From: Prauserella isguenensis
Lineage (GTDB): Bacteria; Actinomycetota; Actinomycetes; Mycobacteriales; Pseudonocardiaceae
Direction of reading: 5' to 3'
Length of the DNA: 64,000 bases
Assembly: GCF_014191605.1 (NCBI RefSeq)
Contig: NZ_JACHWU010000003.1
Coordinates: forward strand, 124,001-188,000
Positions 1 to 64,000 of this stretch are shown here, piece by piece; the stretch's first letter is position 1, and every line of letters begins with the position of its first letter. A model generated the notes under the pieces. That model ran no database searches and was not told the origin of the DNA. It saw only the letters and a program-made list of their open reading frames with translations. The position numbers and the translations under genes were made by a program.

Positions 1-785
1 ACGTCGGCGCCGAACTCGCCGGGCGCCTGCACCATGGTCAGCGCCAGCAGGTCGCCCGCCACGCAGTAAAGCGCCTTGGCCTCCTTGGCCGCCTCGCCGA
101 TGCGCGAGTAGAACTCCGGCTCGCGCAGCACACCGGACACACCGGGGTACTGGACGACCACGCCGAAGAACTCGTCCGGCAGCCCCTGCGACAGCTCACG
201 GACGTCGAGGTCGATGCCGATGACCTCGGCCCGCGTGCGCAGCACCGAAACGGTCTGCGGCAGGCATTCGGCGTCGACGACCAGTGTCGAGGACTTGGCC
301 TTCGACGCGCGGCGCATGAGCATCATCGCCTCGGCGACGGCGGTCGGCTCGTCGAGCATCGAGGCGTTGGCGGTGTCCAGGCCGGTCAGGTCGGACACCA
401 TCGTCTGGAAGTTGAGCAGCGCTTCGAGCCGGCCCTGCGAGATCTCCGGCTGGTACGGCGTGTACGCCGTGTACCAGGCCGGGTTCTCCAGCACGTTCCG
501 TCGGATGACGGCCGGCGTCACTGTGTCGTGATAGCCGAGCCCGATCATCTGGATCATCGGACGGTTCTTCTCCGCGAGTGCGCGCAGCTCGCCGATGGCC
601 TCCTCCTCGGAGGCCGCTTCGGGCAGCGACAGCGCGCCCGACGTCCGAATGGCCGACGGCACCGCGGCGGCGACGAGCGCGTCGAGGCTGCCGTAACCGC
701 ATTCGGCCAGCATTTTTGCCTGCTCCGACTCGGCCGGGCCGATGTGCCGGGGCATGAACGTCGAAGGCAGTGCGGGCACTGTCAT
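1..785 (-). CDS. gcvP: Glycine dehydrogenase (decarboxylating), P-protein, N-terminal part
   Basis: P-protein of the glycine cleavage system; this PLP enzyme decarboxylates glycine and passes the aminomethyl group to the lipoyl H-protein. Only the first ~261 residues are in the window, and the gene runs off the left edge. The translation starts [19 protein letters not shown] and carries the family N-terminal pattern, including [18 protein letters not shown] and [19 protein letters not shown]. The ATG at 785 is preceded by AAGGAG at good spacing. A tandem glycine riboswitch lies directly upstream, which is independent support for the call and implies glycine-dependent expression. The identification is firm; the C-terminal lysine-PLP domain cannot be assessed. 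Confidence 0.96.
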
Positions 786-806
786 CGAGGAGCTCCTTTC
801 AAGCGC

Positions 807-849
807 ATGACAGGGATACCCGCCACGCTGGGAACTCCCCCTCTGTCAT
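807..849 (-). promoter_or_regulatory. Candidate expression-platform hairpin between glycine riboswitch and gcvP
   Basis: The arms ATGACAG (807-813) and CTGTCAT (843-849) are perfect inverted repeats, with further G/C pairing possible inside. The element sits between the second aptamer and the gcvP ribosome binding site. Its position suits a structure that couples glycine binding to gcvP expression. That role is inference; no run of U follows, so control of translation is as plausible as termination. Confidence 0.45.
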
Positions 850-853
850 GACA

Positions 854-1016
854 CCTGAGAGTTTCACCGTGCGTACACGGCTTTCACCTTGGGTGAGGCT
901 CACCTGAGCCCACTTTCCAGAGTGGCCTCACCATGGCGGTAACGGTACCTGAGAGATTGTGGGGTCTTTGCTCCTTCGGCGCCTCGCGCTACCAACGCAC
1001 GAGGTCTCTCCCGCTC
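854..1016 (-). promoter_or_regulatory. Tandem glycine riboswitch upstream of gcvP
   Basis: Read on the minus strand, aptamer 1 (about 1016-948) contains GGGAGAGACC, GAAGGAGCAAA and the closing CTCTCAGG (955-948), the glycine aptamer core. Aptamer 2 (about 930-854) contains CTCTGGAAAG, an AAGGTGAAAGC segment and GTGAAACTCTCAGG (closing at 861-854). Two adjacent aptamers ahead of a glycine cleavage gene is the standard glycine riboswitch layout. Glycine binding normally switches on gcv expression. Boundaries are approximate because they were read by eye from the conserved motifs. Confidence 0.92.
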
Positions 1017-1236
1017 ATGGTTCGAGCAGCCTCGATCTTCGGTTATCAGGGGGTTAAACCTACGCGTCGGGCCGGAGCCAGTCCACCCTGCCCGCCTCCG
1101 CAGTGACGTATACCGCGACGCCGTCGACCCGCCGGAGCACCTCCGGCTACTCTGGGTGTACAGACCTCCCTCGGTGACCCCCGGCCGTGGGGAACGATCG
1201 CGCACCCTCGGCACACGCGACCCCCATCCACGCTGG

Positions 1237-2304
1237 TCACAACGCCAAAGCGCTTCGCAGACCGCGGACCGCGGAGCGTCCCGCCCGGGAGGCACCGACC
1301 GTGCTCGCGGACGGACCGTAGCCGACAAGGTGGACGCGCGGCTCGGCCACGACCTCGGTGCCGTTCATCCGGATACCGCCCCCGCGCTCCCGCAGGCCCA
1401 ACGGAGCCAGGTGGTCGAGGGCCGCCCGGAACCCGGTGGCCCACAGAATGACGTCGGCAGGTTCTTCGGTGCCGTCGGACCAGGCCACCCCACTGGGCGT
1501 GATGCGCTCGAACATCGGCCTGCGGTCGAGCACTCCCGCCTCTCGCGCAGCGCGGACCTCGGGGGTGAGCATCAGGCCGGTCACGCTGACGACGCTGCGT
1601 GGCGGTTTGCCTTCGCGGACGCGTTCGTCCACCTCGGCGACGACCTCGCGGCCGTACTCGGGCGTGAACTCCTCGTCGCGGAACACCGGCGGCGTGCGCG
1701 TGACCCACGTCGTGGCCGCGGCGACCGGGGCGATCTCCAACAGCTGCTGCACGGCGGAACTACCCCCTCCGACGACCACGACACGCCGGTCCCGGAACTC
1801 GGCGGCCCCGGTGAAGTCGGCGGTGTGCAACTGCCTGCCGGCGAACGTGCCGCGGCCCGGGTACCACGGCTGGAAGGGGCGGTCCCACGTACCGGTCGCG
1901 TTGACGATCCCGCGGGCGAGCCACGTCTCGGTGAGCGTGTCGACGAGGAATCCGCTCCGCTCGCCGTCGGCGTACCGCACCGAGCGCACGTCGGCAGGCC
2001 GGTGAACCGGCAGATCGAAGGTGCGTTCGTAGCGGGCGAAGTACTCGCTGACGACCTCCGAGGCGGGCCTGTCTGCGTCGGCGTCCTCGAGCGGGAGCCC
2101 CGGCAGGTCGTGCAACCCGTGCACCCTGCCGAGCCGCAGCGACGGCCACCGGTACTGCCACGCTCCGCCGGCCCGTTTGGCGTGGTCGAGGACAACGAAA
2201 CCGGCCTCCGGCGCGAGCCCGGCCCGCCGGAGGAAATAGGCGGCGGACAGCCCCGCCTGCCCCGCGCCGATGACGGCGACGTCCACGGTGTAATCGGCCC
2301 ACAT
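1237..2304 (-). CDS. FAD/NAD(P)-dependent flavin monooxygenase-type oxidoreductase
   Basis: 355-aa flavoprotein of the FMO/CzcO type. An N-terminal FAD-binding Rossmann motif VIGAGQAGLSAAYFLRRAG lies near residues 10-28. A second dinucleotide-binding motif VVVVGGGSSAVQQLL occurs mid-protein, and an ATGF motif (ILWATGFR) follows, as in flavin monooxygenases and related reductases. The substrate is unknown. It is transcribed in the same direction as the molybdenum-hydroxylase genes, 128 bp after the coxG-like gene, so it may oxidise the product of that enzyme; this is inference. No good ribosome binding site precedes the chosen ATG (2304), so the start is uncertain. Confidence 0.8.
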   Translation of the reverse strand: MWADYTVDVAVIGAGQAGLSAAYFLRRAGLAPEAGFVVLDHAKRAGGAWQYRWPSLRLGRVHGLHDLPGLPLEDADADRPASEVVSEYFARYERTFDLPVHRPADVRSVRYADGERSGFLVDTLTETWLARGIVNATGTWDRPFQPWYPGRGTFAGRQLHTADFTGAAEFRDRRVVVVGGGSSAVQQLLEIAPVAAATTWVTRTPPVFRDEEFTPEYGREVVAEVDERVREGKPPRSVVSVTGLMLTPEVRAAREAGVLDRRPMFERITPSGVAWSDGTEEPADVILWATGFRAALDHLAPLGLRERGGGIRMNGTEVVAEPRVHLVGYGPSASTVGASRAGRSAVRGLRSALAL

Positions 2305-2432
2305 ACCGGGTGCAACCCCGCGGGCGCGCCACTCATTCCGGGCACGCCGCGTGCCGCATGGCCCGCCCCGCCTTCGTCCCGACCGGGGGGAATCACTGCG
2401 GCCCCTGGCGGCGATCCGCCGCACCGCCACGG

Positions 2433-3248
2433 TCAGGTGTCGGCGCCGCCCTGCTTCTTCCCGCACAGCAGGCGGATGATGGCGATCACGCCGACCAGGG
2501 CGACGAGACCGCCGATCATCGGCGCGGCACGTTTGGCGACCGACGCGCCCGCGTAGTCGAACAGGTCGATGGCCTCGGCCTCCCGGCCGCCACCGGGTTT
2601 GACCGACTCGAGCTGCGGTTTCTCCGGCTCCGGCGGCGGAGACGCCGCGGCCGCACCGCTCGCGATGGCCGACCCACCTCCGGCACCCGGGGTCGTGTCC
2701 CGGCCCGACGATGCCGCGGGGCCCGCCGAACCGCCGTCCGTACCCGACGTACCCGCCGCGCTCGACGTTCCTGCCGACTCCGACGAGCTCGACGCAGCCG
2801 AGGAGTCCGATCCCAGTTCGGCCGACAGGTTCTCGGCGAAACTGTCGAGGATCTTGCCGCCCACCTCGGAGATCATGCCGCGGCCGAACTGGGCCGGTTT
2901 ACCGGTCACGTTCAGGTCCGTGGCGACCGCACCCTTCGTGCTGCCGCCCTCGGCCGTCAGGGTCACGGTGACCGTCGCCGCCGCCGTGCCCGCGCCCCGG
3001 GAGTCCTTGCCGGACGCCTTGATCGTGATCTCCCGCGACGTCTCGTTCTTCTCGAGAAACTCGCCGTTGCCCTTGTAGAGCAGGGAGACCGGGCCCAGCT
3101 TGACCTTCACCGTGCCCTTGAACGTGTCGCCCTCGACGGACGTCAGCGTGGCCCCGGGCATGCACGGCGCCACGCGCTCCGGGTCGATGATCGCCTGCCA
3201 CACCTCGTCGATGGGTGCCGGGACGGTGAATTCGTGGTCCAGCCGCAC
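2433..3248 (-). CDS. coxG: SRPBCC-family CoxG-like protein with C-terminal membrane anchor
   Basis: 271-aa protein. Residues ~1-150 form a CoxG/SRPBCC fold: the start RLDHEFTVPAPIDEVWQAI and the PCMPGATL segment are diagnostic. Then come a low-complexity Ser/Ala/Gly linker (~155-215) and a C-terminal helix (APMIGGLVALVGVIAIIRLL). CoxG is known from Oligotropha to help recruit the CO dehydrogenase to the membrane, which matches the anchor seen here. The GTG start at 3248 has an excellent AAGGAGG upstream; a longer open frame to 3728 is not needed. It is the last cox gene of the cluster, separated from coxM by 197 bp holding a hairpin and short repeats. Confidence 0.85.
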   Translation of the reverse strand: MRLDHEFTVPAPIDEVWQAIIDPERVAPCMPGATLTSVEGDTFKGTVKVKLGPVSLLYKGNGEFLEKNETSREITIKASGKDSRGAGTAAATVTVTLTAEGGSTKGAVATDLNVTGKPAQFGRGMISEVGGKILDSFAENLSAELGSDSSAASSSSESAGTSSAAGTSGTDGGSAGPAASSGRDTTPGAGGGSAIASGAAAASPPPEPEKPQLESVKPGGGREAEAIDLFDYAGASVAKRAAPMIGGLVALVGVIAIIRLLCGKKQGGADT

Positions 3249-3270
3249 GGGCCGACCTCCTTCCTCGATA

Positions 3271-3296
3271 CCTGCGCTCGATGCCTGCGCTCGATG
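3271..3296. repeat. Two tandem copies of a 13-bp repeat
   Basis: CCTGCGCTCGATG occurs twice head-to-tail (3271-3283, 3284-3296) in the coxM-coxG gap. Another 13-mer, CCTCGGTGCGCCG, is repeated at 3307-3319 and 3352-3364. Function is unknown. Confidence 0.7.
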
Positions 3297-3396
3297 CGCC
3301 TTGCTCCCTCGGTGCGCCGCGGTCCCGCCTCGATGACTCGATCGCTCGGTACCTCGGTGCGCCGTCGTCTTCGTTGCCCACGTCCGTGAACCGCGA

Positions 3397-3430
3397 GGGC
3401 ACCGCGGACCGTTGGCGGCCCGCGGTGCCC
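3397..3430 (-). terminator. Hairpin downstream of coxM
   Basis: The arms GGGCACCGCGG (3397-3407) and CCGCGGTGCCC (3420-3430) form a perfect 11-bp stem with a 12-nt loop, starting 15 nt after the coxM stop. There is no U tract. It could terminate or attenuate transcription between coxM and the coxG-like gene. Confidence 0.5.
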
Positions 3431-3445
3431 TGCCGGTCACGGCGG

Positions 3446-4300
3446 TCAGCCGGCCATCGCCGCCTCGACGGCACGTCCCGTCAACACCCTGGCCAGGTGC
3501 TGCCGATACTCGACGTCGGCGTTGCCGTCGACGGTCGGGCTCGTGCCTTCCGCGGCGTGTTCGGCGGCCGCCCGGATCGTCTCGGCGTCGGCCGACCTGC
3601 CCACGAGGGCCTGTTCCACCGCGGTCGCCCGCACCGGAATGGAGGCCATGTTGGTCAGTCCGATCCGGGCCTCGGTGATCGTGCCGCCCTCGGCGCGGAC
3701 CGTGGCCGCCACCGCGACCATCGACCACGCCTGTGCGACGCGGTTGAACTTCTCGTAGTGCGCCGACCAGCCCGTGTGCTTCGGTATCCGCACCTCGACG
3801 AGGATGTCCTCCGGCGCCAGCGACGTCGTGAAGAAGTCCTGGAAGAACTCCGCGGCCGACGCGGTGCGGCGGCCTCCGGTGCCCTGGATGACCATCTCCG
3901 CATCCAGCGCCAGCGCCGGCGCGAGGAGGTCACCCGCAGGGTCGGCGTGCGCCAGCGAACCACCGAACGTGCCCCGATGCCGCACCTGCGGGTCGGCGAC
4001 CGTGTCCGTGGCCCTGGCCAGCAACAACGCGTGGTCGTGCACGAGCGGGTCACGCTGCACGTCGTAGTGCGTGCTCATCGCACCGATCACGACGGCATCG
4101 CCCTCGTCGCGCACCCCCTTCAGCTCACCGATCTTGCCGAGATCCACGACCGTGGTCGGTGCGGCGAGGCGCATCCGCAGTACGGGCAGCAGGCTCTGCC
4201 CGCCGGCCAGCACCTTGGCGTCCTCGCCCGCGTCGGCGAGCGCACGCACCGCCTCGTCCACAGTGGACGGTGCTACGTAGTCGAACGGAGCGGGGATCAC
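3446..4300 (-). CDS. coxM: Molybdenum hydroxylase FAD-binding medium subunit (CoxM-like)
   Basis: 284-aa FAD subunit of a xanthine oxidase-family heterotrimer, passing electrons from the 2Fe-2S subunit to FAD and then to an acceptor. It starts with [18 protein letters not shown] and carries the FAD pyrophosphate motif AGGQSLLPVLRMR and the second motif TFGGSLAHADPAGD, both typical of CoxM/CutM. The length matches the family (~280-300 aa). The GTG start at 4300 overlaps the coxL stop by 4 bp (GTGA), showing translational coupling. Complex assembly with CoxL and CoxS is known for the family; the substrate is not shown by this subunit. Confidence 0.93.
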   Translation of the reverse strand: MIPAPFDYVAPSTVDEAVRALADAGEDAKVLAGGQSLLPVLRMRLAAPTTVVDLGKIGELKGVRDEGDAVVIGAMSTHYDVQRDPLVHDHALLLARATDTVADPQVRHRGTFGGSLAHADPAGDLLAPALALDAEMVIQGTGGRRTASAAEFFQDFFTTSLAPEDILVEVRIPKHTGWSAHYEKFNRVAQAWSMVAVAATVRAEGGTITEARIGLTNMASIPVRATAVEQALVGRSADAETIRAAAEHAAEGTSPTVDGNADVEYRQHLARVLTGRAVEAAMAG

Positions 4301-6738
4301 TGCGCACCTCCGTGTGCTGAGTCGATCGAGCCGAGTCCGCCACCGGCCTCGGCTCCGGGGCCGCCTGCGGCGGCGTCGCCCTCGTGGACGGCGCGCCACA
4401 CGCGCATCGGACTGAGGGGCATCTCGATGTCGTTGACGCCGTGGTGTCGCACCGCGTCCACGACCGAGTTGACCACGGCCGGGGTCGAGGCGATGGTGCC
4501 CGCCTCGCCGACGCCCTTGACCCCGAGCGGGTTCGACGTCGCGGCCGTCTCGGTGCGGTCGGTGGTGAACGACGGCAGGTCCATCGCCGACGGCAACAGG
4601 TAGTCGGCGAACGTGCCCGAGGTGAGCGTGCCGAACTCGTCGTACACCGCTTCCTCGAACAGCGCCTGGGCGATGCCCTGCGCCAGCCCGCCGTGCATCT
4701 GCCCTTCGACGATCAGAGGGTTGATGACCTTGCCGATGTCGTCGACGCAGACGTACGAGCGCAGCCGCACCCGACCGGTCTCGGTGTCGACCTCCGTCGC
4801 GCACAGGTGCGTGCCGTGGGGGAACGAGAAGTTCTCCGGGTCGAACACGGCCTCGGAGTCCAATGTGGGCTCCACGCCCTCCGGCAGGTCGTGCGCCGCG
4901 AACACCGCGAGCGCCACGTCCTGGATGGCCGTCGAGGTGTCCGTGCCGCGGACGGTGAACTTGCCGTCGGCGAACTCGAGGTCGTCCTCGGAGGCCTCCA
5001 TCAGGTGCGCGGCGACCTTCCGGGCCTTGGCGATCACCTTCTCCGCGGCCTTGACCACGGCGATACCGCCGACGGTCAGCGACCGCGAACCGTAGGTGTC
5101 GAGGCCCTTGTGCGAGGACTGCGTGTCGCCGTGCAGGATCTCGATGTCGTCGAATCCCACCCCGAGCTGGTCGGCGACGATCTGGCTCCACGCCGTCTCG
5201 TGCCCCTGTCCGTGCGGTGAGGCACCCGTGACCACCTCGACCTTGCCGGTCGGCAGCATGCGAATCGCCGCGTGTTCCCAGCCGCCCGCGCCGTAGTCGA
5301 GCGAGCCGAGCACCCGGGACGGTGCGAGACCGCACATCTCGGTGAACGTCGAGATGCCGATGCCGAGCTGGACCCGGTCTCCGCGCTCCCGGCGTTCGCG
5401 TTGTTCGCGGCGCAGTCCGTCGTAGTCGAACAGCTGCATCGCCTTGGCCGTCGCGGCCTCGTAGTTGCCCGAGTCGTAGGTCAGCGTGGAGACCGTGGTG
5501 TACGGGAACTCGTCATGCTTGATCCAGTTCTTCTCTCGCAGCTCCATCGGGTCCATGCCGAGCTCGGCCGCGAGCTCGTCCATGATCCGCTCGATGGCGA
5601 ACGTCGCCTCCGGCCTGCCCGCCCCGCGATAGGCGTCGGTGAGCGTGGTGTTGGTGAACACCGTGGTGCAGGAGAAGCGGTAGGCCGGGACCTTGTAGAT
5701 CGCGTTGAACATGAACGCGCCGAGCACCGGGACACCGCCACCGACGATGCCGAGGTAGGCGCCCATGTCGGCGAGCAGGTCGACCTTCAGGCCCGTGATG
5801 GTGCCGTCCCGGGATGCCGAGATCGTGATGTCCTGCATCTGGTCACGGCCGTGGTGGGCGGACACCATCGTCTCGGAGCGCGACTCGGTCCACTTCACGG
5901 GTTTGCCGAGCTTCTGCGCCACCACCACCGCGGCGCACTCCTCGGGAGTCACCGCGAGCTTGCCGCCGAAGCCACCGCCCACGTCGGGGGCGATCACCCG
6001 CACCTGGTGTTCCGGCAGACCGAGCGTCATCGCCACCATCGTCTTGAGGATGTGCGGCACCTGCGTGGCCGACCACATCGTCAGCTGGGGTGCCGTGGGG
6101 TCCACGACGACCGACCGCGGCTCCATGAACGCGGGCACCAGCCGCTGCTGGCGGAACCGGCGGGTGACCACGACTTCGGAGCTGCTGATGGCCTGCTGCA
6201 CGTCACCACCGGAGCCGGCCTCCGCGGAGTCGAAGATCCACTCGGCGCTCTTGTTCGTGCCCATGTCCTCGTGCACCAGCGGGGCGCCATCGGCGACGGC
6301 GTCGTCGACGCCCAGCACCACGGGCAGGTCGTCGTAGTCGACGTCGATCTCGGCGAGCGCGTCCTCGGCCTCGGCGGCACTGCGCGCGATCACCACGGCG
6401 ACCGCTTCACCCGCGAAGTTCACTGTGCCCTGCGCGAGCATCGGCCTGCGCGGGGTCTTCTGGTCGGGGGTGATCGGCCATGCATTGGGCATACCGACCT
6501 CCCCGCCCGGATCGAGGTCGTCGCCCGTGTACACCGCGATCACGCCCGGCATCTCCTTGGCCGCCGACGTGTCCATGGCGGTGATCCGCGCGTGAGCCGT
6601 CGGACTGCGCAGGAAGGCCATGTGGACCAGGCCCGGCAGCGCGATGTTGTCGGTCCAGCGGGTACGGCCGGTGATGAGGCGCTCGTCCTCCTTCCGGACG
6701 CGCGCCCGGCCGACCTCCGGTTCGGCCATGGCGGTCAT
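4297..6738 (-). CDS. coxL: Molybdenum hydroxylase large subunit, form II CoxL type
   Basis: 813-aa molybdopterin-cytosine-dinucleotide subunit. Residues ~10-140 are the Ald_Xan_dh_C 'hammerhead' domain and the rest is the Mo-binding domain. [10 protein letters not shown] lies at ~251-260, and a GVGEAGT segment near the C-terminus carries the expected catalytic Glu. The active-site loop reads AYRGAGR (369-375). Form I CO dehydrogenases have AYXCSFR with a Cys that binds copper; AYRGAGR is the form II signature, so CO oxidation is not supported. A nearby hydroxylated aromatic, heterocycle or aldehyde substrate is more likely. The first ATG (6738) overlaps the coxS stop by 4 bp and is preferred over a second ATG three codons later. 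Confidence 0.93.
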
Positions 6739-7268
6739 GCGTCACCTCCGACACCTGTCGTGGTGCGCTCGCCGTCGGCGACCTGTTCGGCCTCCGGGCC
6801 CGCACCCGGCCGCATGTGCCCTGCCGCGTCGCGCACGGCGCGGACGATGTTCTGATAACCGGTACAGCGGCAGAGGTTTCCTTCGAGTCCTTCGCGGACG
6901 GCCTCCTCGTCAGGGTTGGGATTGTCAGCCAGCAGGTCGATCGACTGCATGATCATGCCGGGGGTGCAGAACCCGCACTGCAACGCGTGGTTGTCGCGGA
7001 AGGCCTGCTGCACCGGGTGGAGCTGCCCGTCACGGGCGAGCCCCTCCACCGTGGTGACCTCGCCGCCGTCCGCCTGAACGGCCAGTACCGAACAGGACTT
7101 CACGCTCTGCCCGTTGAGATGCACGGTGCAGGCGCCGCAGTTACTCGTGTCGCAGCCGACGACGGTTCCGGTCTTGCCGAGCTTCTCCCGCAAGTGGTGC
7201 ACGAGCAGGGTCCGCGGTTCGACTTCGTCCGTGTAGCCGGTCCCGTCGACGGTGACGGTGATGCGCAT
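6735..7268 (-). CDS. coxS: Molybdenum hydroxylase 2Fe-2S small subunit (CoxS-like)
   Basis: 177-aa iron-sulfur subunit with two [2Fe-2S] clusters. The plant-ferredoxin-like N-terminal cluster uses C39, C44, C47 and C59 ([12 protein letters not shown]). The C-terminal helical cluster uses C98, C101, C132 and C134 (QCGFCTPGM and [10 protein letters not shown]). The C-terminus after ~145 is a longer, charged tail than usual. The start MRITVTVDG at 7268 follows AGGAGG at good spacing. It is the first structural gene of the coxSLM set, and 367 bp of noncoding sequence precede it, so it may have its own promoter. Confidence 0.95.
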
Positions 7269-7635
7269 GGGGCCTCCTGTGGTGGCTCGGTCCGCCGGGT
7301 GTGGACGGGCCGCGTGGAACGGCCGGAGCCGACCGCCTCCTACGGTGATCGGCTTCACACTCGAGCCTGCTACGTCTGCCCTCGCTCGACAACCCCGATC
7401 TTGGGTGCGCGTCCGGGTGATTTCCGCATTCGGCGGAGTTCGGCCTGGAAGACCGCATTGCGGTCGCAGCAACTATCCCCCGATCGGCGGTACGAAGGGT
7501 CCGTTCGCGCCGTTGCCGGTAGCCCACTCCCCGCAGTCGGGCGTGTGCCGTCCGCCGTCCCTCGGCGTGACCCGTGGCCCCTCGGCGTCGTCCGTCGGCG
7601 TCGGGGTCTCTCCGCGTCGGGGTCTCTGGGCGTCG
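7269..7635. promoter_or_regulatory. 367-bp intergenic region before coxS with a perfect palindrome and a short tandem repeat
   Basis: No coding sequence is supported here. At 7451-7465 the sequence GACCGCATTGCGGTC is a perfect inverted repeat (7-bp arms, 1-nt centre), about 185 nt upstream of coxS, and could bind a dimeric regulator. At 7598-7627 GCGTCGGGGTCTCT occurs twice with a 16-bp period near the end of xdhC. This is the only long gap inside the cox gene series, so it is the likeliest site for a coxSLM promoter; no confident -35/-10 pair is visible. Confidence 0.5.
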
Positions 7636-8760
7636 TCAGCGTTGCTGTTCGGTGTGGATCCGGCCGTCGACGTCGGTCAGCCTGCGACCACCGCCGCCCC
7701 ACTTCAACGCGATGATCTCCGCCGCGATCGACACCGCGGTCTCCTCGGGGGTCCGCGCGCCGAGGTCCAGGCCGATCGGGGAGGCGAGCCGTTTGAACTC
7801 GGCGTCGGTCAGGCCCGCCTCACGCAGCCGGGCCAGCCGGTCGTCGTGTGTGCGCCGCGAGCCCATCGCCCCGACGTACCCGACGTCGAGCCGCAGCGCG
7901 ACCTCCAGCACGGGCACGTCGAACTTCGGGTCGTGCGTGAGCACGGCGATCACGGTGCGCCGGTCGATCCGCCCGGCGTCGGCCTCGGCCTTCAGGTACC
8001 GGTGCGGCCAGTCGACGATGACCTCGTCGGCATCGGGGAACCGCGTCGTCGTCGCGAACACCGGGCGCGCGTCGCAGACCGTCACCTCGTAGCCGAGGTA
8101 GGCGCCCATGCGCGCCATCGCCGCGGCGAAGTCGATCGCACCGAACACGAGCATCCGTGGCGGCGGCTCGAAGGTGTTGACGAACACCGACATCCCCTCG
8201 CCGCGCCGCTGTCCGTCCGGCCCGTAGTGCAGCGTGCCGGAGCGGCCCCCCGCGAGCATGCCGCGGGCGTCGTCCAGCACCGCGTCGTCGATGCGGTCCG
8301 ACCCCAGACCGCCCCGGGCCTCCTCCGGCCACACCAGCATCCGCCTGCCCTGCAACTCGGCGTCGGGATGCTCGATCGTGGTCACCAGCGCCACCGGGTT
8401 GCCTTCCCGCACCGAGGCGACGAGTTCGGGCAGGTCGGGCATCGAGTCGCGGTCGATGCGCTCGACGAAGATGTCGATGATGCCGCCGCAGGTCAGGCCC
8501 ACGGCGAACGCGTCGTCGTCGCTGACGCCGTAGCGCTGCAGCACAGGCTCACCGTCGGCGATCACCTGTTGTGCGAGTTCGTAGACCGCCCCTTCGACGC
8601 AACCGCCGGACACACTGCCGACCGCTTCGCCGTCACCGCCCACGAGCATCGCCGCCCCGGGCGCCCGGGGAGCCGACGAGAAGGTCGCGACCACGGTGCC
8701 GATGCCGACCGTCGCCCCCGCTTCCCACCGGCGGTACACCTCGTCCAGCACGTCATGCAT
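7636..8760 (-). CDS. xdhC: XdhC/CoxI-family molybdenum cofactor insertion protein
   Basis: 374-aa XdhC-family protein. Such proteins bind the cytosine-dinucleotide form of molybdenum cofactor, help sulfurate it and hand it to the large subunit of xanthine dehydrogenase-type enzymes. The N-terminal XdhC/CoxI domain has GSVSGGCVEGAVYE and LTCGGIIDIFVE; the C-terminal Rossmann domain has VFGAIDFAAAMARMG and the DARPVFA and GYVGAMGSRRT motifs. Length is normal. It overlaps the 3' end of coxE by 8 bp. Its presence with coxE, coxD and mocA shows the locus carries its own maturation set. Confidence 0.92.
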   Translation of the reverse strand: MHDVLDEVYRRWEAGATVGIGTVVATFSSAPRAPGAAMLVGGDGEAVGSVSGGCVEGAVYELAQQVIADGEPVLQRYGVSDDDAFAVGLTCGGIIDIFVERIDRDSMPDLPELVASVREGNPVALVTTIEHPDAELQGRRMLVWPEEARGGLGSDRIDDAVLDDARGMLAGGRSGTLHYGPDGQRRGEGMSVFVNTFEPPPRMLVFGAIDFAAAMARMGAYLGYEVTVCDARPVFATTTRFPDADEVIVDWPHRYLKAEADAGRIDRRTVIAVLTHDPKFDVPVLEVALRLDVGYVGAMGSRRTHDDRLARLREAGLTDAEFKRLASPIGLDLGARTPEETAVSIAAEIIALKWGGGGRRLTDVDGRIHTEQQR

Positions 8761-9868
8761 CTCGGACCTCCCGCAACAGTCGTTCCAACGTGGCCAGGCT
8801 GTGCCCCGCCAGTAACCGATCCACGTGCGGCAGCGCTGCGGCGATGCCGGACTGCACCGGCTCGTACCCGTCCCGTCCCGCGTGCGGGTTCACCCACAAC
8901 ACGCTGTGCGCCAACCGCCGCAGCCGTGCCATCTGCTCGCCGAGCAGCGCCGTGTCGCCGCGTTCCCAGCCGTCGGAGAACACGACGACGACGGCCCGCC
9001 GGGCCAGGCCCCGCTGGCCCCACCGGTCGAGGAACACGCGCAGCGTCTCGCCGAGCCGGGTGCCGCCCGCGAAGTCGGCGACGGCCTCCCCCGCGGCGAG
9101 CATCGCCCGCTCCGGGTCGCGCTGCCGCAACGCCCTCGACACCCGGGTCAGCCGCGTACCGAGCGTGAACGCCTCCACATCGGCGGGAGCGCTGCGGACG
9201 ACGACGTGCGCGAACCGCAACAGTGAGTCCGCGTAGGGCTTCATCGAACCGGACACGTCCACGAGCAGCACGACCCGCCGCGGCCGCGTGCGCCTGCGCG
9301 CGTACGCCAGCCGCGCGGGTTCGCCCCCGGCGGCGATCATCGCCCGGAACGTGCGACGCGGGTCGAGCCTGCCCCGGTGCGCGGACCGCAGCCGTGAGGA
9401 CCGCCGGCGCGGCGACACCGGCCGCAACGTCCGGAACAGCTCGCGCAGGTGTCGGCGTTCGGCATCGGACAGCTCCCCGAGGTCCCGGTCGCGCAGCAGC
9501 TCGACATCGCTGGCGGCGACGCTGAGCTGTTCGCCCGCCTCGGTGTCGCCCTCGCCGTCGCCCTCGTCGGACATCGGTGCGATGCGGGCGCGCTGCTCCC
9601 TACGCACCGGCATGCCACCCGGGTCCTGGTCGGCACCGCCGAACCAGCTCGCGAAGGCCTGGTCGTACCGCGGCAGGTCGTCGGGGTCGGCACACAGCGT
9701 CAACCTGCCGGCCCAGTACAACTGGGCGGCATCGCCGACGTCGACCCGCTCGACGGCGTCGAGATACGTGCGCACGCGGTGCCGGTCGCAGGGCAGGCCC
9801 GCCTCGCGCAACGCCGTCGTGAAGCCGACCAGGCCCGGCAGCGGATCGGTCACGTCCGTTTCGGCCAT
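8753..9868 (-). CDS. coxE: VWA-domain protein, CoxE family
   Basis: ~371-aa CoxE-like protein. The C-terminal half is a von Willebrand A domain with a complete MIDAS start, LLVDVSGSMKPY (DxSxS), and the later VVVFSDGWERGD segment. The N-terminal half is charged and Arg-rich (DAERRHLRELFRTLRP, then SPRRRSSRLR). CoxE works with the AAA+ ATPase CoxD in maturing the Mo/Cu site of CO dehydrogenase; in form II loci its client is presumably the coxSLM enzyme. coxD lies 56 bp upstream and xdhC overlaps its end. Starts at 9868 (MAETDV) and 9883 (MHDGSMAE) are both possible; the inner ATG has GGA at better spacing. Confidence 0.9.
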   Translation of the reverse strand: MAETDVTDPLPGLVGFTTALREAGLPCDRHRVRTYLDAVERVDVGDAAQLYWAGRLTLCADPDDLPRYDQAFASWFGGADQDPGGMPVRREQRARIAPMSDEGDGEGDTEAGEQLSVAASDVELLRDRDLGELSDAERRHLRELFRTLRPVSPRRRSSRLRSAHRGRLDPRRTFRAMIAAGGEPARLAYARRRTRPRRVVLLVDVSGSMKPYADSLLRFAHVVVRSAPADVEAFTLGTRLTRVSRALRQRDPERAMLAAGEAVADFAGGTRLGETLRVFLDRWGQRGLARRAVVVVFSDGWERGDTALLGEQMARLRRLAHSVLWVNPHAGRDGYEPVQSGIAAALPHVDRLLAGHSLATLERLLREVRDA

Positions 9869-9924
9869 GCTTCCATCATGCACCGCCGGCGCCCGTCCTC
9901 CGAGTGCCGAGACCCGGCGTCACC

Positions 9925-10872
9925 TCAACCGAGGACCGCGTCGAGCCTGGTGCGGACGCGGTCGAGGTCCTCGCTGAACTTCAGCACCGCGCCGAGTGTG
10001 GTGGCCGCGGACGCCGCGTCGAGTTCGTCGCGCCCCAGCGCGCGCAGCGCGTTGGCCCAGTCGAGCGCCTCCGCGACACCGGGTGGCTTGAGCAGTTCCA
10101 TGGTGCGCAGCCGCTGCAGCGTCTCCGCGATCTGCTCGGCGAGCCGCTGGCCGATGCCGGGCACTCGTGCCCGCAGGATCGCGATCTCCCGCGACAGGTC
10201 CGGGTGTTCGAGCCAGTGGTACAGGCAGCGGCGTTTGAGCGCGTCGTGCACCTCGCGGGTGCGGTTGGACGTGAGCACGACGAGGGGCGGCTGCGCGGCG
10301 CGTACCTCGCCGTACTCGGGGATCGTCACCGTGTTCTCGTCGAGCAGCTGCAGCAGGAACGCCTCGAACTCGTCGTCGGCGCGGTCGATCTCGTCGACGA
10401 GGAGCACGCACGGCGACGAGCGCAACGCCGTGAGCAGCGGCCGGGCGAGCAGGAACCGCTCGGTGTAGAGCGACTGCTCGGCGGCGTCGACGTCGAGCCT
10501 CCCACCCTCGGCGGCCTCGAGCGCGCGCAGATGCAACAGCTGCCGAGGGAAGTCCCATTCGTACAGTGCCTGGGCCGCGTCGATCCCCTCGTGGCACTGC
10601 AACCGAACCAGCGGCAGCTCCAGGCTCTCCGACAACGCCACGGCGAGCGACGTCTTACCCGTGCCGGGTTCGCCTTCGCAGAACAGTGGCTTGCCCATGC
10701 GCAGGGACAGGAACGCGGCGGTGGCGACACCGTCGTCGGCGAGATACCCGATGCCGGCGAGCAGCGCCGACAGCTTGGCAGGCGACGACACGGAGGACAG
10801 GTCGGGCCCTGCGGAGGAGGCGGTGCGGGCTGTTCCGGCGGCAGTGCCGCCCGCGGCGGGTTCGCTTGTCAC
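9925..10872 (-). CDS. coxD: MoxR/CoxD-type AAA+ ATPase
   Basis: 315-aa MoxR-family AAA+ ATPase. Walker A is GEPGTGKTS (67-75), Walker B is VLLVDEID (156-163), and sensor 1 is VVLTSNRTRE. The first ~30 residues are a disordered Ala/Gly/Ser segment. CoxD is a chaperone that partially unfolds CoxL so that the active-site metal can be completed; it pairs with VWA proteins such as the neighbouring CoxE. It lies 42 bp after mocA in the same direction. CoxD-like rather than general MoxR function is inferred from the context. Confidence 0.93.
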   Translation of the reverse strand: MTSEPAAGGTAAGTARTASSAGPDLSSVSSPAKLSALLAGIGYLADDGVATAAFLSLRMGKPLFCEGEPGTGKTSLAVALSESLELPLVRLQCHEGIDAAQALYEWDFPRQLLHLRALEAAEGGRLDVDAAEQSLYTERFLLARPLLTALRSSPCVLLVDEIDRADDEFEAFLLQLLDENTVTIPEYGEVRAAQPPLVVLTSNRTREVHDALKRRCLYHWLEHPDLSREIAILRARVPGIGQRLAEQIAETLQRLRTMELLKPPGVAEALDWANALRALGRDELDAASAATTLGAVLKFSEDLDRVRTRLDAVLG

Positions 10873-10914
10873 GTACTCACCCTAGGCATCCCCCTGCCGA
10901 TGACGGCAACCTTC

Positions 10915-11484
10915 TTACGGGTCAAGCAGCTCGGGCGTGTCGGCGTCACGCCCGCCGCCGATGTCGCCGCAGTCGACGAGCCGCACGTCGTCGCGGGCGC
11001 GGAGCCAGTCGCGGGCGCCCCGGTCGCCGGCAGCCTGCGCGGCGACCTCGGCCCACCAGCGGCGGCCGAACAGCACGGGGTGCCCGGGAGCGCCCGCGTA
11101 CGCGGCACGGGCGACGACACCGGTGCTCGCATGGGCACGCATCCGCGTGACGACGTCCGCGCCGACGTCGGGCAGGTCGACCAGGTGCACGAGCGCCGCG
11201 TCCGGAGGTGGGGCGACGTCGGCGAGCGCGCGCAGTCCCGCACGCAGCGATGCCCCCATGCCCTCGGCCCAGTCGTCGGCGACGACCGCCCGCGCCCCGT
11301 CCGGCACCAGCGGCCGCGCCTCCTCGGCGCGTGCGCCGAGGACGACGACGACCGGATCGCAGCCGCCGTCGAGCAGCACGTCGGCCGCGCGCGTCACGAG
11401 GGCCGCGCCCCGGTGTGTCGCAAGGGCCTTGGGCATGCCGAAGCGGCTCCCCTGTCCCGCCGCGAGCAGCAGTCCGGCGGTCAT
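10915..11484 (-). CDS. mocA: MocA/MobA-like molybdenum cofactor nucleotidyltransferase
   Basis: 189-aa NTP-transferase. The N-terminal signature LLLAAGQGSRFGMPKAL (5-21) matches the G-rich nucleotide-binding loop of MobA/MocA proteins, and LVDLPDVGADVV carries the metal-binding Asp segment. MocA makes molybdopterin cytosine dinucleotide, the cofactor form used by CoxL-type enzymes, so it fits the cluster better than MobA (guanine form). Its start overlaps the end of the IclR regulator by 4 bp (11481-11484), which couples the pca and cox gene sets in one transcript. MocA specificity is inferred from the neighbours. Confidence 0.85.
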   Translation of the reverse strand: MTAGLLLAAGQGSRFGMPKALATHRGAALVTRAADVLLDGGCDPVVVVLGARAEEARPLVPDGARAVVADDWAEGMGASLRAGLRALADVAPPPDAALVHLVDLPDVGADVVTRMRAHASTGVVARAAYAGAPGHPVLFGRRWWAEVAAQAAGDRGARDWLRARDDVRLVDCGDIGGGRDADTPELLDP

Positions 11485-12368
11485 GGGCGGGCCGATCCTG
11501 TGCGAGGTGGCGCGGCGGCGAGCAAGTCCGCCTCGATGCCGCGCGCGGCCTCCCGCAGCGGCGGCAACAGCTCGGCCCGCATCGCCTCCGGGCTGCGGCG
11601 GGACGCGTGGGTCGACAGGTTCACGGCGGCGGAGACCGTCCCGTCGGCGCCGTGTACGGGCACGGCGATCGACCTCAGACCGTCCTCCAGTTCCTGGTCG
11701 ACGAGTGCGTATCCCGCCTCTCGTACGCCGGCGAGCTCGGCGCGCAGCGCATCGGCCGAGTCGGTGGTGCGGTCGGTGAACCGGTCGAACGTGGCCGAGG
11801 CCGCGTAGGCCTCCAGCGCCTCGTCGGACAGCCCGGCGAGCAGCACGTGCCCCATCGACGTGGCATGGGCCGGGAATCGCGTGCCGACACTGATCGTGAC
11901 CGCCATGATCCGTGACACGGCCACGCGCGCGACGTACACGATGTCGGAGCCCTCGAGCACCGACATCGAACTCGACTCGCTCACCTCGGCCGACAACCGC
12001 TCCAGGTGGGGCTGCGCCAGTCCCGGCAGCGACAGCCCGGACAGGAACGAGTACCCGAGTTCGAGCACCTTGGCGGTGAGCGAGAACTGCCTGCCGTCGC
12101 TGCGCACGTAGCCGAGGTCGACGAGCGTGAGCAGGAAACGGCGGGCGGCTGCGCGGGTCAGCCCCGTGGCTTTCGCGACCTCGCTCAGCGTCAGATGAGG
12201 CGCCGCCGGGCCGAACGCGGTGATGACGGCCAGCCCGCGTTCCAGCGACTGCACGTGGTGGGTGCCCCTGCCCCGCTCGGCACCGTCCGGCGGGGTCTCG
12301 GCACCCGCCGTGTCCTCGCCGTCGGCCGTGCGGTCACCTTCCGCCTCGGCGGCTGCTGCTCCATCCAT
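11481..12368 (-). CDS. pcaR: IclR-family regulator of the beta-ketoadipate genes (PcaR-like)
   Basis: 295-aa IclR regulator. After an acidic disordered N-terminus (~1-35) come a winged helix (HLTLSEVAKATGLTRAAARR, then LVDLGYV) and the effector-binding domain with the conserved MGHVLLAGL and SIAVPV segments. PcaR/PcaU/PobR proteins of this subfamily control protocatechuate and beta-ketoadipate genes in response to pathway intermediates. It is the fifth gene of the pcaIJFD series, 26 bp after pcaD, and overlaps mocA, so it probably controls its own transcript. A matching inverted repeat lies ahead of pcaI (16088-16114). PcaR identity rests on family plus context. Confidence 0.87.
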   Translation of the reverse strand: MDGAAAAEAEGDRTADGEDTAGAETPPDGAERGRGTHHVQSLERGLAVITAFGPAAPHLTLSEVAKATGLTRAAARRFLLTLVDLGYVRSDGRQFSLTAKVLELGYSFLSGLSLPGLAQPHLERLSAEVSESSSMSVLEGSDIVYVARVAVSRIMAVTISVGTRFPAHATSMGHVLLAGLSDEALEAYAASATFDRFTDRTTDSADALRAELAGVREAGYALVDQELEDGLRSIAVPVHGADGTVSAAVNLSTHASRRSPEAMRAELLPPLREAARGIEADLLAAAPPRTGSARP

Positions 12369-12394
12369 AGGAGACCCAACCTAGCCGGAGCGGC

Positions 12395-13162
12395 TCACGC
12401 CTTCGCGAGGTGCGTGGTGATCAGCTCGGTGAACCGTTCCGGCTGTTCGACGTTGCCGAGATGCGCTGCGCCGGGCACGACCTCGAGCCGCGCGTGCGGC
12501 ACGGCGTCGGCGATGACGTCGCCGTGGCCCTCGGGCGGCGTCGCCGAGTCGTCGGCGCCGGCGATCACCAGGGTCGGCACCGGGATCGACGGCAGCCCGT
12601 CGAGGAGGTCCATCGTCGCGATGGCGTGGCAGCACGCGGCGTACCCGGCCGCGGGGGTCGCCGCCGTCATGTGGTGGTACTCGCGTCGCTCCTGCGGGTG
12701 GGCGGCCAGCCAGTCCGGAGTGAACCAGCGCTCGATGCTGCCGTCGGCGATCACCGTCATACCCTGCTCCCGCGCCGTGCGGCCACGTTCGAGCCACGAC
12801 TCGGGCGTGCCCAGCTTCGCCGACGTGCAGCACAGCACGAGACTGCGCAGCCGCTCGGGCGCGTGGCTGCCGAGCCACATCCCCGTCATGCCGCCGAGCG
12901 ACAGACCCACGAAGTGCGCCCGGTCCACGCCGAGGCCGTCGAGCAGCTCGAGCACGTCGCCACCGAGGTCGGCCATGGTCACGTCACTGTCCGGGACGGC
13001 AGTACGGCCGTGTCCGCGCTGGTCGTACCGCACGACGCGGTAACCCTCGCGGACCAGCGGCTCGACCTGCGGCTCCCACATCGTCAGGTTGGACCCGATC
13101 GACCCGGACAGGACGACGACGTCGCCGTCGGCGGGTCCGTCGACCACGCTGTGCACCTGCAT
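12395..13162 (-). CDS. pcaD: 3-oxoadipate enol-lactonase
   Basis: 255-aa alpha/beta hydrolase that opens beta-ketoadipate enol-lactone to beta-ketoadipate. The nucleophile elbow is VGLSLGG with Ser88; RYDQRGHGRT is the strand-4 turn typical of PcaD; the Asp lies in AGADDSATPPE and the His in GAAHLGNVEQPERF. Length matches stand-alone PcaD; there is no fused decarboxylase domain as in PcaL. The start is ATG at 13162 after GAGGGAGAA. It lies 55 bp downstream of pcaF. The context with pcaIJF makes this the best reading of an otherwise general fold. Confidence 0.92.
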   Translation of the reverse strand: MQVHSVVDGPADGDVVVLSGSIGSNLTMWEPQVEPLVREGYRVVRYDQRGHGRTAVPDSDVTMADLGGDVLELLDGLGVDRAHFVGLSLGGMTGMWLGSHAPERLRSLVLCCTSAKLGTPESWLERGRTAREQGMTVIADGSIERWFTPDWLAAHPQERREYHHMTAATPAAGYAACCHAIATMDLLDGLPSIPVPTLVIAGADDSATPPEGHGDVIADAVPHARLEVVPGAAHLGNVEQPERFTELITTHLAKA

Positions 13163-13217
13163 GCGTTCTCCCTCGTGTCTACTCCGGGTACCCGGAACCG
13201 GTCCGGGCACGTCGGTG

Positions 13218-14393
13218 TCAGGCCTCGAGCACAACCGCCAGGCCCTGCCCGACGCCGATGCAGATCGCGGCCAGACCGTACCCGCCACCGCGGCGCCGCA
13301 GCTCGTGGGCGAGCGTGCCGAGGATCCGGCCCCCGGACGCACCGAGCGGGTGGCCGATCGCGATGGCGCCACCGTTGACGTTGACGATGTCCGGGTCGAG
13401 CTCGGGCCAGTCGGCCAGGCACGCCAGCGATTGTGCGGCGAAGGCCTCGTTGAGTTCCACCGCGGCCAGGTCGCCCCAGCCGATGCCGGCGCGCTGCAAC
13501 GCGATCTCGGCGGCACGCACCGGGCCGATACCGAACACGTCCGGGTCCACGCCCGCCGCGCCGCGACCTGCGATGCGGGCCAGCGGCGTGGCGCCCACTC
13601 GGCCGGCTCCCGCCCTGTCCCCGAGCAGCAGCGCGGACGCACCGTCGTTGAGCGGTGAGGCGTTGCCTGCGGTGATGGTGCCGTCCGCGCGGAACGCGGC
13701 CTTGAGCTTCGCCAGCTTGTCCACAGTGGAGTCCGGACGGATGCCCTCGTCCCGTGTCAGCTCGGTGCCGGGCACCGGGACGACGTGTGTGTCGTAGAAG
13801 CCCTCGTCCCACGCCCTCGCCGCGTTCACGTGACTCCGGACGGCGAACTCGTCCTGTGCCCGTCGCGAGATCGTGTACTGCTCGGCGACGCGTTCGGTCG
13901 ACTCGCCGAGCGACACCGTCCACTGCTCCGGCATCCGCGGATTCACCATCCGCCAGCCGAGCGTGGTCGAGTGCAGTTGCTGGTTCCCCGCGGGGAACGC
14001 CTTCTCGGGCTTCTGCACGACCCACGGCGCCCGGCTCATGGACTCCACGCCGCCCGCCACGATCAGCGACGCGTCGCCGACGGCGATGGTCCGGCTCGCC
14101 TGCATCGCGGCGTCCAGACCGGACCCGCACAAGCGGTTGATCGTGCTGCCGGGAACCGACGTCGGCCAGCCGGCGAGCAGCGAGGCCATGCGAGCGACGT
14201 TGCGGTTGTCCTCACCCGCCTGGTTGGCATCGCCGAGAAGCACTTCGTCCACTGCGGCCAGATCGACGTCGCTACGCTCCCGCAGTGCCGACAATACGTG
14301 TGCGGCCAGATCGTCGGGCCGCACGCCCGACAACGAGCCGGTGTACTTGCCGAACGGGGTGCGGACGGCATCGAGCACGAAAACGTCGGTCAC
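13218..14393 (-). CDS. pcaF: Beta-ketoadipyl-CoA thiolase
   Basis: 391-aa thiolase that cleaves beta-ketoadipyl-CoA with CoA into succinyl-CoA and acetyl-CoA. The acylated Cys is C89 in NRLCGSGLDA; the C-terminal catalytic residues are in GGAIAIGHPLGASG (His) and AAICIGVGQG (Cys). The usual last motif is CIGGGQG, so one Gly is Val here; this is a minor variant. The GTG start at 14393 overlaps the pcaJ stop by 4 bp and has GGAGG upstream. Specificity for beta-ketoadipyl-CoA rather than acetoacetyl-CoA is inferred from pcaIJ and pcaD beside it. Confidence 0.94.
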   Translation of the reverse strand: MTDVFVLDAVRTPFGKYTGSLSGVRPDDLAAHVLSALRERSDVDLAAVDEVLLGDANQAGEDNRNVARMASLLAGWPTSVPGSTINRLCGSGLDAAMQASRTIAVGDASLIVAGGVESMSRAPWVVQKPEKAFPAGNQQLHSTTLGWRMVNPRMPEQWTVSLGESTERVAEQYTISRRAQDEFAVRSHVNAARAWDEGFYDTHVVPVPGTELTRDEGIRPDSTVDKLAKLKAAFRADGTITAGNASPLNDGASALLLGDRAGAGRVGATPLARIAGRGAAGVDPDVFGIGPVRAAEIALQRAGIGWGDLAAVELNEAFAAQSLACLADWPELDPDIVNVNGGAIAIGHPLGASGGRILGTLAHELRRRGGGYGLAAICIGVGQGLAVVLEA

Positions 14394-15184
14394 CGCGAGG
14401 CCTCCTTGAGCGTGCGCAACGTGGACAGTTCGGCCGCGGTCGGCGCATCGGTACGAGCCAGCTCGGGGGAGATCTTCAGGTCCCATCCCGTCGCGGCGCG
14501 GACGTCCTCGACCTCCACGCCGGGGTGCAGCTGGGTGAGGACGAGCTCGGAAGTCTCCGGGTCCGGCCGCAGCACGCCGAGATCCGTGATCACCAGTGTC
14601 GGGCCTGCCCCAGGCAGGCCGAGCCGCTCCCGATCGCCCTTACCCGAGCCGTGACCGACCGAGGTCACGAAGTCGACCTTCTCGACGAAACTGCGCGCGC
14701 TCTGGCGCACGACGACGAAGACCTCGTGGCACGACGCCGCGATCTCCGGCGCACCGCCCGCACCGGGCAGCCGCACCTTCGGGTCGGTGTAGTCGTCACC
14801 GATGACCGTCGTGTTGATGTTGCCGAACCTGTCCAGCTGCGCAGCACCCAGGAACCCGACGTCGATACGTCCCGGCTGCAGCCAGTAGTTGAACACCTCG
14901 GGCACACCGATCACGGCGTCGGCCGTCTCGGCCAGTACCCCGTCACCGATCGACGACGGCAGCACGTCCGGTTTGGACCCGAGCGTGCCGGACTCGTAGA
15001 TCAGCACGAGGTCCGGCGCGTGGGTGCGCCGTGCGACGTTCGCCGCCGTCGACGGCAGACCGATGCCGACGAAGCACCGCTTGCCGTTCTCCAGCGCGCG
15101 GGCTGCGGCGACGGACATCATCTCGTCGGACGTGTAGTCCTGCTGCGCGCCGGACGCAGCGGTCGTGGATGCGGCCCCGCTCAT
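14390..15184 (-). CDS. pcaJ: 3-oxoadipate CoA-transferase subunit B
   Basis: 264-aa family I CoA-transferase beta subunit. With PcaI it moves CoA from succinyl-CoA to beta-ketoadipate. It has the RCFVGIGLPSTAANVA segment and the LIYESGTLG motif whose Glu (about residue 64) is the likely covalent catalytic residue. It overlaps pcaI upstream and pcaF downstream by 4 bp each (ATGA, GTGA), a tightly coupled operon. The pair also resembles the steroid-ring CoA-transferase IpdAB of actinobacteria, but pcaF and pcaD beside it favour PcaIJ. Confidence 0.9.
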   Translation of the reverse strand: MSGAASTTAASGAQQDYTSDEMMSVAAARALENGKRCFVGIGLPSTAANVARRTHAPDLVLIYESGTLGSKPDVLPSSIGDGVLAETADAVIGVPEVFNYWLQPGRIDVGFLGAAQLDRFGNINTTVIGDDYTDPKVRLPGAGGAPEIAASCHEVFVVVRQSARSFVEKVDFVTSVGHGSGKGDRERLGLPGAGPTLVITDLGVLRPDPETSELVLTQLHPGVEVEDVRAATGWDLKISPELARTDAPTAAELSTLRTLKEASR

Positions 15185-16029
15185 CGCACACCCTCCTTGT
15201 CGCCTGCGGCATCGGCCGAGTCCCTTCCGGCGAGCACCTCGTCACGAACCCAGGTCCGGAAGGTGTCGCGGTCACGCCCGATCGAGTCCCAGTACTTGTA
15301 GTAGGCGTTGTCGCGTTCGTAGTAGCCCTGCGCGTACGACGGGTGCGCTCCGCGGGGCGCCTCGGCCACGGCGGTGACGGCCCAGTGCGGCAGTACGACC
15401 TGACCGGCGACCGGTTCGAGTTCGTCGACGACCTCCTCGACCGTCACGAGACTGCGCCCGGCTGCCAGCACGGCTTCCTTCTGCACGCCGACCAGGCCCC
15501 ACATCTGCACGTTGCCCGCACGGTCGGCGCGCTGCGCGTGGATGATCGACACGTCGGGGTTGATCGCGGGCACCGCCGCGAGCTCCTCCCCGGTGAACGG
15601 GCACGTGATCCACTTGATCGTGGCCGTGTGCTCCGGCAGATCCGTGCCGCGGTAGCCGCGCAACACGGCGAACGGCAGGCCGGACGCACCGGCGACGTAC
15701 CGGTTGGCCATACCGGCGTGGCTGTGTTCCTCGATCTCCAGCGGCACCGGCCATGCGTGCTGCACCGCGTCGCGGAACCGATGCAGCGAGCCCACGCCGG
15801 GGTTGCCGCCCCACGAGAAGATCAGCTTCCGCGCGCAGCCCGCGCCGATGAGCTGGTCGTACACGATGTCCGGCGTCATACGGACCAGAGTCAGGTCCTG
15901 ACGCCCCTGCCGGATGATCTCCTGCCCCGCCGCATGCGGGATCAGATGCGTGAATCCTTCGAGTGCCACGACGTCTCCGTCGTGCACCAGTTCGCCGACG
16001 CCGTCGGCCAGCGACACGATGTCCGCCAC
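15181..16029 (-). CDS. pcaI: 3-oxoadipate CoA-transferase subunit A
   Basis: 282-aa family I CoA-transferase alpha subunit, partner of PcaJ. It begins with the glycine-containing VALEGFTHLIPHAAG segment that binds CoA and has SWGGNPGVGSLHRFRDAV. The last ~50 residues (NAYYKYWDSIGRDRDTF onward) form a tail seen in the actinobacterial members. It is the first gene of the pca/cox series; 59 nt upstream begins a strong inverted repeat that is the probable operator. Its stop overlaps the pcaJ start by 4 bp. Confidence 0.9.
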   Translation of the reverse strand: MADIVSLADGVGELVHDGDVVALEGFTHLIPHAAGQEIIRQGRQDLTLVRMTPDIVYDQLIGAGCARKLIFSWGGNPGVGSLHRFRDAVQHAWPVPLEIEEHSHAGMANRYVAGASGLPFAVLRGYRGTDLPEHTATIKWITCPFTGEELAAVPAINPDVSIIHAQRADRAGNVQMWGLVGVQKEAVLAAGRSLVTVEEVVDELEPVAGQVVLPHWAVTAVAEAPRGAHPSYAQGYYERDNAYYKYWDSIGRDRDTFRTWVRDEVLAGRDSADAAGDKEGVR

Positions 16030-16087
16030 GTTCTGCCACCTCGTTCACCGGATACCGGCGGCTCCACCGCCGACGTTCGTATAGCGC

Positions 16088-16114
16088 ACGTGTGTTCTTC
16101 ATATGAACATACGT
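16088..16114. promoter_or_regulatory. Candidate operator ahead of pcaI
   Basis: A 27-bp inverted repeat: outer arms ACGT (16088-16091, 16111-16114) and inner arms TGTTC (16093-16097) and GAACA (16105-16109) around a 7-nt centre, with one unpaired base between outer and inner arms. A second perfect palindrome, TTCATATGAA (16098-16107), overlaps its centre. It is an A/T-rich island in G+C-rich sequence 59-85 nt before the pcaI start. The IclR-type regulator encoded in the same transcript is the natural candidate to bind it; this is inference. Confidence 0.65.
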
Positions 16115-16174
16115 GTCGGCGGGACGCACCGTCAACATGCGGCGACGGCGGTCACGTCGCAGCCGACCCCGGAA

Positions 16175-16222
16175 ACGACAACGCCCCCGCGTGCCGCATC
16201 TCGGGCTCGCGGGGGCGTTGTC
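16175..16222 (-). terminator. Terminator of lgt
   Basis: A perfect 16-bp stem (16175-16190 with 16207-16222; core ACAACGCCCCCGCG) and 16-nt loop begins about 57 nt after the lgt stop. It separates the trp-lgt transcript from the pcaI promoter region. Confidence 0.8.
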
Positions 16223-16278
16223 GGACTCGGTGTGCCGACGGGGTTGCCGTCGGGGGTGTCGCGTCGCGGGGCGGACCC

Positions 16279-17415
16279 TCAGGTCGCGTTGCCGGGCTTG
16301 TCGGACGACTCCCCGACACCGGTGTCGCCCGCACCGGACGCCGGCTCGGCGGTCGCCTCCGGCCGCGCGGCCGTCTCGGTCGCGGGACCACCGTCGTCGG
16401 TGTCGACATCGGACGGTGCCGATCCCGGTTGCGTGCCAGGCCCCCCGGCCGCAGGCTCCGCGTCGGCGGACGTCGTCGCGCCACCGGACCCGGATTCCGG
16501 GGCGTCGCCCTCGTCCGGGTTGTCCGGATCATCCGGGCTGCGAAGGGTTTCCGGGTCCTCCCGCGGCCCCTTCGCCCGGGCCAGGACGAAGTAGGCGACC
16601 GCGCCGAGGAACACGACCGCCGACACCCAGACGTTGACGCGCTGGCCGAAAATCTCGTTCGCCGGATCGGTGCGCATGAGCTCGATCCAGAACCGGCCTG
16701 CGGTGTACCCCGCGACGTACAGGGCGAACACCCGGCCGTGCCCGAGCCGCAGCCTGCGGTCGAGCCAGATGATCAGCAGCGCGACGCCGAGGTTCCACAG
16801 CAGCTCGTACAGGAACGTCGGGTGCACGACCTCGACCGGCACGTCGTTGAGGGCCACACCGCCGAGCGGGTCCTCGACGGCCGGGTTGTCGGGCGACACG
16901 CGCCGGTAGATCTCCAGCCCCCACGGCAGGTCGGTGGGCCCGCCGTAGAGCTCCTGGTTGAAGTAGTTGCCGAGACGGCCGACGGCCTGCGCGATGACGA
17001 TGCCGGGCGCGACGGCGTCCGCGACGGCGGGCAGCGGGATTCCCCTGCGACGGCAGGCGATCCAGGCACCGACCGCACCCAACGCGATCGCGCCCCAGAT
17101 ACCGAGGCCGCCCTCCCAGATGTACAGCGCGCGGATCGGGTCGCGGCCCTCACCGAAGTAGAGCTGATTGTCGGTGATGACGTGGTAGAGCCTGCCACCG
17201 ATGAGCCCCATCGGCGCGGCCCACACCGCGATGTCGATGATCGTGCCCTTGGTACCGCCGCGCGCCTGCCAGCGGCGCTCGCCGAGCCAGATCGCGACGA
17301 CGATGCCGAGGATGATGCAGAGCGCGTACGCCCGCAGGGAGAAGGGGCCGATCTCCCAGACACCACGGTCCGGACTGGGAATGGTGGCGAGGAAGACAGA
17401 GGAGGCGGTACTCAC
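16279..17415 (-). CDS. lgt: Prolipoprotein diacylglyceryl transferase
   Basis: 378-aa integral membrane enzyme that moves a diacylglyceryl group from phosphatidylglycerol to the lipobox Cys of prelipoproteins. Several membrane helices are visible, together with the family motifs GLIGGRLYHV, WEGGLGIWGA and AVGRLGNYFNQELYG (catalytic Arg and Asn/Glu region). From about residue 285 a Pro/Ala/Glu/Thr-rich cytoplasmic tail of ~90 residues extends the protein beyond the enteric length (~290 aa), as is common in actinobacteria. It lies 42 bp after trpA, completing the conserved trp-lgt order. Confidence 0.95.
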   Translation of the reverse strand: MSTASSVFLATIPSPDRGVWEIGPFSLRAYALCIILGIVVAIWLGERRWQARGGTKGTIIDIAVWAAPMGLIGGRLYHVITDNQLYFGEGRDPIRALYIWEGGLGIWGAIALGAVGAWIACRRRGIPLPAVADAVAPGIVIAQAVGRLGNYFNQELYGGPTDLPWGLEIYRRVSPDNPAVEDPLGGVALNDVPVEVVHPTFLYELLWNLGVALLIIWLDRRLRLGHGRVFALYVAGYTAGRFWIELMRTDPANEIFGQRVNVWVSAVVFLGAVAYFVLARAKGPREDPETLRSPDDPDNPDEGDAPESGSGGATTSADAEPAAGGPGTQPGSAPSDVDTDDGGPATETAARPEATAEPASGAGDTGVGESSDKPGNAT

Positions 17416-17457
17416 AGGGTCACCGTAACGTGACGCACGCGGCCGGGCTCGGCCGCG

Positions 17458-18243
17458 TCACGCACGGGGGCGGCGGACTCCCTCGGCCAGCTCCTTCGTC
17501 AGCGCGGCCACCGCGTCGGTGCCCTCACTCGCCTTCGTCACGAGTGCGGACCCGACGATGACACCGTCCGCGAACGCCGACACCTCGGCGGCCTGATCGC
17601 CGGATCGCACTCCGAGTCCGACGCCGACCGGCAGGTCCGTGTGCACCCGGGTGCGCTGCACGAGGCCCTGCGCCGCGCTGCCGACCGTCTCGCGGGCACC
17701 GGTCACGCCCATCACGGCCGTGGCGTAGACGAACCCACTCGCGGCCGCTGTGGTCAGCGCGATGCGCTCGTCCGACGACGACGGCGCCACGAGGAAGATG
17801 CGGTCCAGCCCGTGGGCGTCCGACGCGGTGATCCACTCGGATCCCTCGTCGGGCGTGAGGTCCGGCGTGATGAGCCCGAGGCCACCCGCGGCCGCGAGGT
17901 CACGGGCGAACGCGTCGACGCCGTAGTGGAACACCGGGTTCCAGTACGTCATCACGACCGCGCGGCCGCCACGGTTCGCGACCGACTCGACGACGTCGAA
18001 CAGGTCCTTGAGGCGGAAACCGTTCCGCAGCGCCGTGTCGGCGGCCGCCTGGATGGTCGGCCCGTCCATGACGGGGTCCGAGTACGGAAACCCGACCTCG
18101 ACCAGATCCGCGCCCGCGTCGACCGTCGCGGCGAACAACTCCTTGGACTCGGCAACCGTGGGGTACCCCGCGGGCAGATAGCCGATCAGCGCGCCGCGGC
18201 CTTCGCCACGGGTCTGCGCGAACAGCTCGTCGATGCGGCTCAC
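17458..18243 (-). CDS. trpA: Tryptophan synthase alpha subunit
   Basis: 261-aa TIM-barrel lyase that splits indole-3-glycerol phosphate to indole and glyceraldehyde 3-phosphate and channels indole to TrpB. The catalytic Glu is in [16 protein letters not shown] with the following Asp. The phosphate-binding glycines are in [14 protein letters not shown] and VIVGSALV. It overlaps trpB by 4 bp (18240-18243), which suits equimolar synthesis of the alpha-beta complex. Confidence 0.97.
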
Positions 18244-19460
18244 ACGCCCTCCACGAGGTTGAAGTACCGGGCGGCGGTGTCGACGTCCTTGTCACCGCGG
18301 CCGGACAGGCTGACCAGGATCACGCCGTCCGGGCCGAGTTCGCGGCCGAGCTGCAGTGCTCCGGCCAGCGCGTGCGCGGACTCCACCGCGGGGATGATGC
18401 CTTCGGTCTTCGACAGCAGCTGGAACGCGTCCATCGCCTCGTCGTCGGTCACGGCGCGGTACTCGGCGCGGCCCATGTCCTTCAGGTGCGAGTGCTCCGG
18501 GCCGACGCCCGGGTAGTCCAGGCCCGCCGAGATCGAGTACGCCTCGATGGTCTGCCCGTCCTCGTCCTGCAGTAGGTAGGACAGAGCGCCGTGCAGCGTG
18601 CCCGGCGTGCCCTGGGTGAGGGTCGCCCCGTGCTCGCCCGAGTCGAGCCCCTTGCCACCGGGCTCGAGACCGACCAGCCGGACGTCGGTGTCGTCGAGGA
18701 ACCCGTGGAAGATGCCGATCGCGTTCGATCCGCCGCCGACGCACGCGGCGACGGCGTCCGGGAGACGGCCCACCTGCGCGAGCATCTGCTCGCGGGCCTC
18801 CTCGCCGATGATCTTGTGGAAGTTGCGCACCATCACCGGGAACGGGTGCGCCCCGGCGGCGGTGCCGAGCAGGTAGTGCGTGGTGTCGACGTTGGTGACC
18901 CAGTCGCGAAGCGCCTCGTTGATGGCGTCCTTGAGTGTGCGCGACCCGGTCCCCACGGGAATCACCTCGGCACCGAGCAGGCGCATCCGCGCGACGTTGA
19001 GCGCCTGCCGTTCGGTGTCGACCTCGCCCATGTACACGACGCAGTCGAGGTCGAGCAGTGCGCACGCGGTGGCGGTGGCGACGCCGTGCTGCCCCGCACC
19101 CGTCTCGGCGATGACGCGCGTCTTGCCCATCCGCTTGGTGAGCAGCGCCTGACCGAGGACGTTGTTGATCTTGTGGGAACCGGTGTGGTTGAGGTCCTCC
19201 CGCTTGAGGAAGATCCGCGCACCGCCGGCGTGTTCGGCGAACCGCGGCGCCTCGGTGAGCAGCGACGGCCTGCCCGCGTATCCGGACAGCAGCCGCTGGA
19301 ACTCCGCGGTGAACTCGGGGTCCTGCTGGGCCTTGTCGTACTCGGAGGCCAGTTCGTCCAGCGCGCCCATCAACGCTTCCGGCAGGAAGCGGCCGCCGTA
19401 GTCACCGAAGTGACCGCGGGCGTCCGGATCGTGGCGCGACTGCGGGGTCGTGTCGGTCAT
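18240..19460 (-). CDS. trpB: Tryptophan synthase beta subunit
   Basis: PLP enzyme joining indole and serine to tryptophan. The PLP lysine is K97 in TGSHKINN (numbered from the ATG at 19460); the phosphate loop is [22 protein letters not shown] is the typical start. About 406 aa, normal length. A GTG at 19469 is an alternative start that overlaps the trpC stop by 4 bp, and neither start has a clear ribosome binding site, so the N-terminus could be three residues longer. The downstream overlap with trpA is 4 bp. Confidence 0.97.
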
Positions 19461-19465
19461 GCGGA

Positions 19466-20275
19466 TCACCGGCTCGGACGCGGACAGGCCGGGTGCGACC
19501 CGGCGGTGACGAGCTGCACGAGCGCGGCCTTCGGGTCGTCGGTGCCGACGAGCCCCTCGCCGACGAGCACGGCATCGGCTCCGTGGCCCGCGTACGCCAT
19601 CAGGTCACCGGGACCCCTGACGCCGGACTCGGCGATCTTGAACGTGCCCATCGGCAGGCCCGGTGCGAGCCGGCCGAACACGTCCCGGTCGACCTCCAGG
19701 GTGTGCAGGTCGCGGGCGTTGATGCCGATGACGGACGCGCCCGCCTCCAACGCGCGGTCGCACTCCTCGGCGTTGTGCACCTCGACCAGCGCGGTCATCC
19801 CCAGGGACTCGACACGGTCGAGCAACGCGGCGAGCGCGTTCTGCTCGAGCGCGGCCACGATGAGCAGCACCATGTCGGCGCCGTGCAGCCGGGCCTCGTG
19901 CACCTGGTACGGGCTGACGATGAAGTCCTTGCGCAGGATCGGCACGTCCACGGCGGCACGGACGGCGTCGAGATCGGCCAGCGATCCGCCGAACCGGCGC
20001 TCCTCCGTGAGCACACTGATCACGCGTGCTCCCGCATCCTCGTAGTCCTTGGCCAGCACGGCCGGGTCGTGGATCGCGGCGAGATCGCCCTTCGACGGGC
20101 TCTTCCGCTTGACCTCGGCGATCACACCGATGCCCGATTCCTGCAACGAGCCCATGACGTCCCGTGGCGCGGGAGCCTCCGCGGCACGCTTCTTCAACTC
20201 GTCGAACGGCAGCGCCGACTCACGCTCGGCCAGGTCGGCCCGCACGCCCGCAACGATGTCCTCGAGAACGCTCAC
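19466..20275 (-). CDS. trpC: Indole-3-glycerol phosphate synthase
   Basis: 269-aa TIM barrel converting CdRP to indole-3-glycerol phosphate. Family motifs are [14 protein letters not shown] (catalytic Lys and Glu region), [17 protein letters not shown] and [14 protein letters not shown], then GINARDL and [11 protein letters not shown]. It is monofunctional: there is no TrpF domain as in enteric TrpCF fusions, and no separate trpF lies nearby. A 144-bp gap separates it from trpM. Confidence 0.97.
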
Positions 20276-20419
20276 CGGTCGACCTCACCGGGTGTCGGGG
20301 CCGTTGATTCACTCGCAAGGTGGCTCACAAAAACCTTCCCCTTCCCGCTCAACCGATGCTAACCCGCGGGCTCGTCCAGACCGGGCGCGGGTCGACGACA
20401 GCCTCGCCCACCACGGGTT

Positions 20420-21106
20420 TCACTCCGGGCGGCCGTCACGCGGCCGGTCGCTCCCCGTCGAATCGGTCGGGTCGGCGCCCTCCGACAGCGCGTCCCACAG
20501 CTCGGCGTCCGGGTCACGCGGCGCGCGGCGATCGCCGGGAGCGGAGTACTTCGCGCCCATCCGTGCCATGCGGTGCCCGCGCCAGGCCAGCACCACGCCG
20601 GCCAGCGCGACGAGCACTCCGCCCGCGACGGCGGCCGCGGGGCCCAGAAATGTCCACGACGGCTCGCCCGCGGCGCCCTCGTATCCGGGGGCCCAGCCGG
20701 ACCAGGCGATCTCCCGAGTGTCCCCGGCGACGGCCAGATACACCGTCCAGCCGCCCACGACGGCCAGCAGCACACCCAGCAGCCGCCGCGCCACGCCGCG
20801 GAGCGCGAGCGCCGCCGCGACGGCCGCCAGCGCCAGCAGCGCGATCGGCACGGGCCACTGGACCAGCTCGCCGCCGGTGAAGTCGTCGGCCAGCCTGCCG
20901 TCGACCGTCCGCCCCTGCGGCACCTCGATCCACACCAGACCAGACGCGCCCCAGAGCGCACCCGCGCCGAGCAGCAGCGCGACCACGACCGCCCACAGCG
21001 CGCGTTTGTCCCCTCCCGCGGGCGGGCCGCCGGACGCCCCTTCCGCGGCCGCGGGAGCGGCGCGCCCGTCGCCGGACTCGCGCGGATCGGCGTCGCGGTC
21101 AGACAC
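20420..21106 (-). CDS. Trp-operon-associated membrane protein (TrpM-like, TIGR02234 type)
   Basis: 228-aa membrane protein between trpE and trpC, the place of Rv1610-type proteins in actinobacteria. It has a disordered N-terminus (~1-30), four hydrophobic helices (about 35-55, 85-105, 108-128 and 155-178) and a charged tail. The loop after the first helix ([10 protein letters not shown]) is typical of the family. The function is unknown; conserved linkage to trp genes suggests a role in tryptophan supply. Its start overlaps the trpE end by 8 bp. Confidence 0.85.
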
Positions 21107-22745
21107 CGTCGCCGCCCGTCACGTCCACGGGTGCCTGCGTCTCTCCGGGTGCCTGCGTCTCTCCGGGTGACGGCGTCTCCCCGGGTGACGGCGTCTCAGC
21201 GGGTGCCGGGGCGCCCGCGGGTCGCAGCGTGCCCGCCGCCGCGACGGCCGACAGCACGGTGCGGGCCTTGTTCAGGGCTTCGTTGTCCTCGTAGTCGGGT
21301 TCGGAGTCGGCGACGACCCCGCCGCCCGCCTGGACGTAGGCCACGCCGTCGCGTACCAGCGCCGTGCGGATCGCGATCGCGGTGTCGGCGTCACCGGCGA
21401 AGTCGAGGTACCCCACCACGCCGCCGTACAGCCCGCGCCGCGTCGGTTCGAGCCGCTCGATGAGCTCCATCGCCCGCACCTTCGGCGCGCCGGACAACGT
21501 GCCCGCCGGGAAGCACGCGGCCACCGCGTCGATCGCCGCGGCGTCGTCGGCGAGCTCACCGGTCACGGTCGAGACGATGTGCATGACGTGGCTGTAGCGC
21601 TCGATCGCGAAGAAGTCGACGACCTGCACCGAGCCCGGCTTGCACACCTTGCCGAGGTCGTTACGGCCGAGATCGACCAGCATCAGGTGCTCGGCGCGCT
21701 CCTTCTCGTCGGCGAGCAGCCCCTTGGCCAGCTGCGCGTCCTCCTCCGCATCGGCACCGCGCCAGCGGGTGCCCGCGATCGGATGCGTCGTGGCCTTGCC
21801 GTCCCGCACAGTGACGAGCGACTCCGGACTCGACCCGACGATGTCGAACCCGTCGAGCCGCAACAGGTACATGTACGGGCTCGGGTTGGACGTGCGCAGG
21901 ACGCGGTAGATGTCGAGCGCGTCGGCACCGGTGCGCAGCTCGAACCGCTGCGACGGCACGATCTGGAACGCCTCGCCCGCGTGGATGGCCTCCTTCGCCG
22001 CCTCGACGGCCGCATGGAAGTCGTCCTTGGTGCGCGCCCGGTCGAACTCGGGAAGCGGGCGGTCGAACACCGCGTTCGTGGCGGGCGCGGGCGCGGCGAG
22101 CCGGGCCGTCATGGCGTCGAGCCTGCGGACCGCGTCCTCGTAGGCCGCGTCCACCCGTTCCGGACTGTCGTCCCAGTTCACCGCGTTGGCGATGAGCGTG
22201 ACCGTGCCCTCGTGGTGGTCGAACGCCGCCAGGTCGGTCGCGAGCAGCATCGTGAGCTCGGGGATGTCGAGGTCCTTCTCGGCGATCTCCGGCAACCGTT
22301 CGAGCCAGCGCACCGCGTCGTAACCGATGTAGCCGACCATGCCGCCCGTCAACGGCGGCATGCCGGGCAACGGCTCGGTGTGCAGCGTTTCGAGCGTCTC
22401 ACGCAGCACGGCCAGCGGATCGCCGCCGGAGGGCAGGCCCGCGACCGGGGTCCCCGTCCACACCGCCTCGCCGCCGCGCACGGTCAGCGCGGACGGGCTG
22501 TGCACGCCGATGAACGACCATCGCGACCACGACTCGCCGTTCTCCGCCGATTCGAGCAGGAACGTGCCGGGACGGTCCTCGGCGAGTTTGCGGTACAGGG
22601 CGACGGGCGTGTCGGCGTCCGCGAGCACGCGGCGGACGACCGGGATCACGCGCCGGTCCTCCGCGAGTGCGCGGAACTCCGCGGCCGACGGCGTGACGGC
22701 GCCCAGGCCGACACGAGCGGCCTCGACGGAATGGGCTGTGACCAT
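21099..22745 (-). CDS. trpE: Anthranilate synthase component I
   Basis: 548-aa chorismate-using enzyme, first step of tryptophan synthesis. It shows the family active-site series [28 protein letters not shown] and [16 protein letters not shown], and the N-terminal feedback region with [19 protein letters not shown] (the LLES segment is the known tryptophan-binding site). The start is ATG at 22745. The C-terminal ~25 residues are an added Pro/Gly/Glu/Thr repeat from a tandem DNA repeat (21131-21202). No glutamine-amidotransferase partner (trpG) is nearby. The divergent TetR gene starts 74 bp away; no leader peptide with Trp codons was seen. Confidence 0.97.
21131..21202. repeat. Four 18-bp tandem repeats in the 3' end of trpE
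   Basis: Four in-frame 18-bp units (21131-21148, 21149-21166, 21167-21184, 21185-21202). The first two are identical; the others vary at a few bases. They encode hexapeptide repeats of the kind PGETPS / PGETQA at the C-terminus of TrpE, outside the catalytic domain. Confidence 0.85.
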
Positions 22746-22819
22746 GGCTTCATTGTGCCGTCGGCGCGCGGCAGCCCCGGCGGTGGGATCGGCGCGGGCC
22801 GATCGGCGATGATGACGGG

Positions 22820-23449
22820 GTGACCAGTACCCCCCATCGCACCGCCGACGACGGATCACGGCGCCGCGGCCGCAGGCCCGCCGGTGAGGACACCCGCACC
22901 GCACTGCTGGAGGCCGCACGTGCCGAGTTCGCCGACGGCGGCTACACCGGCGCCACCGTCCGCGCGATCGCCACGCGCGCCGGCGTCGACGCGGCGATGG
23001 TCAACCACTGGTTCGGCAGCAAGGACCAGCTGTTCGCCGAGGCGGTCCTGCAGCTGCCGTTCGATCTCTCCGACGTGGTCGCCACGGTCACCTCGTACGG
23101 CCGCGACCGGCTCGGCGAGGGCATCGTCCGCACGTTCGTCGGACTCTGGGACGGCGCGGGCGGCGACCGCTTCACCGCAGTGATACGCAGCGTCACCAGC
23201 AGTTCCGACGCCCTGGACACGCTGCGCGGCGTCCTGGTCGCCAAGGTGATCGGACCGGTCGTGGCGACGGCGGCGGCCGACCGTCCCGAGCTGCGCGCGT
23301 CGCTGTGCGCGAGTCAGGTGGTCGGCCTCGGCATGGCGCGCTACGTCGCCCGTTTCGAACCGCTCAGTTCGGCGGACCCGGACACCGTCGTCGCCGCGGT
23401 CGCCCCGACGCTCCAGCGTTACCTCACCGGCGACCTCGAACACCCCTGA
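22820..23449 (+). CDS. TetR-family transcriptional regulator
   Basis: 209-aa TetR-type regulator. The DNA-binding domain includes [20 protein letters not shown], then [11 protein letters not shown], preceded by a basic N-terminus ([13 protein letters not shown]). The C-terminal part resembles a TetR ligand-binding domain of the type found in many actinobacterial drug and lipid regulators. The GTG at 22820 is the only start before an upstream stop. It diverges from trpE (74 bp) and converges with hisI. Target and ligand are unknown; control of trpE is possible only by position. Confidence 0.88.
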
Positions 23450-23466
23450 CCCGCGGCCGCGCGGGT
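23449..23466. terminator. Short hairpin between convergent tetR and hisI
   Basis: The arms ACCCGCG (23449-23455) and CGCGGGT (23460-23466) flank a 4-nt loop between the two stop codons. It is short and lacks a U tract, so it is only a weak candidate for a shared terminator. Confidence 0.35.
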
Positions 23467-23479
23467 AGCGTGTGCGACG

Positions 23480-23866
23480 TCAGCTCGCCTGCACGTCCTC
23501 GTCGGCCAGGAGGAGATCGGCGTCGAAGCACGTCCGCGCGCCGGTGTGACAGGCCGGGCCGGTCTGGTCGACGCGCACGAGAAGGGTGTCGGCGTCGCAG
23601 TCCAGCCGGACCTCCCGTACGTGCTGCACGTTGCCGGAGGTCTCGCCCTTCACCCACAGCTGCTGCCTGCTGCGCGAGAAGTAGGTCGCGCGCCGCGTCG
23701 CGAGCGTGCGCGCCAGCGCCTCGTCGTCCATCCACGCCACCATGAGCACGTCGGACGTCGTGTGGTCGACGACCACGGCGCAGACGAGCCCGTCGGCGCC
23801 CCGCTTCAGCCTGGCGGCGACGGCCGGGTCGAGGCTCGTCTGCCCCTCGCGTTCGTCCCGGCTCAT
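23480..23866 (-). CDS. hisI: Phosphoribosyl-AMP cyclohydrolase
   Basis: 128-aa histidine-pathway enzyme hydrolysing phosphoribosyl-AMP. It has the family pattern [36 protein letters not shown] and the Zn/Mg-binding [18 protein letters not shown], then ACHTG. It is the short monofunctional form, without HisE fused. It overlaps hisF by 4 bp (23863-23866). Confidence 0.97.
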
Positions 23867-24636
23867 CGGACCTCCACGTTCCCGGCCTTGAGCGCCTGTT
23901 TGACGTCACCGATCGTGAACTCCCCGAAATGGAAGACGCTCGCCGCCAGTACCGCGTCCGCGCCCGCCTCGACCGCGGGCAGGAAGTGGTCGACCGAACC
24001 CGCGCCGCCGCTGGCGATCACGGGCACGCGCACCGCCTCGCGCACGAGCCCCAGAAGTTCGAGGTCGAATCCGGCCTTCGTGCCGTCGGCGTCCATCGAG
24101 TTCAGCAGGATCTCACCGACACCGAGACTCTCGCCACGTGCGGCCCACTCCACCGCGTCGGTTCCGGTGCCCCGCCTGCCGCCGTGAGTGGTCACCTCGA
24201 AGCCCGAGGGGGTCGGTTCCCCGCCTTCGGGAACCCGGCGGGCGTCGACGGACAGCACGACGCACTGCGCGCCGAACCGTTCGGACGCCTCTCGCAGCAG
24301 TTCCGGCCGGGCGATGGCCGCGGTGTTGATGCTGACCTTGTCGGCACCCGCGCGCAGCAGCCGGTCGACGTCGTCGGTGCTGCGCACGCCGCCGCCGACG
24401 GTGAGGGGGATGAACACCTGCTCGGCGGTGCGCCGCACCACGTCGTACGTCGTTTCCCGGTCGCCCGAGGATGCGGTCACGTCGAGGAACGTCAACTCGT
24501 CGGCGCCCGCGGCATCGTAGGCGCGCGCCAGCTCCACCGGGTCGCCGGCATCACGCAGGTCGACGAAGTTGACGCCTTTGACGACACGTCCCGCGTCGAC
24601 GTCGAGACACGGGATAACCCTCACCGCAACGGACAT
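23863..24636 (-). CDS. hisF: Imidazole glycerol phosphate synthase subunit HisF
   Basis: 257-aa TIM-barrel cyclase subunit that works with the glutaminase HisH to form imidazole glycerol phosphate and AICAR. The catalytic Asp residues are in [16 protein letters not shown] and the second half-barrel [16 protein letters not shown]. Phosphate sites are [10 protein letters not shown] and [10 protein letters not shown]. The partner hisH lies at 28 kb in the same direction but is separated by a plus-strand gene and priA, so hisF-hisI must have its own promoter in the gap before the GT-C gene. Confidence 0.97.
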
Positions 24637-24648
24637 GCCACAAGCCTA

Positions 24649-24727
24649 AGGAGGCCGCGCGAAGCGCGTCCGCTTGGGCGGCGGTGGGAGACGGGCGGGC
24701 CTCAGGAGGCCGCGCGAAGCGCGTCCG
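24649..24727. repeat. Pair of 24-bp direct repeats, each a hairpin
   Basis: A 24-bp sequence starting AGGAGGCCGCG occurs at 24649-24672 and again at 24704-24727 (55-bp period), with similarity running a few bases either side (GGGCGG follows both). Each copy contains CGCGC-GAA-GCGCG, a perfect small hairpin. They lie between hisF and the GT-C gene. Copies may occur elsewhere in the genome. Confidence 0.8.
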
Positions 24728-24894
24728 ATCGGGCGGTTTGCACGCCCGGGCGGACATCGTCGTGCGTGGACGGGGAAACCCGTGCCGGCAGGCGGGATCC
24801 GCACTGTCCGAAAGGATGTCGACACGCGTGGCGTCGTCGGGCCGGGGCAGGCGGACCTACGTACGATCACGTGATTGTGACGGCAGACGGAGCA

Positions 24895-26676
24895 ATGGTC
24901 GCGACCCATTCGGCGGAGGACACCGCGCGCAGGCAGGAGACGCCGGTCTCGTCGGAGACCGCTGCGCGGGACCGGTGGCGCTCCCGGGCCGCGGCCGCCG
25001 CGTCGGTGGCCGCGGGCACGGCGATGATCGGCGCGCACGGCGCCTACTACGGCAACTGGATCGTCGACGACGCCGCGATCACGTTCTCCTACGCGCGCAG
25101 TTTCGCGGAAGGGCTCGGACCGGTCGTGCAGCCCGGAGCGGAGCCGGTCGAAGGGTTCTCCAACGTCACGTGGACGTTGCTGCTGGCACTGGCCCGCCTC
25201 GTGGGACTGTTCGACCACGGCACGATCTTCGGCGTTCCGGATTACGTGCTGTTGCCGAAGGTGCTGGCACTGGTGCTGTGCGGGGGAATCCTGGCGGCGT
25301 GCCACGCCGCGTTCGCCCGCGTGCTCGTGCGGCCGTGGCCCGGCACGCTGGCCGTCGGCGGGCTCCTGGCGATGACACCGTCGTTCGTGATCTGGGTGGT
25401 GTCCGGGCTGGAGAACGCACTGTACGGGCTGCTGATCACGACGCTCGCGGTGCTGGTGTTCCGGGCGGTGCTCGACGACGCGGTGCTGCGGTGGCGGCTG
25501 GCGGTCGCCACGGGGCTGCTCGCGGCGCTGGCCGCGCTCACCCGGCCCGAGGGGCTGATCTACGGCGCTGTCTATCCGCTGGTCGTGCTGGGCATGCTGC
25601 GCCGCTCGTCGGGCGCGCCGGTGGCGGCCAGCCTGCGCCATGCGGCGTTGTCGGTGGTGGCGTTCGTCGGGGGCACCGGTGCGTACTTCCTGTGGCGCCG
25701 GTTCACGTTCGGCGAGTGGCTGTCGGCGCCGTCGATCGCGAAGTCGCAGGGCCTGCCGTATCCGACGGACCTGTCGAAGGCCGGCCAGCTCGTGAGCTAC
25801 GCGGGAGCGCCCGCGATCCTGCTCTGCTGCGTGTTCGTCGGAATGCTGTTCGCGCGGCCGCCGTGGTGGCGGCGCGGGCTGCTCGCGCTGCTGGTGCCGC
25901 TGGGCCTGGCGCTCGTCGCGTTCACGGTGCTCGAGGACGACTGGATGGGCCACCTGCGGTTCGCCACCCCGATCTGGATCCTCGGTGCGCTCACGGCCGT
26001 GCTCGCCACGGCGGAGGTCGTGCGGCGGACGCGGGGGCGGGCGCGCGCCGTCACGGTCGTCGGCCTGGTCGTGGCGCTGTTCGCGAGCGGGTCGTCGTTC
26101 GCGGTGGCGGCTTACGACTTTCGGCGCGCGCCCACACTGTCGGCGTGTCACGTGGCCGACCGCTACGGCCGCGCATTCAACGGCTACGCCGACGTGCTGG
26201 GGCTGGACCGCGCCTCGCTGCTGCTGCCCGACCTCGGCGGCACGTCCATGACCAGCAGGCTCCGCCTCGTCGACATGGCCGGGCTGACCGACATCCGCAT
26301 GGCGCACCTGATCCGTGACAACGACCGCGCAGGTGCGAAACGCTACGTCTTCGACGAGGTCCGGCCCACGTTCATCCACACCCGCTTGCCGTGGACGCGC
26401 GGTGACGACCTCACCGAGGATCCCCGGTTCACCCGCGACTACGTGCGCATCTTCGCCGAACCCGGGTTTCCGTGGCCGGACGGCGACTGGGTCCGCCGCG
26501 ACGTCGTGCCCGACGAGGCGACGCTGGAGCGATTGCGGGCGTACGCCGGGGCGACGGCGGGGCGGGTCGCCGACGCCTCGGTGGCTCCGACGGCCAGGTG
26601 CGGAGACACCCTGGGCGTCGGCTCGACCCTGCGACCCGTGCCGCCCGGAGACGCCGGTGGTCGCCCTGCGGAATAG
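24895..26676 (+). CDS. GT-C family membrane glycosyltransferase, AftB-like
   Basis: 593-aa polytopic protein. After a ~35-residue cytoplasmic start come a first helix and a periplasmic loop with acidic WIVDDAAITFSYARS (Asp-Asp), then PGAEPVEGFSNVTW, the pattern of GT-C enzymes such as mycobacterial AftB arabinofuranosyltransferase. About nine more helices follow, to residue ~410, then a ~180-aa soluble C-terminal domain outside the membrane. It probably transfers a sugar from a polyprenyl-phosphate donor to a wall glycan. Exact substrate is not shown. Start is uncertain: GTG codons at 24871 and 24877 are also in frame. It sits on the opposite strand inside the his genes. Confidence 0.75.
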   Translation: MVATHSAEDTARRQETPVSSETAARDRWRSRAAAAASVAAGTAMIGAHGAYYGNWIVDDAAITFSYARSFAEGLGPVVQPGAEPVEGFSNVTWTLLLALARLVGLFDHGTIFGVPDYVLLPKVLALVLCGGILAACHAAFARVLVRPWPGTLAVGGLLAMTPSFVIWVVSGLENALYGLLITTLAVLVFRAVLDDAVLRWRLAVATGLLAALAALTRPEGLIYGAVYPLVVLGMLRRSSGAPVAASLRHAALSVVAFVGGTGAYFLWRRFTFGEWLSAPSIAKSQGLPYPTDLSKAGQLVSYAGAPAILLCCVFVGMLFARPPWWRRGLLALLVPLGLALVAFTVLEDDWMGHLRFATPIWILGALTAVLATAEVVRRTRGRARAVTVVGLVVALFASGSSFAVAAYDFRRAPTLSACHVADRYGRAFNGYADVLGLDRASLLLPDLGGTSMTSRLRLVDMAGLTDIRMAHLIRDNDRAGAKRYVFDEVRPTFIHTRLPWTRGDDLTEDPRFTRDYVRIFAEPGFPWPDGDWVRRDVVPDEATLERLRAYAGATAGRVADASVAPTARCGDTLGVGSTLRPVPPGDAGGRPAE

Positions 26677-26694
26677 CCTCCCCGACGCTGCCCG

Positions 26695-27432
26695 TCAGAC
26701 CGCGGCGACGGCCTCGAGCGCTTCCTTCAGGGTGAACGCCTGCGCATACAGCGCCTTGCCGACGATCGCACCCTCGACGCCGTCGCACTCGAGCGCGGCC
26801 AGCGACCGCAGGTCGTCCACACTGGACACACCACCGGAGGCGATGATGGCGGCGTCGGTGCGGGCCGCTACCTCGCGCAGCAGGCCCACGTTCGGCCCCT
26901 GCAACGTGCCGTCCTTGCTGACGTCGGTGACGACGTAGCGCTGGGCGCCGTCCCTGTCGAGGCGCTCCATGACCTGCCAGAGGTCACCGCCGTCCTCCGT
27001 CCAGCCGCGGGCGGCGAGCCGGTAGCCGTCCTCGCCGATCCGCACGTCCAGACCGATCGCGACCCGGTCGCCGTACTCCGACACGACCTTCGCGCACCAG
27101 TCCGGCGATTCCAGCGCCGCGGTGCCGAGGTTCACGCGCCGCGCGCCCGTGTCGAGCGCGGCCTTCAGCGACGCGTCGTCGCGGATGCCGCCGGACAGCT
27201 CCACCTGCACGTCGAGCTCGGCCACGACGTGGGCCAGCAGTTCGCGGTTCGAGCCCTTGCCGAACGCGGCGTCGAGGTCGACCAGATGCACCCACTCGGC
27301 ACCGCCGCGCTGCCAGGCCAGCGCGGCGTCGAGCGGGGAGCCGTAGGAGGTCTCGGTACCGGCCTCGCCCTGCACCAGGCGCACGGCCTGGCCGTCGGCC
27401 ACGTCAACGGCGGGAAGGAGTGTCAGCGTCAC
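26695..27432 (-). CDS. priA: Bifunctional phosphoribosyl isomerase A (HisA/TrpF)
   Basis: 245-aa TIM barrel. It isomerises ProFAR in histidine synthesis; the actinobacterial form also isomerises phosphoribosyl anthranilate for tryptophan. Catalytic Asp residues are in [15 protein letters not shown] and [15 protein letters not shown]; phosphate sites are ELSGGIRDD and [11 protein letters not shown]. The dual role is inferred from the lineage and from the lack of trpF beside trpE, trpC, trpB and trpA. hisH is 57 bp upstream in the same direction; the GT-C gene converges from the other side with only 18 bp between. Confidence 0.94.
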
Positions 27433-27489
27433 GTCGCCAACTCTAAGACCCGGCTGCGCCGATCGGCCTACAGGGGCATGCCCCTGTGA

Positions 27490-28119
27490 TCAGAGCGTGC
27501 CGAGCCAGTTGCGCAGCAGCTGTGCGCCCGCGTCGCCGGACTTCTCGGGGTGGAACTGGGTGGCGCTCAGTGCGCCGTTCTCGGCGGCGGCGACGAAGTC
27601 CTCGCCGTGGCGTGCCCAGGTCACCTGCGGCGCGGTGCCGCCGAGCTCGGACTGCAACGTCCACTCGCGCACCGCGTAGGAGTGCACGAAGTAGAACCGC
27701 TCGTCGGGGTCGATGCCGTCGAACAGCCGGGAGCCCTCGGGCGCGCGAACCGTGTTCCAGCCCATGTGGGGGAGGATGTCGGCGTGCAGCCGTTCGACCG
27801 TGCCCGGCCACTCCCCCGTGCCGTCGGTCTCGACGCCGTGCTCGACGCCGCGGTCGAACAGGATCTGCATTCCGACGCAGATGCCCAGCACCGGCCTGCC
27901 GCCCGCGAGGCGCTTGCCGACGATGCGGTCCCCCTGCACCGACCGCAACCCCTCTGCGCAGGCGGCGAAGGCGCCGACTCCGGGCACGACCAGGCCGTCG
28001 GCCTCCAGCGCGGCATGCGGATCGGCGGTCACCTCGACGTCGGCGCCCGCGCGCTCGACGGCGCGTTCGGCACTGCGGAGGTTGCCTGATCCGTAGTCGA
28101 GAATCACAACTGAGGGCAC
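27490..28119 (-). CDS. hisH: Imidazole glycerol phosphate synthase subunit HisH
   Basis: 209-aa class I glutamine amidotransferase supplying ammonia to HisF. The triad is visible: nucleophile Cys in [13 protein letters not shown], and His/Glu in [12 protein letters not shown]. The start [16 protein letters not shown] is typical of the family. An MFS gene ends 9 bp upstream, so they are probably cotranscribed. Confidence 0.97.
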
Positions 28120-28128
28120 GGTTCCAGG

Positions 28129-29283
28129 TTAACCGGTTCGCCGGGGCGCCACCGCCACCGGCAACAGTGCCAGCGACCACACCGCGAGCAGACCGAACGC
28201 CACGCCGTAGGACGTGCCGGACGCGATCGCGCCCACGGCCACCGCGCCCAGCCCCTGCCCCGCGTCGAACGCCACGTTCCACGAGATGCTCGCCCGCCCC
28301 GCCGTGGTGCGCTGGAACATCGACACGAGGGAGTCGTTCTGCACGGCACCGAACCCGATGCCGAACACGACCATCGACGCCACGGTGAGCCACACCGGGC
28401 CGCCCACGCTGAACACCGCGTACCCGGCGAGCCCCAGACCGGACAGGGCCCTTCCCGGTGTCAGCAGCCTGCCGGTCCACCGCGCACCGAACCGGCCTGC
28501 GGCCCAGCGCGACACGGTCGTGGCGAGCGGCATGAGCAGCAGCGCGATCGACGACTCCGGGGCGAGCAGCAGGATCGGGGTGAAGGTCGCCAGTGCTCCG
28601 AGCCCGGTCGAGGCGGCGAGCATCGGCAGCCACGGCCGCCAGGTCTCCCGCGCGGTGGCGAGGAAGGCGCCCCCGCGGTCCGGCTCGGCGGTGACCCGGG
28701 CGGGAGGCAACAGGGCGGCCGGCACCAGCGCGAGCGCGGGCAGCGCGGTCGCCACCAGGAAGACCGCCACGAACCCCCAGTGTTCGGCCAGCCACGGGCC
28801 CGCGGGCAACCCGACGAGCTGTGGCAGGCCGGTCGCGAGGCCGTAGAGGCCGGATCCGCGCGGCACCGCGGCCGGTGGCAGCAGCTCGGCGATGAGCGCA
28901 CTGCCGCACACGGTGAGCAGGCCGAACCCGACACCACGCAGCAGCGACAGGGTGAGAATGCCCTCGGGCGAGGTCCACCCGATCAGCAACGGGGTGGGCA
29001 CGCCGAGGAACGCGATGCCCGCGAGGATCGCGGTGCGGTAGCCGTAGCGCCGCACGAGCACCCCGGTGCCGAGCTGCGTGGCGACGGTGCTGGCCATGAA
29101 CACGCCGGTCGCGGCGCCCGCCGCGAACGTGCCCGCGCCCTGCCGGACCGCCCACATCGGCACGACGGGGAGCAACAGCGAGAAGCCGCACAGCGCGAGG
29201 GCCACCGCGGCGAGTGACAGCCGGAACGGCCCGTGCCGCCACGGTGACTGGTCACGGGCCGTGGCCCCGGGTTCATCCGCCAT
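28129..29283 (-). CDS. MFS transporter
   Basis: 384-aa major facilitator with about 12 hydrophobic helices. The A-like motif between helices 2 and 3 reads GVLVRRYGYRTAIL. The short N-terminus (MADEPGATARDQSPWRHG) is cytoplasmic. The substrate is not evident. An MFS gene just before hisH recurs in actinobacteria, but no link to histidine transport is established. It starts 67 bp from the PHP gene in the same direction. Confidence 0.85.
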   Translation of the reverse strand: MADEPGATARDQSPWRHGPFRLSLAAVALALCGFSLLLPVVPMWAVRQGAGTFAAGAATGVFMASTVATQLGTGVLVRRYGYRTAILAGIAFLGVPTPLLIGWTSPEGILTLSLLRGVGFGLLTVCGSALIAELLPPAAVPRGSGLYGLATGLPQLVGLPAGPWLAEHWGFVAVFLVATALPALALVPAALLPPARVTAEPDRGGAFLATARETWRPWLPMLAASTGLGALATFTPILLLAPESSIALLLMPLATTVSRWAAGRFGARWTGRLLTPGRALSGLGLAGYAVFSVGGPVWLTVASMVVFGIGFGAVQNDSLVSMFQRTTAGRASISWNVAFDAGQGLGAVAVGAIASGTSYGVAFGLLAVWSLALLPVAVAPRRTG

Positions 29284-29350
29284 GACGACAGTTCTAGTAC
29301 GTGCGTACAGCTCCCGTCGGGGCGGGGCGTCACTGCCGTACGCGCGGATT

Positions 29351-30358
29351 TCAGTGCCGGGCGGCCCACGCGGTCAGTTCGTCGGCGGTCCACGTGTTGA
29401 CGACGCGGTCGGCGGTCACGCCGCACTCGCTCGCCCGTTCACAGCCGAACGGCAGCCAGGACAGCTGCCCCGGCGCGTGCGCGTCGGTATCGACGGCGAA
29501 GCGGCAGCCCGCCTCCTGCGCGAGCCGCAGCAACCGCCTCGGCGGATCGAGCCGCTCAGGCCGCGAGTTGATCTCCACGGCGACGTCGTGGTCCCGGCAC
29601 GCCGCGAACACCCGCTCCGCGTCGAACTCGGATTCGGGCCTGCCGCGCCCGCTCACGAGCCTGCCGGTGCAGTGGCCGAGCACGTTGACCCGCGGATTCG
29701 CCACGGCCGTCAGCATCCGCTCGGTCATCTCCACCGCGGGCATCCGCAGTTTCGAATGCACGCTCGCGACGACCACGTCGAGCCGTTCCAGCAGGTCCGG
29801 ATCCTGGTCGAGCGAACCGTCGTCGAGGATGTCGACCTCGATACCGGTGAGGACGCGCAGCGGCGCGAACCGTTCGCGGCACTCGGCGACGACGTCGAGC
29901 TGACGGCGGAGCCGATCGGCAGACAAACCGTTCGCGACCGTCAGCCGCGGCGAGTGGTCGGTGACCACGAGGTACTCGTGACCGAGATCTCGGGCGGCCT
30001 CGGCCATCTCCTCGACCGAACTGCCGCCGTCGGACCAGTCCGTGTGGGTGTGACAGTCGCCGCGCAGGGCCGCGTGCAGCGGTCCGCCGTCCGGAATGCC
30101 GGGCGCGCCGCGTGACTCCAGGTCGGTCAGGTAGGCGGGCTCCCTGCCCTGCACGGCCTCGGCGATGACGCCCGCGGTCGTCTTGCCGATCCCGGCGAGC
30201 TCGGTCAGCGTGCCCTGCGCGGCCCGGCGGGCGAGCTCGCCGTCGGGTAGGTCGGCGGCCACCGCGGCGGCGTTGCGGAAGGCCCGCACCCGGTAGGTCG
30301 GCTCCCCGGACCGTTCCAGGTGCAGGGCGATCTGACGCAGCACGTTCACGGGATCCAT
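29351..30358 (-). CDS. PHP-domain phosphoesterase with N-terminal helix-hairpin-helix region
   Basis: 335-aa protein. Residues ~1-80 resemble the 8-kDa/HhH part of family X DNA polymerase (EPTYRVRAFRNAAAVAADL, then LTELAGIGKTTAGVI). From ~100 a PHP domain with a full metal set follows: CHTHTDWSDG, VVTDHS, GIEVDI, VASVHS, LGHCTG, VEINSRP and DTDAHAP. PolX enzymes carry a polymerase palm between these parts; here it is absent, so this is a PolX-like protein without polymerase, possibly a DNA-repair phosphodiesterase or exonuclease. A histidinol-phosphatase role (PHP proteins do this in other bacteria, and his genes are nearby) is possible but less likely given the HhH region. Confidence 0.85.
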   Translation of the reverse strand: MDPVNVLRQIALHLERSGEPTYRVRAFRNAAAVAADLPDGELARRAAQGTLTELAGIGKTTAGVIAEAVQGREPAYLTDLESRGAPGIPDGGPLHAALRGDCHTHTDWSDGGSSVEEMAEAARDLGHEYLVVTDHSPRLTVANGLSADRLRRQLDVVAECRERFAPLRVLTGIEVDILDDGSLDQDPDLLERLDVVVASVHSKLRMPAVEMTERMLTAVANPRVNVLGHCTGRLVSGRGRPESEFDAERVFAACRDHDVAVEINSRPERLDPPRRLLRLAQEAGCRFAVDTDAHAPGQLSWLPFGCERASECGVTADRVVNTWTADELTAWAARH

Positions 30359-30764
30359 CGCTCACCTCACCGGTCCGGCAGCCCGCCGACCCCGATTCTC
30401 CCCGTCCCGGTGCTCACCGGCCACGATCTCGCCGGCGAGACACGGTCGCTTGCAGACCGGTGTGCTCATCGACACGACCGGCCCCGGCCGACGTCGCACG
30501 ATCCGGTGACGTCGCTATCGTGGAGGCTGACGGTGTCGACACGGCGTCCCGGTCACCGGATCCGGGCCGCGCCCACACGTGGCGTGACGACCCCGTCAGC
30601 CATCCGGCCCAGTGCACCCTACGACCGTCGTAACCCATCGCGGCCTGCGAGGACGACGACCGGGACTCCGATGGGGGTCGCGTACGACCCCCTCGCACAC
30701 AGGCCGTATCTTGACCCGGTAGTCGGGGTCCGTTATTGCACGCACAGTGCGTGGAGGGGTTGTT
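30359..30764. other. 406-bp divergent intergenic region with long inverted repeat
   Basis: No gene is supported. GATCCGGTGAC (30500-30510) and GTCACCGGATC (30552-30562) are perfect 11-bp inverted arms with a 41-nt spacer. TTGACC at 30711-30716 followed by TTATTG (30733-30738) could be a promoter for the VanW gene (16-bp spacing), with the start codon at 30765. Confidence 0.45.
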
Positions 30765-33080
30765 TTGCCGCAGGAACCTCGGTGGCCAGGGCCTTCGGAA
30801 TCTCAGCCGAACGAATGGCCCGAATCCCACACCGAGCAGACCGACATTCTGCCTGCCGTCCCACCGTCGGACGCGGAGAGCACCGGGTCGGCCACGGAGA
30901 GCACACAGCTGAGCCCGGAGGTCGGCGCCTCCGATGAGGCCGACACCTCCGGGACCGGGGACACGGCCGAGGGACCGACGGGCGAGGTGACCGGCGAGGC
31001 TGCAGGCCAGCCCACCGGCGCCGCCCCCGAACCGACCGAGGCGGAGACCACGCAGCACATCGCGTGGCCCGAGACCGACGCGGAGACCACCCGGCAGGTC
31101 CCCGGCCCCGCCGCCGGCGCCGGGGACGACACGGTCGTCACCGGCGCAGCGGACGCGCCGACCTCGCCCGCATCGCCGCCGCCGGACACCTCGGGTGAGA
31201 CCACGCAGTACATCCCGGCCGTGACTGCCGACGACCCGGCTCCCCGGCACCTGACCGCGGCGATGCCCGCGCAGGGCGCAGGCACGACAACCACCGCGGC
31301 CGGGGCGGCCCCGGGGCCGGGCAGCAACGGCGGCGACGGCAGCGACGGCGGCGACGGCGCTGACGGCGGCTCCCGCGACCGTTTCGCCGCACTGGGCAAG
31401 GCCCGCAAGCCGCTGCTGATCGCCGCCGCCGTCTTCGGCGTGCTGGCGCTGGTGTACGTGGTGGACGTGTTCGCCACCTCGGGCGACGTGCCGCGAGGAA
31501 CCGTCGTGGCGGGCGTCGAGGTGGGTGGCATGAGCCGCTCGGACGCCGAGAACAAGCTCCGCTCCGAACTCGAGCCGCGCATGACGCAACCCGTGCAGTA
31601 CCGCGCCGGTGACGTCGACAGCGAGTTCGACCCCCGGCAGGCCGGGCTCCGGCTGAACTGGAAGGAGACGCTCGACCGCGCGGGCGACCAGCCGCTGAAC
31701 CCGTTCAGTCGGATCGCATCGCTGTTCTCCGAACGCGAGGTCGACGTCGTCACCGAGGCCGAGCCCAACCAACTCGAGAACGCGCTCGTGTCGGTGCAGG
31801 AGACCGTCGACCGCGAGCCGGTCGAGGGCACGATCCGGTTCGAGGGCGCCACCCCGGAGGCCGTCGAGCCGAAGAACGGCCAGAAGCTCGACGTCGCCGG
31901 TGCCGAGAACGTCATCACACGCGACTGGGCCGACGGCAAGCGGATCTCGCTCCCGGTCGACAGCACCCCGGTGTCGGTCAGTTCGGAGGACGTGCAGGCG
32001 ATGCTGCGCGACGTCGCCGAGCCCGCGGTGTCGGCACCGGTGGTGGTCCGCGGCGAGGGCGCCGACGGCACCCTCGAACCGGAGGAGATCGCCGCGGCGC
32101 TGAGCTTCACCCCGGAGAACGGCAAGCTGACGCCGAAGATCGACCGGAAGAAGATGGCCGAGGGCGTCCAGGAGGAGCTGTCGGACACGGTCCAGAAGGG
32201 CCGGGACGCCGAGATCGTGTTCGAAGACGGCAAGCCCACGGTCAAACCCTCCAAGGACGGCAAGCGCATCAAGTGGAAGGAAACCTTCCAGCCGCTGATG
32301 GACGTGCTGCAGCGGGACGAGCAGCGCGAGATCGAGGCCGCCTACGAGAAGAAGGAACCCGAGACCACGACGAAGGAAGCCAAGCAGCTCGGCGTCAAGG
32401 AGGTCATCGGCGAGTTCTCGACCGACGGTTTCGCCCCCGACTCCGGGGTCAACATCCGCCGGGTCGCCGAGGAGGTCGACGGCACCATCGTCAAGCCCGG
32501 CGAGACCTTCAGCCTCAACCAGCACACCGGCCCGCGCACGAAGGCGCAGGGCTACGTCGAGGCGGGCATCATCGAGGACGGCGCACCGGGCAAGGCCGTC
32601 GGCGGCGGCATCTCGCAGTTCGCGACCACGCTGTACAACGCGTCGTACTTCGCGGGCATGACCGACGCGGGTCACCAGGAGCACAGCTACTACATCAGCC
32701 GCTACCCCGAAGGCCGGGAGGCGACGGTGTTCCAGACCCCCGACGGCGCGAGCGTCATCGACCTGGCTTTCACCAACAACCTGCCGAACGGTGTCGCGAT
32801 CCAAACCGTGTGGACGCCGAACGACATCACGATCAAGCTGTGGGGCACGAAGAAGTACGACGTGCAGTCCCGCACCGGCAAGCGCACCGACGTCGTCAAG
32901 CCGAAGGAGAAGCAGGGCCCCGAGGGTGACCAGTGCTCCCCGAGCAACGGCGCGCCCGGCTTCACCGTGACGGACACGCGGGTCCTGCGTGACCTCGAGT
33001 CCGGTGCGGTCGACGAGGAGACCCGAACGGTGCGCTACAACCCGCAGCCCAAGATCGTCTGCGGGAACAAGCGGCCCTGA
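30765..33080 (+). CDS. Membrane-anchored VanW / peptidoglycan-binding-domain protein
   Basis: 771-aa envelope protein. Residues 1-210 are a disordered, acidic, Thr-rich cytoplasmic region; a single helix spans ~216-236; residues ~240-520 hold PG_binding_4-type repeats (GTVVAGVEVGGMSRSDAENK and a second region); ~545-690 is a VanW domain (GVNIRRVAEEVDGTIVKPGE, then GGGISQFATTLYNA); a short Cys-containing tail follows. VanW genes occur in some vancomycin-resistance clusters, but the domain has no settled role; a cell-wall function is likely. The TTG at 30765 is chosen because GGAGGGG sits at ideal spacing; an upstream in-frame GTG (30747) lacks one. ETTQ-type motifs recur in the N-terminus. Confidence 0.85.
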   Translation: MPQEPRWPGPSESQPNEWPESHTEQTDILPAVPPSDAESTGSATESTQLSPEVGASDEADTSGTGDTAEGPTGEVTGEAAGQPTGAAPEPTEAETTQHIAWPETDAETTRQVPGPAAGAGDDTVVTGAADAPTSPASPPPDTSGETTQYIPAVTADDPAPRHLTAAMPAQGAGTTTTAAGAAPGPGSNGGDGSDGGDGADGGSRDRFAALGKARKPLLIAAAVFGVLALVYVVDVFATSGDVPRGTVVAGVEVGGMSRSDAENKLRSELEPRMTQPVQYRAGDVDSEFDPRQAGLRLNWKETLDRAGDQPLNPFSRIASLFSEREVDVVTEAEPNQLENALVSVQETVDREPVEGTIRFEGATPEAVEPKNGQKLDVAGAENVITRDWADGKRISLPVDSTPVSVSSEDVQAMLRDVAEPAVSAPVVVRGEGADGTLEPEEIAAALSFTPENGKLTPKIDRKKMAEGVQEELSDTVQKGRDAEIVFEDGKPTVKPSKDGKRIKWKETFQPLMDVLQRDEQREIEAAYEKKEPETTTKEAKQLGVKEVIGEFSTDGFAPDSGVNIRRVAEEVDGTIVKPGETFSLNQHTGPRTKAQGYVEAGIIEDGAPGKAVGGGISQFATTLYNASYFAGMTDAGHQEHSYYISRYPEGREATVFQTPDGASVIDLAFTNNLPNGVAIQTVWTPNDITIKLWGTKKYDVQSRTGKRTDVVKPKEKQGPEGDQCSPSNGAPGFTVTDTRVLRDLESGAVDEETRTVRYNPQPKIVCGNKRP

Positions 33081-33125
33081 CAGCAGGCACACGACCGTCA
33101 CCGGAGCGGGCGGTCCACGGCGAAC

Positions 33126-33167
33126 GTGACGAGCGGGCGGCCCTCGACGGGGCCGCCCGCTCGTCAC
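33126..33167. terminator. Bidirectional terminator between the VanW gene and vdh
   Basis: A perfect 18-bp stem (33126-33143 with 33150-33167; core GAGCGGGCGGCC) with a 6-nt loop lies between two convergent stop codons (33080 and 33181). Confidence 0.88.
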
Positions 33168-33180
33168 ATCTCGGCCGGTG

Positions 33181-34257
33181 TCAGCGCACGGTGAGGATCG
33201 ACCGCAGGTGCGAAACCTCCGACATCCGTCGCTCTGCCAACCGGTCGGCTGCGGTCACCGCGGGCACGCCCTCCTCGTCGGCGAGCGCGAACACGGCCTT
33301 CGCGGTGTCGTACAGCGACGTGGCCTTGAGTCTTGCCCGGTCGGCGTCGTAACCGCGCAGCTCGTCACTGACCTGGATCGTGCCGCCGGCGTTGACGAGG
33401 TAGTCGGGGGCGAACAGGATTCCGCGGTCCTGCAACAGTTTCTCGACACCGGGATGTGCCAGCTGGTTGTTGGCGGCGCCGCAGACGATCGCTGCGCGCA
33501 GCGTGGGCACCGTGTCGTCGTCGAGGACCCCGCCGAGCGCACACGGAGCGAAGACGTCCACATCGGACGCGATCAGCGCGGCGGTGTCGTCGACGACGTC
33601 GACCGACGGGTGCACCGCGCGGACCTGGTCGACAGCCCGTTCGTCGACGTCGGTGATCACGATCTCCGCACCCGCCTGCGCCAGGTGACCGACGAGCAGT
33701 TTGCCGACCTTGCCGACGCCTTCGACGCCGACCCGCTTGCCCTGCAGCTCGGGGCTGCCCCAGAGGTGCTCCGCCGAGGCGCGCATGCCCTGGTAGACGC
33801 CGAAGGCCGTGAGTTCCGAGGAGTCCCCCGCACCGCCCTCCTCACGCGAGCGGCCGGTGACGAAGTCCGTTTCGCGCGCGATGACGTCCATGTCGCGCAC
33901 ATAGGTGCCGATGTCGCACGCCGTGATGTACCTGCCGCTCAGCGACTGGACGAACCGGCCGTAGGCGCGCAACAGCGCCTCCGATTTGAGCGAGGCGGGG
34001 TCACCGATGATGACCGCCTTGCCGCCGCCGAGGTCGAGGCCGGCGAGCGCGTTCTTGTAGGCCATCCCCTTCGACAGGGCCAGCACGTCGTCGAGTGCGG
34101 CGTCCTCGTCCGGGTAGGGGTAGAAGCGGGTGCCGCCGAGAGCGGGGCCCAGCGCGGTCGAGTACACCGCGATGATGGCCTTCAGTCCGGTGGCGCGGTC
34201 ATGACAGTAGACGACCTGCTCGTGGCCGCTCTTGCGGCCGAATACACCGTCGGTCAC
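33181..34257 (-). CDS. vdh: Branched-chain amino acid (valine/leucine-type) dehydrogenase
   Basis: 358-aa NAD-dependent Glu/Leu/Phe/Val dehydrogenase that deaminates branched-chain amino acids to 2-keto acids. The catalytic Lys is K80 in [13 protein letters not shown], with K68 in [12 protein letters not shown]. The Rossmann motif is [13 protein letters not shown], and the late motif is [10 protein letters not shown]. Length and motifs fit Streptomyces valine dehydrogenase better than glutamate dehydrogenase (~450 aa). The start is GTG 34257 after AAAGGAG; the frame is open to 34371. Substrate preference among Val, Leu and Phe cannot be read with certainty. Confidence 0.87.
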
Positions 34258-34467
34258 GGGTGGTGACTCCTTTGTCGGTTCCGGCCCGGCGCCGGTCGGC
34301 GCCTGCCGGGATCGGTTGTGGTCCACGGCGACGGCTGCGGGGTTGCCGCAGCGCACACCGCGCGGACTCACGATAGACCCGGCTCGAGGCGGCGGGAAAG
34401 CGACGGAGGTCGCGGGTGGCCCACCGGCGGCCCGGCTCCCTCGCCGGTGCGACGCGCCTTCCCGGTG

Positions 34468-35412
34468 TCACGGCCGGTGACGGGCGACCGCGGGAACCGC
34501 CCGCGTCGCCGCGGGTGCGGCCCGGTCCACGGGCTTCCCGTCACCCGCCTGGGCCGGGCCCGCCGGTGTGCGCGCGGGTGCGGAGCTGCGGACGCGTGCG
34601 GGCGCACCTGCCACGGTCACCGTGCCGAGCGCCGAGGCCACCGCCGCTTGGGCGAGCGCCGCGAGTTCCCGCCGATCCGCGGCACGTCCGGGCGCGATCT
34701 CGGGACACACGGTCAGTTCGAGCGTCAGGTCCGGGACGGCGACGGCCCGTCGCAGCGATGCGATGAGCGATTCGGGGCCGATGAACGCGGGTCGCGTCGT
34801 CTCCCGTCCGCCCGCCAGGTATCGGATGGCCACCGGACGCACGGGCACACCCGCGTCGATGGCGGCCTGGAACAGCGCCGGGCGGAACTGCCCGGAGGCC
34901 GCGCCGCACCACGTCGTCCCCTCGGGGTTCACGGTGACCAGCGCCCCCGAACGCAGTGTCGTGGCCAGTTCGGCCACGGCGTCGGGCAGTGCGGACAACC
35001 GTTCGCGGTCCAGGAAGACGGTGCCCGCCCGTGAGACCAGGGGCCCCAGCACCGGCCAGGAGGCGATCTCGCGCTTGGCGAGCGCTCGCATGGGGCGCAT
35101 CGCGTTCAGCCCCATGATGTCGGCGAACGAGATGTGATTACTGACGACGAGCGCGCCCCGTCCGCTGCCGTCGAGCTCGCCGCGGACGACCAACCGGACG
35201 CCGAGCGCGGCCAGCAGACCGCGGAACACCGCGCGCACGATCCGGTCGCGGCCGGGCAGCACCGCCAGGAGCGGGACGAGCACCAGCCCGGCGGCGACGA
35301 TCAGAACCGCCCCGGTGAGCCGCAACGCCCGTCGCACCGGGCCGACACGCCCCTCCTCCGGGGTGAGACAGCCGTCCCCGCACGGCGAGGCCGGCATCCA
35401 CAGGTGGCTCAT
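34468..35412 (-). CDS. PlsC-type lysophospholipid acyltransferase
   Basis: 314-aa membrane acyltransferase. There is a hydrophobic anchor at ~33-53, the catalytic HX4D motif HISFAD (H93, D98) and the substrate-binding VNPEGTTW (162-168). The ~50-residue C-terminus is Ala/Pro/Arg-rich. The family acylates lysophosphatidate or similar lysolipids. It overlaps the OlsB-like gene by 4 bp; OlsB followed by OlsA (PlsC-type) makes ornithine lipids in other bacteria, so that route is possible here. The order also matches Rv3026c-Rv3027c of mycobacteria. Confidence 0.87.
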   Translation of the reverse strand: MSHLWMPASPCGDGCLTPEEGRVGPVRRALRLTGAVLIVAAGLVLVPLLAVLPGRDRIVRAVFRGLLAALGVRLVVRGELDGSGRGALVVSNHISFADIMGLNAMRPMRALAKREIASWPVLGPLVSRAGTVFLDRERLSALPDAVAELATTLRSGALVTVNPEGTTWCGAASGQFRPALFQAAIDAGVPVRPVAIRYLAGGRETTRPAFIGPESLIASLRRAVAVPDLTLELTVCPEIAPGRAADRRELAALAQAAVASALGTVTVAGAPARVRSSAPARTPAGPAQAGDGKPVDRAAPAATRAVPAVARHRP

Positions 35413-36176
35413 GCCGCTGCCCCCAGGAAGTATTTGAGGTACCGCTCGTCGACCTGCTGCAGGTCGAGCAAGACGAAGAAGTCGGCGACGTCGAAGTCCG
35501 GGTCGTGTGCGGGCGGCCCGCAGACCCGCGCGCCGAGGCGGACGTATCCGCGCAGCAGCGGCGGTAGCACCGGGCGGGCGGGACGGACGATCTCGTCGCA
35601 CCGCCACGGGTGCAACGGCCTCACGCGGTGGGACTCGTCGGCGAAGTGCTTGGTGAACGCGATGTCCCAGACACCGGCGGCCTGTGCGCCGCCGTCGGAG
35701 AGTGGCACCGAGGCGCAGCCCGCGAGATACCGGTGCCCGGACAGCAGCATGTACCGCGCGATGCCCGCCCACACCAGGCTGACGACGGCTCCGGTGCGGT
35801 GATCGGCGTCCACACAGGACCGCCCGGTTTCGACGAGCGAACCGCGCAGCGGGTTCAGTGCCGACAGGTCGAATTCGGTGTCGGAGTAGAGCTGCCCGGC
35901 CTCGCGCGCCCGGCCCGGCGGCAGCATCCGGTAGGTGCCGACGATCGCGCCGGTCTCGTCGTCGGTGACCAGGAGGTGGTCGCAGAAGGCGTCGAACGGG
36001 TCGACGTCCAGGCCGTCTGGCCCGGGTGCGAGCCGGGCGCCCATCTCCTCGGCGAAGACCCGGTGCCGTAGCCGCTGCGCGGCGAGCACCTCGTCCTCCC
36101 CGGAGGCGACGCGCAGCGAGTACCGCGCACCGCCCGTCGTCCGGTCCGTACTGAGCAGGGGCTGTGACCGCGTCAT
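35409..36176 (-). CDS. OlsB-like GNAT N-acyltransferase (Acetyltransf_5 type)
   Basis: 255-aa protein of the family containing OlsB (ornithine N-acyltransferase), also called hemolysin-like. Typical segments are [51 protein letters not shown] and [11 protein letters not shown]. It probably links a 3-hydroxy fatty acid from acyl-ACP to an amine; the partner PlsC-type enzyme overlaps by 4 bp and would add the second chain. The start is uncertain: ATG 36176 is chosen, and GTG 36239 is in frame. No clear ribosome binding site for either. Confidence 0.82.
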
Positions 36177-36279
36177 ACCAGGGATGCTCGCGCCGGCAGG
36201 GAAACCCCGGCGGGCACCGGCCGTGGCCGACGGCTGCACACCCGGTGAACGCTCCGTTCACGCGGGCCTCACACGCGCT

Positions 36280-36317
36280 CACGGCCGCCTCCCCGCGGGT
36301 GCGGGAAGGCGGCCGTG
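36280..36317 (-). terminator. Terminator of etfBA
   Basis: An 11-bp stem (CACGGCCGCCT at 36280-36290 with its complement at 36307-36317) lies 26-63 nt downstream of the etfA stop and before the OlsB-like gene. Confidence 0.72.
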
Positions 36318-36342
36318 GGCGGTACTGCGCAGGCGCGAGCGG

Positions 36343-37302
36343 TCAGCCCTTGCGCTTGGCGACCTCGTCGGTCAGCTGCGGAGCGACGTCGAACAGGTCG
36401 CCGACGACACCGAAGTCGGCGATCTCGAAGATCGGCGCCTCGGCGTCCTTGTTCACGGCGACGATGGTCTTCGACGTCTGCATGCCGGCACGGTGCTGGA
36501 TGGCACCGGAGATGCCGAGCGCGACGTACAGCTGCGGCGAGACCGTCTTACCGGTCTGGCCGACCTGGAACTGCGCCGGGTAGTAGCCGGAGTCGACGGC
36601 GGCACGCGAGGCACCGACGGCGGCGCCGAGCGAGTCGGCCAGCTTCTCGACGACGTCGAACTTCTCGGCCGAGCCGACACCGCGGCCACCGGAGACGACG
36701 ATCGACGCCTCCGTCAGCTCGGGCCGGTCACCGCCGACGACCGGCTCGACACCGGTCACCTTGGCCGACTTGGCGGGGTCGGCCGCGGGCAGCGCGACCG
36801 TCTCCTCGGCGGCGCCGCCGTCGGCCTGCTCGGCCTCGACGGCACCCGGGCGCACCGACACGACCGGCGTGCCCTTGGCGGCCTTCGACTTGACCGAGAA
36901 CGCTCCACCGAAGATGGACTGGTCGACCGAGCCGTCGGCGTTCACGCCGACGGCGTCGACGAGCACGGCACCGCCGAGGCGGATCGCGAGCCGGCCCGCG
37001 ATCTCCTTGCCCTCGGCCGTCGCCGACACCAGCACGGCGGCGGGCGAAGCCTGCCCCGCGACCGTGGCGAGCGCGTCGACCTTCGGCGTCACCAGGTAGC
37101 CGGCGGCGTCGTCCGACTCCGCGGCGTACACCTTCGCCGCGCCGTACGACGCCAGCGCGTCCTTGACCTTGCCTGCGGTGCCGGGCGTACCGACGACGAC
37201 CGCGGACGCCTCGCCCAGCGAGCGAGCGGCGGTGAGCAGCTCGAACGTGGACTTCTTGACCTCACCGTCGACCTGGTCGACGAGCACGAGTACTTCAGCC
37301 AT
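36343..37302 (-). CDS. etfA: Electron transfer flavoprotein alpha subunit
   Basis: 319-aa ETF alpha subunit (FixB). The C-terminal FAD domain carries [20 protein letters not shown], then [33 protein letters not shown] and [20 protein letters not shown], all classic ETF-alpha motifs. With EtfB it carries electrons from acyl-CoA and other dehydrogenases to ETF-quinone oxidoreductase. It lies 32 bp after etfB. Corresponds to Rv3028c in the matching mycobacterial order. Confidence 0.97.
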
Positions 37303-37334
37303 GGTTCGTCTCCTTGAGTGGGATGAGGTCTGTC

Positions 37335-38120
37335 TCAGATGAGCTTCTGGCCGGCCAGGTACTCGACGACCTTCGTGCCGCCGTCACCGTCGTCCTCGAC
37401 CCGCTCACCGGCCGCGCGCGGCGGCTTCGGTGCGGCCTCGAGCACGGTCGCGGCGGCGCCCGACAGGCCCAGCTCCCCGGCGTCGACGCCGAGGTCGGCG
37501 ACCGTGAGGGTCTCCACCGGCTTCTTCTTGGCGGCCATGATGCCCTTGAAGGACGGGTAGCGCGGCTCGTTGATCTTCTCGGTGACGCTCACGACGGCGG
37601 GCAGGTTCGCCTCGAGGTGGGTGACGCCGTCCTCGGTCTCGCGGTCGACCTTGAGGGTCGTGCCCTCGAGGGACAGCTCGCGGGCGTGGGTCAGCTGCGG
37701 CACACCGAGGATCTCGGCGAGCATCGCGGGGATGGCACCGCCACGGCCGTCGGAGGCCTCGTTACCGGCGATGACCAGGTCGTAGCCGTCGACCTTGCCG
37801 AGCGCACCGGCGATGACCTTCGCGGTGGCGACCATGTCCGAACCCTGCAGGGCCTCGTCGGAAACGTGGACGGCCTTGTCGGCGCCCATCGACAGAGCCT
37901 TGCGGATGGCGTCGGTGGCGCGGTCGGGACCGACGCACAGCACGGTCACCTCGCCCTCGCCTGCTTCCTTGATCTTGAGCGCCTCCTCGACGGCGCGCTC
38001 GTTGATCTCGTCGATCACCGCGTCGGCGGACTCTCGGTCGAGGGTGTGGTCACTCTCGTTGAGCTTGCGCTCCGAGTACGTGTCCGGCACCTGCTTGACC
38101 AGTACAACGATGTTGGTCAT
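37335..38120 (-). CDS. etfB: Electron transfer flavoprotein beta subunit
   Basis: 261-aa ETF beta subunit (FixA). It starts MTNIVVLVKQVPDTYSERKL and has the signature segment VTEKINEPRYPSFKGIMAAK, the ETF-beta PROSITE region. AMP binding is expected from the family. The start has AAAGGAGTTCC upstream. The 236-bp region before it is shared with the divergent degV gene and contains the short inverted repeat GGTGA...TCACC (38195-38210), a possible regulator site. Confidence 0.97.
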   Translation of the reverse strand: MTNIVVLVKQVPDTYSERKLNESDHTLDRESADAVIDEINERAVEEALKIKEAGEGEVTVLCVGPDRATDAIRKALSMGADKAVHVSDEALQGSDMVATAKVIAGALGKVDGYDLVIAGNEASDGRGGAIPAMLAEILGVPQLTHARELSLEGTTLKVDRETEDGVTHLEANLPAVVSVTEKINEPRYPSFKGIMAAKKKPVETLTVADLGVDAGELGLSGAAATVLEAAPKPPRAAGERVEDDGDGGTKVVEYLAGQKLI

Positions 38121-38356
38121 GGAACTCCTTTAGGCGCAATGCAGGGCGTTACTGGGCGGTAGATTAGGCGCAAAACCACTGGTACGCGCGCCGAGGTGAC
38201 CACGTTCACCCGGAATCGCGTTTTAGTGGGACGATCGTTCAGATAACTGCTCGATCCACTGGCCATTACACCACGTACATGGCTCGCGAGCGGAGGTCGC
38301 ATGACACTCCCCCTAATGGGTGCAAACTTTCGTGTACCGCGGGGTAGCCTCGGTGA

Positions 38357-39196
38357 GTGCCTGTCGCAGTGATCACCGACTCCACGGCGAGCCTGCCGGA
38401 GCGGACCGCCAAGCAATGGGACATCTCCGTCGTCCCCGTCCAGGTCGTCGTCGGCGATCGCGTCGACGACGAGAACCGCTACGACCGCGAGGACCTCCTC
38501 CACAAGTTGCGGGCCCACGAACCGGTCACCACACAGCCACCCGACCCCGGTGCGTTCTTCTGGAACTTCCAGGACGCCGTGAGCGCGGGGGCCACCGCGA
38601 TCGTCTGCCTCCACATCTCCAGCAAGCTCTCCGCGACGGCGGACGCGGCTCGCGAGGCGGCACAGCAGGTCGGCGTGCCGGTCTACGTGCTCGACAGCGG
38701 CACCACCAACATGAGCCTCGGCTTCGCCGCCGTGTCGGCCGCGCGCGCCGCAGCGGCGGGCGCCCCGGTCGAGCGCGTCATGAGCGCCGCGGACGATCGC
38801 ATCCGCGGCAGCAAGGAGCTCATCTACGTCGACACGCTCGACTACCTGCGCCGGGGCGGGCGCATCGGCGGCGCCGCCGCGGCGATCGGGTCGGCGCTGT
38901 CGATCCGCCCGATCCTGACGATCAGCGGCGGCGAAGTGGCACCGCTCGCGCGGGTGCCGGGCACCAAACGCGCCCTGGGCAAACTGGTCGACCTCGCCGT
39001 CCAGCACGCCGGCGACATCACGGTCGACGTCGCCGTCGCCTCCGCGGAAATCGGCGACCGCGAGCACCGACTCGCGGGCGAGCTCCGACGGCGCATCCCC
39101 TCCCTCGGCGACCTCGCGCTCGTCCAGGGCAGCACCGTCATCGGGGCGCACGTCGGGCCCGGCGCGCTCGGCATCACCGTCGCCCCGTCCCAGTGA
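38357..39196 (+). CDS. DegV-family fatty-acid-binding protein
   Basis: 279-aa DegV protein. It starts PVAVITDSTASLPERTAKQW, the DegV N-terminal signature, and has the conserved VYVLDSGTTNMSLGFA and the DTLDYLRRGGRIGGAAAAIG segment. In Gram-positives, related FakB proteins present bound fatty acid to the kinase FakA (DAK-type); no kinase gene is in the window. GTG start at 38357. It diverges from etfB, whose electron carrier also serves fatty acid oxidation, so a lipid link is plausible. Confidence 0.9.
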   Translation: MPVAVITDSTASLPERTAKQWDISVVPVQVVVGDRVDDENRYDREDLLHKLRAHEPVTTQPPDPGAFFWNFQDAVSAGATAIVCLHISSKLSATADAAREAAQQVGVPVYVLDSGTTNMSLGFAAVSAARAAAAGAPVERVMSAADDRIRGSKELIYVDTLDYLRRGGRIGGAAAAIGSALSIRPILTISGGEVAPLARVPGTKRALGKLVDLAVQHAGDITVDVAVASAEIGDREHRLAGELRRRIPSLGDLALVQGSTVIGAHVGPGALGITVAPSQ

Positions 39197-39421
39197 CACC
39201 GCTCGGTCCCGCCGACACCGCTCAGCCCCACCGTCCGCCCGGTCCCGCCGACACTGCGCCCCGCCGACACCGGTTTCGAGTGACGCCGGTGCGCATTCGG
39301 GCCGATCGCGCCGCGGGCGGAACTCGCGTCGGTATCCTGAACGGCGCCGGCGTCGGCCGAGGCGTGTCGCCCCGGCCATCGACCCGACGAATGGCCTGAC
39401 GGCCGACGGAAAGGACCACAC

Positions 39422-39616
39422 ATGGCATCGCTGTTCCACAAGGTGGCCCGGTTCGCGAAGAGCCCGGCGGGCAGGCGCGCGATCTCCGAGGCGAAACGGA
39501 TGGCCCGCGACCCTCACAAACGCCGGCAGGCCAAGGAGGCCTTCGACAAGATCCGCAAGGGCGCGGGCGGCTCGGGTGGTTCGCGCGGCGGTGGGCAGCC
39601 GCCGTCGTCCCACTGA
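39422..39616 (+). CDS. Small basic protein of unknown function (64 aa)
   Basis: 64-aa basic, helical protein (LFHKVARFAKSPAGRRAI, then KRMARDPHKRRQAKEAFDKI) with a Gly/Ser-rich tail. An ATG at 39422 follows GGAAAGGA at good spacing, and codon use matches its neighbours, so it is likely real. Similar short basic proteins are found in actinobacteria, but I cannot assign a function; nucleic-acid binding is a guess from charge. It stands between degV and the methyltransferase gene. Confidence 0.7.
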   Translation: MASLFHKVARFAKSPAGRRAISEAKRMARDPHKRRQAKEAFDKIRKGAGGSGGSRGGGQPPSSH

Positions 39617-39706
39617 CGCGGGGTGGCCGTGGCCGCGCCGACCGCCTGCTGCGACTCTCGTTACCGGCGGGTAGGGCGGCGCGGGCACGGCGGCTAGTCT
39701 CTCCGC

Positions 39707-40474
39707 GTGGACACGACTCGCGCCGAAGCCCTGCACCTGACCGGTGAGCGCACCGTGCCGGGAGTGCCGGAGGAGAACTACTGGTACCGCCGACACGAAG
39801 CCGCCTATCACGCGTTACTGCCGTACTGCACGGGCGCCGTCGTCCTGGAGGCCGGTTGCGGTGAGGGGTACGGCGCGGGCCTGCTCTCCGACCACGCGGC
39901 GCAGGTACTCGCACTCGACTACGACAGTGCCGCGATCGGCCACGTCGCCCGCAGCTACCCGGCCGTGGCCGCACTGCACGGCAACCTCGCGACGTTGCCG
40001 CTGGCCGACGCCCGACTGGACGTCGTCGCCAACCTCCAGGTGCTCGAACACCTCTGGGACCAGTGCGGGTTCCTCGCCGAATGCCGCCGCGTACTCCGGC
40101 CCGGTGGGCGGTTGCTGGTGACCACCCCGAATCGGCTCACCTTCACGCCCGATAGTGACACGCCGCTGAATCCGTATCACACCCGCGAACTCTCACCGTC
40201 CGAACTGGACGAGATGCTCCGCGAAGCCGGATTCGCGGTCGAGCTACTCGCCGGTCTGCACCACGGTGCGGGTGTCCGGGCGCTCGACGAGCGCTACGGC
40301 GGGTCGATCATCGACGCCCAGCTCGACGTCGTCATGGGCTCGTTGCCCGGGCAGGCGGAGTGGCCGGAGGATCTGCTCGCCGACGTCGCCGCGATCCGGG
40401 CCGAGGACTTCGACGTCCACGACCGCGACCTGGACGCCAGCCTCGACCTCGTCGCCGTGGCGGTGCGACCGTGA
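39707..40474 (+). CDS. Class I SAM-dependent methyltransferase (Rv3030-like)
   Basis: 255-aa methyltransferase. The SAM motif I is VVLEAGCGEGYGAGLLS, motif II ends in LALDYDS, and the post-I LQVLEHLWDQCGFLAECRR is the Methyltransf_11 pattern. The stop overlaps the GH57 start by 4 bp (GTGA). In mycobacteria the equivalent gene lies before a GH57 enzyme and a GT4 enzyme that make methylglucose lipopolysaccharide, so sugar O-methylation on an alpha-glucan is the likely role (inference from order). GTG start at 39707. Confidence 0.87.
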   Translation: MDTTRAEALHLTGERTVPGVPEENYWYRRHEAAYHALLPYCTGAVVLEAGCGEGYGAGLLSDHAAQVLALDYDSAAIGHVARSYPAVAALHGNLATLPLADARLDVVANLQVLEHLWDQCGFLAECRRVLRPGGRLLVTTPNRLTFTPDSDTPLNPYHTRELSPSELDEMLREAGFAVELLAGLHHGAGVRALDERYGGSIIDAQLDVVMGSLPGQAEWPEDLLADVAAIRAEDFDVHDRDLDASLDLVAVAVRP

Positions 40475-41976
40475 CGCGCGATCCGGGCGGCGATACCGAG
40501 GGCACGTTCTGCCTCGTCCTCCACAGCCATCTGCCGTGGCTGCCGCACCACGGCGCCTGGCCGGTCGGCGAGGAATGGCTCTACCAGGCGTGGGCGCATT
40601 CGTATCTGCCTGTGATGGACCTGCTGCGGCGGTTCGCCGACGAGGGCAGGCGTGACGTCCTGACGCTCGGCGTCACCCCGGTGCTGGCGGCCCAACTCGA
40701 CGATCCGTACGCGCTGCGCGCGATGCACGACTGGCTCGGTACGTGGCGGCTGCGCGCCGAGCACGCCGCCGGCCTGTGGAGGGGAGACGGGCTGCTGTCC
40801 GACCTCGCCGCCGCGGAACACCGCACCGCCACCCATGCGATCGACGAGCTCGAGACGACGTGGCGGCATGGTTTCTCACCCGTTCTGCGGTCGCTTGTGG
40901 ACAGTGAAACTGTGGAACTCCTCGGCGGGCCGTTGGCGCATCCGTTCCAGCCGTTGCTCGACGAACGGGTCCGCGGTTTCGCACTCTCCGAGGGCCTCGC
41001 CGACACGGCGCTGCGCCTGGGCCACCGGCCCGCGGGTATCTGGGCGCCGGAGTGCGGCTACGCACCCGGCATGGAGAACGCGTACGCGGCGGCGGGAGTG
41101 CAGCGTTTCCTCGTCGACGGCCCCGCCCTGCACGGCGACACGGCGACGGCACGCACGGTCGGCGAGTCCGATGTGGTCTGCTTCGGCCGCGACCTGGAGG
41201 TCACCTACCGGGTCTGGTCACCGAAGGCCGGCTATCCCGGCCACGCGACGTACCGCGACTTCCACACGTGGGCGCACGAGGTGGGCATCAAACCGTCACG
41301 CGTGACCGGCAAACAGGTACCGCCGCAGGACAAGGCGCCCTACGATCCCGCCCGCGCGGCCGACACCGTGGACACCCACGTCAAGGATTTCGTCGACACC
41401 GTGGTCACGCGGCTGCGCTCGCTGCGCGAGCGTGACGGTCGTGAGGCGCTCGTGGTCGCCGCCTACGACACGGAGCTGTTCGGACACTGGTGGCACGAGG
41501 GCCCGCAGTGGCTGGAGGGCGTCCTGCGCGCACTTCCGGAGGCCGGGGTGCGGGTCACGACGCTGCGCGGCGCCGTGGAGGCCGGGCACGTCGGCGCCCC
41601 TGTGGACCTGCCCGCCTCGTCGTGGGGATCGGGCAAGGACTGGCGCGTGTGGGACGGCGAGCAGGTGGCCGACATGGTCGACGCGAACGCGCGGCTGCAG
41701 CAGAGGTTGCTGGCCCTCGACGTGCCACGCGATCACCGCGACCCGGTGGCCGATCAGGCCGTCCGCGAGGCGCTGCTCGGCCTGTCCAGTGACTGGGCGT
41801 TCATGGTCACCAAGGATTCGGCGGCCGATTACGCGCGCAGGCGTGCCGGCGAACACACCGACCGCTTCGACGAGCTGGCGGCACTGCACCGTGCCGGCGA
41901 CCCGCGGGCCGTACGGCTGGCGGCCGAGCGGCGCCGGACGAGCCCGTTCGGCCGTCTCGACGCCCGGACGCTCTAG
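40471..41976 (+). CDS. GH57-family alpha-1,4-glucan branching-type enzyme (Rv3031-like)
   Basis: 501-aa GH57 protein. It starts with the family HSHLPWLPHHG motif (CLVLHSHLPWLP). The catalytic nucleophile is E194 in GIWAPECGYAPG and the general acid is D333 in AYDTELFGHWWHEGP. The C-terminal helical domain follows (~400-500). GH57 enzymes of this group act as alpha-glucan branching enzymes or 4-alpha-glucanotransferases. Together with the adjacent methyltransferase and the GT4 enzyme at 46.3 kb it probably makes a methylated intracellular polysaccharide that binds fatty acids. GTG start at 40471 overlaps the preceding gene. Confidence 0.9.
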   Translation: MTRDPGGDTEGTFCLVLHSHLPWLPHHGAWPVGEEWLYQAWAHSYLPVMDLLRRFADEGRRDVLTLGVTPVLAAQLDDPYALRAMHDWLGTWRLRAEHAAGLWRGDGLLSDLAAAEHRTATHAIDELETTWRHGFSPVLRSLVDSETVELLGGPLAHPFQPLLDERVRGFALSEGLADTALRLGHRPAGIWAPECGYAPGMENAYAAAGVQRFLVDGPALHGDTATARTVGESDVVCFGRDLEVTYRVWSPKAGYPGHATYRDFHTWAHEVGIKPSRVTGKQVPPQDKAPYDPARAADTVDTHVKDFVDTVVTRLRSLRERDGREALVVAAYDTELFGHWWHEGPQWLEGVLRALPEAGVRVTTLRGAVEAGHVGAPVDLPASSWGSGKDWRVWDGEQVADMVDANARLQQRLLALDVPRDHRDPVADQAVREALLGLSSDWAFMVTKDSAADYARRRAGEHTDRFDELAALHRAGDPRAVRLAAERRRTSPFGRLDARTL

Positions 41977-41992
41977 CTGCGCCGACGACGAA

Positions 41993-42034
41993 GCGCCGCC
42001 GTGGAAGCACCGCCGTGGGAGCGCCGCCGTGGGA
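41993..42034. repeat. Three 14-bp tandem repeats between GH57 and ggt
   Basis: Units GCGCCGCCGTGGAA (41993-42006), GCACCGCCGTGGGA (42007-42020) and GCGCCGCCGTGGGA (42021-42034) stand head-to-tail in the 88-bp convergent gap. The two flanking genes end on either side of it. Function is unknown. Confidence 0.8.
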
Positions 42035-42064
42035 GCGGGTCGCCCCTACCGCGACGGCGAGGCG

Positions 42065-43921
42065 CTACCAGCGCCGGGTCGGCGACACCACGGCCGCGGA
42101 ACCACCGCCGTGCCGTTCCGGCTCGGCAACCGCTTGCGCCCTGCCACCGGGCAGGAGCTCGATCGCGGCCACCACACCGATCGACGACGTCTCGGACAGC
42201 TCGTGGCCGAATGACGTGAGCTCGTCACCGTAGGCGTCGACGAAGCCCGGCTCGGCAGTGACCTCGGCCGAGTTGTGCTGGTAGGCCCGCGGCGCGGCCA
42301 CCGCCGACGGCAGATCCATACCGAGATCCATGCGGTTCAACATCGTCTGCGTGACCGTTGTGATGATCGTCGAACCGCCCGGCGAACCCACCGCCAGCCA
42401 CGGCTCACCGTCCTCGAACACGATCGTCGGCGTCATCGACGACCGAGGCCGCTTCCCGCCCTCGATGCGGTTCGGATCGGTCTCGTCGTAAACGTGGCTG
42501 AAATCGGTCAGCTCGTTGTTCAGGATGAAACCCCGATCCGGAACGGTGATGCCGCTGCCACCGGTCTGCTCGATCGTGAGCGTGTACGACACCACGTTGC
42601 CCCAGCGGTCGGTGACGCTCAGATGCGTCGTCGACGGCCCCTCCGAATTCGGCCGATCGGCACGCGGGCCCGTCGCCCCGTCACACGGCGTCGAATAGTC
42701 GCCGTCCGCGTCCCCGGACGCCACCGGCTTGTCCGCAGCCCGGTTCGGATCCACCTCGCACGCCCGCTCGGCCGCGAACTCGTCCGACAACAACTCATCC
42801 AACGGCATGTCCACGAAATCGGTGTCGCCGCTGTAGGCCGCCCGATCGGCATAGGCCAACGCGGACGCCTCGAGATAATGGTGCATCGCGTCCGCCTCGG
42901 ACATCGACGGCACATCGAACTGCTCGAGAATGTTCAACGTCTCGGCCGATGTGTGCCCACCGCTGGACGGCGGCGCCATCCCGTAGATCTCGTAACCCCG
43001 ATACTCGTGGCTCGTCGGCTCGGGCGTGTTCACCGCATACTCGGCGATGTCCTCGGTCGTCATCTCACCGGGCGGCACCGGCAGATCGGTGCCCTCCACA
43101 GCCGGCGGGTTCTGCACGGTGTCGGCGATCTCCTCCGCCAATGCACCCTGGTAGAACCCGTCCATCCCCTCACGCGCCATCAAGCGATACGTGTCCGCGA
43201 GGGCAGGGTTGCGGAACGTCGAACCGACCGCGGGCGGCTCCCCGCCGGGCAGGAACAGCTCGGCCGTCGACGAGATCGCGGCGAAACGCTCCTGATTGTT
43301 CGCCGTCATGCGACGGAACGTCTCGTCGACCTCGAAACCGTCCTCCGCCAACGTCGCCGCCGGCTCCAACGTGTCCGCCAACGAACGGCTGCCCCACGAA
43401 TCCAGCGCGGCCTGCCACGTGGCGGGCGTACCGGGCACACCGACCGAGGCACCGCTGGTGACCATGTCGGGGAAGAACGTGTACGTCTCCCCCGTCTCCG
43501 GATCGATGAACGCGTCCTGCGGCATCGCCGCAGGCGCGGTCTCCCGGCCGTCGATCGTCTCGACCTTGCCGCTCGCCGCGTCGTAGTGCACGAAGAACCC
43601 ACCGCCACCGATACCGGCGCTGTACGGCTCGGTGACCCCCAGCGCGGCGGCCGTCGCGACCGCCGCGTCCGTGGCGTTGCCGCCGTTACGGAGAACCTCG
43701 ATTCCGACGGCCGTGGCGTCGGAATCGACCGAGCTCACCGCACCGCCGCGACCCTCGGCGACCCATTGCTCGTCCTGCTTTCCCCGCTCCGGCGGGCCGA
43801 CCCCGGCCGACGGGTCCGTAGGGCCCGCCGCGCTGGCGGAACTCGCAACGACCACACCGGCCCCCACGGCCACAGCGGACAGAACGGCCAGCGCTCGGGT
43901 GCGCGGACGGCGTGCGGACAT
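42065..43921 (-). CDS. ggt: Secreted gamma-glutamyltransferase
   Basis: 618-aa GGT. There is a signal peptide (basic MSARRPRTRALAV, hydrophobic core, ASSASAA cleavage region). The large and small subunits arise by self-cleavage before the Thr in PSTTHLSVTD (about residue 430). Substrate-site motifs are NGGNATDAAVATAAALGVTEP and the later VGSPGGSTIITT. GGT transfers or hydrolyses gamma-glutamyl groups from glutathione-like compounds; actinobacteria lack glutathione in the main, so the physiological donor is open. It lies on the minus strand between GH57 and the GH2 gene, breaking the order known from mycobacteria. Confidence 0.93.
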   Translation of the reverse strand: MSARRPRTRALAVLSAVAVGAGVVVASSASAAGPTDPSAGVGPPERGKQDEQWVAEGRGGAVSSVDSDATAVGIEVLRNGGNATDAAVATAAALGVTEPYSAGIGGGGFFVHYDAASGKVETIDGRETAPAAMPQDAFIDPETGETYTFFPDMVTSGASVGVPGTPATWQAALDSWGSRSLADTLEPAATLAEDGFEVDETFRRMTANNQERFAAISSTAELFLPGGEPPAVGSTFRNPALADTYRLMAREGMDGFYQGALAEEIADTVQNPPAVEGTDLPVPPGEMTTEDIAEYAVNTPEPTSHEYRGYEIYGMAPPSSGGHTSAETLNILEQFDVPSMSEADAMHHYLEASALAYADRAAYSGDTDFVDMPLDELLSDEFAAERACEVDPNRAADKPVASGDADGDYSTPCDGATGPRADRPNSEGPSTTHLSVTDRWGNVVSYTLTIEQTGGSGITVPDRGFILNNELTDFSHVYDETDPNRIEGGKRPRSSMTPTIVFEDGEPWLAVGSPGGSTIITTVTQTMLNRMDLGMDLPSAVAAPRAYQHNSAEVTAEPGFVDAYGDELTSFGHELSETSSIGVVAAIELLPGGRAQAVAEPERHGGGSAAVVSPTRRW

Positions 43922-44014
43922 CGACGCTCCTTCGGTTCCTTCGTCGCGGAATTGTCACTCTCCACGTGAATCGGGCACAAGGAACTTTCGAAGGCCGTCA
44001 GGACTGTTCCGACG

Positions 44015-46033
44015 TCAATCCGAACCGGCCTCGATGACCGCGCGGTTGCCCGCGGCCGCAGCCTCGATATCCACTTTGGCCACCCGGCGGTCGTAGGTCA
44101 GCAGGCCGTTGACCTCGTTCTCGACGTCGGTGGTCTGGGTGTAGACCGCCGCCGACAACCCGAGGTGCCGCACCACGGTGCGCAGCTCGCGGGCCACCTC
44201 GACGTAGCGCCGCGTCAGCTCCTCCGCGGAACCGGTCAGCTCGTAGGCCACGGGTTCGCCGGGCCACAGGTGCCCGTCGAGGGCGAGGCCCAGCCCTCCG
44301 TACTCGCCGTCGGCCGTGGCCCGGTGATCCGTCGCGAGCGGCCTGCCCGGGCCGACGTAGGTGTGGTCGTCGTAGATGTGTCCCGCGCCGGAGTCGGGGT
44401 GCGAATGGCAGCAGTTGACGCCGCTGTCGGCGACGACGAGCCGTTCGGGGTCGGCCGCCATCAGCTCCTCGGTGATCCGCGCGGTGTCGTACTCGCCCCA
44501 GCCCTCGTTGAACGGTGTCCACACGACGAGCGACGTCACCGAACGCAGCGCCGCGACGATGTCGGCCAGGTCGGCCTCGAACCGGGCGCACGCCCGGTCC
44601 ACGGGCCGGGCCTGCGGGCCGGGCGGGTTGTCGAGCACGATCGGCAGCGACGGGATGTCCTGCCAGACGAGCAGCCCGAGCCGGTCCGCCCAGTGGTACC
44701 AGCGGGCGGGCTCGACCTTGACGTGTTTGCGCACCGTGTTGAAGCCGTAGGCCTTGGTCTGCTCGAGGTCGTAGCGCAACGCCTCGTCGGTGGGTGCGGT
44801 GTAGATCCCGTCGGGCCAGTACCCCTGGTCGAGCGGGCCGTGGAGAAACGTGATCCGCCCGTTGAGGGCGATCCGGGGACGGCCCTCGGCGTCGCGGACC
44901 AGGCCGACCGTGCGCAGGCCGACGTGACTGCGAACCTCGTCGAGCAGCGTGCCCGCCTCGGTGCGCAGCCGGACGGTGAGGCCGTACAGGTACGGATCGT
45001 CCGGGCTCCACGGTCGCGGCGACGGAACCTCCACCCGCACCGGACGTTCCGGCGTGCCCGTCACCGTCACCCCGCCCGCCTCGACCTCGACCTCGACGAC
45101 GGCGCCGGCCCCTTCGGCTCCGGACACGGCAGCCGTGACGGCGAATCCGGTGAGGTCGGAGGTCACGTCGAGCCGGTCGACACGGGTGTGCGGCACGGCC
45201 TCGAGCCACACGGTCTGCCAGATACCGGACGCTCCCGTGTAGAGGATCCCGCCGGGCCGGTTGGCCTGTTTGCCGACCGGGAAGGTGCCGCTGTTGCCCG
45301 CGTCCTCGGCACGCACGACGATCTCCTGCTCCCCGCTTCCCTGGCCGTCCGGAGCGCCGCCCGCCGGGTCCTCGGCCCGCAGCACGTCGGTGATGTCGAC
45401 GCTGAACGGCGTGTAGCCGCCCTCGTGACGAGCGACGAGCTGGTGGTTGATCCACACCGTGGCGACCTGGTCGACCGCCCCGAAGTGCAGCAGTGTCCGG
45501 TCACCGCGCCAGTCCGCGGGCACGTCGAACGTGCGCCGGTACCACATCCGCTCGACCCGACGGCCGATTCCGGAGAGTGCGGCTTCGGGTGGGAACGGGA
45601 CGACGATCTCCTCCCTGCTGTGCGGCTCGCCACCGTGGGCCGCCGCGGTGAACTCCCATCTGCCGTTGAGGGTGCGCCAGCGATCCCCGCGGGTGAGTTG
45701 CGGGCGCGGGTGTTCCGGTAGCGGGTCGTCGGGGTCGACGTCGGCGGTCCAGGGCGTGCTCAGCGGCGCGACCGGCGAACCGTCGGGACCGGTGGGCGCC
45801 GTCCGAGCGGTGTCCGGCGCGTCCGCCGTCGGTGACACGACCGGCGATGTCGGCGCCGAGGCCGCTGCCAACGCGGTCGCGTCGAGGCCCGCGGGATCCG
45901 GCGCCGGGTCGGCACTGCCGGCGCCGGTGACACGGGCATCACCGGAGTCGGGCGCGCCGGTGTCCAGGTGGGTGGCACCGTCCTGGGGGGCACCGGCGTG
46001 GGTGGGGTCGTCATCCGTGGCGTCGGCGTTCAT
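44015..46033 (-). CDS. Glycoside hydrolase family 2 protein
   Basis: ~672-aa GH2 enzyme. A disordered Ala/Pro/Thr-rich N-terminus (~100 residues) precedes the sugar-binding domain (WRTLNGRWEFT, then MWYRRTFDVPADWRGDRTLLHFG), a beta-sandwich domain, and the TIM barrel with acid/base Glu in FNEGWGEYDT (~509) and nucleophile Glu in ADGEYGGLG (~576). No signal peptide is visible, so it may act inside the cell. Specificity (beta-galactosidase, beta-glucuronidase or other) cannot be read. The start is uncertain: ATG 46033 is used; an upstream frame to 46129 exists. Confidence 0.85.
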   Translation of the reverse strand: MNADATDDDPTHAGAPQDGATHLDTGAPDSGDARVTGAGSADPAPDPAGLDATALAAASAPTSPVVSPTADAPDTARTAPTGPDGSPVAPLSTPWTADVDPDDPLPEHPRPQLTRGDRWRTLNGRWEFTAAAHGGEPHSREEIVVPFPPEAALSGIGRRVERMWYRRTFDVPADWRGDRTLLHFGAVDQVATVWINHQLVARHEGGYTPFSVDITDVLRAEDPAGGAPDGQGSGEQEIVVRAEDAGNSGTFPVGKQANRPGGILYTGASGIWQTVWLEAVPHTRVDRLDVTSDLTGFAVTAAVSGAEGAGAVVEVEVEAGGVTVTGTPERPVRVEVPSPRPWSPDDPYLYGLTVRLRTEAGTLLDEVRSHVGLRTVGLVRDAEGRPRIALNGRITFLHGPLDQGYWPDGIYTAPTDEALRYDLEQTKAYGFNTVRKHVKVEPARWYHWADRLGLLVWQDIPSLPIVLDNPPGPQARPVDRACARFEADLADIVAALRSVTSLVVWTPFNEGWGEYDTARITEELMAADPERLVVADSGVNCCHSHPDSGAGHIYDDHTYVGPGRPLATDHRATADGEYGGLGLALDGHLWPGEPVAYELTGSAEELTRRYVEVARELRTVVRHLGLSAAVYTQTTDVENEVNGLLTYDRRVAKVDIEAAAAGNRAVIEAGSD

Positions 46034-46268
46034 CACCGTCGATGCTTCCAGAGACCGGAAGGCCCGCCACCGGGGTACGAGAGGCTGCGGACAGGGCGGA
46101 GGAGGCTCACACCATCCCCTACACCACATCGCGCCGTGGGGCCGCCCTGCTCCCCGCGTGCGAAGGCCGCTCCGTCACCGGCGGACGGAGGCGGAGCGGG
46201 CGCACTCGCCCGACCGTCTCCGACGGGTGTCGCTGGCCGGTGCCCGTACCGATGAGTAACCTCCAACC

Positions 46269-47537
46269 ATGCGCGTGTTGATGCTCTCGTGGGAGTACCC
46301 GCCGGTCGTGGTCGGCGGACTCGCCCGGCATGTCCACGCCCTGGCCCGGCACCTCGTCGCCGACGGCCACGACGTGACGGTGCTGTGCCGGCACGTGGCG
46401 GGCAGCGATGCCGAGACGCATCCGACGTCCGACGAGGTCTCCGAGGGCGTGCGGATCATCCGCGTGGCCGAGGACCCGTTGCACGTGACGTTCGAACGCG
46501 ACCTGGTCGCCTGGACGCTGTCGATGGGCCACGCGATGATCCGCGCCGGGGCGCGGTTGGTTCGCGAATGGCCTCCGGACGTGGTGCACGCGCACGACTG
46601 GCTGGTCACCAATCCGGCCGTCGCGCTCGCGGACACCGCGGAGGTCCCGCTGGTCGGCACGATCCACGCCACCGAGGCCGGCAGGCACTCGGGATGGCTG
46701 TCGCACCCTCTGAACCAGCAGGTGCACTCGGCGGAGTGGTGGCTCGCCAACCGGTCCGACGCACTCATCACGTGCTCACAGGCGATGCGCCGCGAGGTGG
46801 CGCAGCTTTTCGACCTCGACACGGAGTCGATCAGCGTGATCCACAACGGCATCGAGGAACGGGGCTGGCAGGTACCCGCCACCGAGATCACCACCGCACG
46901 GCGGCGCCACAGCCCGGACGACGCTCCCCTGTTGCTCTACTTCGGCAGACTCGAGTGGGAGAAGGGCGTGCAGGACCTGCTCGAAGCCCTTCCCGCGGTG
47001 CGGGACCGGCATCCGGGCACCCGACTGGTCGTGGCAGGTGTCGGCCGGCATCACGACGAGCTCGTCGAGCAGGCCCGGACTCTCGGCCTGGCCGAGGCGA
47101 TCGACTTCGTCGGCCACCTGCCCGACCTACGGCTGCGGGCGGTGCTCGCAGCCGCCGACGCCGTGGTGCTGCCCAGCCGCTACGAGCCCTTCGGCATCGT
47201 CGCGCTCGAGGCGGCCGCGGCCCGGCGCCCGCTCGTGGCCTCCACCGCCGGAGGGCTCGGCGAGGTCGTGATCGACGGTGAGACCGGCTTGGCGTTCGAT
47301 CCGGGCGACGTGCGGGCCATCTCGGGCGCGGTCGACACCGTGCTGGCCGACACCGGCGCCGCGGAGCGGCGTGCCCGCGCCGCGCAGTCCCGACTGGCGG
47401 CCGATTTCGACTGGGCGCGGATCGCGGCCAGCACCGCGGACGTCTACCGCCGCACGCGGCCCGGCGGTCCTCAGGACCTGGCCCGGCCGAAAATCCCGAC
47501 CGGCAACGTCTTCGACCGCGACACCGGCGACACGTAA
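46269..47537 (+). CDS. GT4-family glycosyltransferase (Rv3032-like alpha-glucan synthase)
   Basis: 422-aa retaining GT-B enzyme. The N-terminal MLSWEYPPVVVGGLARHVHAL contains the glycogen-synthase-like GGL loop; C-terminal LYFGRLEWEKGVQDLLEAL and the EX7E motif in SRYEPFGIVALEA (about residue 306) complete the donor site. The mycobacterial counterpart elongates alpha-1,4-glucan chains of methylglucose lipopolysaccharide. It diverges from the GH2 gene across 235 bp and is separated from its expected partners (methyltransferase, GH57) by the inserted minus-strand pair ggt-GH2. Confidence 0.92.
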   Translation: MRVLMLSWEYPPVVVGGLARHVHALARHLVADGHDVTVLCRHVAGSDAETHPTSDEVSEGVRIIRVAEDPLHVTFERDLVAWTLSMGHAMIRAGARLVREWPPDVVHAHDWLVTNPAVALADTAEVPLVGTIHATEAGRHSGWLSHPLNQQVHSAEWWLANRSDALITCSQAMRREVAQLFDLDTESISVIHNGIEERGWQVPATEITTARRRHSPDDAPLLLYFGRLEWEKGVQDLLEALPAVRDRHPGTRLVVAGVGRHHDELVEQARTLGLAEAIDFVGHLPDLRLRAVLAAADAVVLPSRYEPFGIVALEAAAARRPLVASTAGGLGEVVIDGETGLAFDPGDVRAISGAVDTVLADTGAAERRARAAQSRLAADFDWARIAASTADVYRRTRPGGPQDLARPKIPTGNVFDRDTGDT

Positions 47538-47581
47538 CCGTCGACTGAAGCACCGCCCGGCGCGCCGCCCCGGCCCGGCCG

Positions 47582-47614
47582 GGTGGGGGACGCCTGCGAG
47601 CGGCGTCCCCCACC
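47582..47614. terminator. Bidirectional terminator between GT4 gene and protease gene
   Basis: A 13-bp stem (GGTGGGGGACGCC at 47582-47594 with 47602-47614) and a 7-nt loop lie between convergent stop codons 47537 and 47619. Confidence 0.87.
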
Positions 47615-47618
47615 GGCC

Positions 47619-48431
47619 TCACGCCCGGCCGGAGGCCAGCTGCCCGGCGATGTCGTCGGCGTAGGTGCCGACCCGCGCGTACACACCCGGATAGTTCGGA
47701 CGGGCGCAGCCGTTGCCCCACGACACGACACCGGCCAGCCTTCCGTCGACGACCAGCGGGCCGCCCGAGTCGCCCTGGCAGGCGTCGACGCCGCCGTCGG
47801 GAAGACCGGCACAGACCATGCCCTGGGCGTCGTACTCGGAGCCGTACGCGGTGGAGCAGTCCTCGTCCGACCTGACCGGCACAGTGCCCTGCAGCAACGT
47901 GTCCGACGACGAGCCGCCCTCCGACGTGGTCCCCCAGCCGGCGACCGTCGCGTCGGCGCCCGGCGTGTAGCTGGGCCCGTCCGGGGCGGAGGCGAGTTCG
48001 ATCGGTTCGCCGTCGGACACCGGCGAGGCGAGTGTGAGCACCGCGACGTCGGCGCCGGTGGTGACGCTGCTGTAGTCGGGGTGCACCCAGATGTCGCTGA
48101 CGGGTGTCTCGCTACCGTCGTTGGTGGTCAGATCCGTGCGGCCGGTGACGGCGACGACGTCGGCGGGGTCCTGACCTTCGGCGCAGTGCGCGGCCGTGAG
48201 GACCTTGTCCTCAGCGATCAGTGAACCGCCGCAGAACTGGAAACCCGACGCATCGGTGAGCGCGACGGCGTAGGGGAAGTCGGCGATGTCCGCGGGCGAT
48301 CCGCCGACGACGTCGGGCTTCACGCCGGCGTTCTCGTCGGCGTGGGCGACCGTGAGCGATCCGAATGCGACCGCGAGCACCGCCACGCTCACCCCCGCGG
48401 CGCGGGCGAAGGTGCGTGCGTTTCGAACCAT
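47619..48431 (-). CDS. Secreted trypsin-like serine protease (S1 family)
   Basis: 270-aa S1 protease. The signal peptide is ~1-31 (ends VAHA), a short propeptide follows, and mature enzyme begins at VVGGSPAD (41). The triad is His82 (LTAAHCA), Asp128 (GADVAVL) and Ser222 (GDSGGP). Asp216, six residues before Ser222, predicts trypsin-like cleavage after Arg/Lys. Six Cys fit the usual disulfides. Start ATG 48431 has GGAGG upstream. It closely resembles Streptomyces trypsin-type enzymes in layout. Confidence 0.94.
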   Translation of the reverse strand: MVRNARTFARAAGVSVAVLAVAFGSLTVAHADENAGVKPDVVGGSPADIADFPYAVALTDASGFQFCGGSLIAEDKVLTAAHCAEGQDPADVVAVTGRTDLTTNDGSETPVSDIWVHPDYSSVTTGADVAVLTLASPVSDGEPIELASAPDGPSYTPGADATVAGWGTTSEGGSSSDTLLQGTVPVRSDEDCSTAYGSEYDAQGMVCAGLPDGGVDACQGDSGGPLVVDGRLAGVVSWGNGCARPNYPGVYARVGTYADDIAGQLASGRA

Positions 48432-48763
48432 GGGAGCTGCCTCCAGTGTGGGAAAGTCACTGACCGTCCACCTATGGCAGCGCACCACACCCCGTCCCGA
48501 CAAGCGACGGAAGTACTGGTAAAACCGGACCTTGCCTCGCAGCGCGATCTCTGTTTTTCCTGCTCGAAGCACGTCTACCGCAGGTCCGAACCGGTGTGAA
48601 CGGCTGGTCGCCGTGCCCCGAACCGTCGCCGCGGCTTCCTCACATCGCCACGAACGGTCCACTCGTGCACCACACGACCACGCGAGCGGCCCGTTCGCGT
48701 CACCGCGGCAACGGCCCGTGGCGATCGGTCACCCATCCCACCCGGTGAGCACCTCCGCGGCTC
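48432..48763. other. 332-bp intergenic region upstream of the protease gene
   Basis: No gene, RNA or strong hairpin is visible. The part around 48510-48560 is less G+C-rich than its surroundings and probably holds the protease promoter on the minus strand; the stop of the DUF5313 gene lies at the far end. Confidence 0.4.
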
Positions 48764-49162
48764 TCACGATCGGTAGATCGCCTTGTAGGTCTCCCAGTCC
48801 TCGGCGCCTGCGGCGTTCTCCCGCTCCCGACGGATGGCGCGCGCCTGGCCGTACTCGTAGCCGTGCTTGGCGACGCGCAGCTCGACACTCTCGTCGCCGT
48901 AGGCCTGGGAGTAGAACACGCCCACCAGCATCGCCATCAGCGACAGCGACAGTCGCAAGCCCAGCGGGCCGGGCAGCAGAAGCCACACCGACGTGAGCGG
49001 GACCAGGTACACGAGGTTGCGGGCGGCGAGCCGCCAGCGCCACGCCCGGCTCGTCGCGTCCTTCAGCACCCAGGGCGCCAGTTCCTCCGGCAGCCGGCCG
49101 CCCACCGAGTAGCGGAGCCATCCGATCGGGCCGGGACGCACCTTCTCCTCGCCTGCAGCCAT
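48764..49162 (-). CDS. DUF5313-type membrane protein
   Basis: 132-aa protein with two membrane helices (about 48-65 and 68-85) after an N-terminal RPGPIGWLRYSVGGRLPEELAPW segment (interrupted here by the start of a WVLKDATSRAWRWR basic stretch). The layout matches the DUF5313 family of mycobacteria and relatives; function unknown. The ATG at 49162 is chosen because the frame further upstream runs through the operator and into the divergent regulator gene. It starts 47 bp from the OhrR-type gene, and the operator between them suggests it is in that regulon. Confidence 0.75.
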   Translation of the reverse strand: MAAGEEKVRPGPIGWLRYSVGGRLPEELAPWVLKDATSRAWRWRLAARNLVYLVPLTSVWLLLPGPLGLRLSLSLMAMLVGVFYSQAYGDESVELRVAKHGYEYGQARAIRRERENAAGAEDWETYKAIYRS

Positions 49163-49172
49163 AATCGACAGG

Positions 49173-49192
49173 CTAACAGTTAGTGCACTAAC
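49173..49192. promoter_or_regulatory. Operator between DUF5313 gene and ohrR-type gene
   Basis: A perfect 14-bp palindrome, GTTAGTGCACTAAC, lies at 49179-49192, and a third half site CTAAC (49173-49177) forms a second inverted repeat, CTAAC-A-GTTAG, with its left arm. It sits 17 nt upstream of the regulator start and 11 nt upstream of the DUF5313 start. This is a typical MarR/OhrR-type site and implies autoregulation and control of both genes. Confidence 0.75.
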
Positions 49193-49208
49193 CGACGGAG
49201 TGACGGCG

Positions 49209-49655
49209 ATGACGGACATCGATCTGGGAGAGAACCCGCTCGCACTGGAACGACAGGTGTGCTTCGCCTTGTCGATCGCGTCCCGGAGCGTCATCGGTAT
49301 CTACCGGCCGCTGCTCGAACCACACGGGCTCACCCACCCGCAGTACCTCGTACTGCTCGCACTGTGGGAACAATCCCCTCGTTCCGTGCGCGACCTCGGC
49401 GAGACGTTGTGTTCCGAGCCCGCCACGCTCTCGCCGTTGCTCAAACGTCTGGAGACGTTGGGGTATGTCGCGCGCAGGCGGCGCACAGGCGACGAGCGCA
49501 CCCTCGAGGTGTCGCTGACCGATGCGGGACAGCGGCTCCGCACCGAGGCCGAGCGCATCCCGTACCGCGTCGTCGAACGCCTGGGCCTCGACGTCGAGGA
49601 ACTCGAGCAGCTCAACGCCGCACTGCACCGCGTGATCGAGGCTGCGCGTCACTGA
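49209..49655 (+). CDS. ohrR: OhrR-type MarR-family peroxide-sensing repressor
   Basis: 148-aa MarR regulator. The N-terminal VCFALSIASRSVIGIYRPLLE and GLTHPQYLVLLALWE segments are those of OhrR, and Cys18 lies at the place of the OhrR reactive Cys that senses organic hydroperoxides. The wing helix-turn-helix is SVRDLGETLCSEPATLSPLL, then KRLETLGYVARRR. A second Cys (in LCSEPATL) could allow disulfide formation. The ATG at 49209 has GGAG at 8-nt spacing; the GTG at 49200 is disfavoured. No ohr gene is beside it; the only neighbour in the apparent operator range is DUF5313. Confidence 0.87.
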   Translation: MTDIDLGENPLALERQVCFALSIASRSVIGIYRPLLEPHGLTHPQYLVLLALWEQSPRSVRDLGETLCSEPATLSPLLKRLETLGYVARRRRTGDERTLEVSLTDAGQRLRTEAERIPYRVVERLGLDVEELEQLNAALHRVIEAARH

Positions 49656-49707
49656 GCGGCCGGCCGGCGATGCCCGCCGCCCACCTCTCCCCTGCCTCGC
49701 GCGCGAA

Positions 49708-49750
49708 GGGCACCGCCTGCCGCAAGGCGGGGATGCGGCAGGCGGTGCCC
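49708..49750. terminator. Bidirectional terminator between ohrR and aceB
   Basis: A perfect 16-bp stem (core GGGCACCGCCTGCCGC, 49708-49723 with 49735-49750), with outer GCGCGAA/TTCGCGC pairing, lies between convergent stops 49655 and 49763. Confidence 0.88.
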
Positions 49751-49762
49751 GGGTTCGCGCTG

Positions 49763-51370
49763 TCAGACCGTGGCGTTGGTCAGGTAGCGCGCGTACGCAC
49801 CCGTGGTGACGAAGCCCGGCAGCTTCTCCCCGAGCGCTGTCTCGACGAAGAGCTCACGCGCGTCGGAAAGCCGGGTCTCATCCCCAAGATCGGCACGCAT
49901 CGCGGCGAGTTCCTCGTCGAGCCATTCGGTGACCAGCTCACGGCTGACGACGGTGCCGTCGGTGAGCTTGGTGTCGTGGCGGATCCACTGCCACACCTGG
50001 CAGCGGGCGATCTCCGCCGTGGCGGCGTCCTCCATCAGCCCGTGGATGGCGGCGGCGCCGGTGCCGCGCAGCCACGCGTCGAGGTACCGGAGCGCGACGT
50101 TGATGTTGCCGCGCACACCCTCCTCGGTGACCTCGCCGCCCGCGCTGGCGACGTCGAGCAGGTCGGCCGCGGTGACGTCGACGTCGTCGCGCAGCACCGC
50201 GAGCTGGTTCGGCTCGTCGCCCAGGACGGTGTCGAACGCCTCCCGGCACGTGCCGACCAAGCCCGGGTGGGCGACCCAGGAGCCGTCGAACCCGTCGGCC
50301 GCCTCACGCTGCTTGTCCTGCCGCACCTTCTCGAACGCGGCGGCGTTGGCCTCCTCGTCCCGGCTCGGGATGGCCGCGGCCATGCCGCCGATCGCGTGTG
50401 CCCCGCGCCGGTGGCAGGTCTGCACCAACCGCTCGGTGTAGGCCCGCATGAACGGGACGGTCATCGTGACGTCACCGCGGTCGGGAAGCACGAAGTCCGC
50501 GCCGGCCTCGCCGAAGGTCTTGATCATCGAGAAGATGTAGTCCCAGCGGCCCGCGTTGAGACCCGCCGCGTGTTCGCGCAGTTCGTAGAGGATCTCGTCC
50601 ATCTCGAAGGCCGCCGTGATGGTCTCGATCAGCACGGTCGCGCGGATCGTGCCCTGCGGCAGGCCGATCTCCCGCTGGGCCGTGCGGAACACGTCGTTCC
50701 ACAGCCGCGCCTCGTGGTGGCTTTCGAGCTTCGGCAGGTAGAAGTACGGGCCGAGTCCCTTCGCCACGAGCCGCTTGGCGTTGTGGAAGAAGTAGAGGCC
50801 GAAGTCGAACAGGCTGGCCGACACCGGGCGTCCGTCGATCCGGACGTGCTTCTCCACGAGGTGCCAGCCGCGCGGGCGGACGACGGGGGTGGCCGGGTCC
50901 TCGCCGATCGTGTAGTGCTTGCCGCCCGATTCGAAGTCGATGTTCCGCCGGACCGCGTCGTAGAGGTTCAGCTGACCGCCGACGACGTTCTCCCAGGTCG
51001 GCGATGTGGCGTCCTCGAAGTCGGCCAGCCACACCTTCGCACCCGAGTTGAGGGCGTTGACGGTCATCCTGCGATCGACCGGTCCGGTGATCTCCACCCG
51101 CCGGTCCTCCAGGCCCGGAGCGGGCGACGCCACCTGCCAGGAGGCGTCGTCGCGAATCGCCGCGGTCTCGGGCAGGAAGTCGAGCTGCTCCTCACCGGCT
51201 GCGATCCGCTCGCGGCGGTGACGCCGCACGTCGAGCAGTTCGCGGCGGCGCTCGGCGAAGGCGTTGTCCAGCTTCGCCACGAACGCGAGCGCGGCGGGGG
51301 TGAGGATCTCGTCGTAGCGGCTTGCGATCTCGCCGGTGACGGTCAGCCTGTGGTCGAACCTGTCAGCCAT
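49763..51370 (-). CDS. aceB: Malate synthase A
   Basis: 535-aa malate synthase of the A type, condensing glyoxylate and acetyl-CoA to malate in the glyoxylate shunt. Family segments include [60 protein letters not shown] (catalytic region) and [10 protein letters not shown]. The length distinguishes it from the ~730-aa malate synthase G. The start is ATG 51370. It follows aceA in the same direction, but a strong hairpin between them indicates separate control. Confidence 0.96.
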
Positions 51371-51431
51371 GATCGGACCCCTCTCGGGCGGGCACTCCGG
51401 GCGACGATCGCTGCGGAGTGGGGTGGAAAAA

Positions 51432-51469
51432 CGGGTGGGCCGGTCCGGTGGAAGTGACCGGCCCACCCG
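51432..51469 (-). terminator. Terminator of aceA
   Basis: A 14-bp stem (CGGGTGGGCCGGTC at 51432-51445 with 51456-51469) and a 10-nt loop lie 52-89 nt after the aceA stop, ahead of aceB. Confidence 0.82.
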
Positions 51470-51520
51470 CTATGGGGTGTCACGGGGAGCGCTACGCAAC
51501 GGCCGTGACACGCTGTTTTC

Positions 51521-52798
51521 TCAGAACTGCGCTTCCTCGGTGGAACCGGTCAGCGCCGTGGTGGAGCTCTCCGGGTTCAGCGCGGTGGACACCAGGTCGA
51601 ACCAGCCGGTGCCGACCTCGCGCTGGTGCTTCGTGGCGGTGTAGCCACGCTCCTCCGAGGCGAACTCGCGCTCCTGCAGGTCGACGTAGGCCGTCATGCC
51701 CTCACGGGCGTAGCCGTGAGCCAGGTCGAACATCGAGTAGTTCAGCGCGTGGAAGCCGGCCAGCGTGATGAACTGGAACTTGAAGCCCATCGCGCCGAGC
51801 TCACGCTGGAAGCGCGCGATCGTGTCGGCGTCGAGGTGCTTGCTCCAGTTGAACGACGGCGAGCAGTTGTAGGCGAGCATCTGGTCCGGGTACTCGGCCT
51901 TGACCGCCTCGGCGAACTTGCGGGCCACCTCGAGGTCCGGCGTGCCGGTCTCCATCCAGATGAGGTCGGAGTACGGCGCGTAGGCCTTGGCACGCTCGAT
52001 GCAGGGCTCGATGCCGTTGCGGACCTTGTAGAAGCCCTCGGAGGTGCGCTCGCCGGTCAGGAACTGCTGGTCGCGCTCGTCGACGTCGCTGGTCATGAGC
52101 GTCGCGGCCTCGGCGTCGGTGCGGGCGATGATGAGCGACGGAACGTCCATCACGTCGGAGGCGAGCCGGGCGGCGTTCAGCGTCCGCTCGTGCTGCTTCG
52201 TCGGGATGAGGACCTTGCCGCCCAGGTGGCCGCACTTCTTCTCGGAGGCCAGCTGGTCCTCCCAGTGCACACCCGCGGCACCGGCGCTGATCATGCCCTT
52301 CATCAGCTCGAACGCGTTGAGCGGGCCACCGAAGCCCGCCTCGGCGTCGGCGACGATCGGCGCGTACCAGTCGATGTCGGTGTTGCCCTCGGACCAGGCG
52401 ATCTGGTCGGCGCGGCCGAGCGCGTTGTTGATGCGGCGCACGACGGCCGGAACCGAGTTGGCCGGGTACAGGCTCTGGTCCGGGTAGGTCTGGCCGGACA
52501 GGTTGGCGTCGGCCGCGACCTGCCAGCCGGACAGGTAGATCGCCTTGAGGCCGGCACGCACCTGCTGGACGGCCTGGTTACCGGTCAGCGCACCGAGGGC
52601 GTGGACGTAGTCCTCGGTGTGCAGCAGGTCCCACAGCTTCTCGGCACCACGGCGCGCGAGCGTGTTCTCCTCGACGACGCTGCCGCGCAGCTTGGCGACG
52701 TCCTCCGCGGTGTAGGCGCGCTCGACACCCTTCCAGCGGGGGTCGTTGTCCCACTTCTTCTTCAGCTCCGCGGCCGTCTGCTCCAGGTTCTGTGCCAT
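51521..52798 (-). CDS. aceA: Isocitrate lyase
   Basis: 425-aa isocitrate lyase, splitting isocitrate to succinate and glyoxylate. The catalytic KKCGH motif carries Cys189 ([12 protein letters not shown]). Other family segments are [20 protein letters not shown] and [14 protein letters not shown]. Normal length for the actinobacterial short form. ATG 52798 follows GGTGGAGAG at good spacing; the much longer open frame upstream of it is a read-through over the antisense regulator region. The RamB-like gene diverges from it, with TTTGCAAA-type sites in the shared region. Confidence 0.97.
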
Positions 52799-52811
52799 CG
52801 AACTCTCCACC

Positions 52812-52934
52812 TTTGCGAACTTTGCGATTGACTCGCTGTGTAGATCGACCATGACATGCGCTGCGAAAACTCGGCCACATCTCCAATTTGCAAATTTCTG
52901 CAAAATTTCCGTAGGATGTTGCGAAGGTTGCGAA
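52812..52934. promoter_or_regulatory. RamB-type operator sites in the aceA-ramB intergenic region
   Basis: A perfect palindrome AATTTGCAAATT (52885-52896) is followed by CTGCAAAATTT (52898-52908). Further half-matches are TTTGCGAA (52812-52819), TTTGCGAT (52821-52828) and two TTGCGAA (52919-52925, 52928-52934). In Corynebacterium RamB binds TTTGCAAA-like boxes to control aceA, aceB and its own gene. The A/T-rich stretch stands out in this G+C-rich sequence. Binding here is inferred. Confidence 0.72.
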
Positions 52935-53023
52935 CAGGGCATTCGCACGAACGGGAAAACACGAACACTGAACCGGTTACTTGACCGTTTCGGTACGAAA
53001 GATCTACGGGATGTGAGGCTGCG

Positions 53024-54457
53024 ATGGACAAGACTTTCGCCGGGGGCAAGCTCCGCCATTTGAGGGAGAGCCGCTCGATGAGCCAGGCGGACATGGCCCG
53101 ACTCCTCGACATCTCGCCCAGCTACCTCAATCAGATCGAGCACAACTCCCGTCCGCTGACCGTTCCGGTGCTGTTGCGGATCACCGAGGCGTTCGGTGTC
53201 GACACCGAGTTCTTCTCCAACACCGACACCGCGCGCCTGGTCGCGGACGTCAAGGAGGCGCTGCTCGACGAGGCGGTCGGCATCGAGGCCACGACCGGCG
53301 AACTCAACGAGCTCGCGTCCAACCTGCCCAACGTGGCGTCCGCCCTGGTCAAACTGCATCGCAGCTACCGCAACGCCGTCGAGACCACCGCAGCGCTGGT
53401 GACCGAGAACGGCATGGGCCAGCACGGCAGCGCCGCCGCTCCCCTCCCCCACGAGGAGGTGCGCGACTTCTTCTACGAACGCGAGAACTACGTCGGCGAA
53501 CTCGACGAGCGCGCCGAACGCATGGCCGCCGACATGGGCCTGCGCCGCGGCGAGACGGTGCACCGCACGCTGCTGGACCGGCTGACCGACCACTACGGTG
53601 TGCAGGTCACGAGCGACGGCCTCGACGAGTCGGCGGGTCAGCAGCACCGGTACGAGCCCGATGCGAAGATCCTGCGACTGGCCCCGAGCCTGCGGATCGG
53701 GCAGCGCGCGTTCCGCATGGCCTCGCAGATCGCGCTGCTCGAGTACGACGACCTGATCACCGACCTCGCCGACTCGTGGGCCTTCTCCGGCCCGGCGGCG
53801 CGGTCGCTCGCCCGCGTGGGCCTGGCGAATTACTTCGCGGGTGCGCTGATCCTGCCGTACGGGCCGTTCCTGTCGATGGCGGAGAAGTACCGCTACGACA
53901 TCGAGCGGCTGTGCGACGAGTTCGGCGTCGGGTTCGAGACGGTCTGCCACCGCCTGTCCACGCTGCAACGGCCGAAGGCGCGCGGCGTGCCGTTCTCGTT
54001 CGTGCGCGTGGACCGGGCCGGCAACATGTCGAAGCGCCAGTCGGCGGCGGGGTTCCACTTCTCCCGGGTGGGCGGCGCGTGCCCGCTGTGGAACATCTAC
54101 GAGGCGTTCACCTCGCCGGGCAAGGTCATCACGCAGGTGGCGACACTGCCGGACGGCAAGAGCTACTTCTGGATCGCACGCACGATCTCCCGCAATGTCG
54201 GTGGCTACGCGAGCCCCGGCAAGACGTTCTCCGTCGGCCTCGGTTGCGAGCTGCGGCACGCCCGGCGACTGGTGTACTCGGCGGGCCTCGACCTCGACGA
54301 TCGGACCGCGGCCACCCCGATCGGCATGGGCTGCAAGGTGTGTGAACGCCCCGCTTGCCCGCAGCGGGCGTTCCCGCACATCGGCAAGCAACTCACGGTT
54401 GACGAGAACACCAGCACGTTCGTCCCGTACCCGGCGGTGCCGAAACCGGAGGAGTGA
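53024..54457 (+). CDS. ramB: RamB-like regulator of acetate/glyoxylate metabolism
   Basis: 477-aa XRE-type regulator. Residues ~9-65 are an HTH_3 domain ([20 protein letters not shown], then [16 protein letters not shown]). The middle contains an IrrE/ImmA-like region of the DUF955 type ([17 protein letters not shown]) and the C-terminus is a DUF2083-type domain with the Cys-rich [15 protein letters not shown]. RamB proteins have this layout and length (~475 aa) and repress or activate glyoxylate shunt genes by carbon source. It diverges from aceA; the two share 225 bp with candidate RamB boxes. Start ATG 53024. Confidence 0.92.
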
Positions 54458-55444
54458 TCAGCCCCGCTCGGCCGACCCGGTCGCGGCGAAGGCGCGACGG
54501 TAGGCGGTCGGGGTGAGGCCGGTGTGCTCGGCAAGCCGGGTGCGGAGGTTGGCGGCCGTGCCCAGGCCGCTGTCGCGTGCGATGCGGTCGACGGCGAGCT
54601 CGGTCCGTTCGAGCAGCCGGCGGGCGTGCTCGACCCGTACCGCGGTCAGCCACTGGATCGGGGTGCAGCCGAGTTCGGCACGGAAGCGCCGGTGCAGGGT
54701 CGCCGGGCTCATCACCGCCCTGGCGGCGAGGTCGGCGACCGTGAGCGGCCCGGTCGCGTGGTGTTCGGCCCAGTTCAGCGCTCCGGCGAGCGGGCTTTCC
54801 GCCTCCTTGGGGATGGGCCGTTCGACGAACTGCCGTTGCCCACCGGGACGGTGTCCCGGGAAGACGAGGCGGCGCGCGACGGCGGCGGCGATCTCGGCGC
54901 CGTGGTCGCGGCGGACGACGTGGAGCGCCAGGTCGAGGGCCGCGGCGCTGCCTGCCGCGGTGAGGATGTCGCCGTCGTCGACGAACAGGACGGCGTCGTC
55001 GACGACCACGCGCGGGAAACGGTCGCGGAACTCGTCGGCCCACTGCCAGTGCATCGTGGCGCGGCGCCCGTCCAGTACCCCCGCGTCGGCGAGGGTGAAC
55101 GCCCCGCTGCACATCCCGACCATCCGGGCGCCGCGCTCGTGGGCCCGGAGGACCGCCTGCAGCACCTCGGGGTGGTGCGGCGTGTCGGTGTCGGGCCGGT
55201 TCGGGACGATCACCGTGTCCGCGTCGTCCAGCGCCGACAGTCCCGCGATGCCGGTCATGGCGAAGAAGCCCTGCCGCATCGGCACTGTCGACCCCCGTGC
55301 GCACAGCCGCACGTCATAGAGCAGCCCACCGACCTCGGGACGGTCGATGCCGAGAACCTCGGTCACGCAGGCCAGTTCGAAGGGGTTGGAGCCCTCGTCG
55401 ACGAGCGCGACGACCCGGTGCAAGCGCGAGGATTGTTGCGGCAT
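54458..55444 (-). CDS. GlxA-type AraC-family regulator with DJ-1/PfpI domain
   Basis: 328-aa regulator. The N-terminal DJ-1/PfpI domain (1-200) includes the nucleophile-elbow-like VGMCSGAFTLADAG with Cys112. The C-terminal AraC DNA-binding domain (~225-320) includes MSPATLHRRFRAELGCTPIQ and the second HTH SGLGTAANLRTRLAEHTGLT, then PTAYRR. GlxA-type proteins sense small metabolites, but the ligand is unknown. Its stop abuts the ramB stop (54457/54458). The divergent cupin gene begins 53 bp from its start and is a likely target. Confidence 0.92.
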   Translation of the reverse strand: MPQQSSRLHRVVALVDEGSNPFELACVTEVLGIDRPEVGGLLYDVRLCARGSTVPMRQGFFAMTGIAGLSALDDADTVIVPNRPDTDTPHHPEVLQAVLRAHERGARMVGMCSGAFTLADAGVLDGRRATMHWQWADEFRDRFPRVVVDDAVLFVDDGDILTAAGSAAALDLALHVVRRDHGAEIAAAVARRLVFPGHRPGGQRQFVERPIPKEAESPLAGALNWAEHHATGPLTVADLAARAVMSPATLHRRFRAELGCTPIQWLTAVRVEHARRLLERTELAVDRIARDSGLGTAANLRTRLAEHTGLTPTAYRRAFAATGSAERG

Positions 55445-55497
55445 GCGTCATTCCTTGCACTGGTCGGGACGAAGCGCAAGACGCAGGATCTCCGGAC

Positions 55498-55917
55498 ATG
55501 ACGAACCCGAGCGCGAACATCGACGCCGTCCTGGCGTCCTTCGAGGAGCGTTGGAGCCCCCGGATCCTCACCCGGGTCAACGACTACGACGTCCGACTGG
55601 CGAAGGTGGAGGGCACGTTCGTGTGGCACTCCCATCCGGACACCGACGAGTTGTTCGTCGTGCTCGACGGCAGCCTCGACATCCGTCTCCGGCAGCCGGG
55701 CACCGAAAGCGCCGACCCCGGTACCGGCACGACCGAGACCGTCGTACACCTCGGCCGCCACGACGTCTTCGTCGTGCCACGCGGCGTCGAACACTGCCCC
55801 GCATCGGCCGACGGCGCGGCGGTGATGCTGCTCGAACCGACCGGAACCCTCAGCACCGGCGACTACGCGGGAGATGTCCCCGACCACATCACCTCGACGA
55901 CCGGCCTCCCCTGGTAG
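55498..55917 (+). CDS. Cupin-domain protein
   Basis: 139-aa single-cupin protein. Metal-site residues fit motif 1 (FVWHSHPDTDELFVVLDG: His, His, Glu) and motif 2 (DVFVVPRGVEHCP, His). It may be a small cupin enzyme or binding protein; substrate unknown. It diverges from the GlxA/AraC regulator, a common arrangement of regulator and target. ATG 55498 has GGATC upstream only, so the start is moderately supported, but the cupin begins at residue ~30, which fits. Confidence 0.85.
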   Translation: MTNPSANIDAVLASFEERWSPRILTRVNDYDVRLAKVEGTFVWHSHPDTDELFVVLDGSLDIRLRQPGTESADPGTGTTETVVHLGRHDVFVVPRGVEHCPASADGAAVMLLEPTGTLSTGDYAGDVPDHITSTTGLPW

Positions 55918-56007
55918 CCGTCGCGGGAAACGACGGGGGGCCGGTTGGGTCGGCGCCGGCCGATGCGCGCCCGTCGGTCGGCGCCGAGTCGCCGGGTCAC
56001 GAGGACA

Positions 56008-56051
56008 CGCCGAGGACGGTCCGGCGCACCGGCACCGGACCGTCCTCGGCG
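56008..56051. terminator. Bidirectional terminator between cupin and M14 peptidase genes
   Basis: A perfect 17-bp stem (core CGAGGACGGTCCGG, 56008-56024 with 56035-56051) with a 10-nt loop lies between convergent stops 55917 and 56068. Confidence 0.88.
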
Positions 56052-56067
56052 ACGTCGAGCAGCCGGC

Positions 56068-57321
56068 TTACGGCTCGGCGACCGTGCGCGCCCGGTCCCC
56101 GATGCTCGGGCCGCGCGGCGGGATCGCGTCGTAGACGGCCGGGTCGAGGTTGTCCACCTGACCGCTCGCCACCGACGACAGTATTCCGTCGAGTCCCGTG
56201 TAGACGGTGCGCACGAGTTGTTCACGGTACTTCTGGCCGAGCGTCTGGGTCTGTCCCCGCACCTCGAACAGCACCGCCCCGCTCCCGTTCAACGCGAACG
56301 AGCCCAGCCCGGTGCCCGGCAGGTTGATGTCCTGCGGGTAGAGGGTGATGTTGCCGAACAGCGGGTTCTTGTTCGCCTTCCCCTGCAACGCGTTGTACGC
56401 CGCCACGTTGAGCTGCTTCGCGTAGTCGAGGTCGTACTCGTCGGCGTACTCCTCGTACCCCGGCGTCTGCGCCGGGTCGTCGACGAACTTCCCGGAGATC
56501 GACATCGTCACGAACCGGTCCGGGTCGTCCGGCATCACGTAGCACGCGCCTTGGTGGTGAAGGTCGACGTACGTGTCGACGGTGCCGAACTCCTCCTCCA
56601 GCCCGATGTAGACGTCACGAACGGCCCGTGTCTCCGGCGAGAGGTACCAGCCGGTGTCGGCGGACGTCCCGGGGAAGTCCGCGGCCTTCGGTTCGTACGA
56701 CAGGTCGGGGTTGTAGTCGCGGTTGATGTCGAAGCCGGGCCGCTGCGAGTAGTCGTCGCCCTGGAGCTCACCGGTGTAGTAGTTCCACGCCGGCTCGGCG
56801 TCGGCGAGCTGCGGATACCGCTGGACCACGTCGTCCCACGTCATATCGTTGCCGCGACGGTCGAGTTCGGCGGCGTCCGGGTTCATCTTCGGGATCGCCA
56901 CGATGGTCAGCTCGTCGCGCCAGCGCTCGGCCTTCGGGCTGTCGCTGGTGCCGACGAAGCGCAGCAGCCGCAGCAGTGCATCGGTACCGGTCTTCTCGTT
57001 GCCGTGGATCTCGCTGGTCAGGAGGACGGCCTTCGGGCCACTGCCTGCGCGGGCCGACCATATCTCGCGGCCCCGGTTGCTCCGGCCGATCTCGTCGACG
57101 TCGACCACGCCGCCGGACACCCGCTCGATGCGCTCCAGTTCGCCTCCGAGTTCCCGGTGGTCGGTGAACTCGTGGACGGGCAGATCCTGCGGCTCGTCAC
57201 TGCATTTCTGGGCGGCGGGCGCACCCGTAGCGGACTGAGCCGTGGCGGGCACGGCGGTGACGAGCGACAACACGGCTACACCGGCGACGACGGCCGCCAG
57301 CGAACGCTTCGGTCTGGACAC
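56068..57321 (-). CDS. Secreted M14-family zinc carboxypeptidase
   Basis: 417-aa exported metallopeptidase. The signal peptide has the ending VPATAQS. The zinc site is HxxE in TSEIHGNEKTG (about residues 105-108) and His in DLHHQGA (~256). The catalytic Glu is in LFEVRGQT (~351). The GTG start at 57321 has AGGAGG upstream. Length and pattern fit the M14 peptidases that remove C-terminal residues; the substrate is unknown. An A/T-rich palindrome 80 nt upstream (57401-57419) may regulate it. Confidence 0.9.
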   Translation of the reverse strand: MSRPKRSLAAVVAGVAVLSLVTAVPATAQSATGAPAAQKCSDEPQDLPVHEFTDHRELGGELERIERVSGGVVDVDEIGRSNRGREIWSARAGSGPKAVLLTSEIHGNEKTGTDALLRLLRFVGTSDSPKAERWRDELTIVAIPKMNPDAAELDRRGNDMTWDDVVQRYPQLADAEPAWNYYTGELQGDDYSQRPGFDINRDYNPDLSYEPKAADFPGTSADTGWYLSPETRAVRDVYIGLEEEFGTVDTYVDLHHQGACYVMPDDPDRFVTMSISGKFVDDPAQTPGYEEYADEYDLDYAKQLNVAAYNALQGKANKNPLFGNITLYPQDINLPGTGLGSFALNGSGAVLFEVRGQTQTLGQKYREQLVRTVYTGLDGILSSVASGQVDNLDPAVYDAIPPRGPSIGDRARTVAEP

Positions 57322-57400
57322 GGCACTCCTCCTGTGTCGGCAGGTCCCGTAGGACTCCGCGGGTTCGGCACGGAAATGTCGTGGTGGCGCCACCGGGAAA

Positions 57401-57419
57401 GTTAGTTATAACAGCTAAC
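57401..57419. promoter_or_regulatory. Candidate operator upstream of the M14 peptidase gene
   Basis: The half sites GTTAG (57401-57405) and CTAAC (57415-57419) flank a 9-nt spacer; GTTATAAC (57405-57412) is also palindromic. It stands out as A/T-rich. Half sites match those of the OhrR-type operator at 49173-49192, but the spacing differs. Confidence 0.4.
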
Positions 57420-57595
57420 CACTGCGGTGGGTGGTACCGAACCACCGAACGGGTGGATATGTCGTGGATGGTCCACCGGCTGACGACGACAACCGCCGGG
57501 CCGTGTGCGACGTGGCCGCACGAGCGCTGCGCACCCGTCTGCGGGCGACGTGTCCTGAGGAGAGCGCCGCCCTTCCGCAGGTCTTCCGGGCGGAC

Positions 57596-58351
57596 TCAGG
57601 ATTCGTCGAGGGTCTGCCGCAGGGCTTCGTCGGCCTTGCGCGCCATGTCCTTGACGGCTTCACGGCGCTCGGCGTCGGCCTCGTAGTCGGCCCTGCGGTC
57701 GCGCACGACCCGTGCGGGTGCGCCGACGGCGATGCCGAAGTCCTGGATGTCGCCGCGGACCACGGCGTGGGCGCCGAGCACGCAGCCGCGGCCGACGCGG
57801 GTGCCCTTGAGCACGGACACCTTGGTGCCGATCCAGGTGTCGGGCCCGATCCGCACCGGCGCCTTGACGATGCCCTGGTCTTTGATGGGCAGGTTGATGT
57901 CGGTGGTCACGTGGTCGAAATCGGTGACGTACACCCAGTCGGCGATGATCGAGGATCCGCCGATCTCGATGTCCAGGTAGCCGTTGAGCACGTTCTGCTT
58001 GCCGAAGACCGTTTTGTCACCGATGCGCAGCGAGCCCTCGTGGCACCGGATCGCGTTGCCGTCGCCGATGTGCACCCACCGGCCGATCTCCATGCGCCCG
58101 TATCCCGGACGGGCATGGATCTCGACGTTCTTGCCGAGGAACACCATGCCGCGCAGCACGATGTGCGGATTCGCGATGCGGAACTTCAGCAGTCGCCAGT
58201 ACCGGACGAGATACCAGGGTGCGTAGGCCCGGTTGCGCAGCACCCAGCGCAGCGATTCCTTCGTCAGAAACCGGGCCTGATCGGGATCGTTGCGCGTCCG
58301 TCGCCAGGCCTGGACGCGGTGCAGCACGGGCGAACCCCACATCGACGTCAT
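57596..58351 (-). CDS. Hexapeptide-repeat (left-handed beta-helix) acyltransferase
   Basis: 251-aa LbH acyltransferase. Hexapeptide turns run from ~95 to ~215 (IGRWVHIGDGNAI, IGDKTVFGKQNVLNGYLDIEIG, IGPDTWIGTKVSVLKGTRVG, GCVLGAHAVVRGDI, then GAPARVV). There is a basic N-terminus with SLRWVLRNRAYAPWYLVRYW. It resembles sugar O-acetyl/succinyltransferases; a similar transferase (Rv3034c) lies near the mycobacterial methylglucose polysaccharide genes, so acylation of that glucan is possible. The start is ATG 58351 (an inner ATG at 58342 is possible). Confidence 0.83.
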   Translation of the reverse strand: MTSMWGSPVLHRVQAWRRTRNDPDQARFLTKESLRWVLRNRAYAPWYLVRYWRLLKFRIANPHIVLRGMVFLGKNVEIHARPGYGRMEIGRWVHIGDGNAIRCHEGSLRIGDKTVFGKQNVLNGYLDIEIGGSSIIADWVYVTDFDHVTTDINLPIKDQGIVKAPVRIGPDTWIGTKVSVLKGTRVGRGCVLGAHAVVRGDIQDFGIAVGAPARVVRDRRADYEADAERREAVKDMARKADEALRQTLDES

Positions 58352-58427
58352 GCCCGGAGAGTAGCTGTGCCCCGCAACGTCACCGGCCGGCAGGTGGCGG
58401 GGAGGTGACAGGCCCGGCTCGGCGCCC

Positions 58428-58622
58428 CTACGTTTCCGACTTCTTCTGCGCGGCGACCGCCGCCCCGATGAGCACTCCCGCACCCGCCAGTAGCACGGCA
58501 GCGCCGACGATCATCGTGATCTCCGCCGGCGCCGGCAGATCGAGTGCCGCAGCCAGTCCGCCCAGCAGCGCCGCGAGGCCGCCGAGGCAGGCGGCGAGCG
58601 GACCGAACGCCTTGGGGTTCAT
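58428..58622 (-). CDS. Small two-helix membrane protein
   Basis: 64-aa hydrophobic protein (starts MNPKAFGPLAACLGGLAAL) with two membrane helices and a Lys-rich end (AAQKKSET). It stands upstream of the acyltransferase on the same strand. It has no recognisable family. Coding status is moderate: the start is ATG 58622, and codon pattern and a membrane-like composition support it. Confidence 0.55.
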   Translation of the reverse strand: MNPKAFGPLAACLGGLAALLGGLAAALDLPAPAEITMIVGAAVLLAGAGVLIGAAVAAQKKSET

Positions 58623-58660
58623 ACCGGGACCGTACCGAGCGTCCGTCCGGCGACCGCGGC

Positions 58661-58716
58661 CCGGTGGGCACGGTCCGGTGGGACCGGTCCGGTGGGCACG
58701 GTCCGGTGGGCACCGA
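58661..58716. repeat. Four 14-bp tandem repeats
   Basis: Four head-to-tail 14-bp units of the form CCGGTGGGCACGGT (58661-58674, 58675-58688, 58689-58702, 58703-58716) stand between the small membrane protein gene and the HNH pseudogene. Units 1 and 3 are identical; 2 and 4 differ at 2 positions each. Function unknown. Confidence 0.85.
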
Positions 58717-58766
58717 CAGCACCTCCTCCGCACAGCCTGCATCGACGACTGGCCGCCGCGCCCGGG

Positions 58767-59559
58767 TCAGAACGGCGGCGGGTCGCTGTCACCCTCGCGC
58801 CCCGGATCGTTGCGCGGGACCGGATGTTCCGGATGGTCCCGCTGCCGTGAATGGTCACGCTGCCGTGAACCGGCGCGCCGGCGGGAGTCGGTGCGATCGC
58901 CACGACCGGAACGGGGTTCGCCTCCGCCACCGTTCGTCCGCTCAGCATCGGCGGTGTAGCGCTCCCGCGGAGCCAGCACGGGCTCCCGATGGCCGGTGTA
59001 GGTGGTGCCGTTCGGCGTGGTCACCGTACCGGTGCCCTGCACCGGGTCGTAGCGGAAGCCCCACCGCGGGTCGTTCTTCAGCCGGTGGTGACGTCGGCAC
59101 CGCGGCCCGCCGTTGGCGACCGATGTCGCCCCACCGTCCTTGGCCCACTCCCGTTCGTGGTCGTGATCGCAGTGCCGGGCAGGCCGATGACACCACGGAA
59201 CGACACACTCCCGGTCCCGTGCTCGCACCAGTTGCCGGATCGTCTCGCTGGGCCGCCTCCAGCACCGCGGTCGTCGCGAGAACCCGGTGCACGGCGTACG
59301 ACTCGAGATGCCCGGCCCGCATCGATGCGACGAGCAGTGGCATCCGCCGCACCAGGTCGACCGCGCGCCGAATCCGCTCCCGCACGGTCGTCGGCGACGC
59401 CCGCAGTTCCGGAGCGAGTTCCTCGGCGAGACTCCACCAGTCGTCGTCCCCGGCCGCCAGCTCGGCCAGGAACGTCACCTCCTCGGCGTCGACCTGCGCA
59501 CGGCGCTCCCGCAGGGCCCGCGCGCGCTCCGCACGTCCCGTCTCCATCCGATCCGCCAC
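58767..59559 (-). pseudogene. Decayed DUF222/HNH endonuclease gene (13E12 type), internal deletion plus frameshift
   Basis: The 5' part (GTG 59559, GGAGG upstream) encodes a ~100-aa DUF222-like helical N-terminus (RAERARALRERRAQVDAEEV, then MPLLVASMRAGHLESYAVHR). Near 59230-59245 the frame changes, and the next frame encodes the HNH C-terminus with ETIRQLVRARDRECVVPW, then CHRPARHCDHDHE, then NGGPRCRRHHRLKN. Intact family members are ~400-450 aa, with about 150-200 residues between these parts that are absent here. The sequence therefore lost the middle and changed frame, leaving a probable pseudogene. Some ribosomal slippage cannot be excluded but would still give a shortened protein. Confidence 0.8.
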
Positions 59560-59641
59560 GACTCGACCTCCGCCGCAGTCGCATCGACACTCCCCCGCGG
59601 TCGTAACCTGGCGGTGAACAACCGAACGGTGAGGAGTGGGC

Positions 59642-60598
59642 GTGGCACAGAAGCTGATCATCGACACCGATCCCGGCGTGGACGACGCCTTCGCCATCGC
59701 GCTGGCGGCCCTCGGCAGCGATGTCGAACTTCTCGGCGTGACCAGCGTGTACGGCAACGTTCCGCTGTCGGCGACGACGATCAACGCCCGCCGTCTCCTG
59801 GCGCTGTGCAAACGACCCGACGTGCCCGTCGCGGCGGGCGCCGCACGGCCGCTGGTCCACCGCCACCCCAACGAGGCGGGGCAGGTCCACGGCGCCGACG
59901 GCTTGTCCGGCAGGTCCGCGGCACTGCCCGAACCGTCCCGCCCGCTCGACGAGCGCGACGCGGTCACCCTGATGGCAGATCTGCTCGAGGCCTCCGACGA
60001 GCCGGTGACGATCGCACCTATCGGGCCGCTCACCAACATCGCGGCACTGTTGGCCGCACATCCGGCCACGGCCGAGAAGATCGAGCGGATCGTGATCATG
60101 GGCGGCGCGCTCGGCCACGGCAACTCGACGGCCGCCGCCGAGTTCAACGTCTGGAGCGACCCGGAAGCGGCGCACCGCGTGCTGACCGGCGGTGAGGCCC
60201 CGTGCGTGCTCGTGCCGATGGACCTGACCTATCGCTGCGCGGTGGATGCCGCGTGGCTCGGCAAGCTGGACTCGTCCGGACCGATCGGTGCGGCGCTGCA
60301 CGCCCTCACCCCGGACTACCGCGAGCACTACCGCGGCGCACTCGGCTGGGACGGCATGGTGATCCACGACGCGGTCGCCGTCGCCGAGGCGATCCTGCCC
60401 GGAACACTCCGCACCGAACGCGTCCCGGTACAGGTCGAGTGCTCGTTCGGACCGGGGCGAGGCGCAACGCACGCGGACCGCCGGCTGCCCGCGCTACGCG
60501 CGTCGACCGACGATTCCGACCCGGCGGCCGAGGTCGAGGTCGCCGTCGACACCGATCTCGACGCGCTGCGCGGACTGCTGCTCGACCGATTGCGGTGA
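59642..60598 (+). CDS. Inosine/uridine-preferring nucleoside hydrolase
   Basis: 318-aa nucleoside hydrolase that cleaves the N-glycosidic bond of ribonucleosides to base and ribose. The Ca-binding N-terminal motif IIDTDPGVDDAFAI is diagnostic, with APIGPLTNIAALLAAHP, VIMGGALGHGN and the later VIHDAVAVAE segment. Length is typical. GTG 59642 is chosen because GAGGAG lies just upstream; the ORF may begin two codons earlier. Base specificity cannot be read. Confidence 0.94.
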   Translation: MAQKLIIDTDPGVDDAFAIALAALGSDVELLGVTSVYGNVPLSATTINARRLLALCKRPDVPVAAGAARPLVHRHPNEAGQVHGADGLSGRSAALPEPSRPLDERDAVTLMADLLEASDEPVTIAPIGPLTNIAALLAAHPATAEKIERIVIMGGALGHGNSTAAAEFNVWSDPEAAHRVLTGGEAPCVLVPMDLTYRCAVDAAWLGKLDSSGPIGAALHALTPDYREHYRGALGWDGMVIHDAVAVAEAILPGTLRTERVPVQVECSFGPGRGATHADRRLPALRASTDDSDPAAEVEVAVDTDLDALRGLLLDRLR

Positions 60599-60642
60599 CC
60601 TCGACCGTGCCCCGCATCGCGGCCCTCCGTATCCTCTGAGCC

Positions 60643-61893
60643 ATGACTTCGGGGGAGACCGAGACAGAGTCGTCCACGGCACCCGGGCCCGGCTCGACGG
60701 CGCCCGCGACGCCCCCGCGCGCCCGGGGCCGGTTCGCCGCGCTGCTCGCCCTCGCCACCGCGGTCGTGCTCGCGGCCGGCGTGATCACCGTCGTCCAGTT
60801 GTCCCCCGCACCTGCCGATGACACGGGTGCCGCGGCAGCGGCGGCCGACGGTGCCGCCGTGGGCGGACAGGCACCCGGACCCGGCAGTACTCCGGCATCC
60901 CAGCAGACCCCGCAGCCGGAATCGACACCGGCGCCGACGAGTTCCCGGCCCGCCCGGGACGTGCCGCAGGAGCAGGGCACCCGGTTCGAGGCATGGGTCG
61001 ACGAGGTCGCGGGCTGGCTCGACATCCCGCGCCGCGCCATGCACGCCTACGCCACGGCGACCGTCCGCATGGAGAAGGAGAAGCCGGGCTGCAACCTGTC
61101 GTGGGTCACGCTCGCCGGCATCGGGCGTACCGCCAGCGACCACGGCCGAGAAGGCGACCGCACGCTCACGCGGGACGGCACGCCCACCTCCCCCATCGGC
61201 ACCATCGAGCTGCGTAATTTCGCGGGCGACGTCATCTCCCAAGCGGGTGCCGAAGGGCCGCTGCAGCTCTCCCCCGCCGTCTGGCAACAGTGGGCGGCGA
61301 CCTCGGCGGGCGATGTGCCGAGCATCCAGGACATCGACGACGCGGCACTCACCGCCGGCCGCGCCCTGTGTGACGGCGGGCGCGATCTGGACCAGGGACA
61401 GCAGTGGCTCGCGGGGGTATCCGCGCTCCACGACGAACCGCTGTTCCTGCATCGGGTGCTGGCCACGGCCAACGTCTACGGCACGGTCGGCATGCAGGAC
61501 GAGCCGCCCAACGAGAAGGTGCTGCGGGCGGTCACGTTCGCCATCGAGAAGATCGGCCTGCCGTACGTGTGGGGCGGCAACGGCACGGAACAGGGCGACG
61601 CCGGTTTCGACTGCTCCGGCCTGACGACCGCGGCGTACGCCTCGGCGGGCGTGTCGCTCGAACGCACCGCCCACTGGCAGTACTCGTCGCTCCCGATCAC
61701 CGGCCCGGACGAGCAACCCCGGCTGGGCGATCTGGTGTTCTTCGGCGACCCGAACACGAAGATCCACCACGTCGGCATGTACATCGGCAACCAGCAGATG
61801 ATCGACGCGCCGACGTTCGGCCAGGCCGTGCAGGTGCACAACTACCGTAAGCCCGGCGATTCCTACGCCGGCGCCGGACGGCCGGTGGCCTGA
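60643..61893 (+). CDS. Exported NlpC/P60 peptidoglycan hydrolase with transglycosylase-like region
   Basis: 416-aa envelope protein. A membrane anchor or signal lies at ~30-52, then a Pro/Ala/Thr-rich linker to ~110. A lysozyme-like region (~115-265) contains CNLSWVTLAGIGRTASDHGR and AEGPLQLSPAVWQQWA. A C-terminal NlpC/P60 domain has Cys324 in FDCSGLTTAAYA and His376 in HHVGMYIGN. This layout matches RipA/p60-like cell-separation hydrolases; likely target is peptide stems of peptidoglycan. The GAG... glycosidic part may be inactive. It starts 44 bp after the nucleoside hydrolase. Confidence 0.9.
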   Translation: MTSGETETESSTAPGPGSTAPATPPRARGRFAALLALATAVVLAAGVITVVQLSPAPADDTGAAAAAADGAAVGGQAPGPGSTPASQQTPQPESTPAPTSSRPARDVPQEQGTRFEAWVDEVAGWLDIPRRAMHAYATATVRMEKEKPGCNLSWVTLAGIGRTASDHGREGDRTLTRDGTPTSPIGTIELRNFAGDVISQAGAEGPLQLSPAVWQQWAATSAGDVPSIQDIDDAALTAGRALCDGGRDLDQGQQWLAGVSALHDEPLFLHRVLATANVYGTVGMQDEPPNEKVLRAVTFAIEKIGLPYVWGGNGTEQGDAGFDCSGLTTAAYASAGVSLERTAHWQYSSLPITGPDEQPRLGDLVFFGDPNTKIHHVGMYIGNQQMIDAPTFGQAVQVHNYRKPGDSYAGAGRPVA

Positions 61894-61960
61894 CCGTGCG
61901 GGCCCCGGTACGCCCCCGGTCACGCAGTTCGACCACCACCACTGCGCCAGGAGGCTGACC

Positions 61961-62815
61961 ATGGAGATGCCGACCGAGTCGTTCCGCACCTCCACCGGGG
62001 TCGACCTCGGGATCGAACACTTCGGTGATCCGGCTGCACCGCTCGTCCTGCTCGCCGGTGGCCCGACCATGCTGTCGTGGCCTGACGAACTCTGTGAGGC
62101 GCTGGCTCGCCGGGGACGCCACGTGGTGCGCTACGACCTGCGCGATGCAGGTGCGTCGACCACCGGCGACCCCGACGCACCGAAGTACACCCTGCGCGAT
62201 CTCGCCCGCGACGCCGCCGTGCTCGCCCGCGACCTCGACGACCTGCCGGCACACCTGGCCGGCATCGGGATCGGCGGCATGGTGGCCCAGGTGGCGGCGC
62301 TCGATCACCCCGACGCGTTCTCGGCACTGACTCTCGCCGGTACGAGGCCGGTCGCCCCGGGCCCCGTCGACGCCGACCTGCCCGACCACGACGCCGGCAC
62401 CCTGGAGCGGGCGTTCGCCCTCCCGATGCCGGACTGGTCCGACCGCGACGCCGTGGCGGACTTCGCCGCCGCCCACGCCGAGATCCTCGGCAACGACCCG
62501 GTGGCCGCACGCGCCACCGCGGCCCGTGTGTTCGACCGCACGCCCTCGACTGAACCCGCGGTCCACCGCGCCAACCAGCTGGGCATGGTCTTCGCCGCGC
62601 TGGACTGCACACCGCGCTGGCGGGAGCGGCTCTCCGAGTTGGCCGTGCCGACACTCGTCGTCCACGGCCGGCGCGACCCGTTCTTCCCCGTGGGCAACGG
62701 CGAAGCCCTCGCCACGGAGATCCCCGACGCCCGGCTGCACGTGCTCGACGAGGCGGCGACCGCGATCCCCCTCCGTCTCGCCGAGGAGGTCGCGGCCGCC
62801 ATGGTCGCGCGGTAG
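61961..62815 (+). CDS. Alpha/beta-hydrolase-fold protein with lost catalytic Ser and His
   Basis: 284-aa protein of the RdmC/aclacinomycin-methylesterase-like alpha/beta hydrolase group (YDLRDAGASTTG and PTLVVHGRRDPFFP match that group). The nucleophile elbow reads GIGIGG (101-106), with Gly103 where Ser is expected (GLSMG in relatives). The His position in the last loop reads DEAATAIP, with Thr267 for His. Only Asp239 of the triad is kept. The protein is therefore probably not a hydrolase; it may bind a ligand or use a different chemistry. It has good coding structure and starts ATG 61961 after GGAGG. Confidence 0.88.
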   Translation: MEMPTESFRTSTGVDLGIEHFGDPAAPLVLLAGGPTMLSWPDELCEALARRGRHVVRYDLRDAGASTTGDPDAPKYTLRDLARDAAVLARDLDDLPAHLAGIGIGGMVAQVAALDHPDAFSALTLAGTRPVAPGPVDADLPDHDAGTLERAFALPMPDWSDRDAVADFAAAHAEILGNDPVAARATAARVFDRTPSTEPAVHRANQLGMVFAALDCTPRWRERLSELAVPTLVVHGRRDPFFPVGNGEALATEIPDARLHVLDEAATAIPLRLAEEVAAAMVAR

Positions 62816-62888
62816 ACCGCCGCGGTCCGTGGGCGTGCTCGCACTCAGCCGCAGGTTCTCGGCGCCGGTGAGCGGTCCGTCCACGCGG

Positions 62889-64000
62889 TCACGAACACAG
62901 GTGTCGCAGTCGCGCGGCCCGCCGGGTCAGGTGGTCGCGCTCGGGAACGCTCATGGCCGTGTGGGCCGCTTCGGCGTAGAGGTCCGCTGCGCGGGCGTGC
63001 TCGCCGGCGCGCTCGTGCAGGTAGGCCGACGCGGCGGCATACCGCGGCAGGCCCGGGTCCACGTCCTCGAGCGCCGCCAAGCCCGCTCTGGCCCCGTCGG
63101 CCTCGCCGACCGCGACCGCGCGGTTCAACCGCACGACGGGGCTCTCGGTGAGCCGGAGCAGCTCGTCGTACCACTCCACGATCTGCGGCCAGTCCGTCTC
63201 GGCCGCAGTCGGAGCGTCGGCGTGCAGCGCGGCGATCGCCGCCTGAGCCTGGTACTCGCCGAGCCGATCCCGTGCGAGCGCTGTCTGCAGGATCTCCACT
63301 CCCTCCGCGATCAGACCGGTGTCCCAACGGCCACGGTCCTGCTCGGCGAGGGGAATCAGCCGTCCGTCGGCGTCCGTGCGGGCCGCGCGGCGGGCGTGGT
63401 GCAGCAGCATCAGCGCCAAGAGGCCTGCCACCTCGGGGTCGTCGGTCAGCGCGACGAGCTGGCGGGTCAGTCGGATGGCCTCCGCCGCCAGGTCTACGTC
63501 GCCGCCGTAACCCTCGTTGAACACGAGGTACAGCACCCGCAACACCGTCGCCGGATCACCGGACCTGTCGAACGACTCGCCCGCGATCCGCCGCTTGGCC
63601 CTGCTGATCCGCTGCGCCATCGTCGCCTCGGGCACCAGGTACGCGGCGGCGATCTGCCGCGTGGTGAGCCCACCGACGGCACGCAGTGTCAGCGCGACCG
63701 CCGACGCGGGAGCCAGCGACGGATGTGCGCACAGGAAGTACAGCCGCAGCGTGTCGTCCGCGGCGGGAGCGGGGCCCGGCGGAGGCTCGGCCGCCACCTC
63801 GACCTCACGCCCCCGCCTCGACTCCTCCGCACGCTTGCCGTCGACGAACCGGCGCCACGACGCCGCGATCAGCCAGCCCTTCGGGTCCCTCACGGGATCC
63901 GCGCCGCTCGAGCGCGAGGAGGAATCGTCGGGCCAGGTCTCCAACGCACGGATCACGGCCTCCTGCACCGCGTCCTCCGCCGACGCGAAATCCGCCCCGC
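62889..64000 (-). CDS. ECF sigma factor of the ECF42/DUF6596 type, cut by the window end
   Basis: At least 370 codons of a sigma-70-family ECF factor; the gene enters from the right edge (ADFASAEDAVQEAVIRALET is sigma region 2). Region 4 is TTRQIAAAYLVPEATMAQRI, with SRAKRRI. A long C-terminal DUF6596/TPR-like domain (~200 aa) follows, as in ECF42 factors (VYLVFNEGYGG is the family signature, here LYLVFNEGYGG). These usually lack an anti-sigma factor and sit by DGPF/YCII-type genes, which would lie outside the window. The stop is at 62889. Confidence 0.93.
   Translation of the reverse strand, partial: GADFASAEDAVQEAVIRALETWPDDSSSRSSGADPVRDPKGWLIAASWRRFVDGKRAEESRRGREVEVAAEPPPGPAPAADDTLRLYFLCAHPSLAPASAVALTLRAVGGLTTRQIAAAYLVPEATMAQRISRAKRRIAGESFDRSGDPATVLRVLYLVFNEGYGGDVDLAAEAIRLTRQLVALTDDPEVAGLLALMLLHHARRAARTDADGRLIPLAEQDRGRWDTGLIAEGVEILQTALARDRLGEYQAQAAIAALHADAPTAAETDWPQIVEWYDELLRLTESPVVRLNRAVAVGEADGARAGLAALEDVDPGLPRYAAASAYLHERAGEHARAADLYAEAAHTAMSVPERDHLTRRAARLRHLCS

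Follow-up and report, generated by a model that had tools for sequence, protein, structure and literature searches.

Form II (BMS-type) 'CO dehydrogenases' are encoded by coxSLM-coxG clusters, and passages of two papers describe their activity as unresolved, or CO as a non-physiological substrate (PMC13240472, PMC6794299). Excerpts of a third describe membrane anchoring by CoxG and name a proposed CoxG partner for the 3-hydroxypyridine dehydrogenase of Ensifer (PMC11962113). The closest described counterpart of the β-ketoadipate genes considered here is the pca operon of Rhodococcus opacus PD630, which in the relevant part of PMC9582017 contains a single IclR-type PcaR gene and has a PcaR-type operator. 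Operators of PcaR/PcaU/PobR-type IclR regulators belong to the class GTNCG-N5-6-CGNAC (extract of PMC8222616), and GlxR/Crp sites are given as TGTGA-N6-TCACA (extract of PMC7999487). No title listed in searches of open-licence papers names a linkage of form II cox or Mo-hydroxylase genes with pca/β-ketoadipate genes.

The window (the whole 64,000-nucleotide stretch of Prauserella isguenensis DNA that was analysed, C3:124001-188000) contains such a linkage. On its minus strand stand, in order, pcaI-J-F-D-R, mocA, coxD, coxE, xdhC, a gap, coxS-L-M, a second gap and coxG (Table 1); this order, like the two control regions with their conservation and the one-branch linkage described below, is read directly from the sequences. 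The cox part shares with form II clusters the S-L-M order, the AYRGAGR motif, CoxG, CoxD, CoxE and the XdhC/CoxI-type and MocA-like helpers. It differs from them in having a pca operon in front, and may also differ in its conserved promoter pattern with a Crp/GlxR-like site. Overall, the locus probably consists of two functional modules placed head to tail, a pca operon and a form II Mo-hydroxylase cluster with its own control.

The coordinates confirmed the order and junctions from pcaI to coxS given in the original prediction: 4-bp overlaps at pcaI/pcaJ, pcaJ/pcaF and pcaR/mocA, spacings of 26 bp (pcaD-pcaR) and 42 bp (mocA-coxD), and 367 bp between the end of xdhC (7636) and the start of coxS (7268). 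Family scans likewise bore out PcaR and PcaD. The remaining spacings are 55 bp (pcaF-pcaD) and 56 bp (coxD-coxE), and coxE and xdhC, which are additions to the earlier gene list, sit between coxD and coxS. Whereas the original prediction named the 367-bp gap as the sole long one, there is a second, of 197 bp, between coxM and coxG. A reading in which coxM was absent also proved wrong, a search for FAD domains having located the gene. PcaI and PcaJ matched no NCBIfam model at 1e-20 and only a general CoA-transferase family, and their names are therefore context-based; PcaF scored 472 against TIGR02430, below the cut-off of 597.

Table 1. Genes and candidate control elements of the pca-cox locus (window positions)
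Feature	Positions	Strand	Basis or remark
Predicted pca promoter, TTGACG-18-TATGTT	16106..16135	-	sole promoter-like match in 7100-16400 (shuffles mean 0.2)
PcaR-type operator, GTTCATATGAAGAACACACGTGCGCTATACGAAC	16075..16108	-	45 bp before pcaI; overlaps end of predicted -10
pcaI, CoA-transferase subunit A	15181..16029	-	Pfam PF01144; name by context
pcaJ, CoA-transferase subunit B	14390..15184	-	Pfam PF01144; name by context
pcaF, 3-oxoadipyl-CoA thiolase-like	13218..14393	-	top NCBIfam matches 3-oxoadipyl-CoA thiolases, below cut-offs
pcaD, 3-oxoadipate enol-lactonase	12395..13162	-	TIGR02427, 296 bits against cut-off 256
pcaR, IclR-family regulator	11481..12368	-	TIGR02431, 323.2 bits against cut-off 284.75
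mocA-like NTP transferase	10915..11484	-	Pfam PF12804; MocA/YgfJ-like NCBIfam matches below cut-off
coxD, MoxR-type AAA ATPase	9925..10872	-	AAA Pfam families
CATGAT, possible -10 of leaderless coxE transcript	9875..9880	-	variant of CACAATG-like motif
coxE, VWA protein	8753..9868	-	Pfam PF05762
xdhC/coxI-type maturation factor	7636..8760	-	Pfam PF13478, PF02625
coxS promoter-like, TTGTCG-17-CAGGCT	7364..7392	-	kept in alignments; missed by sigma-70 consensus scan
Crp/GlxR-like palindrome before coxS, TGTGAAGCCGATCAC	7345..7359	-	15 bp; only match in window
coxS, 2Fe-2S subunit	6735..7268	-	Pfam PF01799, PF00111
coxL, Mo subunit with form II motif AYRGAGR	4297..6738	-	Pfam PF20256, PF02738, PF01315
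coxM, FAD subunit	3446..4300	-	Pfam PF00941, PF03450
coxG-like, hydrophobic C-terminal segment (by eye)	2433..3248	-	Pfam PF06240

The candidate operator at the pca promoter fits the GTNCG-N5-6-CGNAC type, judging by its bases, and was the only above-threshold place in the 128 kb scanned. By pattern, this site precedes pcaI in 26 of the 28 family genomes in which pca and cox are linked, the remaining two having near-matches in the alignment, and it is also present in five of eight unlinked pca loci. The exact PcaR half-site occurs three times genome-wide, against none for the pattern read backwards; one of the three lies before pcaI, and the other two, considered as further targets, were rejected, both lying within called reading frames. 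The regulator gene inside the operon and the operator are as in R. opacus PD630; unlike there, pcaHGBC are missing from the operon both in the window and in the four named loci closest to it. The predicted absence of these ring-cleavage genes from the window was correct: they stand on the same contig at C3:70736-73711 (H, G and C above the model cut-offs, B below, at 326 against 356), together with pobA (C3:73708-74895) and another IclR gene, away from the pcaI operon; pobA and pcaHGBC are some 50 kb to the left of where the window starts. The operon order in relatives is pcaI-J-F-H-G-B-D-C-R, i.e. their own ring-cleavage genes are included.

The region before coxS is of a different kind. Its promoter pattern matched 55 of 81 coxS upstream regions, with a spacer of 17 in all 55, and the palindrome TGTGA-N6-TCAC is exact in 70 of the 81, in both pca-linked and unlinked genera. 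Across 1.71 Mb (80 loci) there were 69 plus-strand palindrome sites, of which 68 are at most 400 bp upstream of a coxS call and the remaining one does not precede any called gene. The palindrome resembles GlxR/Crp sites in its TGTGA-N6-TCAC core and promoter-proximal position, and departs from the GlxR consensus in ending in C rather than A, with nine of the ten fixed bases present. The exact form is missing from 11 of the 81 regions, ten of which also lack the TGTGR form. The sigma-70 scan (7100-16400) found no terminator between xdhC and coxS.

These results bear on the original proposal that one PcaR regulon runs from pcaI to coxG, co-induced, with the Mo-hydroxylase acting on an aromatic compound or N-heterocycle channelled into the β-ketoadipate pathway. 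The common strand, the tight spacing from pcaI to xdhC and the lack of a detected terminator-like site before coxS are consistent with it, as is the CoxG partner proposed for the Ensifer enzyme (named in an excerpt of PMC11962113). However, where a single regulon calls for a PcaR site before every separate promoter, none was found in 76 regions upstream of coxS, the best score being -9.7, whereas even the lowest-scoring of the 26 pcaI sites reached 50. The spacing would allow read-through into mocA-coxD-coxE-xdhC. A single regulon for the catalytic genes is unsupported, since coxS is preceded by a conserved promoter pattern and palindrome of its own and by no PcaR site.

Among 140 genomes of the family, 82 hold both coxL and pcaI, and the two genes lie no more than 40 kb apart in 28 of these, in 8 of 29 genera, so that the adjacency expected in related genera was indeed present. 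This count used one pcaI place per genome, dropping weaker second copies (63% identity or less), none of which lay within 40 kb of coxL when inspected by eye. Both the adjacency in eight genera and the co-occurrence of coxL and pcaI, which exceeds chance (82/28/14/16, Fisher p 0.007, uncorrected for kinship), favour one regulon. So does a distant genome outside the family, G513, in which some 15 kb separate form II cox genes, coxL among them, from a CoA-transferase pair that adjoins an iron-type alcohol dehydrogenase; by eye we took the latter for a maleylacetate reductase, and the surroundings look like another aromatic cluster. Against this, the genes are unlinked in the other 54 of the 82 genomes, no pcaI passes the threshold used in 28 of the 110 genomes with coxL, and in one relative, G224, the locus keeps pcaF, pcaR, the whole cox set and the palindrome, while pcaI, pcaJ, pcaB, pcaC, pcaD, pcaG and pcaH are all missing from it. 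The relatives' own ring-cleavage genes, and the pobA and pcaHGBC of the present genome, also count against one regulon. We consider it unlikely, and the unlinked genomes, those without pcaI and the erosion in G224 leave the β-ketoadipate-precursor substrate unsupported.

In a CoxL tree (a quick build with midpoint root) all 40 linked rows fell in a single branch of 52 (97% SH-aLRT), with at least four changes of state. In what was probably one event, the pca operon came to precede a form II Mo-hydroxylase cluster that was already there. Outside the family, among the matches listed, G513 is the only one of 26 genomes with both genes whose best pcaI match is no more than 40 kb from coxL. Also among the matches listed, two of the 26 are linked if a second match in G540 is counted (0.4 expected; chance of at least two about 6%), this being a 57% CoA-transferase paralog 21 kb from coxL in a different context, with a better pcaI match on another contig. 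A second origin of the linkage among these listed matches is suggestive at most.

For the named loci, 'unlinked' means that pca is not within the available flank; 16 of 80 were kept outside this labelling because too little flank precedes the first cox gene, and L061, L069 and L089 were labelled linked by matching them to linked genomes by eye. L060, L074 and L080 are unlinked yet sit inside the linked branch, and may be eroded or cut short. Gene calling in relatives relied on a simple script based on codon usage, and the starts are therefore approximate; short opposite-strand genes in L054, L062, L076 and L116 (117-186 aa) may be false calls. Neighbouring genes were also weighed. A flavoprotein gene at 1237-2304, tried as electron partner, stands close to cox in 36 of the 39 linked named loci and in 2 of the 25 unlinked ones, a distribution that resembles that of pca, so that it may merely share the neighbourhood. 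Another, lgt, was considered as a control neighbour. Among the matches listed (tables read by eye), it is no more than 40 kb from pcaI in six of the 28 linked genomes, and these six all belong to the same genus as the window; it was probably gained later and is thus an unfair control of retention. Genes between coxD and coxE in Amycolatopsis vary by subgroup and yielded no substrate clue, and the one checked had no Pfam match.

A weaker form of coupling deserves more weight. Transcripts from the pca promoter might reach mocA-coxD-coxE-xdhC, so that growth on aromatics lifts Mo-cofactor maturation while coxSLM is controlled separately; this can be held together with the two-module arrangement. 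In 19 of 36 named loci pcaR and mocA overlap by 4 or 8 bp, and the gaps from there to xdhC are short, with 42 bp before coxD and 56 bp before coxE; both make read-through plausible, and no terminator-like site was detected. However, 47 of 72 loci have a CACAATG-like motif upstream of coxE (mean 0.3 and maximum 2 in letter shuffles), and in 34 of the 38 linked loci a -10-like motif sits immediately before this gene, which points to a separate start. Extra genes were also called between pcaR and coxS in 23 of the 36 named loci (an opposite-strand gene in 11, same-strand extras only in 12), and six, of which four are closely related to the window, have the tight form. On balance we regard this coupling as a serious possibility, though somewhat less than an even one.

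The identity of the enzyme itself was also considered. Its closest solved structures are CO dehydrogenases, and this, together with the full coxSLM plus coxG, D and E, would fit an aerobic CO dehydrogenase, as would the Kyrpidia strains that, according to part of PMC7248562, oxidise CO with a single, form II, CO dehydrogenase cluster in their genomes, and the Aeropyrum enzyme activity cited there without link to its gene. However, both the sequence and its alignment with CO dehydrogenases place AYRGAGR, the form II (BMS-type) motif, where form I has the cysteine motif AYXCSFR; the S-L-M order with a FAD subunit fits a form II Mo-hydroxylase, and the papers cited at the outset, in the passages concerned, leave form II activity unsettled or deny CO as the physiological substrate. 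That the enzyme is an aerobic CO dehydrogenase thus seems very unlikely.

We therefore return to two modules. The pca operon would be transcribed from one promoter whose -10 overlaps the PcaR-type operator; we infer that PcaR and a Crp-type protein bind at their candidate sites, and PcaR most likely represses the operon. In the second module, coxSLM and perhaps coxG would be expressed from their own conserved promoter, with the Crp/GlxR-like palindrome at the predicted transcript start, where the sign of control is presumptive; the maturation genes mocA, coxD, coxE and xdhC precede this promoter. In an ancestor of the Amycolatopsis-Prauserella-Saccharomonospora group the pca operon would have come to stand before mocA, and pca-promoter transcripts may extend into the maturation genes. 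Several points go against this arrangement: the linkage persists in eight genera, with the pcaR-mocA overlap and short gaps, the tight form in 6 of 36 loci and the kinship-uncorrected co-occurrence; outside the family there are the listed cases of G513 and, if counted, G540; and the coxS region has its 11 exceptions to the exact palindrome, its final C, a promoter missed by the sigma-70 scan and no terminator before it. The enzyme is likely a molybdenum dehydrogenase, which CoxG would hold at the membrane and which would feed the respiratory chain, its substrate not being predicted by pca.

For the substrate question that the cited passages raise over form II 'CO dehydrogenases', gene neighbourhood is a seeming clue that, this comparison suggests, gives none: as the conserved control region of coxS is apparently its own, pca adjacency tells little about what the enzyme acts on. 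The promoter pattern and 15-bp site before coxS offer a direct target for binding and reporter work. More speculatively, and we think it rather doubtful, the form II enzyme of Pseudonocardiaceae could be a Crp/cAMP-controlled respiratory dehydrogenase whose maturation genes, in one clade, were captured by a PcaR operon, growth on aromatic acids then setting the amount of active enzyme. If true, this would tie the enzyme to the carbon and energy state of the cell and open a way to probe its role through its regulation.

All of the genes and junctions of the original prediction, which read the stretch from pcaI into the cox genes as one regulon, were found at their places in the window, which belongs to a genome of 4.95 Mb. 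CoxL is 97% identical in Prauserella salsuginis and P. alba, the nearest named relatives, and the CoxL tree agrees. Family scans put PcaR and PcaD above their family cut-offs and PcaF under its own; for PcaI and PcaJ the general CoA-transferase family was the sole match. The form II motif AYRGAGR is present in the window CoxL.

Gene arrangement in and to the left of the window (contig C3, 124001-188000)
Feature	Position	Strand	Arrangement
pcaI side		minus	lgt, 249 bp, pcaI-J-F (4-bp overlaps), 55 bp, pcaD, 26 bp, pcaR
maturation part		minus	pcaR/mocA 4-bp overlap, 42 bp, coxD, 56 bp, coxE, xdhC (8-bp overlap)
catalytic part		minus	xdhC, 367 bp, coxS-L-M (4-bp overlaps), 197 bp, coxG
pyridine-nucleotide flavoprotein gene	window 1237-2304		after coxG
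pcaH-G-B-C-pobA cluster (L130)	C3:69908-74895		includes divergent IclR-type gene before pcaHGBC
pcaH, G, B, C	C3:70736-73711		~50 kb left of window
pobA	C3:73708-74895		directly after pcaH-G-B-C
second CoxL-like protein, 54% identical to window CoxL	C3:92545-94908		~29 kb left of window

The adjacency proposed for a search of related genomes is present in the family. Of 140 Pseudonocardiaceae genomes, 110 had a coxL match (E up to 1e-280) and 96 a pcaI match (E up to 1e-60), with both genes in 82, coxL alone in 28, pcaI alone in 14 and neither in 16. In 28 of the 82 genomes with both, from 8 of 29 genera, pcaI lay within 40 kb of coxL; in the remaining 54 the genes were either on separate contigs or, where they shared a contig, over 1.5 Mb from each other. 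The outside-family set, defined by pcaI at the thresholds used and a CoxL with 60% identity or more, comprised 26 genomes (7 from the order sample, among the matches listed, and 19 from the class sample). Among the matches listed for these, G513 was alone in having its top pcaI hit no more than 40 kb from coxL, and in G540 a weaker hit (57%) lay at a distance of 21 kb. By chance, 0.4 such near pairs would be expected, and two or more with a probability of about 6%. In G513 (L180-L181), a distant actinobacterium, form II coxSLM lie ~15 kb from a CoA-transferase pair that adjoins an apparent maleylacetate reductase and an ABC transporter of the branched-chain amino-acid type (names assigned by eye).

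In the CoxL tree (81 proteins, 65 of them labelled as linked or unlinked), the linked state requires at least four changes. All 40 linked rows share one supported branch of 52 rows (97% SH-aLRT). The simplest reading is that linkage was gained once, with some losses or missed cases. The flavoprotein gene, itself unrelated, lies near cox at 36/39 linked and 2/25 unlinked named loci, a pattern much like that of pca and one that a single rearrangement of the neighbourhood would be expected to give. The pca-cox linkage is real, and old inside one clade.

The ring-cleavage genes pcaGHBC, as predicted, lie outside the window, on the same contig. Three stretches from relatives (L168, L169 and L170) carry them within the linked operon, in the order pcaI-J-F-H-G-(B)-D-C-R-mocA-coxD (pcaB was uncalled in L169); at the window's four nearest named loci (L050-L053) pcaHGBC were not at the linked locus. 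Compared with the linked type of relatives, the copies in the window genome reached at best 61% (pcaH) and 51% (pcaG) identity, and because of this low identity the pcaHGBC-pobA cluster is possibly a replacement from another source.

Alignment of the pcaI upstream regions of the 28 linked genomes (27 relatives and the window) revealed a conserved 34-bp element, GTTCNNATNNAGAAC-N4-GTGCG-N5-CGAAC, matched by pattern in 26 and nearly matched in the other two. It fits, as a putative operator, the GTNCG-N5-6-CGNAC class described for PcaR, PcaU and PobR in an excerpt of PMC8222616, where some sites have an extra outer half-site. Scanning with a profile of the 26 sites gave a single place in the window, and the 64 kb to its left had no match. 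Of eight unlinked pca loci, five had a site near pcaI (L160, L162, L163, L166 and L167), three of these scoring under the weakest of the 26, and none was found in L161, L164 or L165. The element overlaps the predicted -10 of the pca promoter, which suggests that PcaR would act as a repressor here too, as reported for Rhodococcus opacus PD630 in part of PMC9582017.

The single regulon was not supported for the catalytic genes: the PcaR-site profile scored no higher than -9.7 over 76 coxS upstream regions, whereas the weakest of the 26 sites reached 50, and coxS has a conserved pattern of its own. This consists of TTGTYN, 17 bases, CAGGCT or a variant, and then TGTGA-N6-TCAC. The promoter part matched 55/81 upstream regions, with a spacer of 17 in all 55, but was picked by eye and hence is biased to clear cases; a sigma-70 scan does not report it. 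The palindrome was exact in 70/81 regions, from linked and unlinked genera alike, and resembles, as a putative site, the GlxR consensus TGTGA-N6-TCACA quoted from PMC7999487 (seen in part). Its weight lies in conservation rather than rarity, since the one window match (0.33 expected) is common in shuffles (29/100 with at least one). Genome-wide it matched 15 times and the reversed pattern 4 times; 6/8 inspected stretches of this genome carried it, one with three matches (two places) at least 157 bp before nuoA (gene read by eye). Its position at the predicted transcription start of coxS would fit a role in repression, and the catalytic cox genes appear to be under their own conserved control.

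Ahead of coxE, a CACAATG-like motif, in the window as the variant CATGATG, lies shortly before a start codon at 47/72 loci (34/38 linked, 10/21 unlinked, 3/13 unlabelled) compared with 0.3 in letter shuffles; it was first spotted in an alignment and then counted in an overlapping set. The motif would be in keeping with a leaderless coxE mRNA. Transcription of pca may extend into the maturation genes. At 36 named loci pcaR and coxS were both called: 13 of these had no extra gene between the two, 12 had additional genes, all on the same strand, and 11 an opposite-strand gene, though some short calls of the last kind may be false; all gaps up to xdhC were at most 100 bp in 6/36. The G224 locus (L179) retains pcaF, pcaR, mocA and coxD to coxG, and has a PcaR half-site ahead of pcaF as well as the palindrome ahead of coxS. 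No pcaI, J, H, G, B, D or C was found there, nor did the family-wide search give a pcaI match in this genome. The four other genomes of its genus in the family set are all linked.

The pca neighbourhood does not assign the substrate of the Mo-hydroxylase, a substrate that the original prediction expected to yield a beta-ketoadipate precursor. The solved proteins closest to the window CoxL are CO dehydrogenases, then quinoline 2-oxidoreductase; the cysteine motif of form I CO dehydrogenases is absent from it. Form II activity is termed unresolved, or CO not its substrate, in portions of PMC13240472 and PMC6794299; against this counts the single CO dehydrogenase cluster, form II, of CO-oxidising Kyrpidia strains (PMC7248562, in part). 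CoxG proteins anchor partner enzymes at the membrane (an extract of PMC11962113) and the window CoxG has a hydrophobic C-terminal stretch, so the enzyme is expected to be a dehydrogenase held at the membrane that delivers electrons to the respiratory chain.
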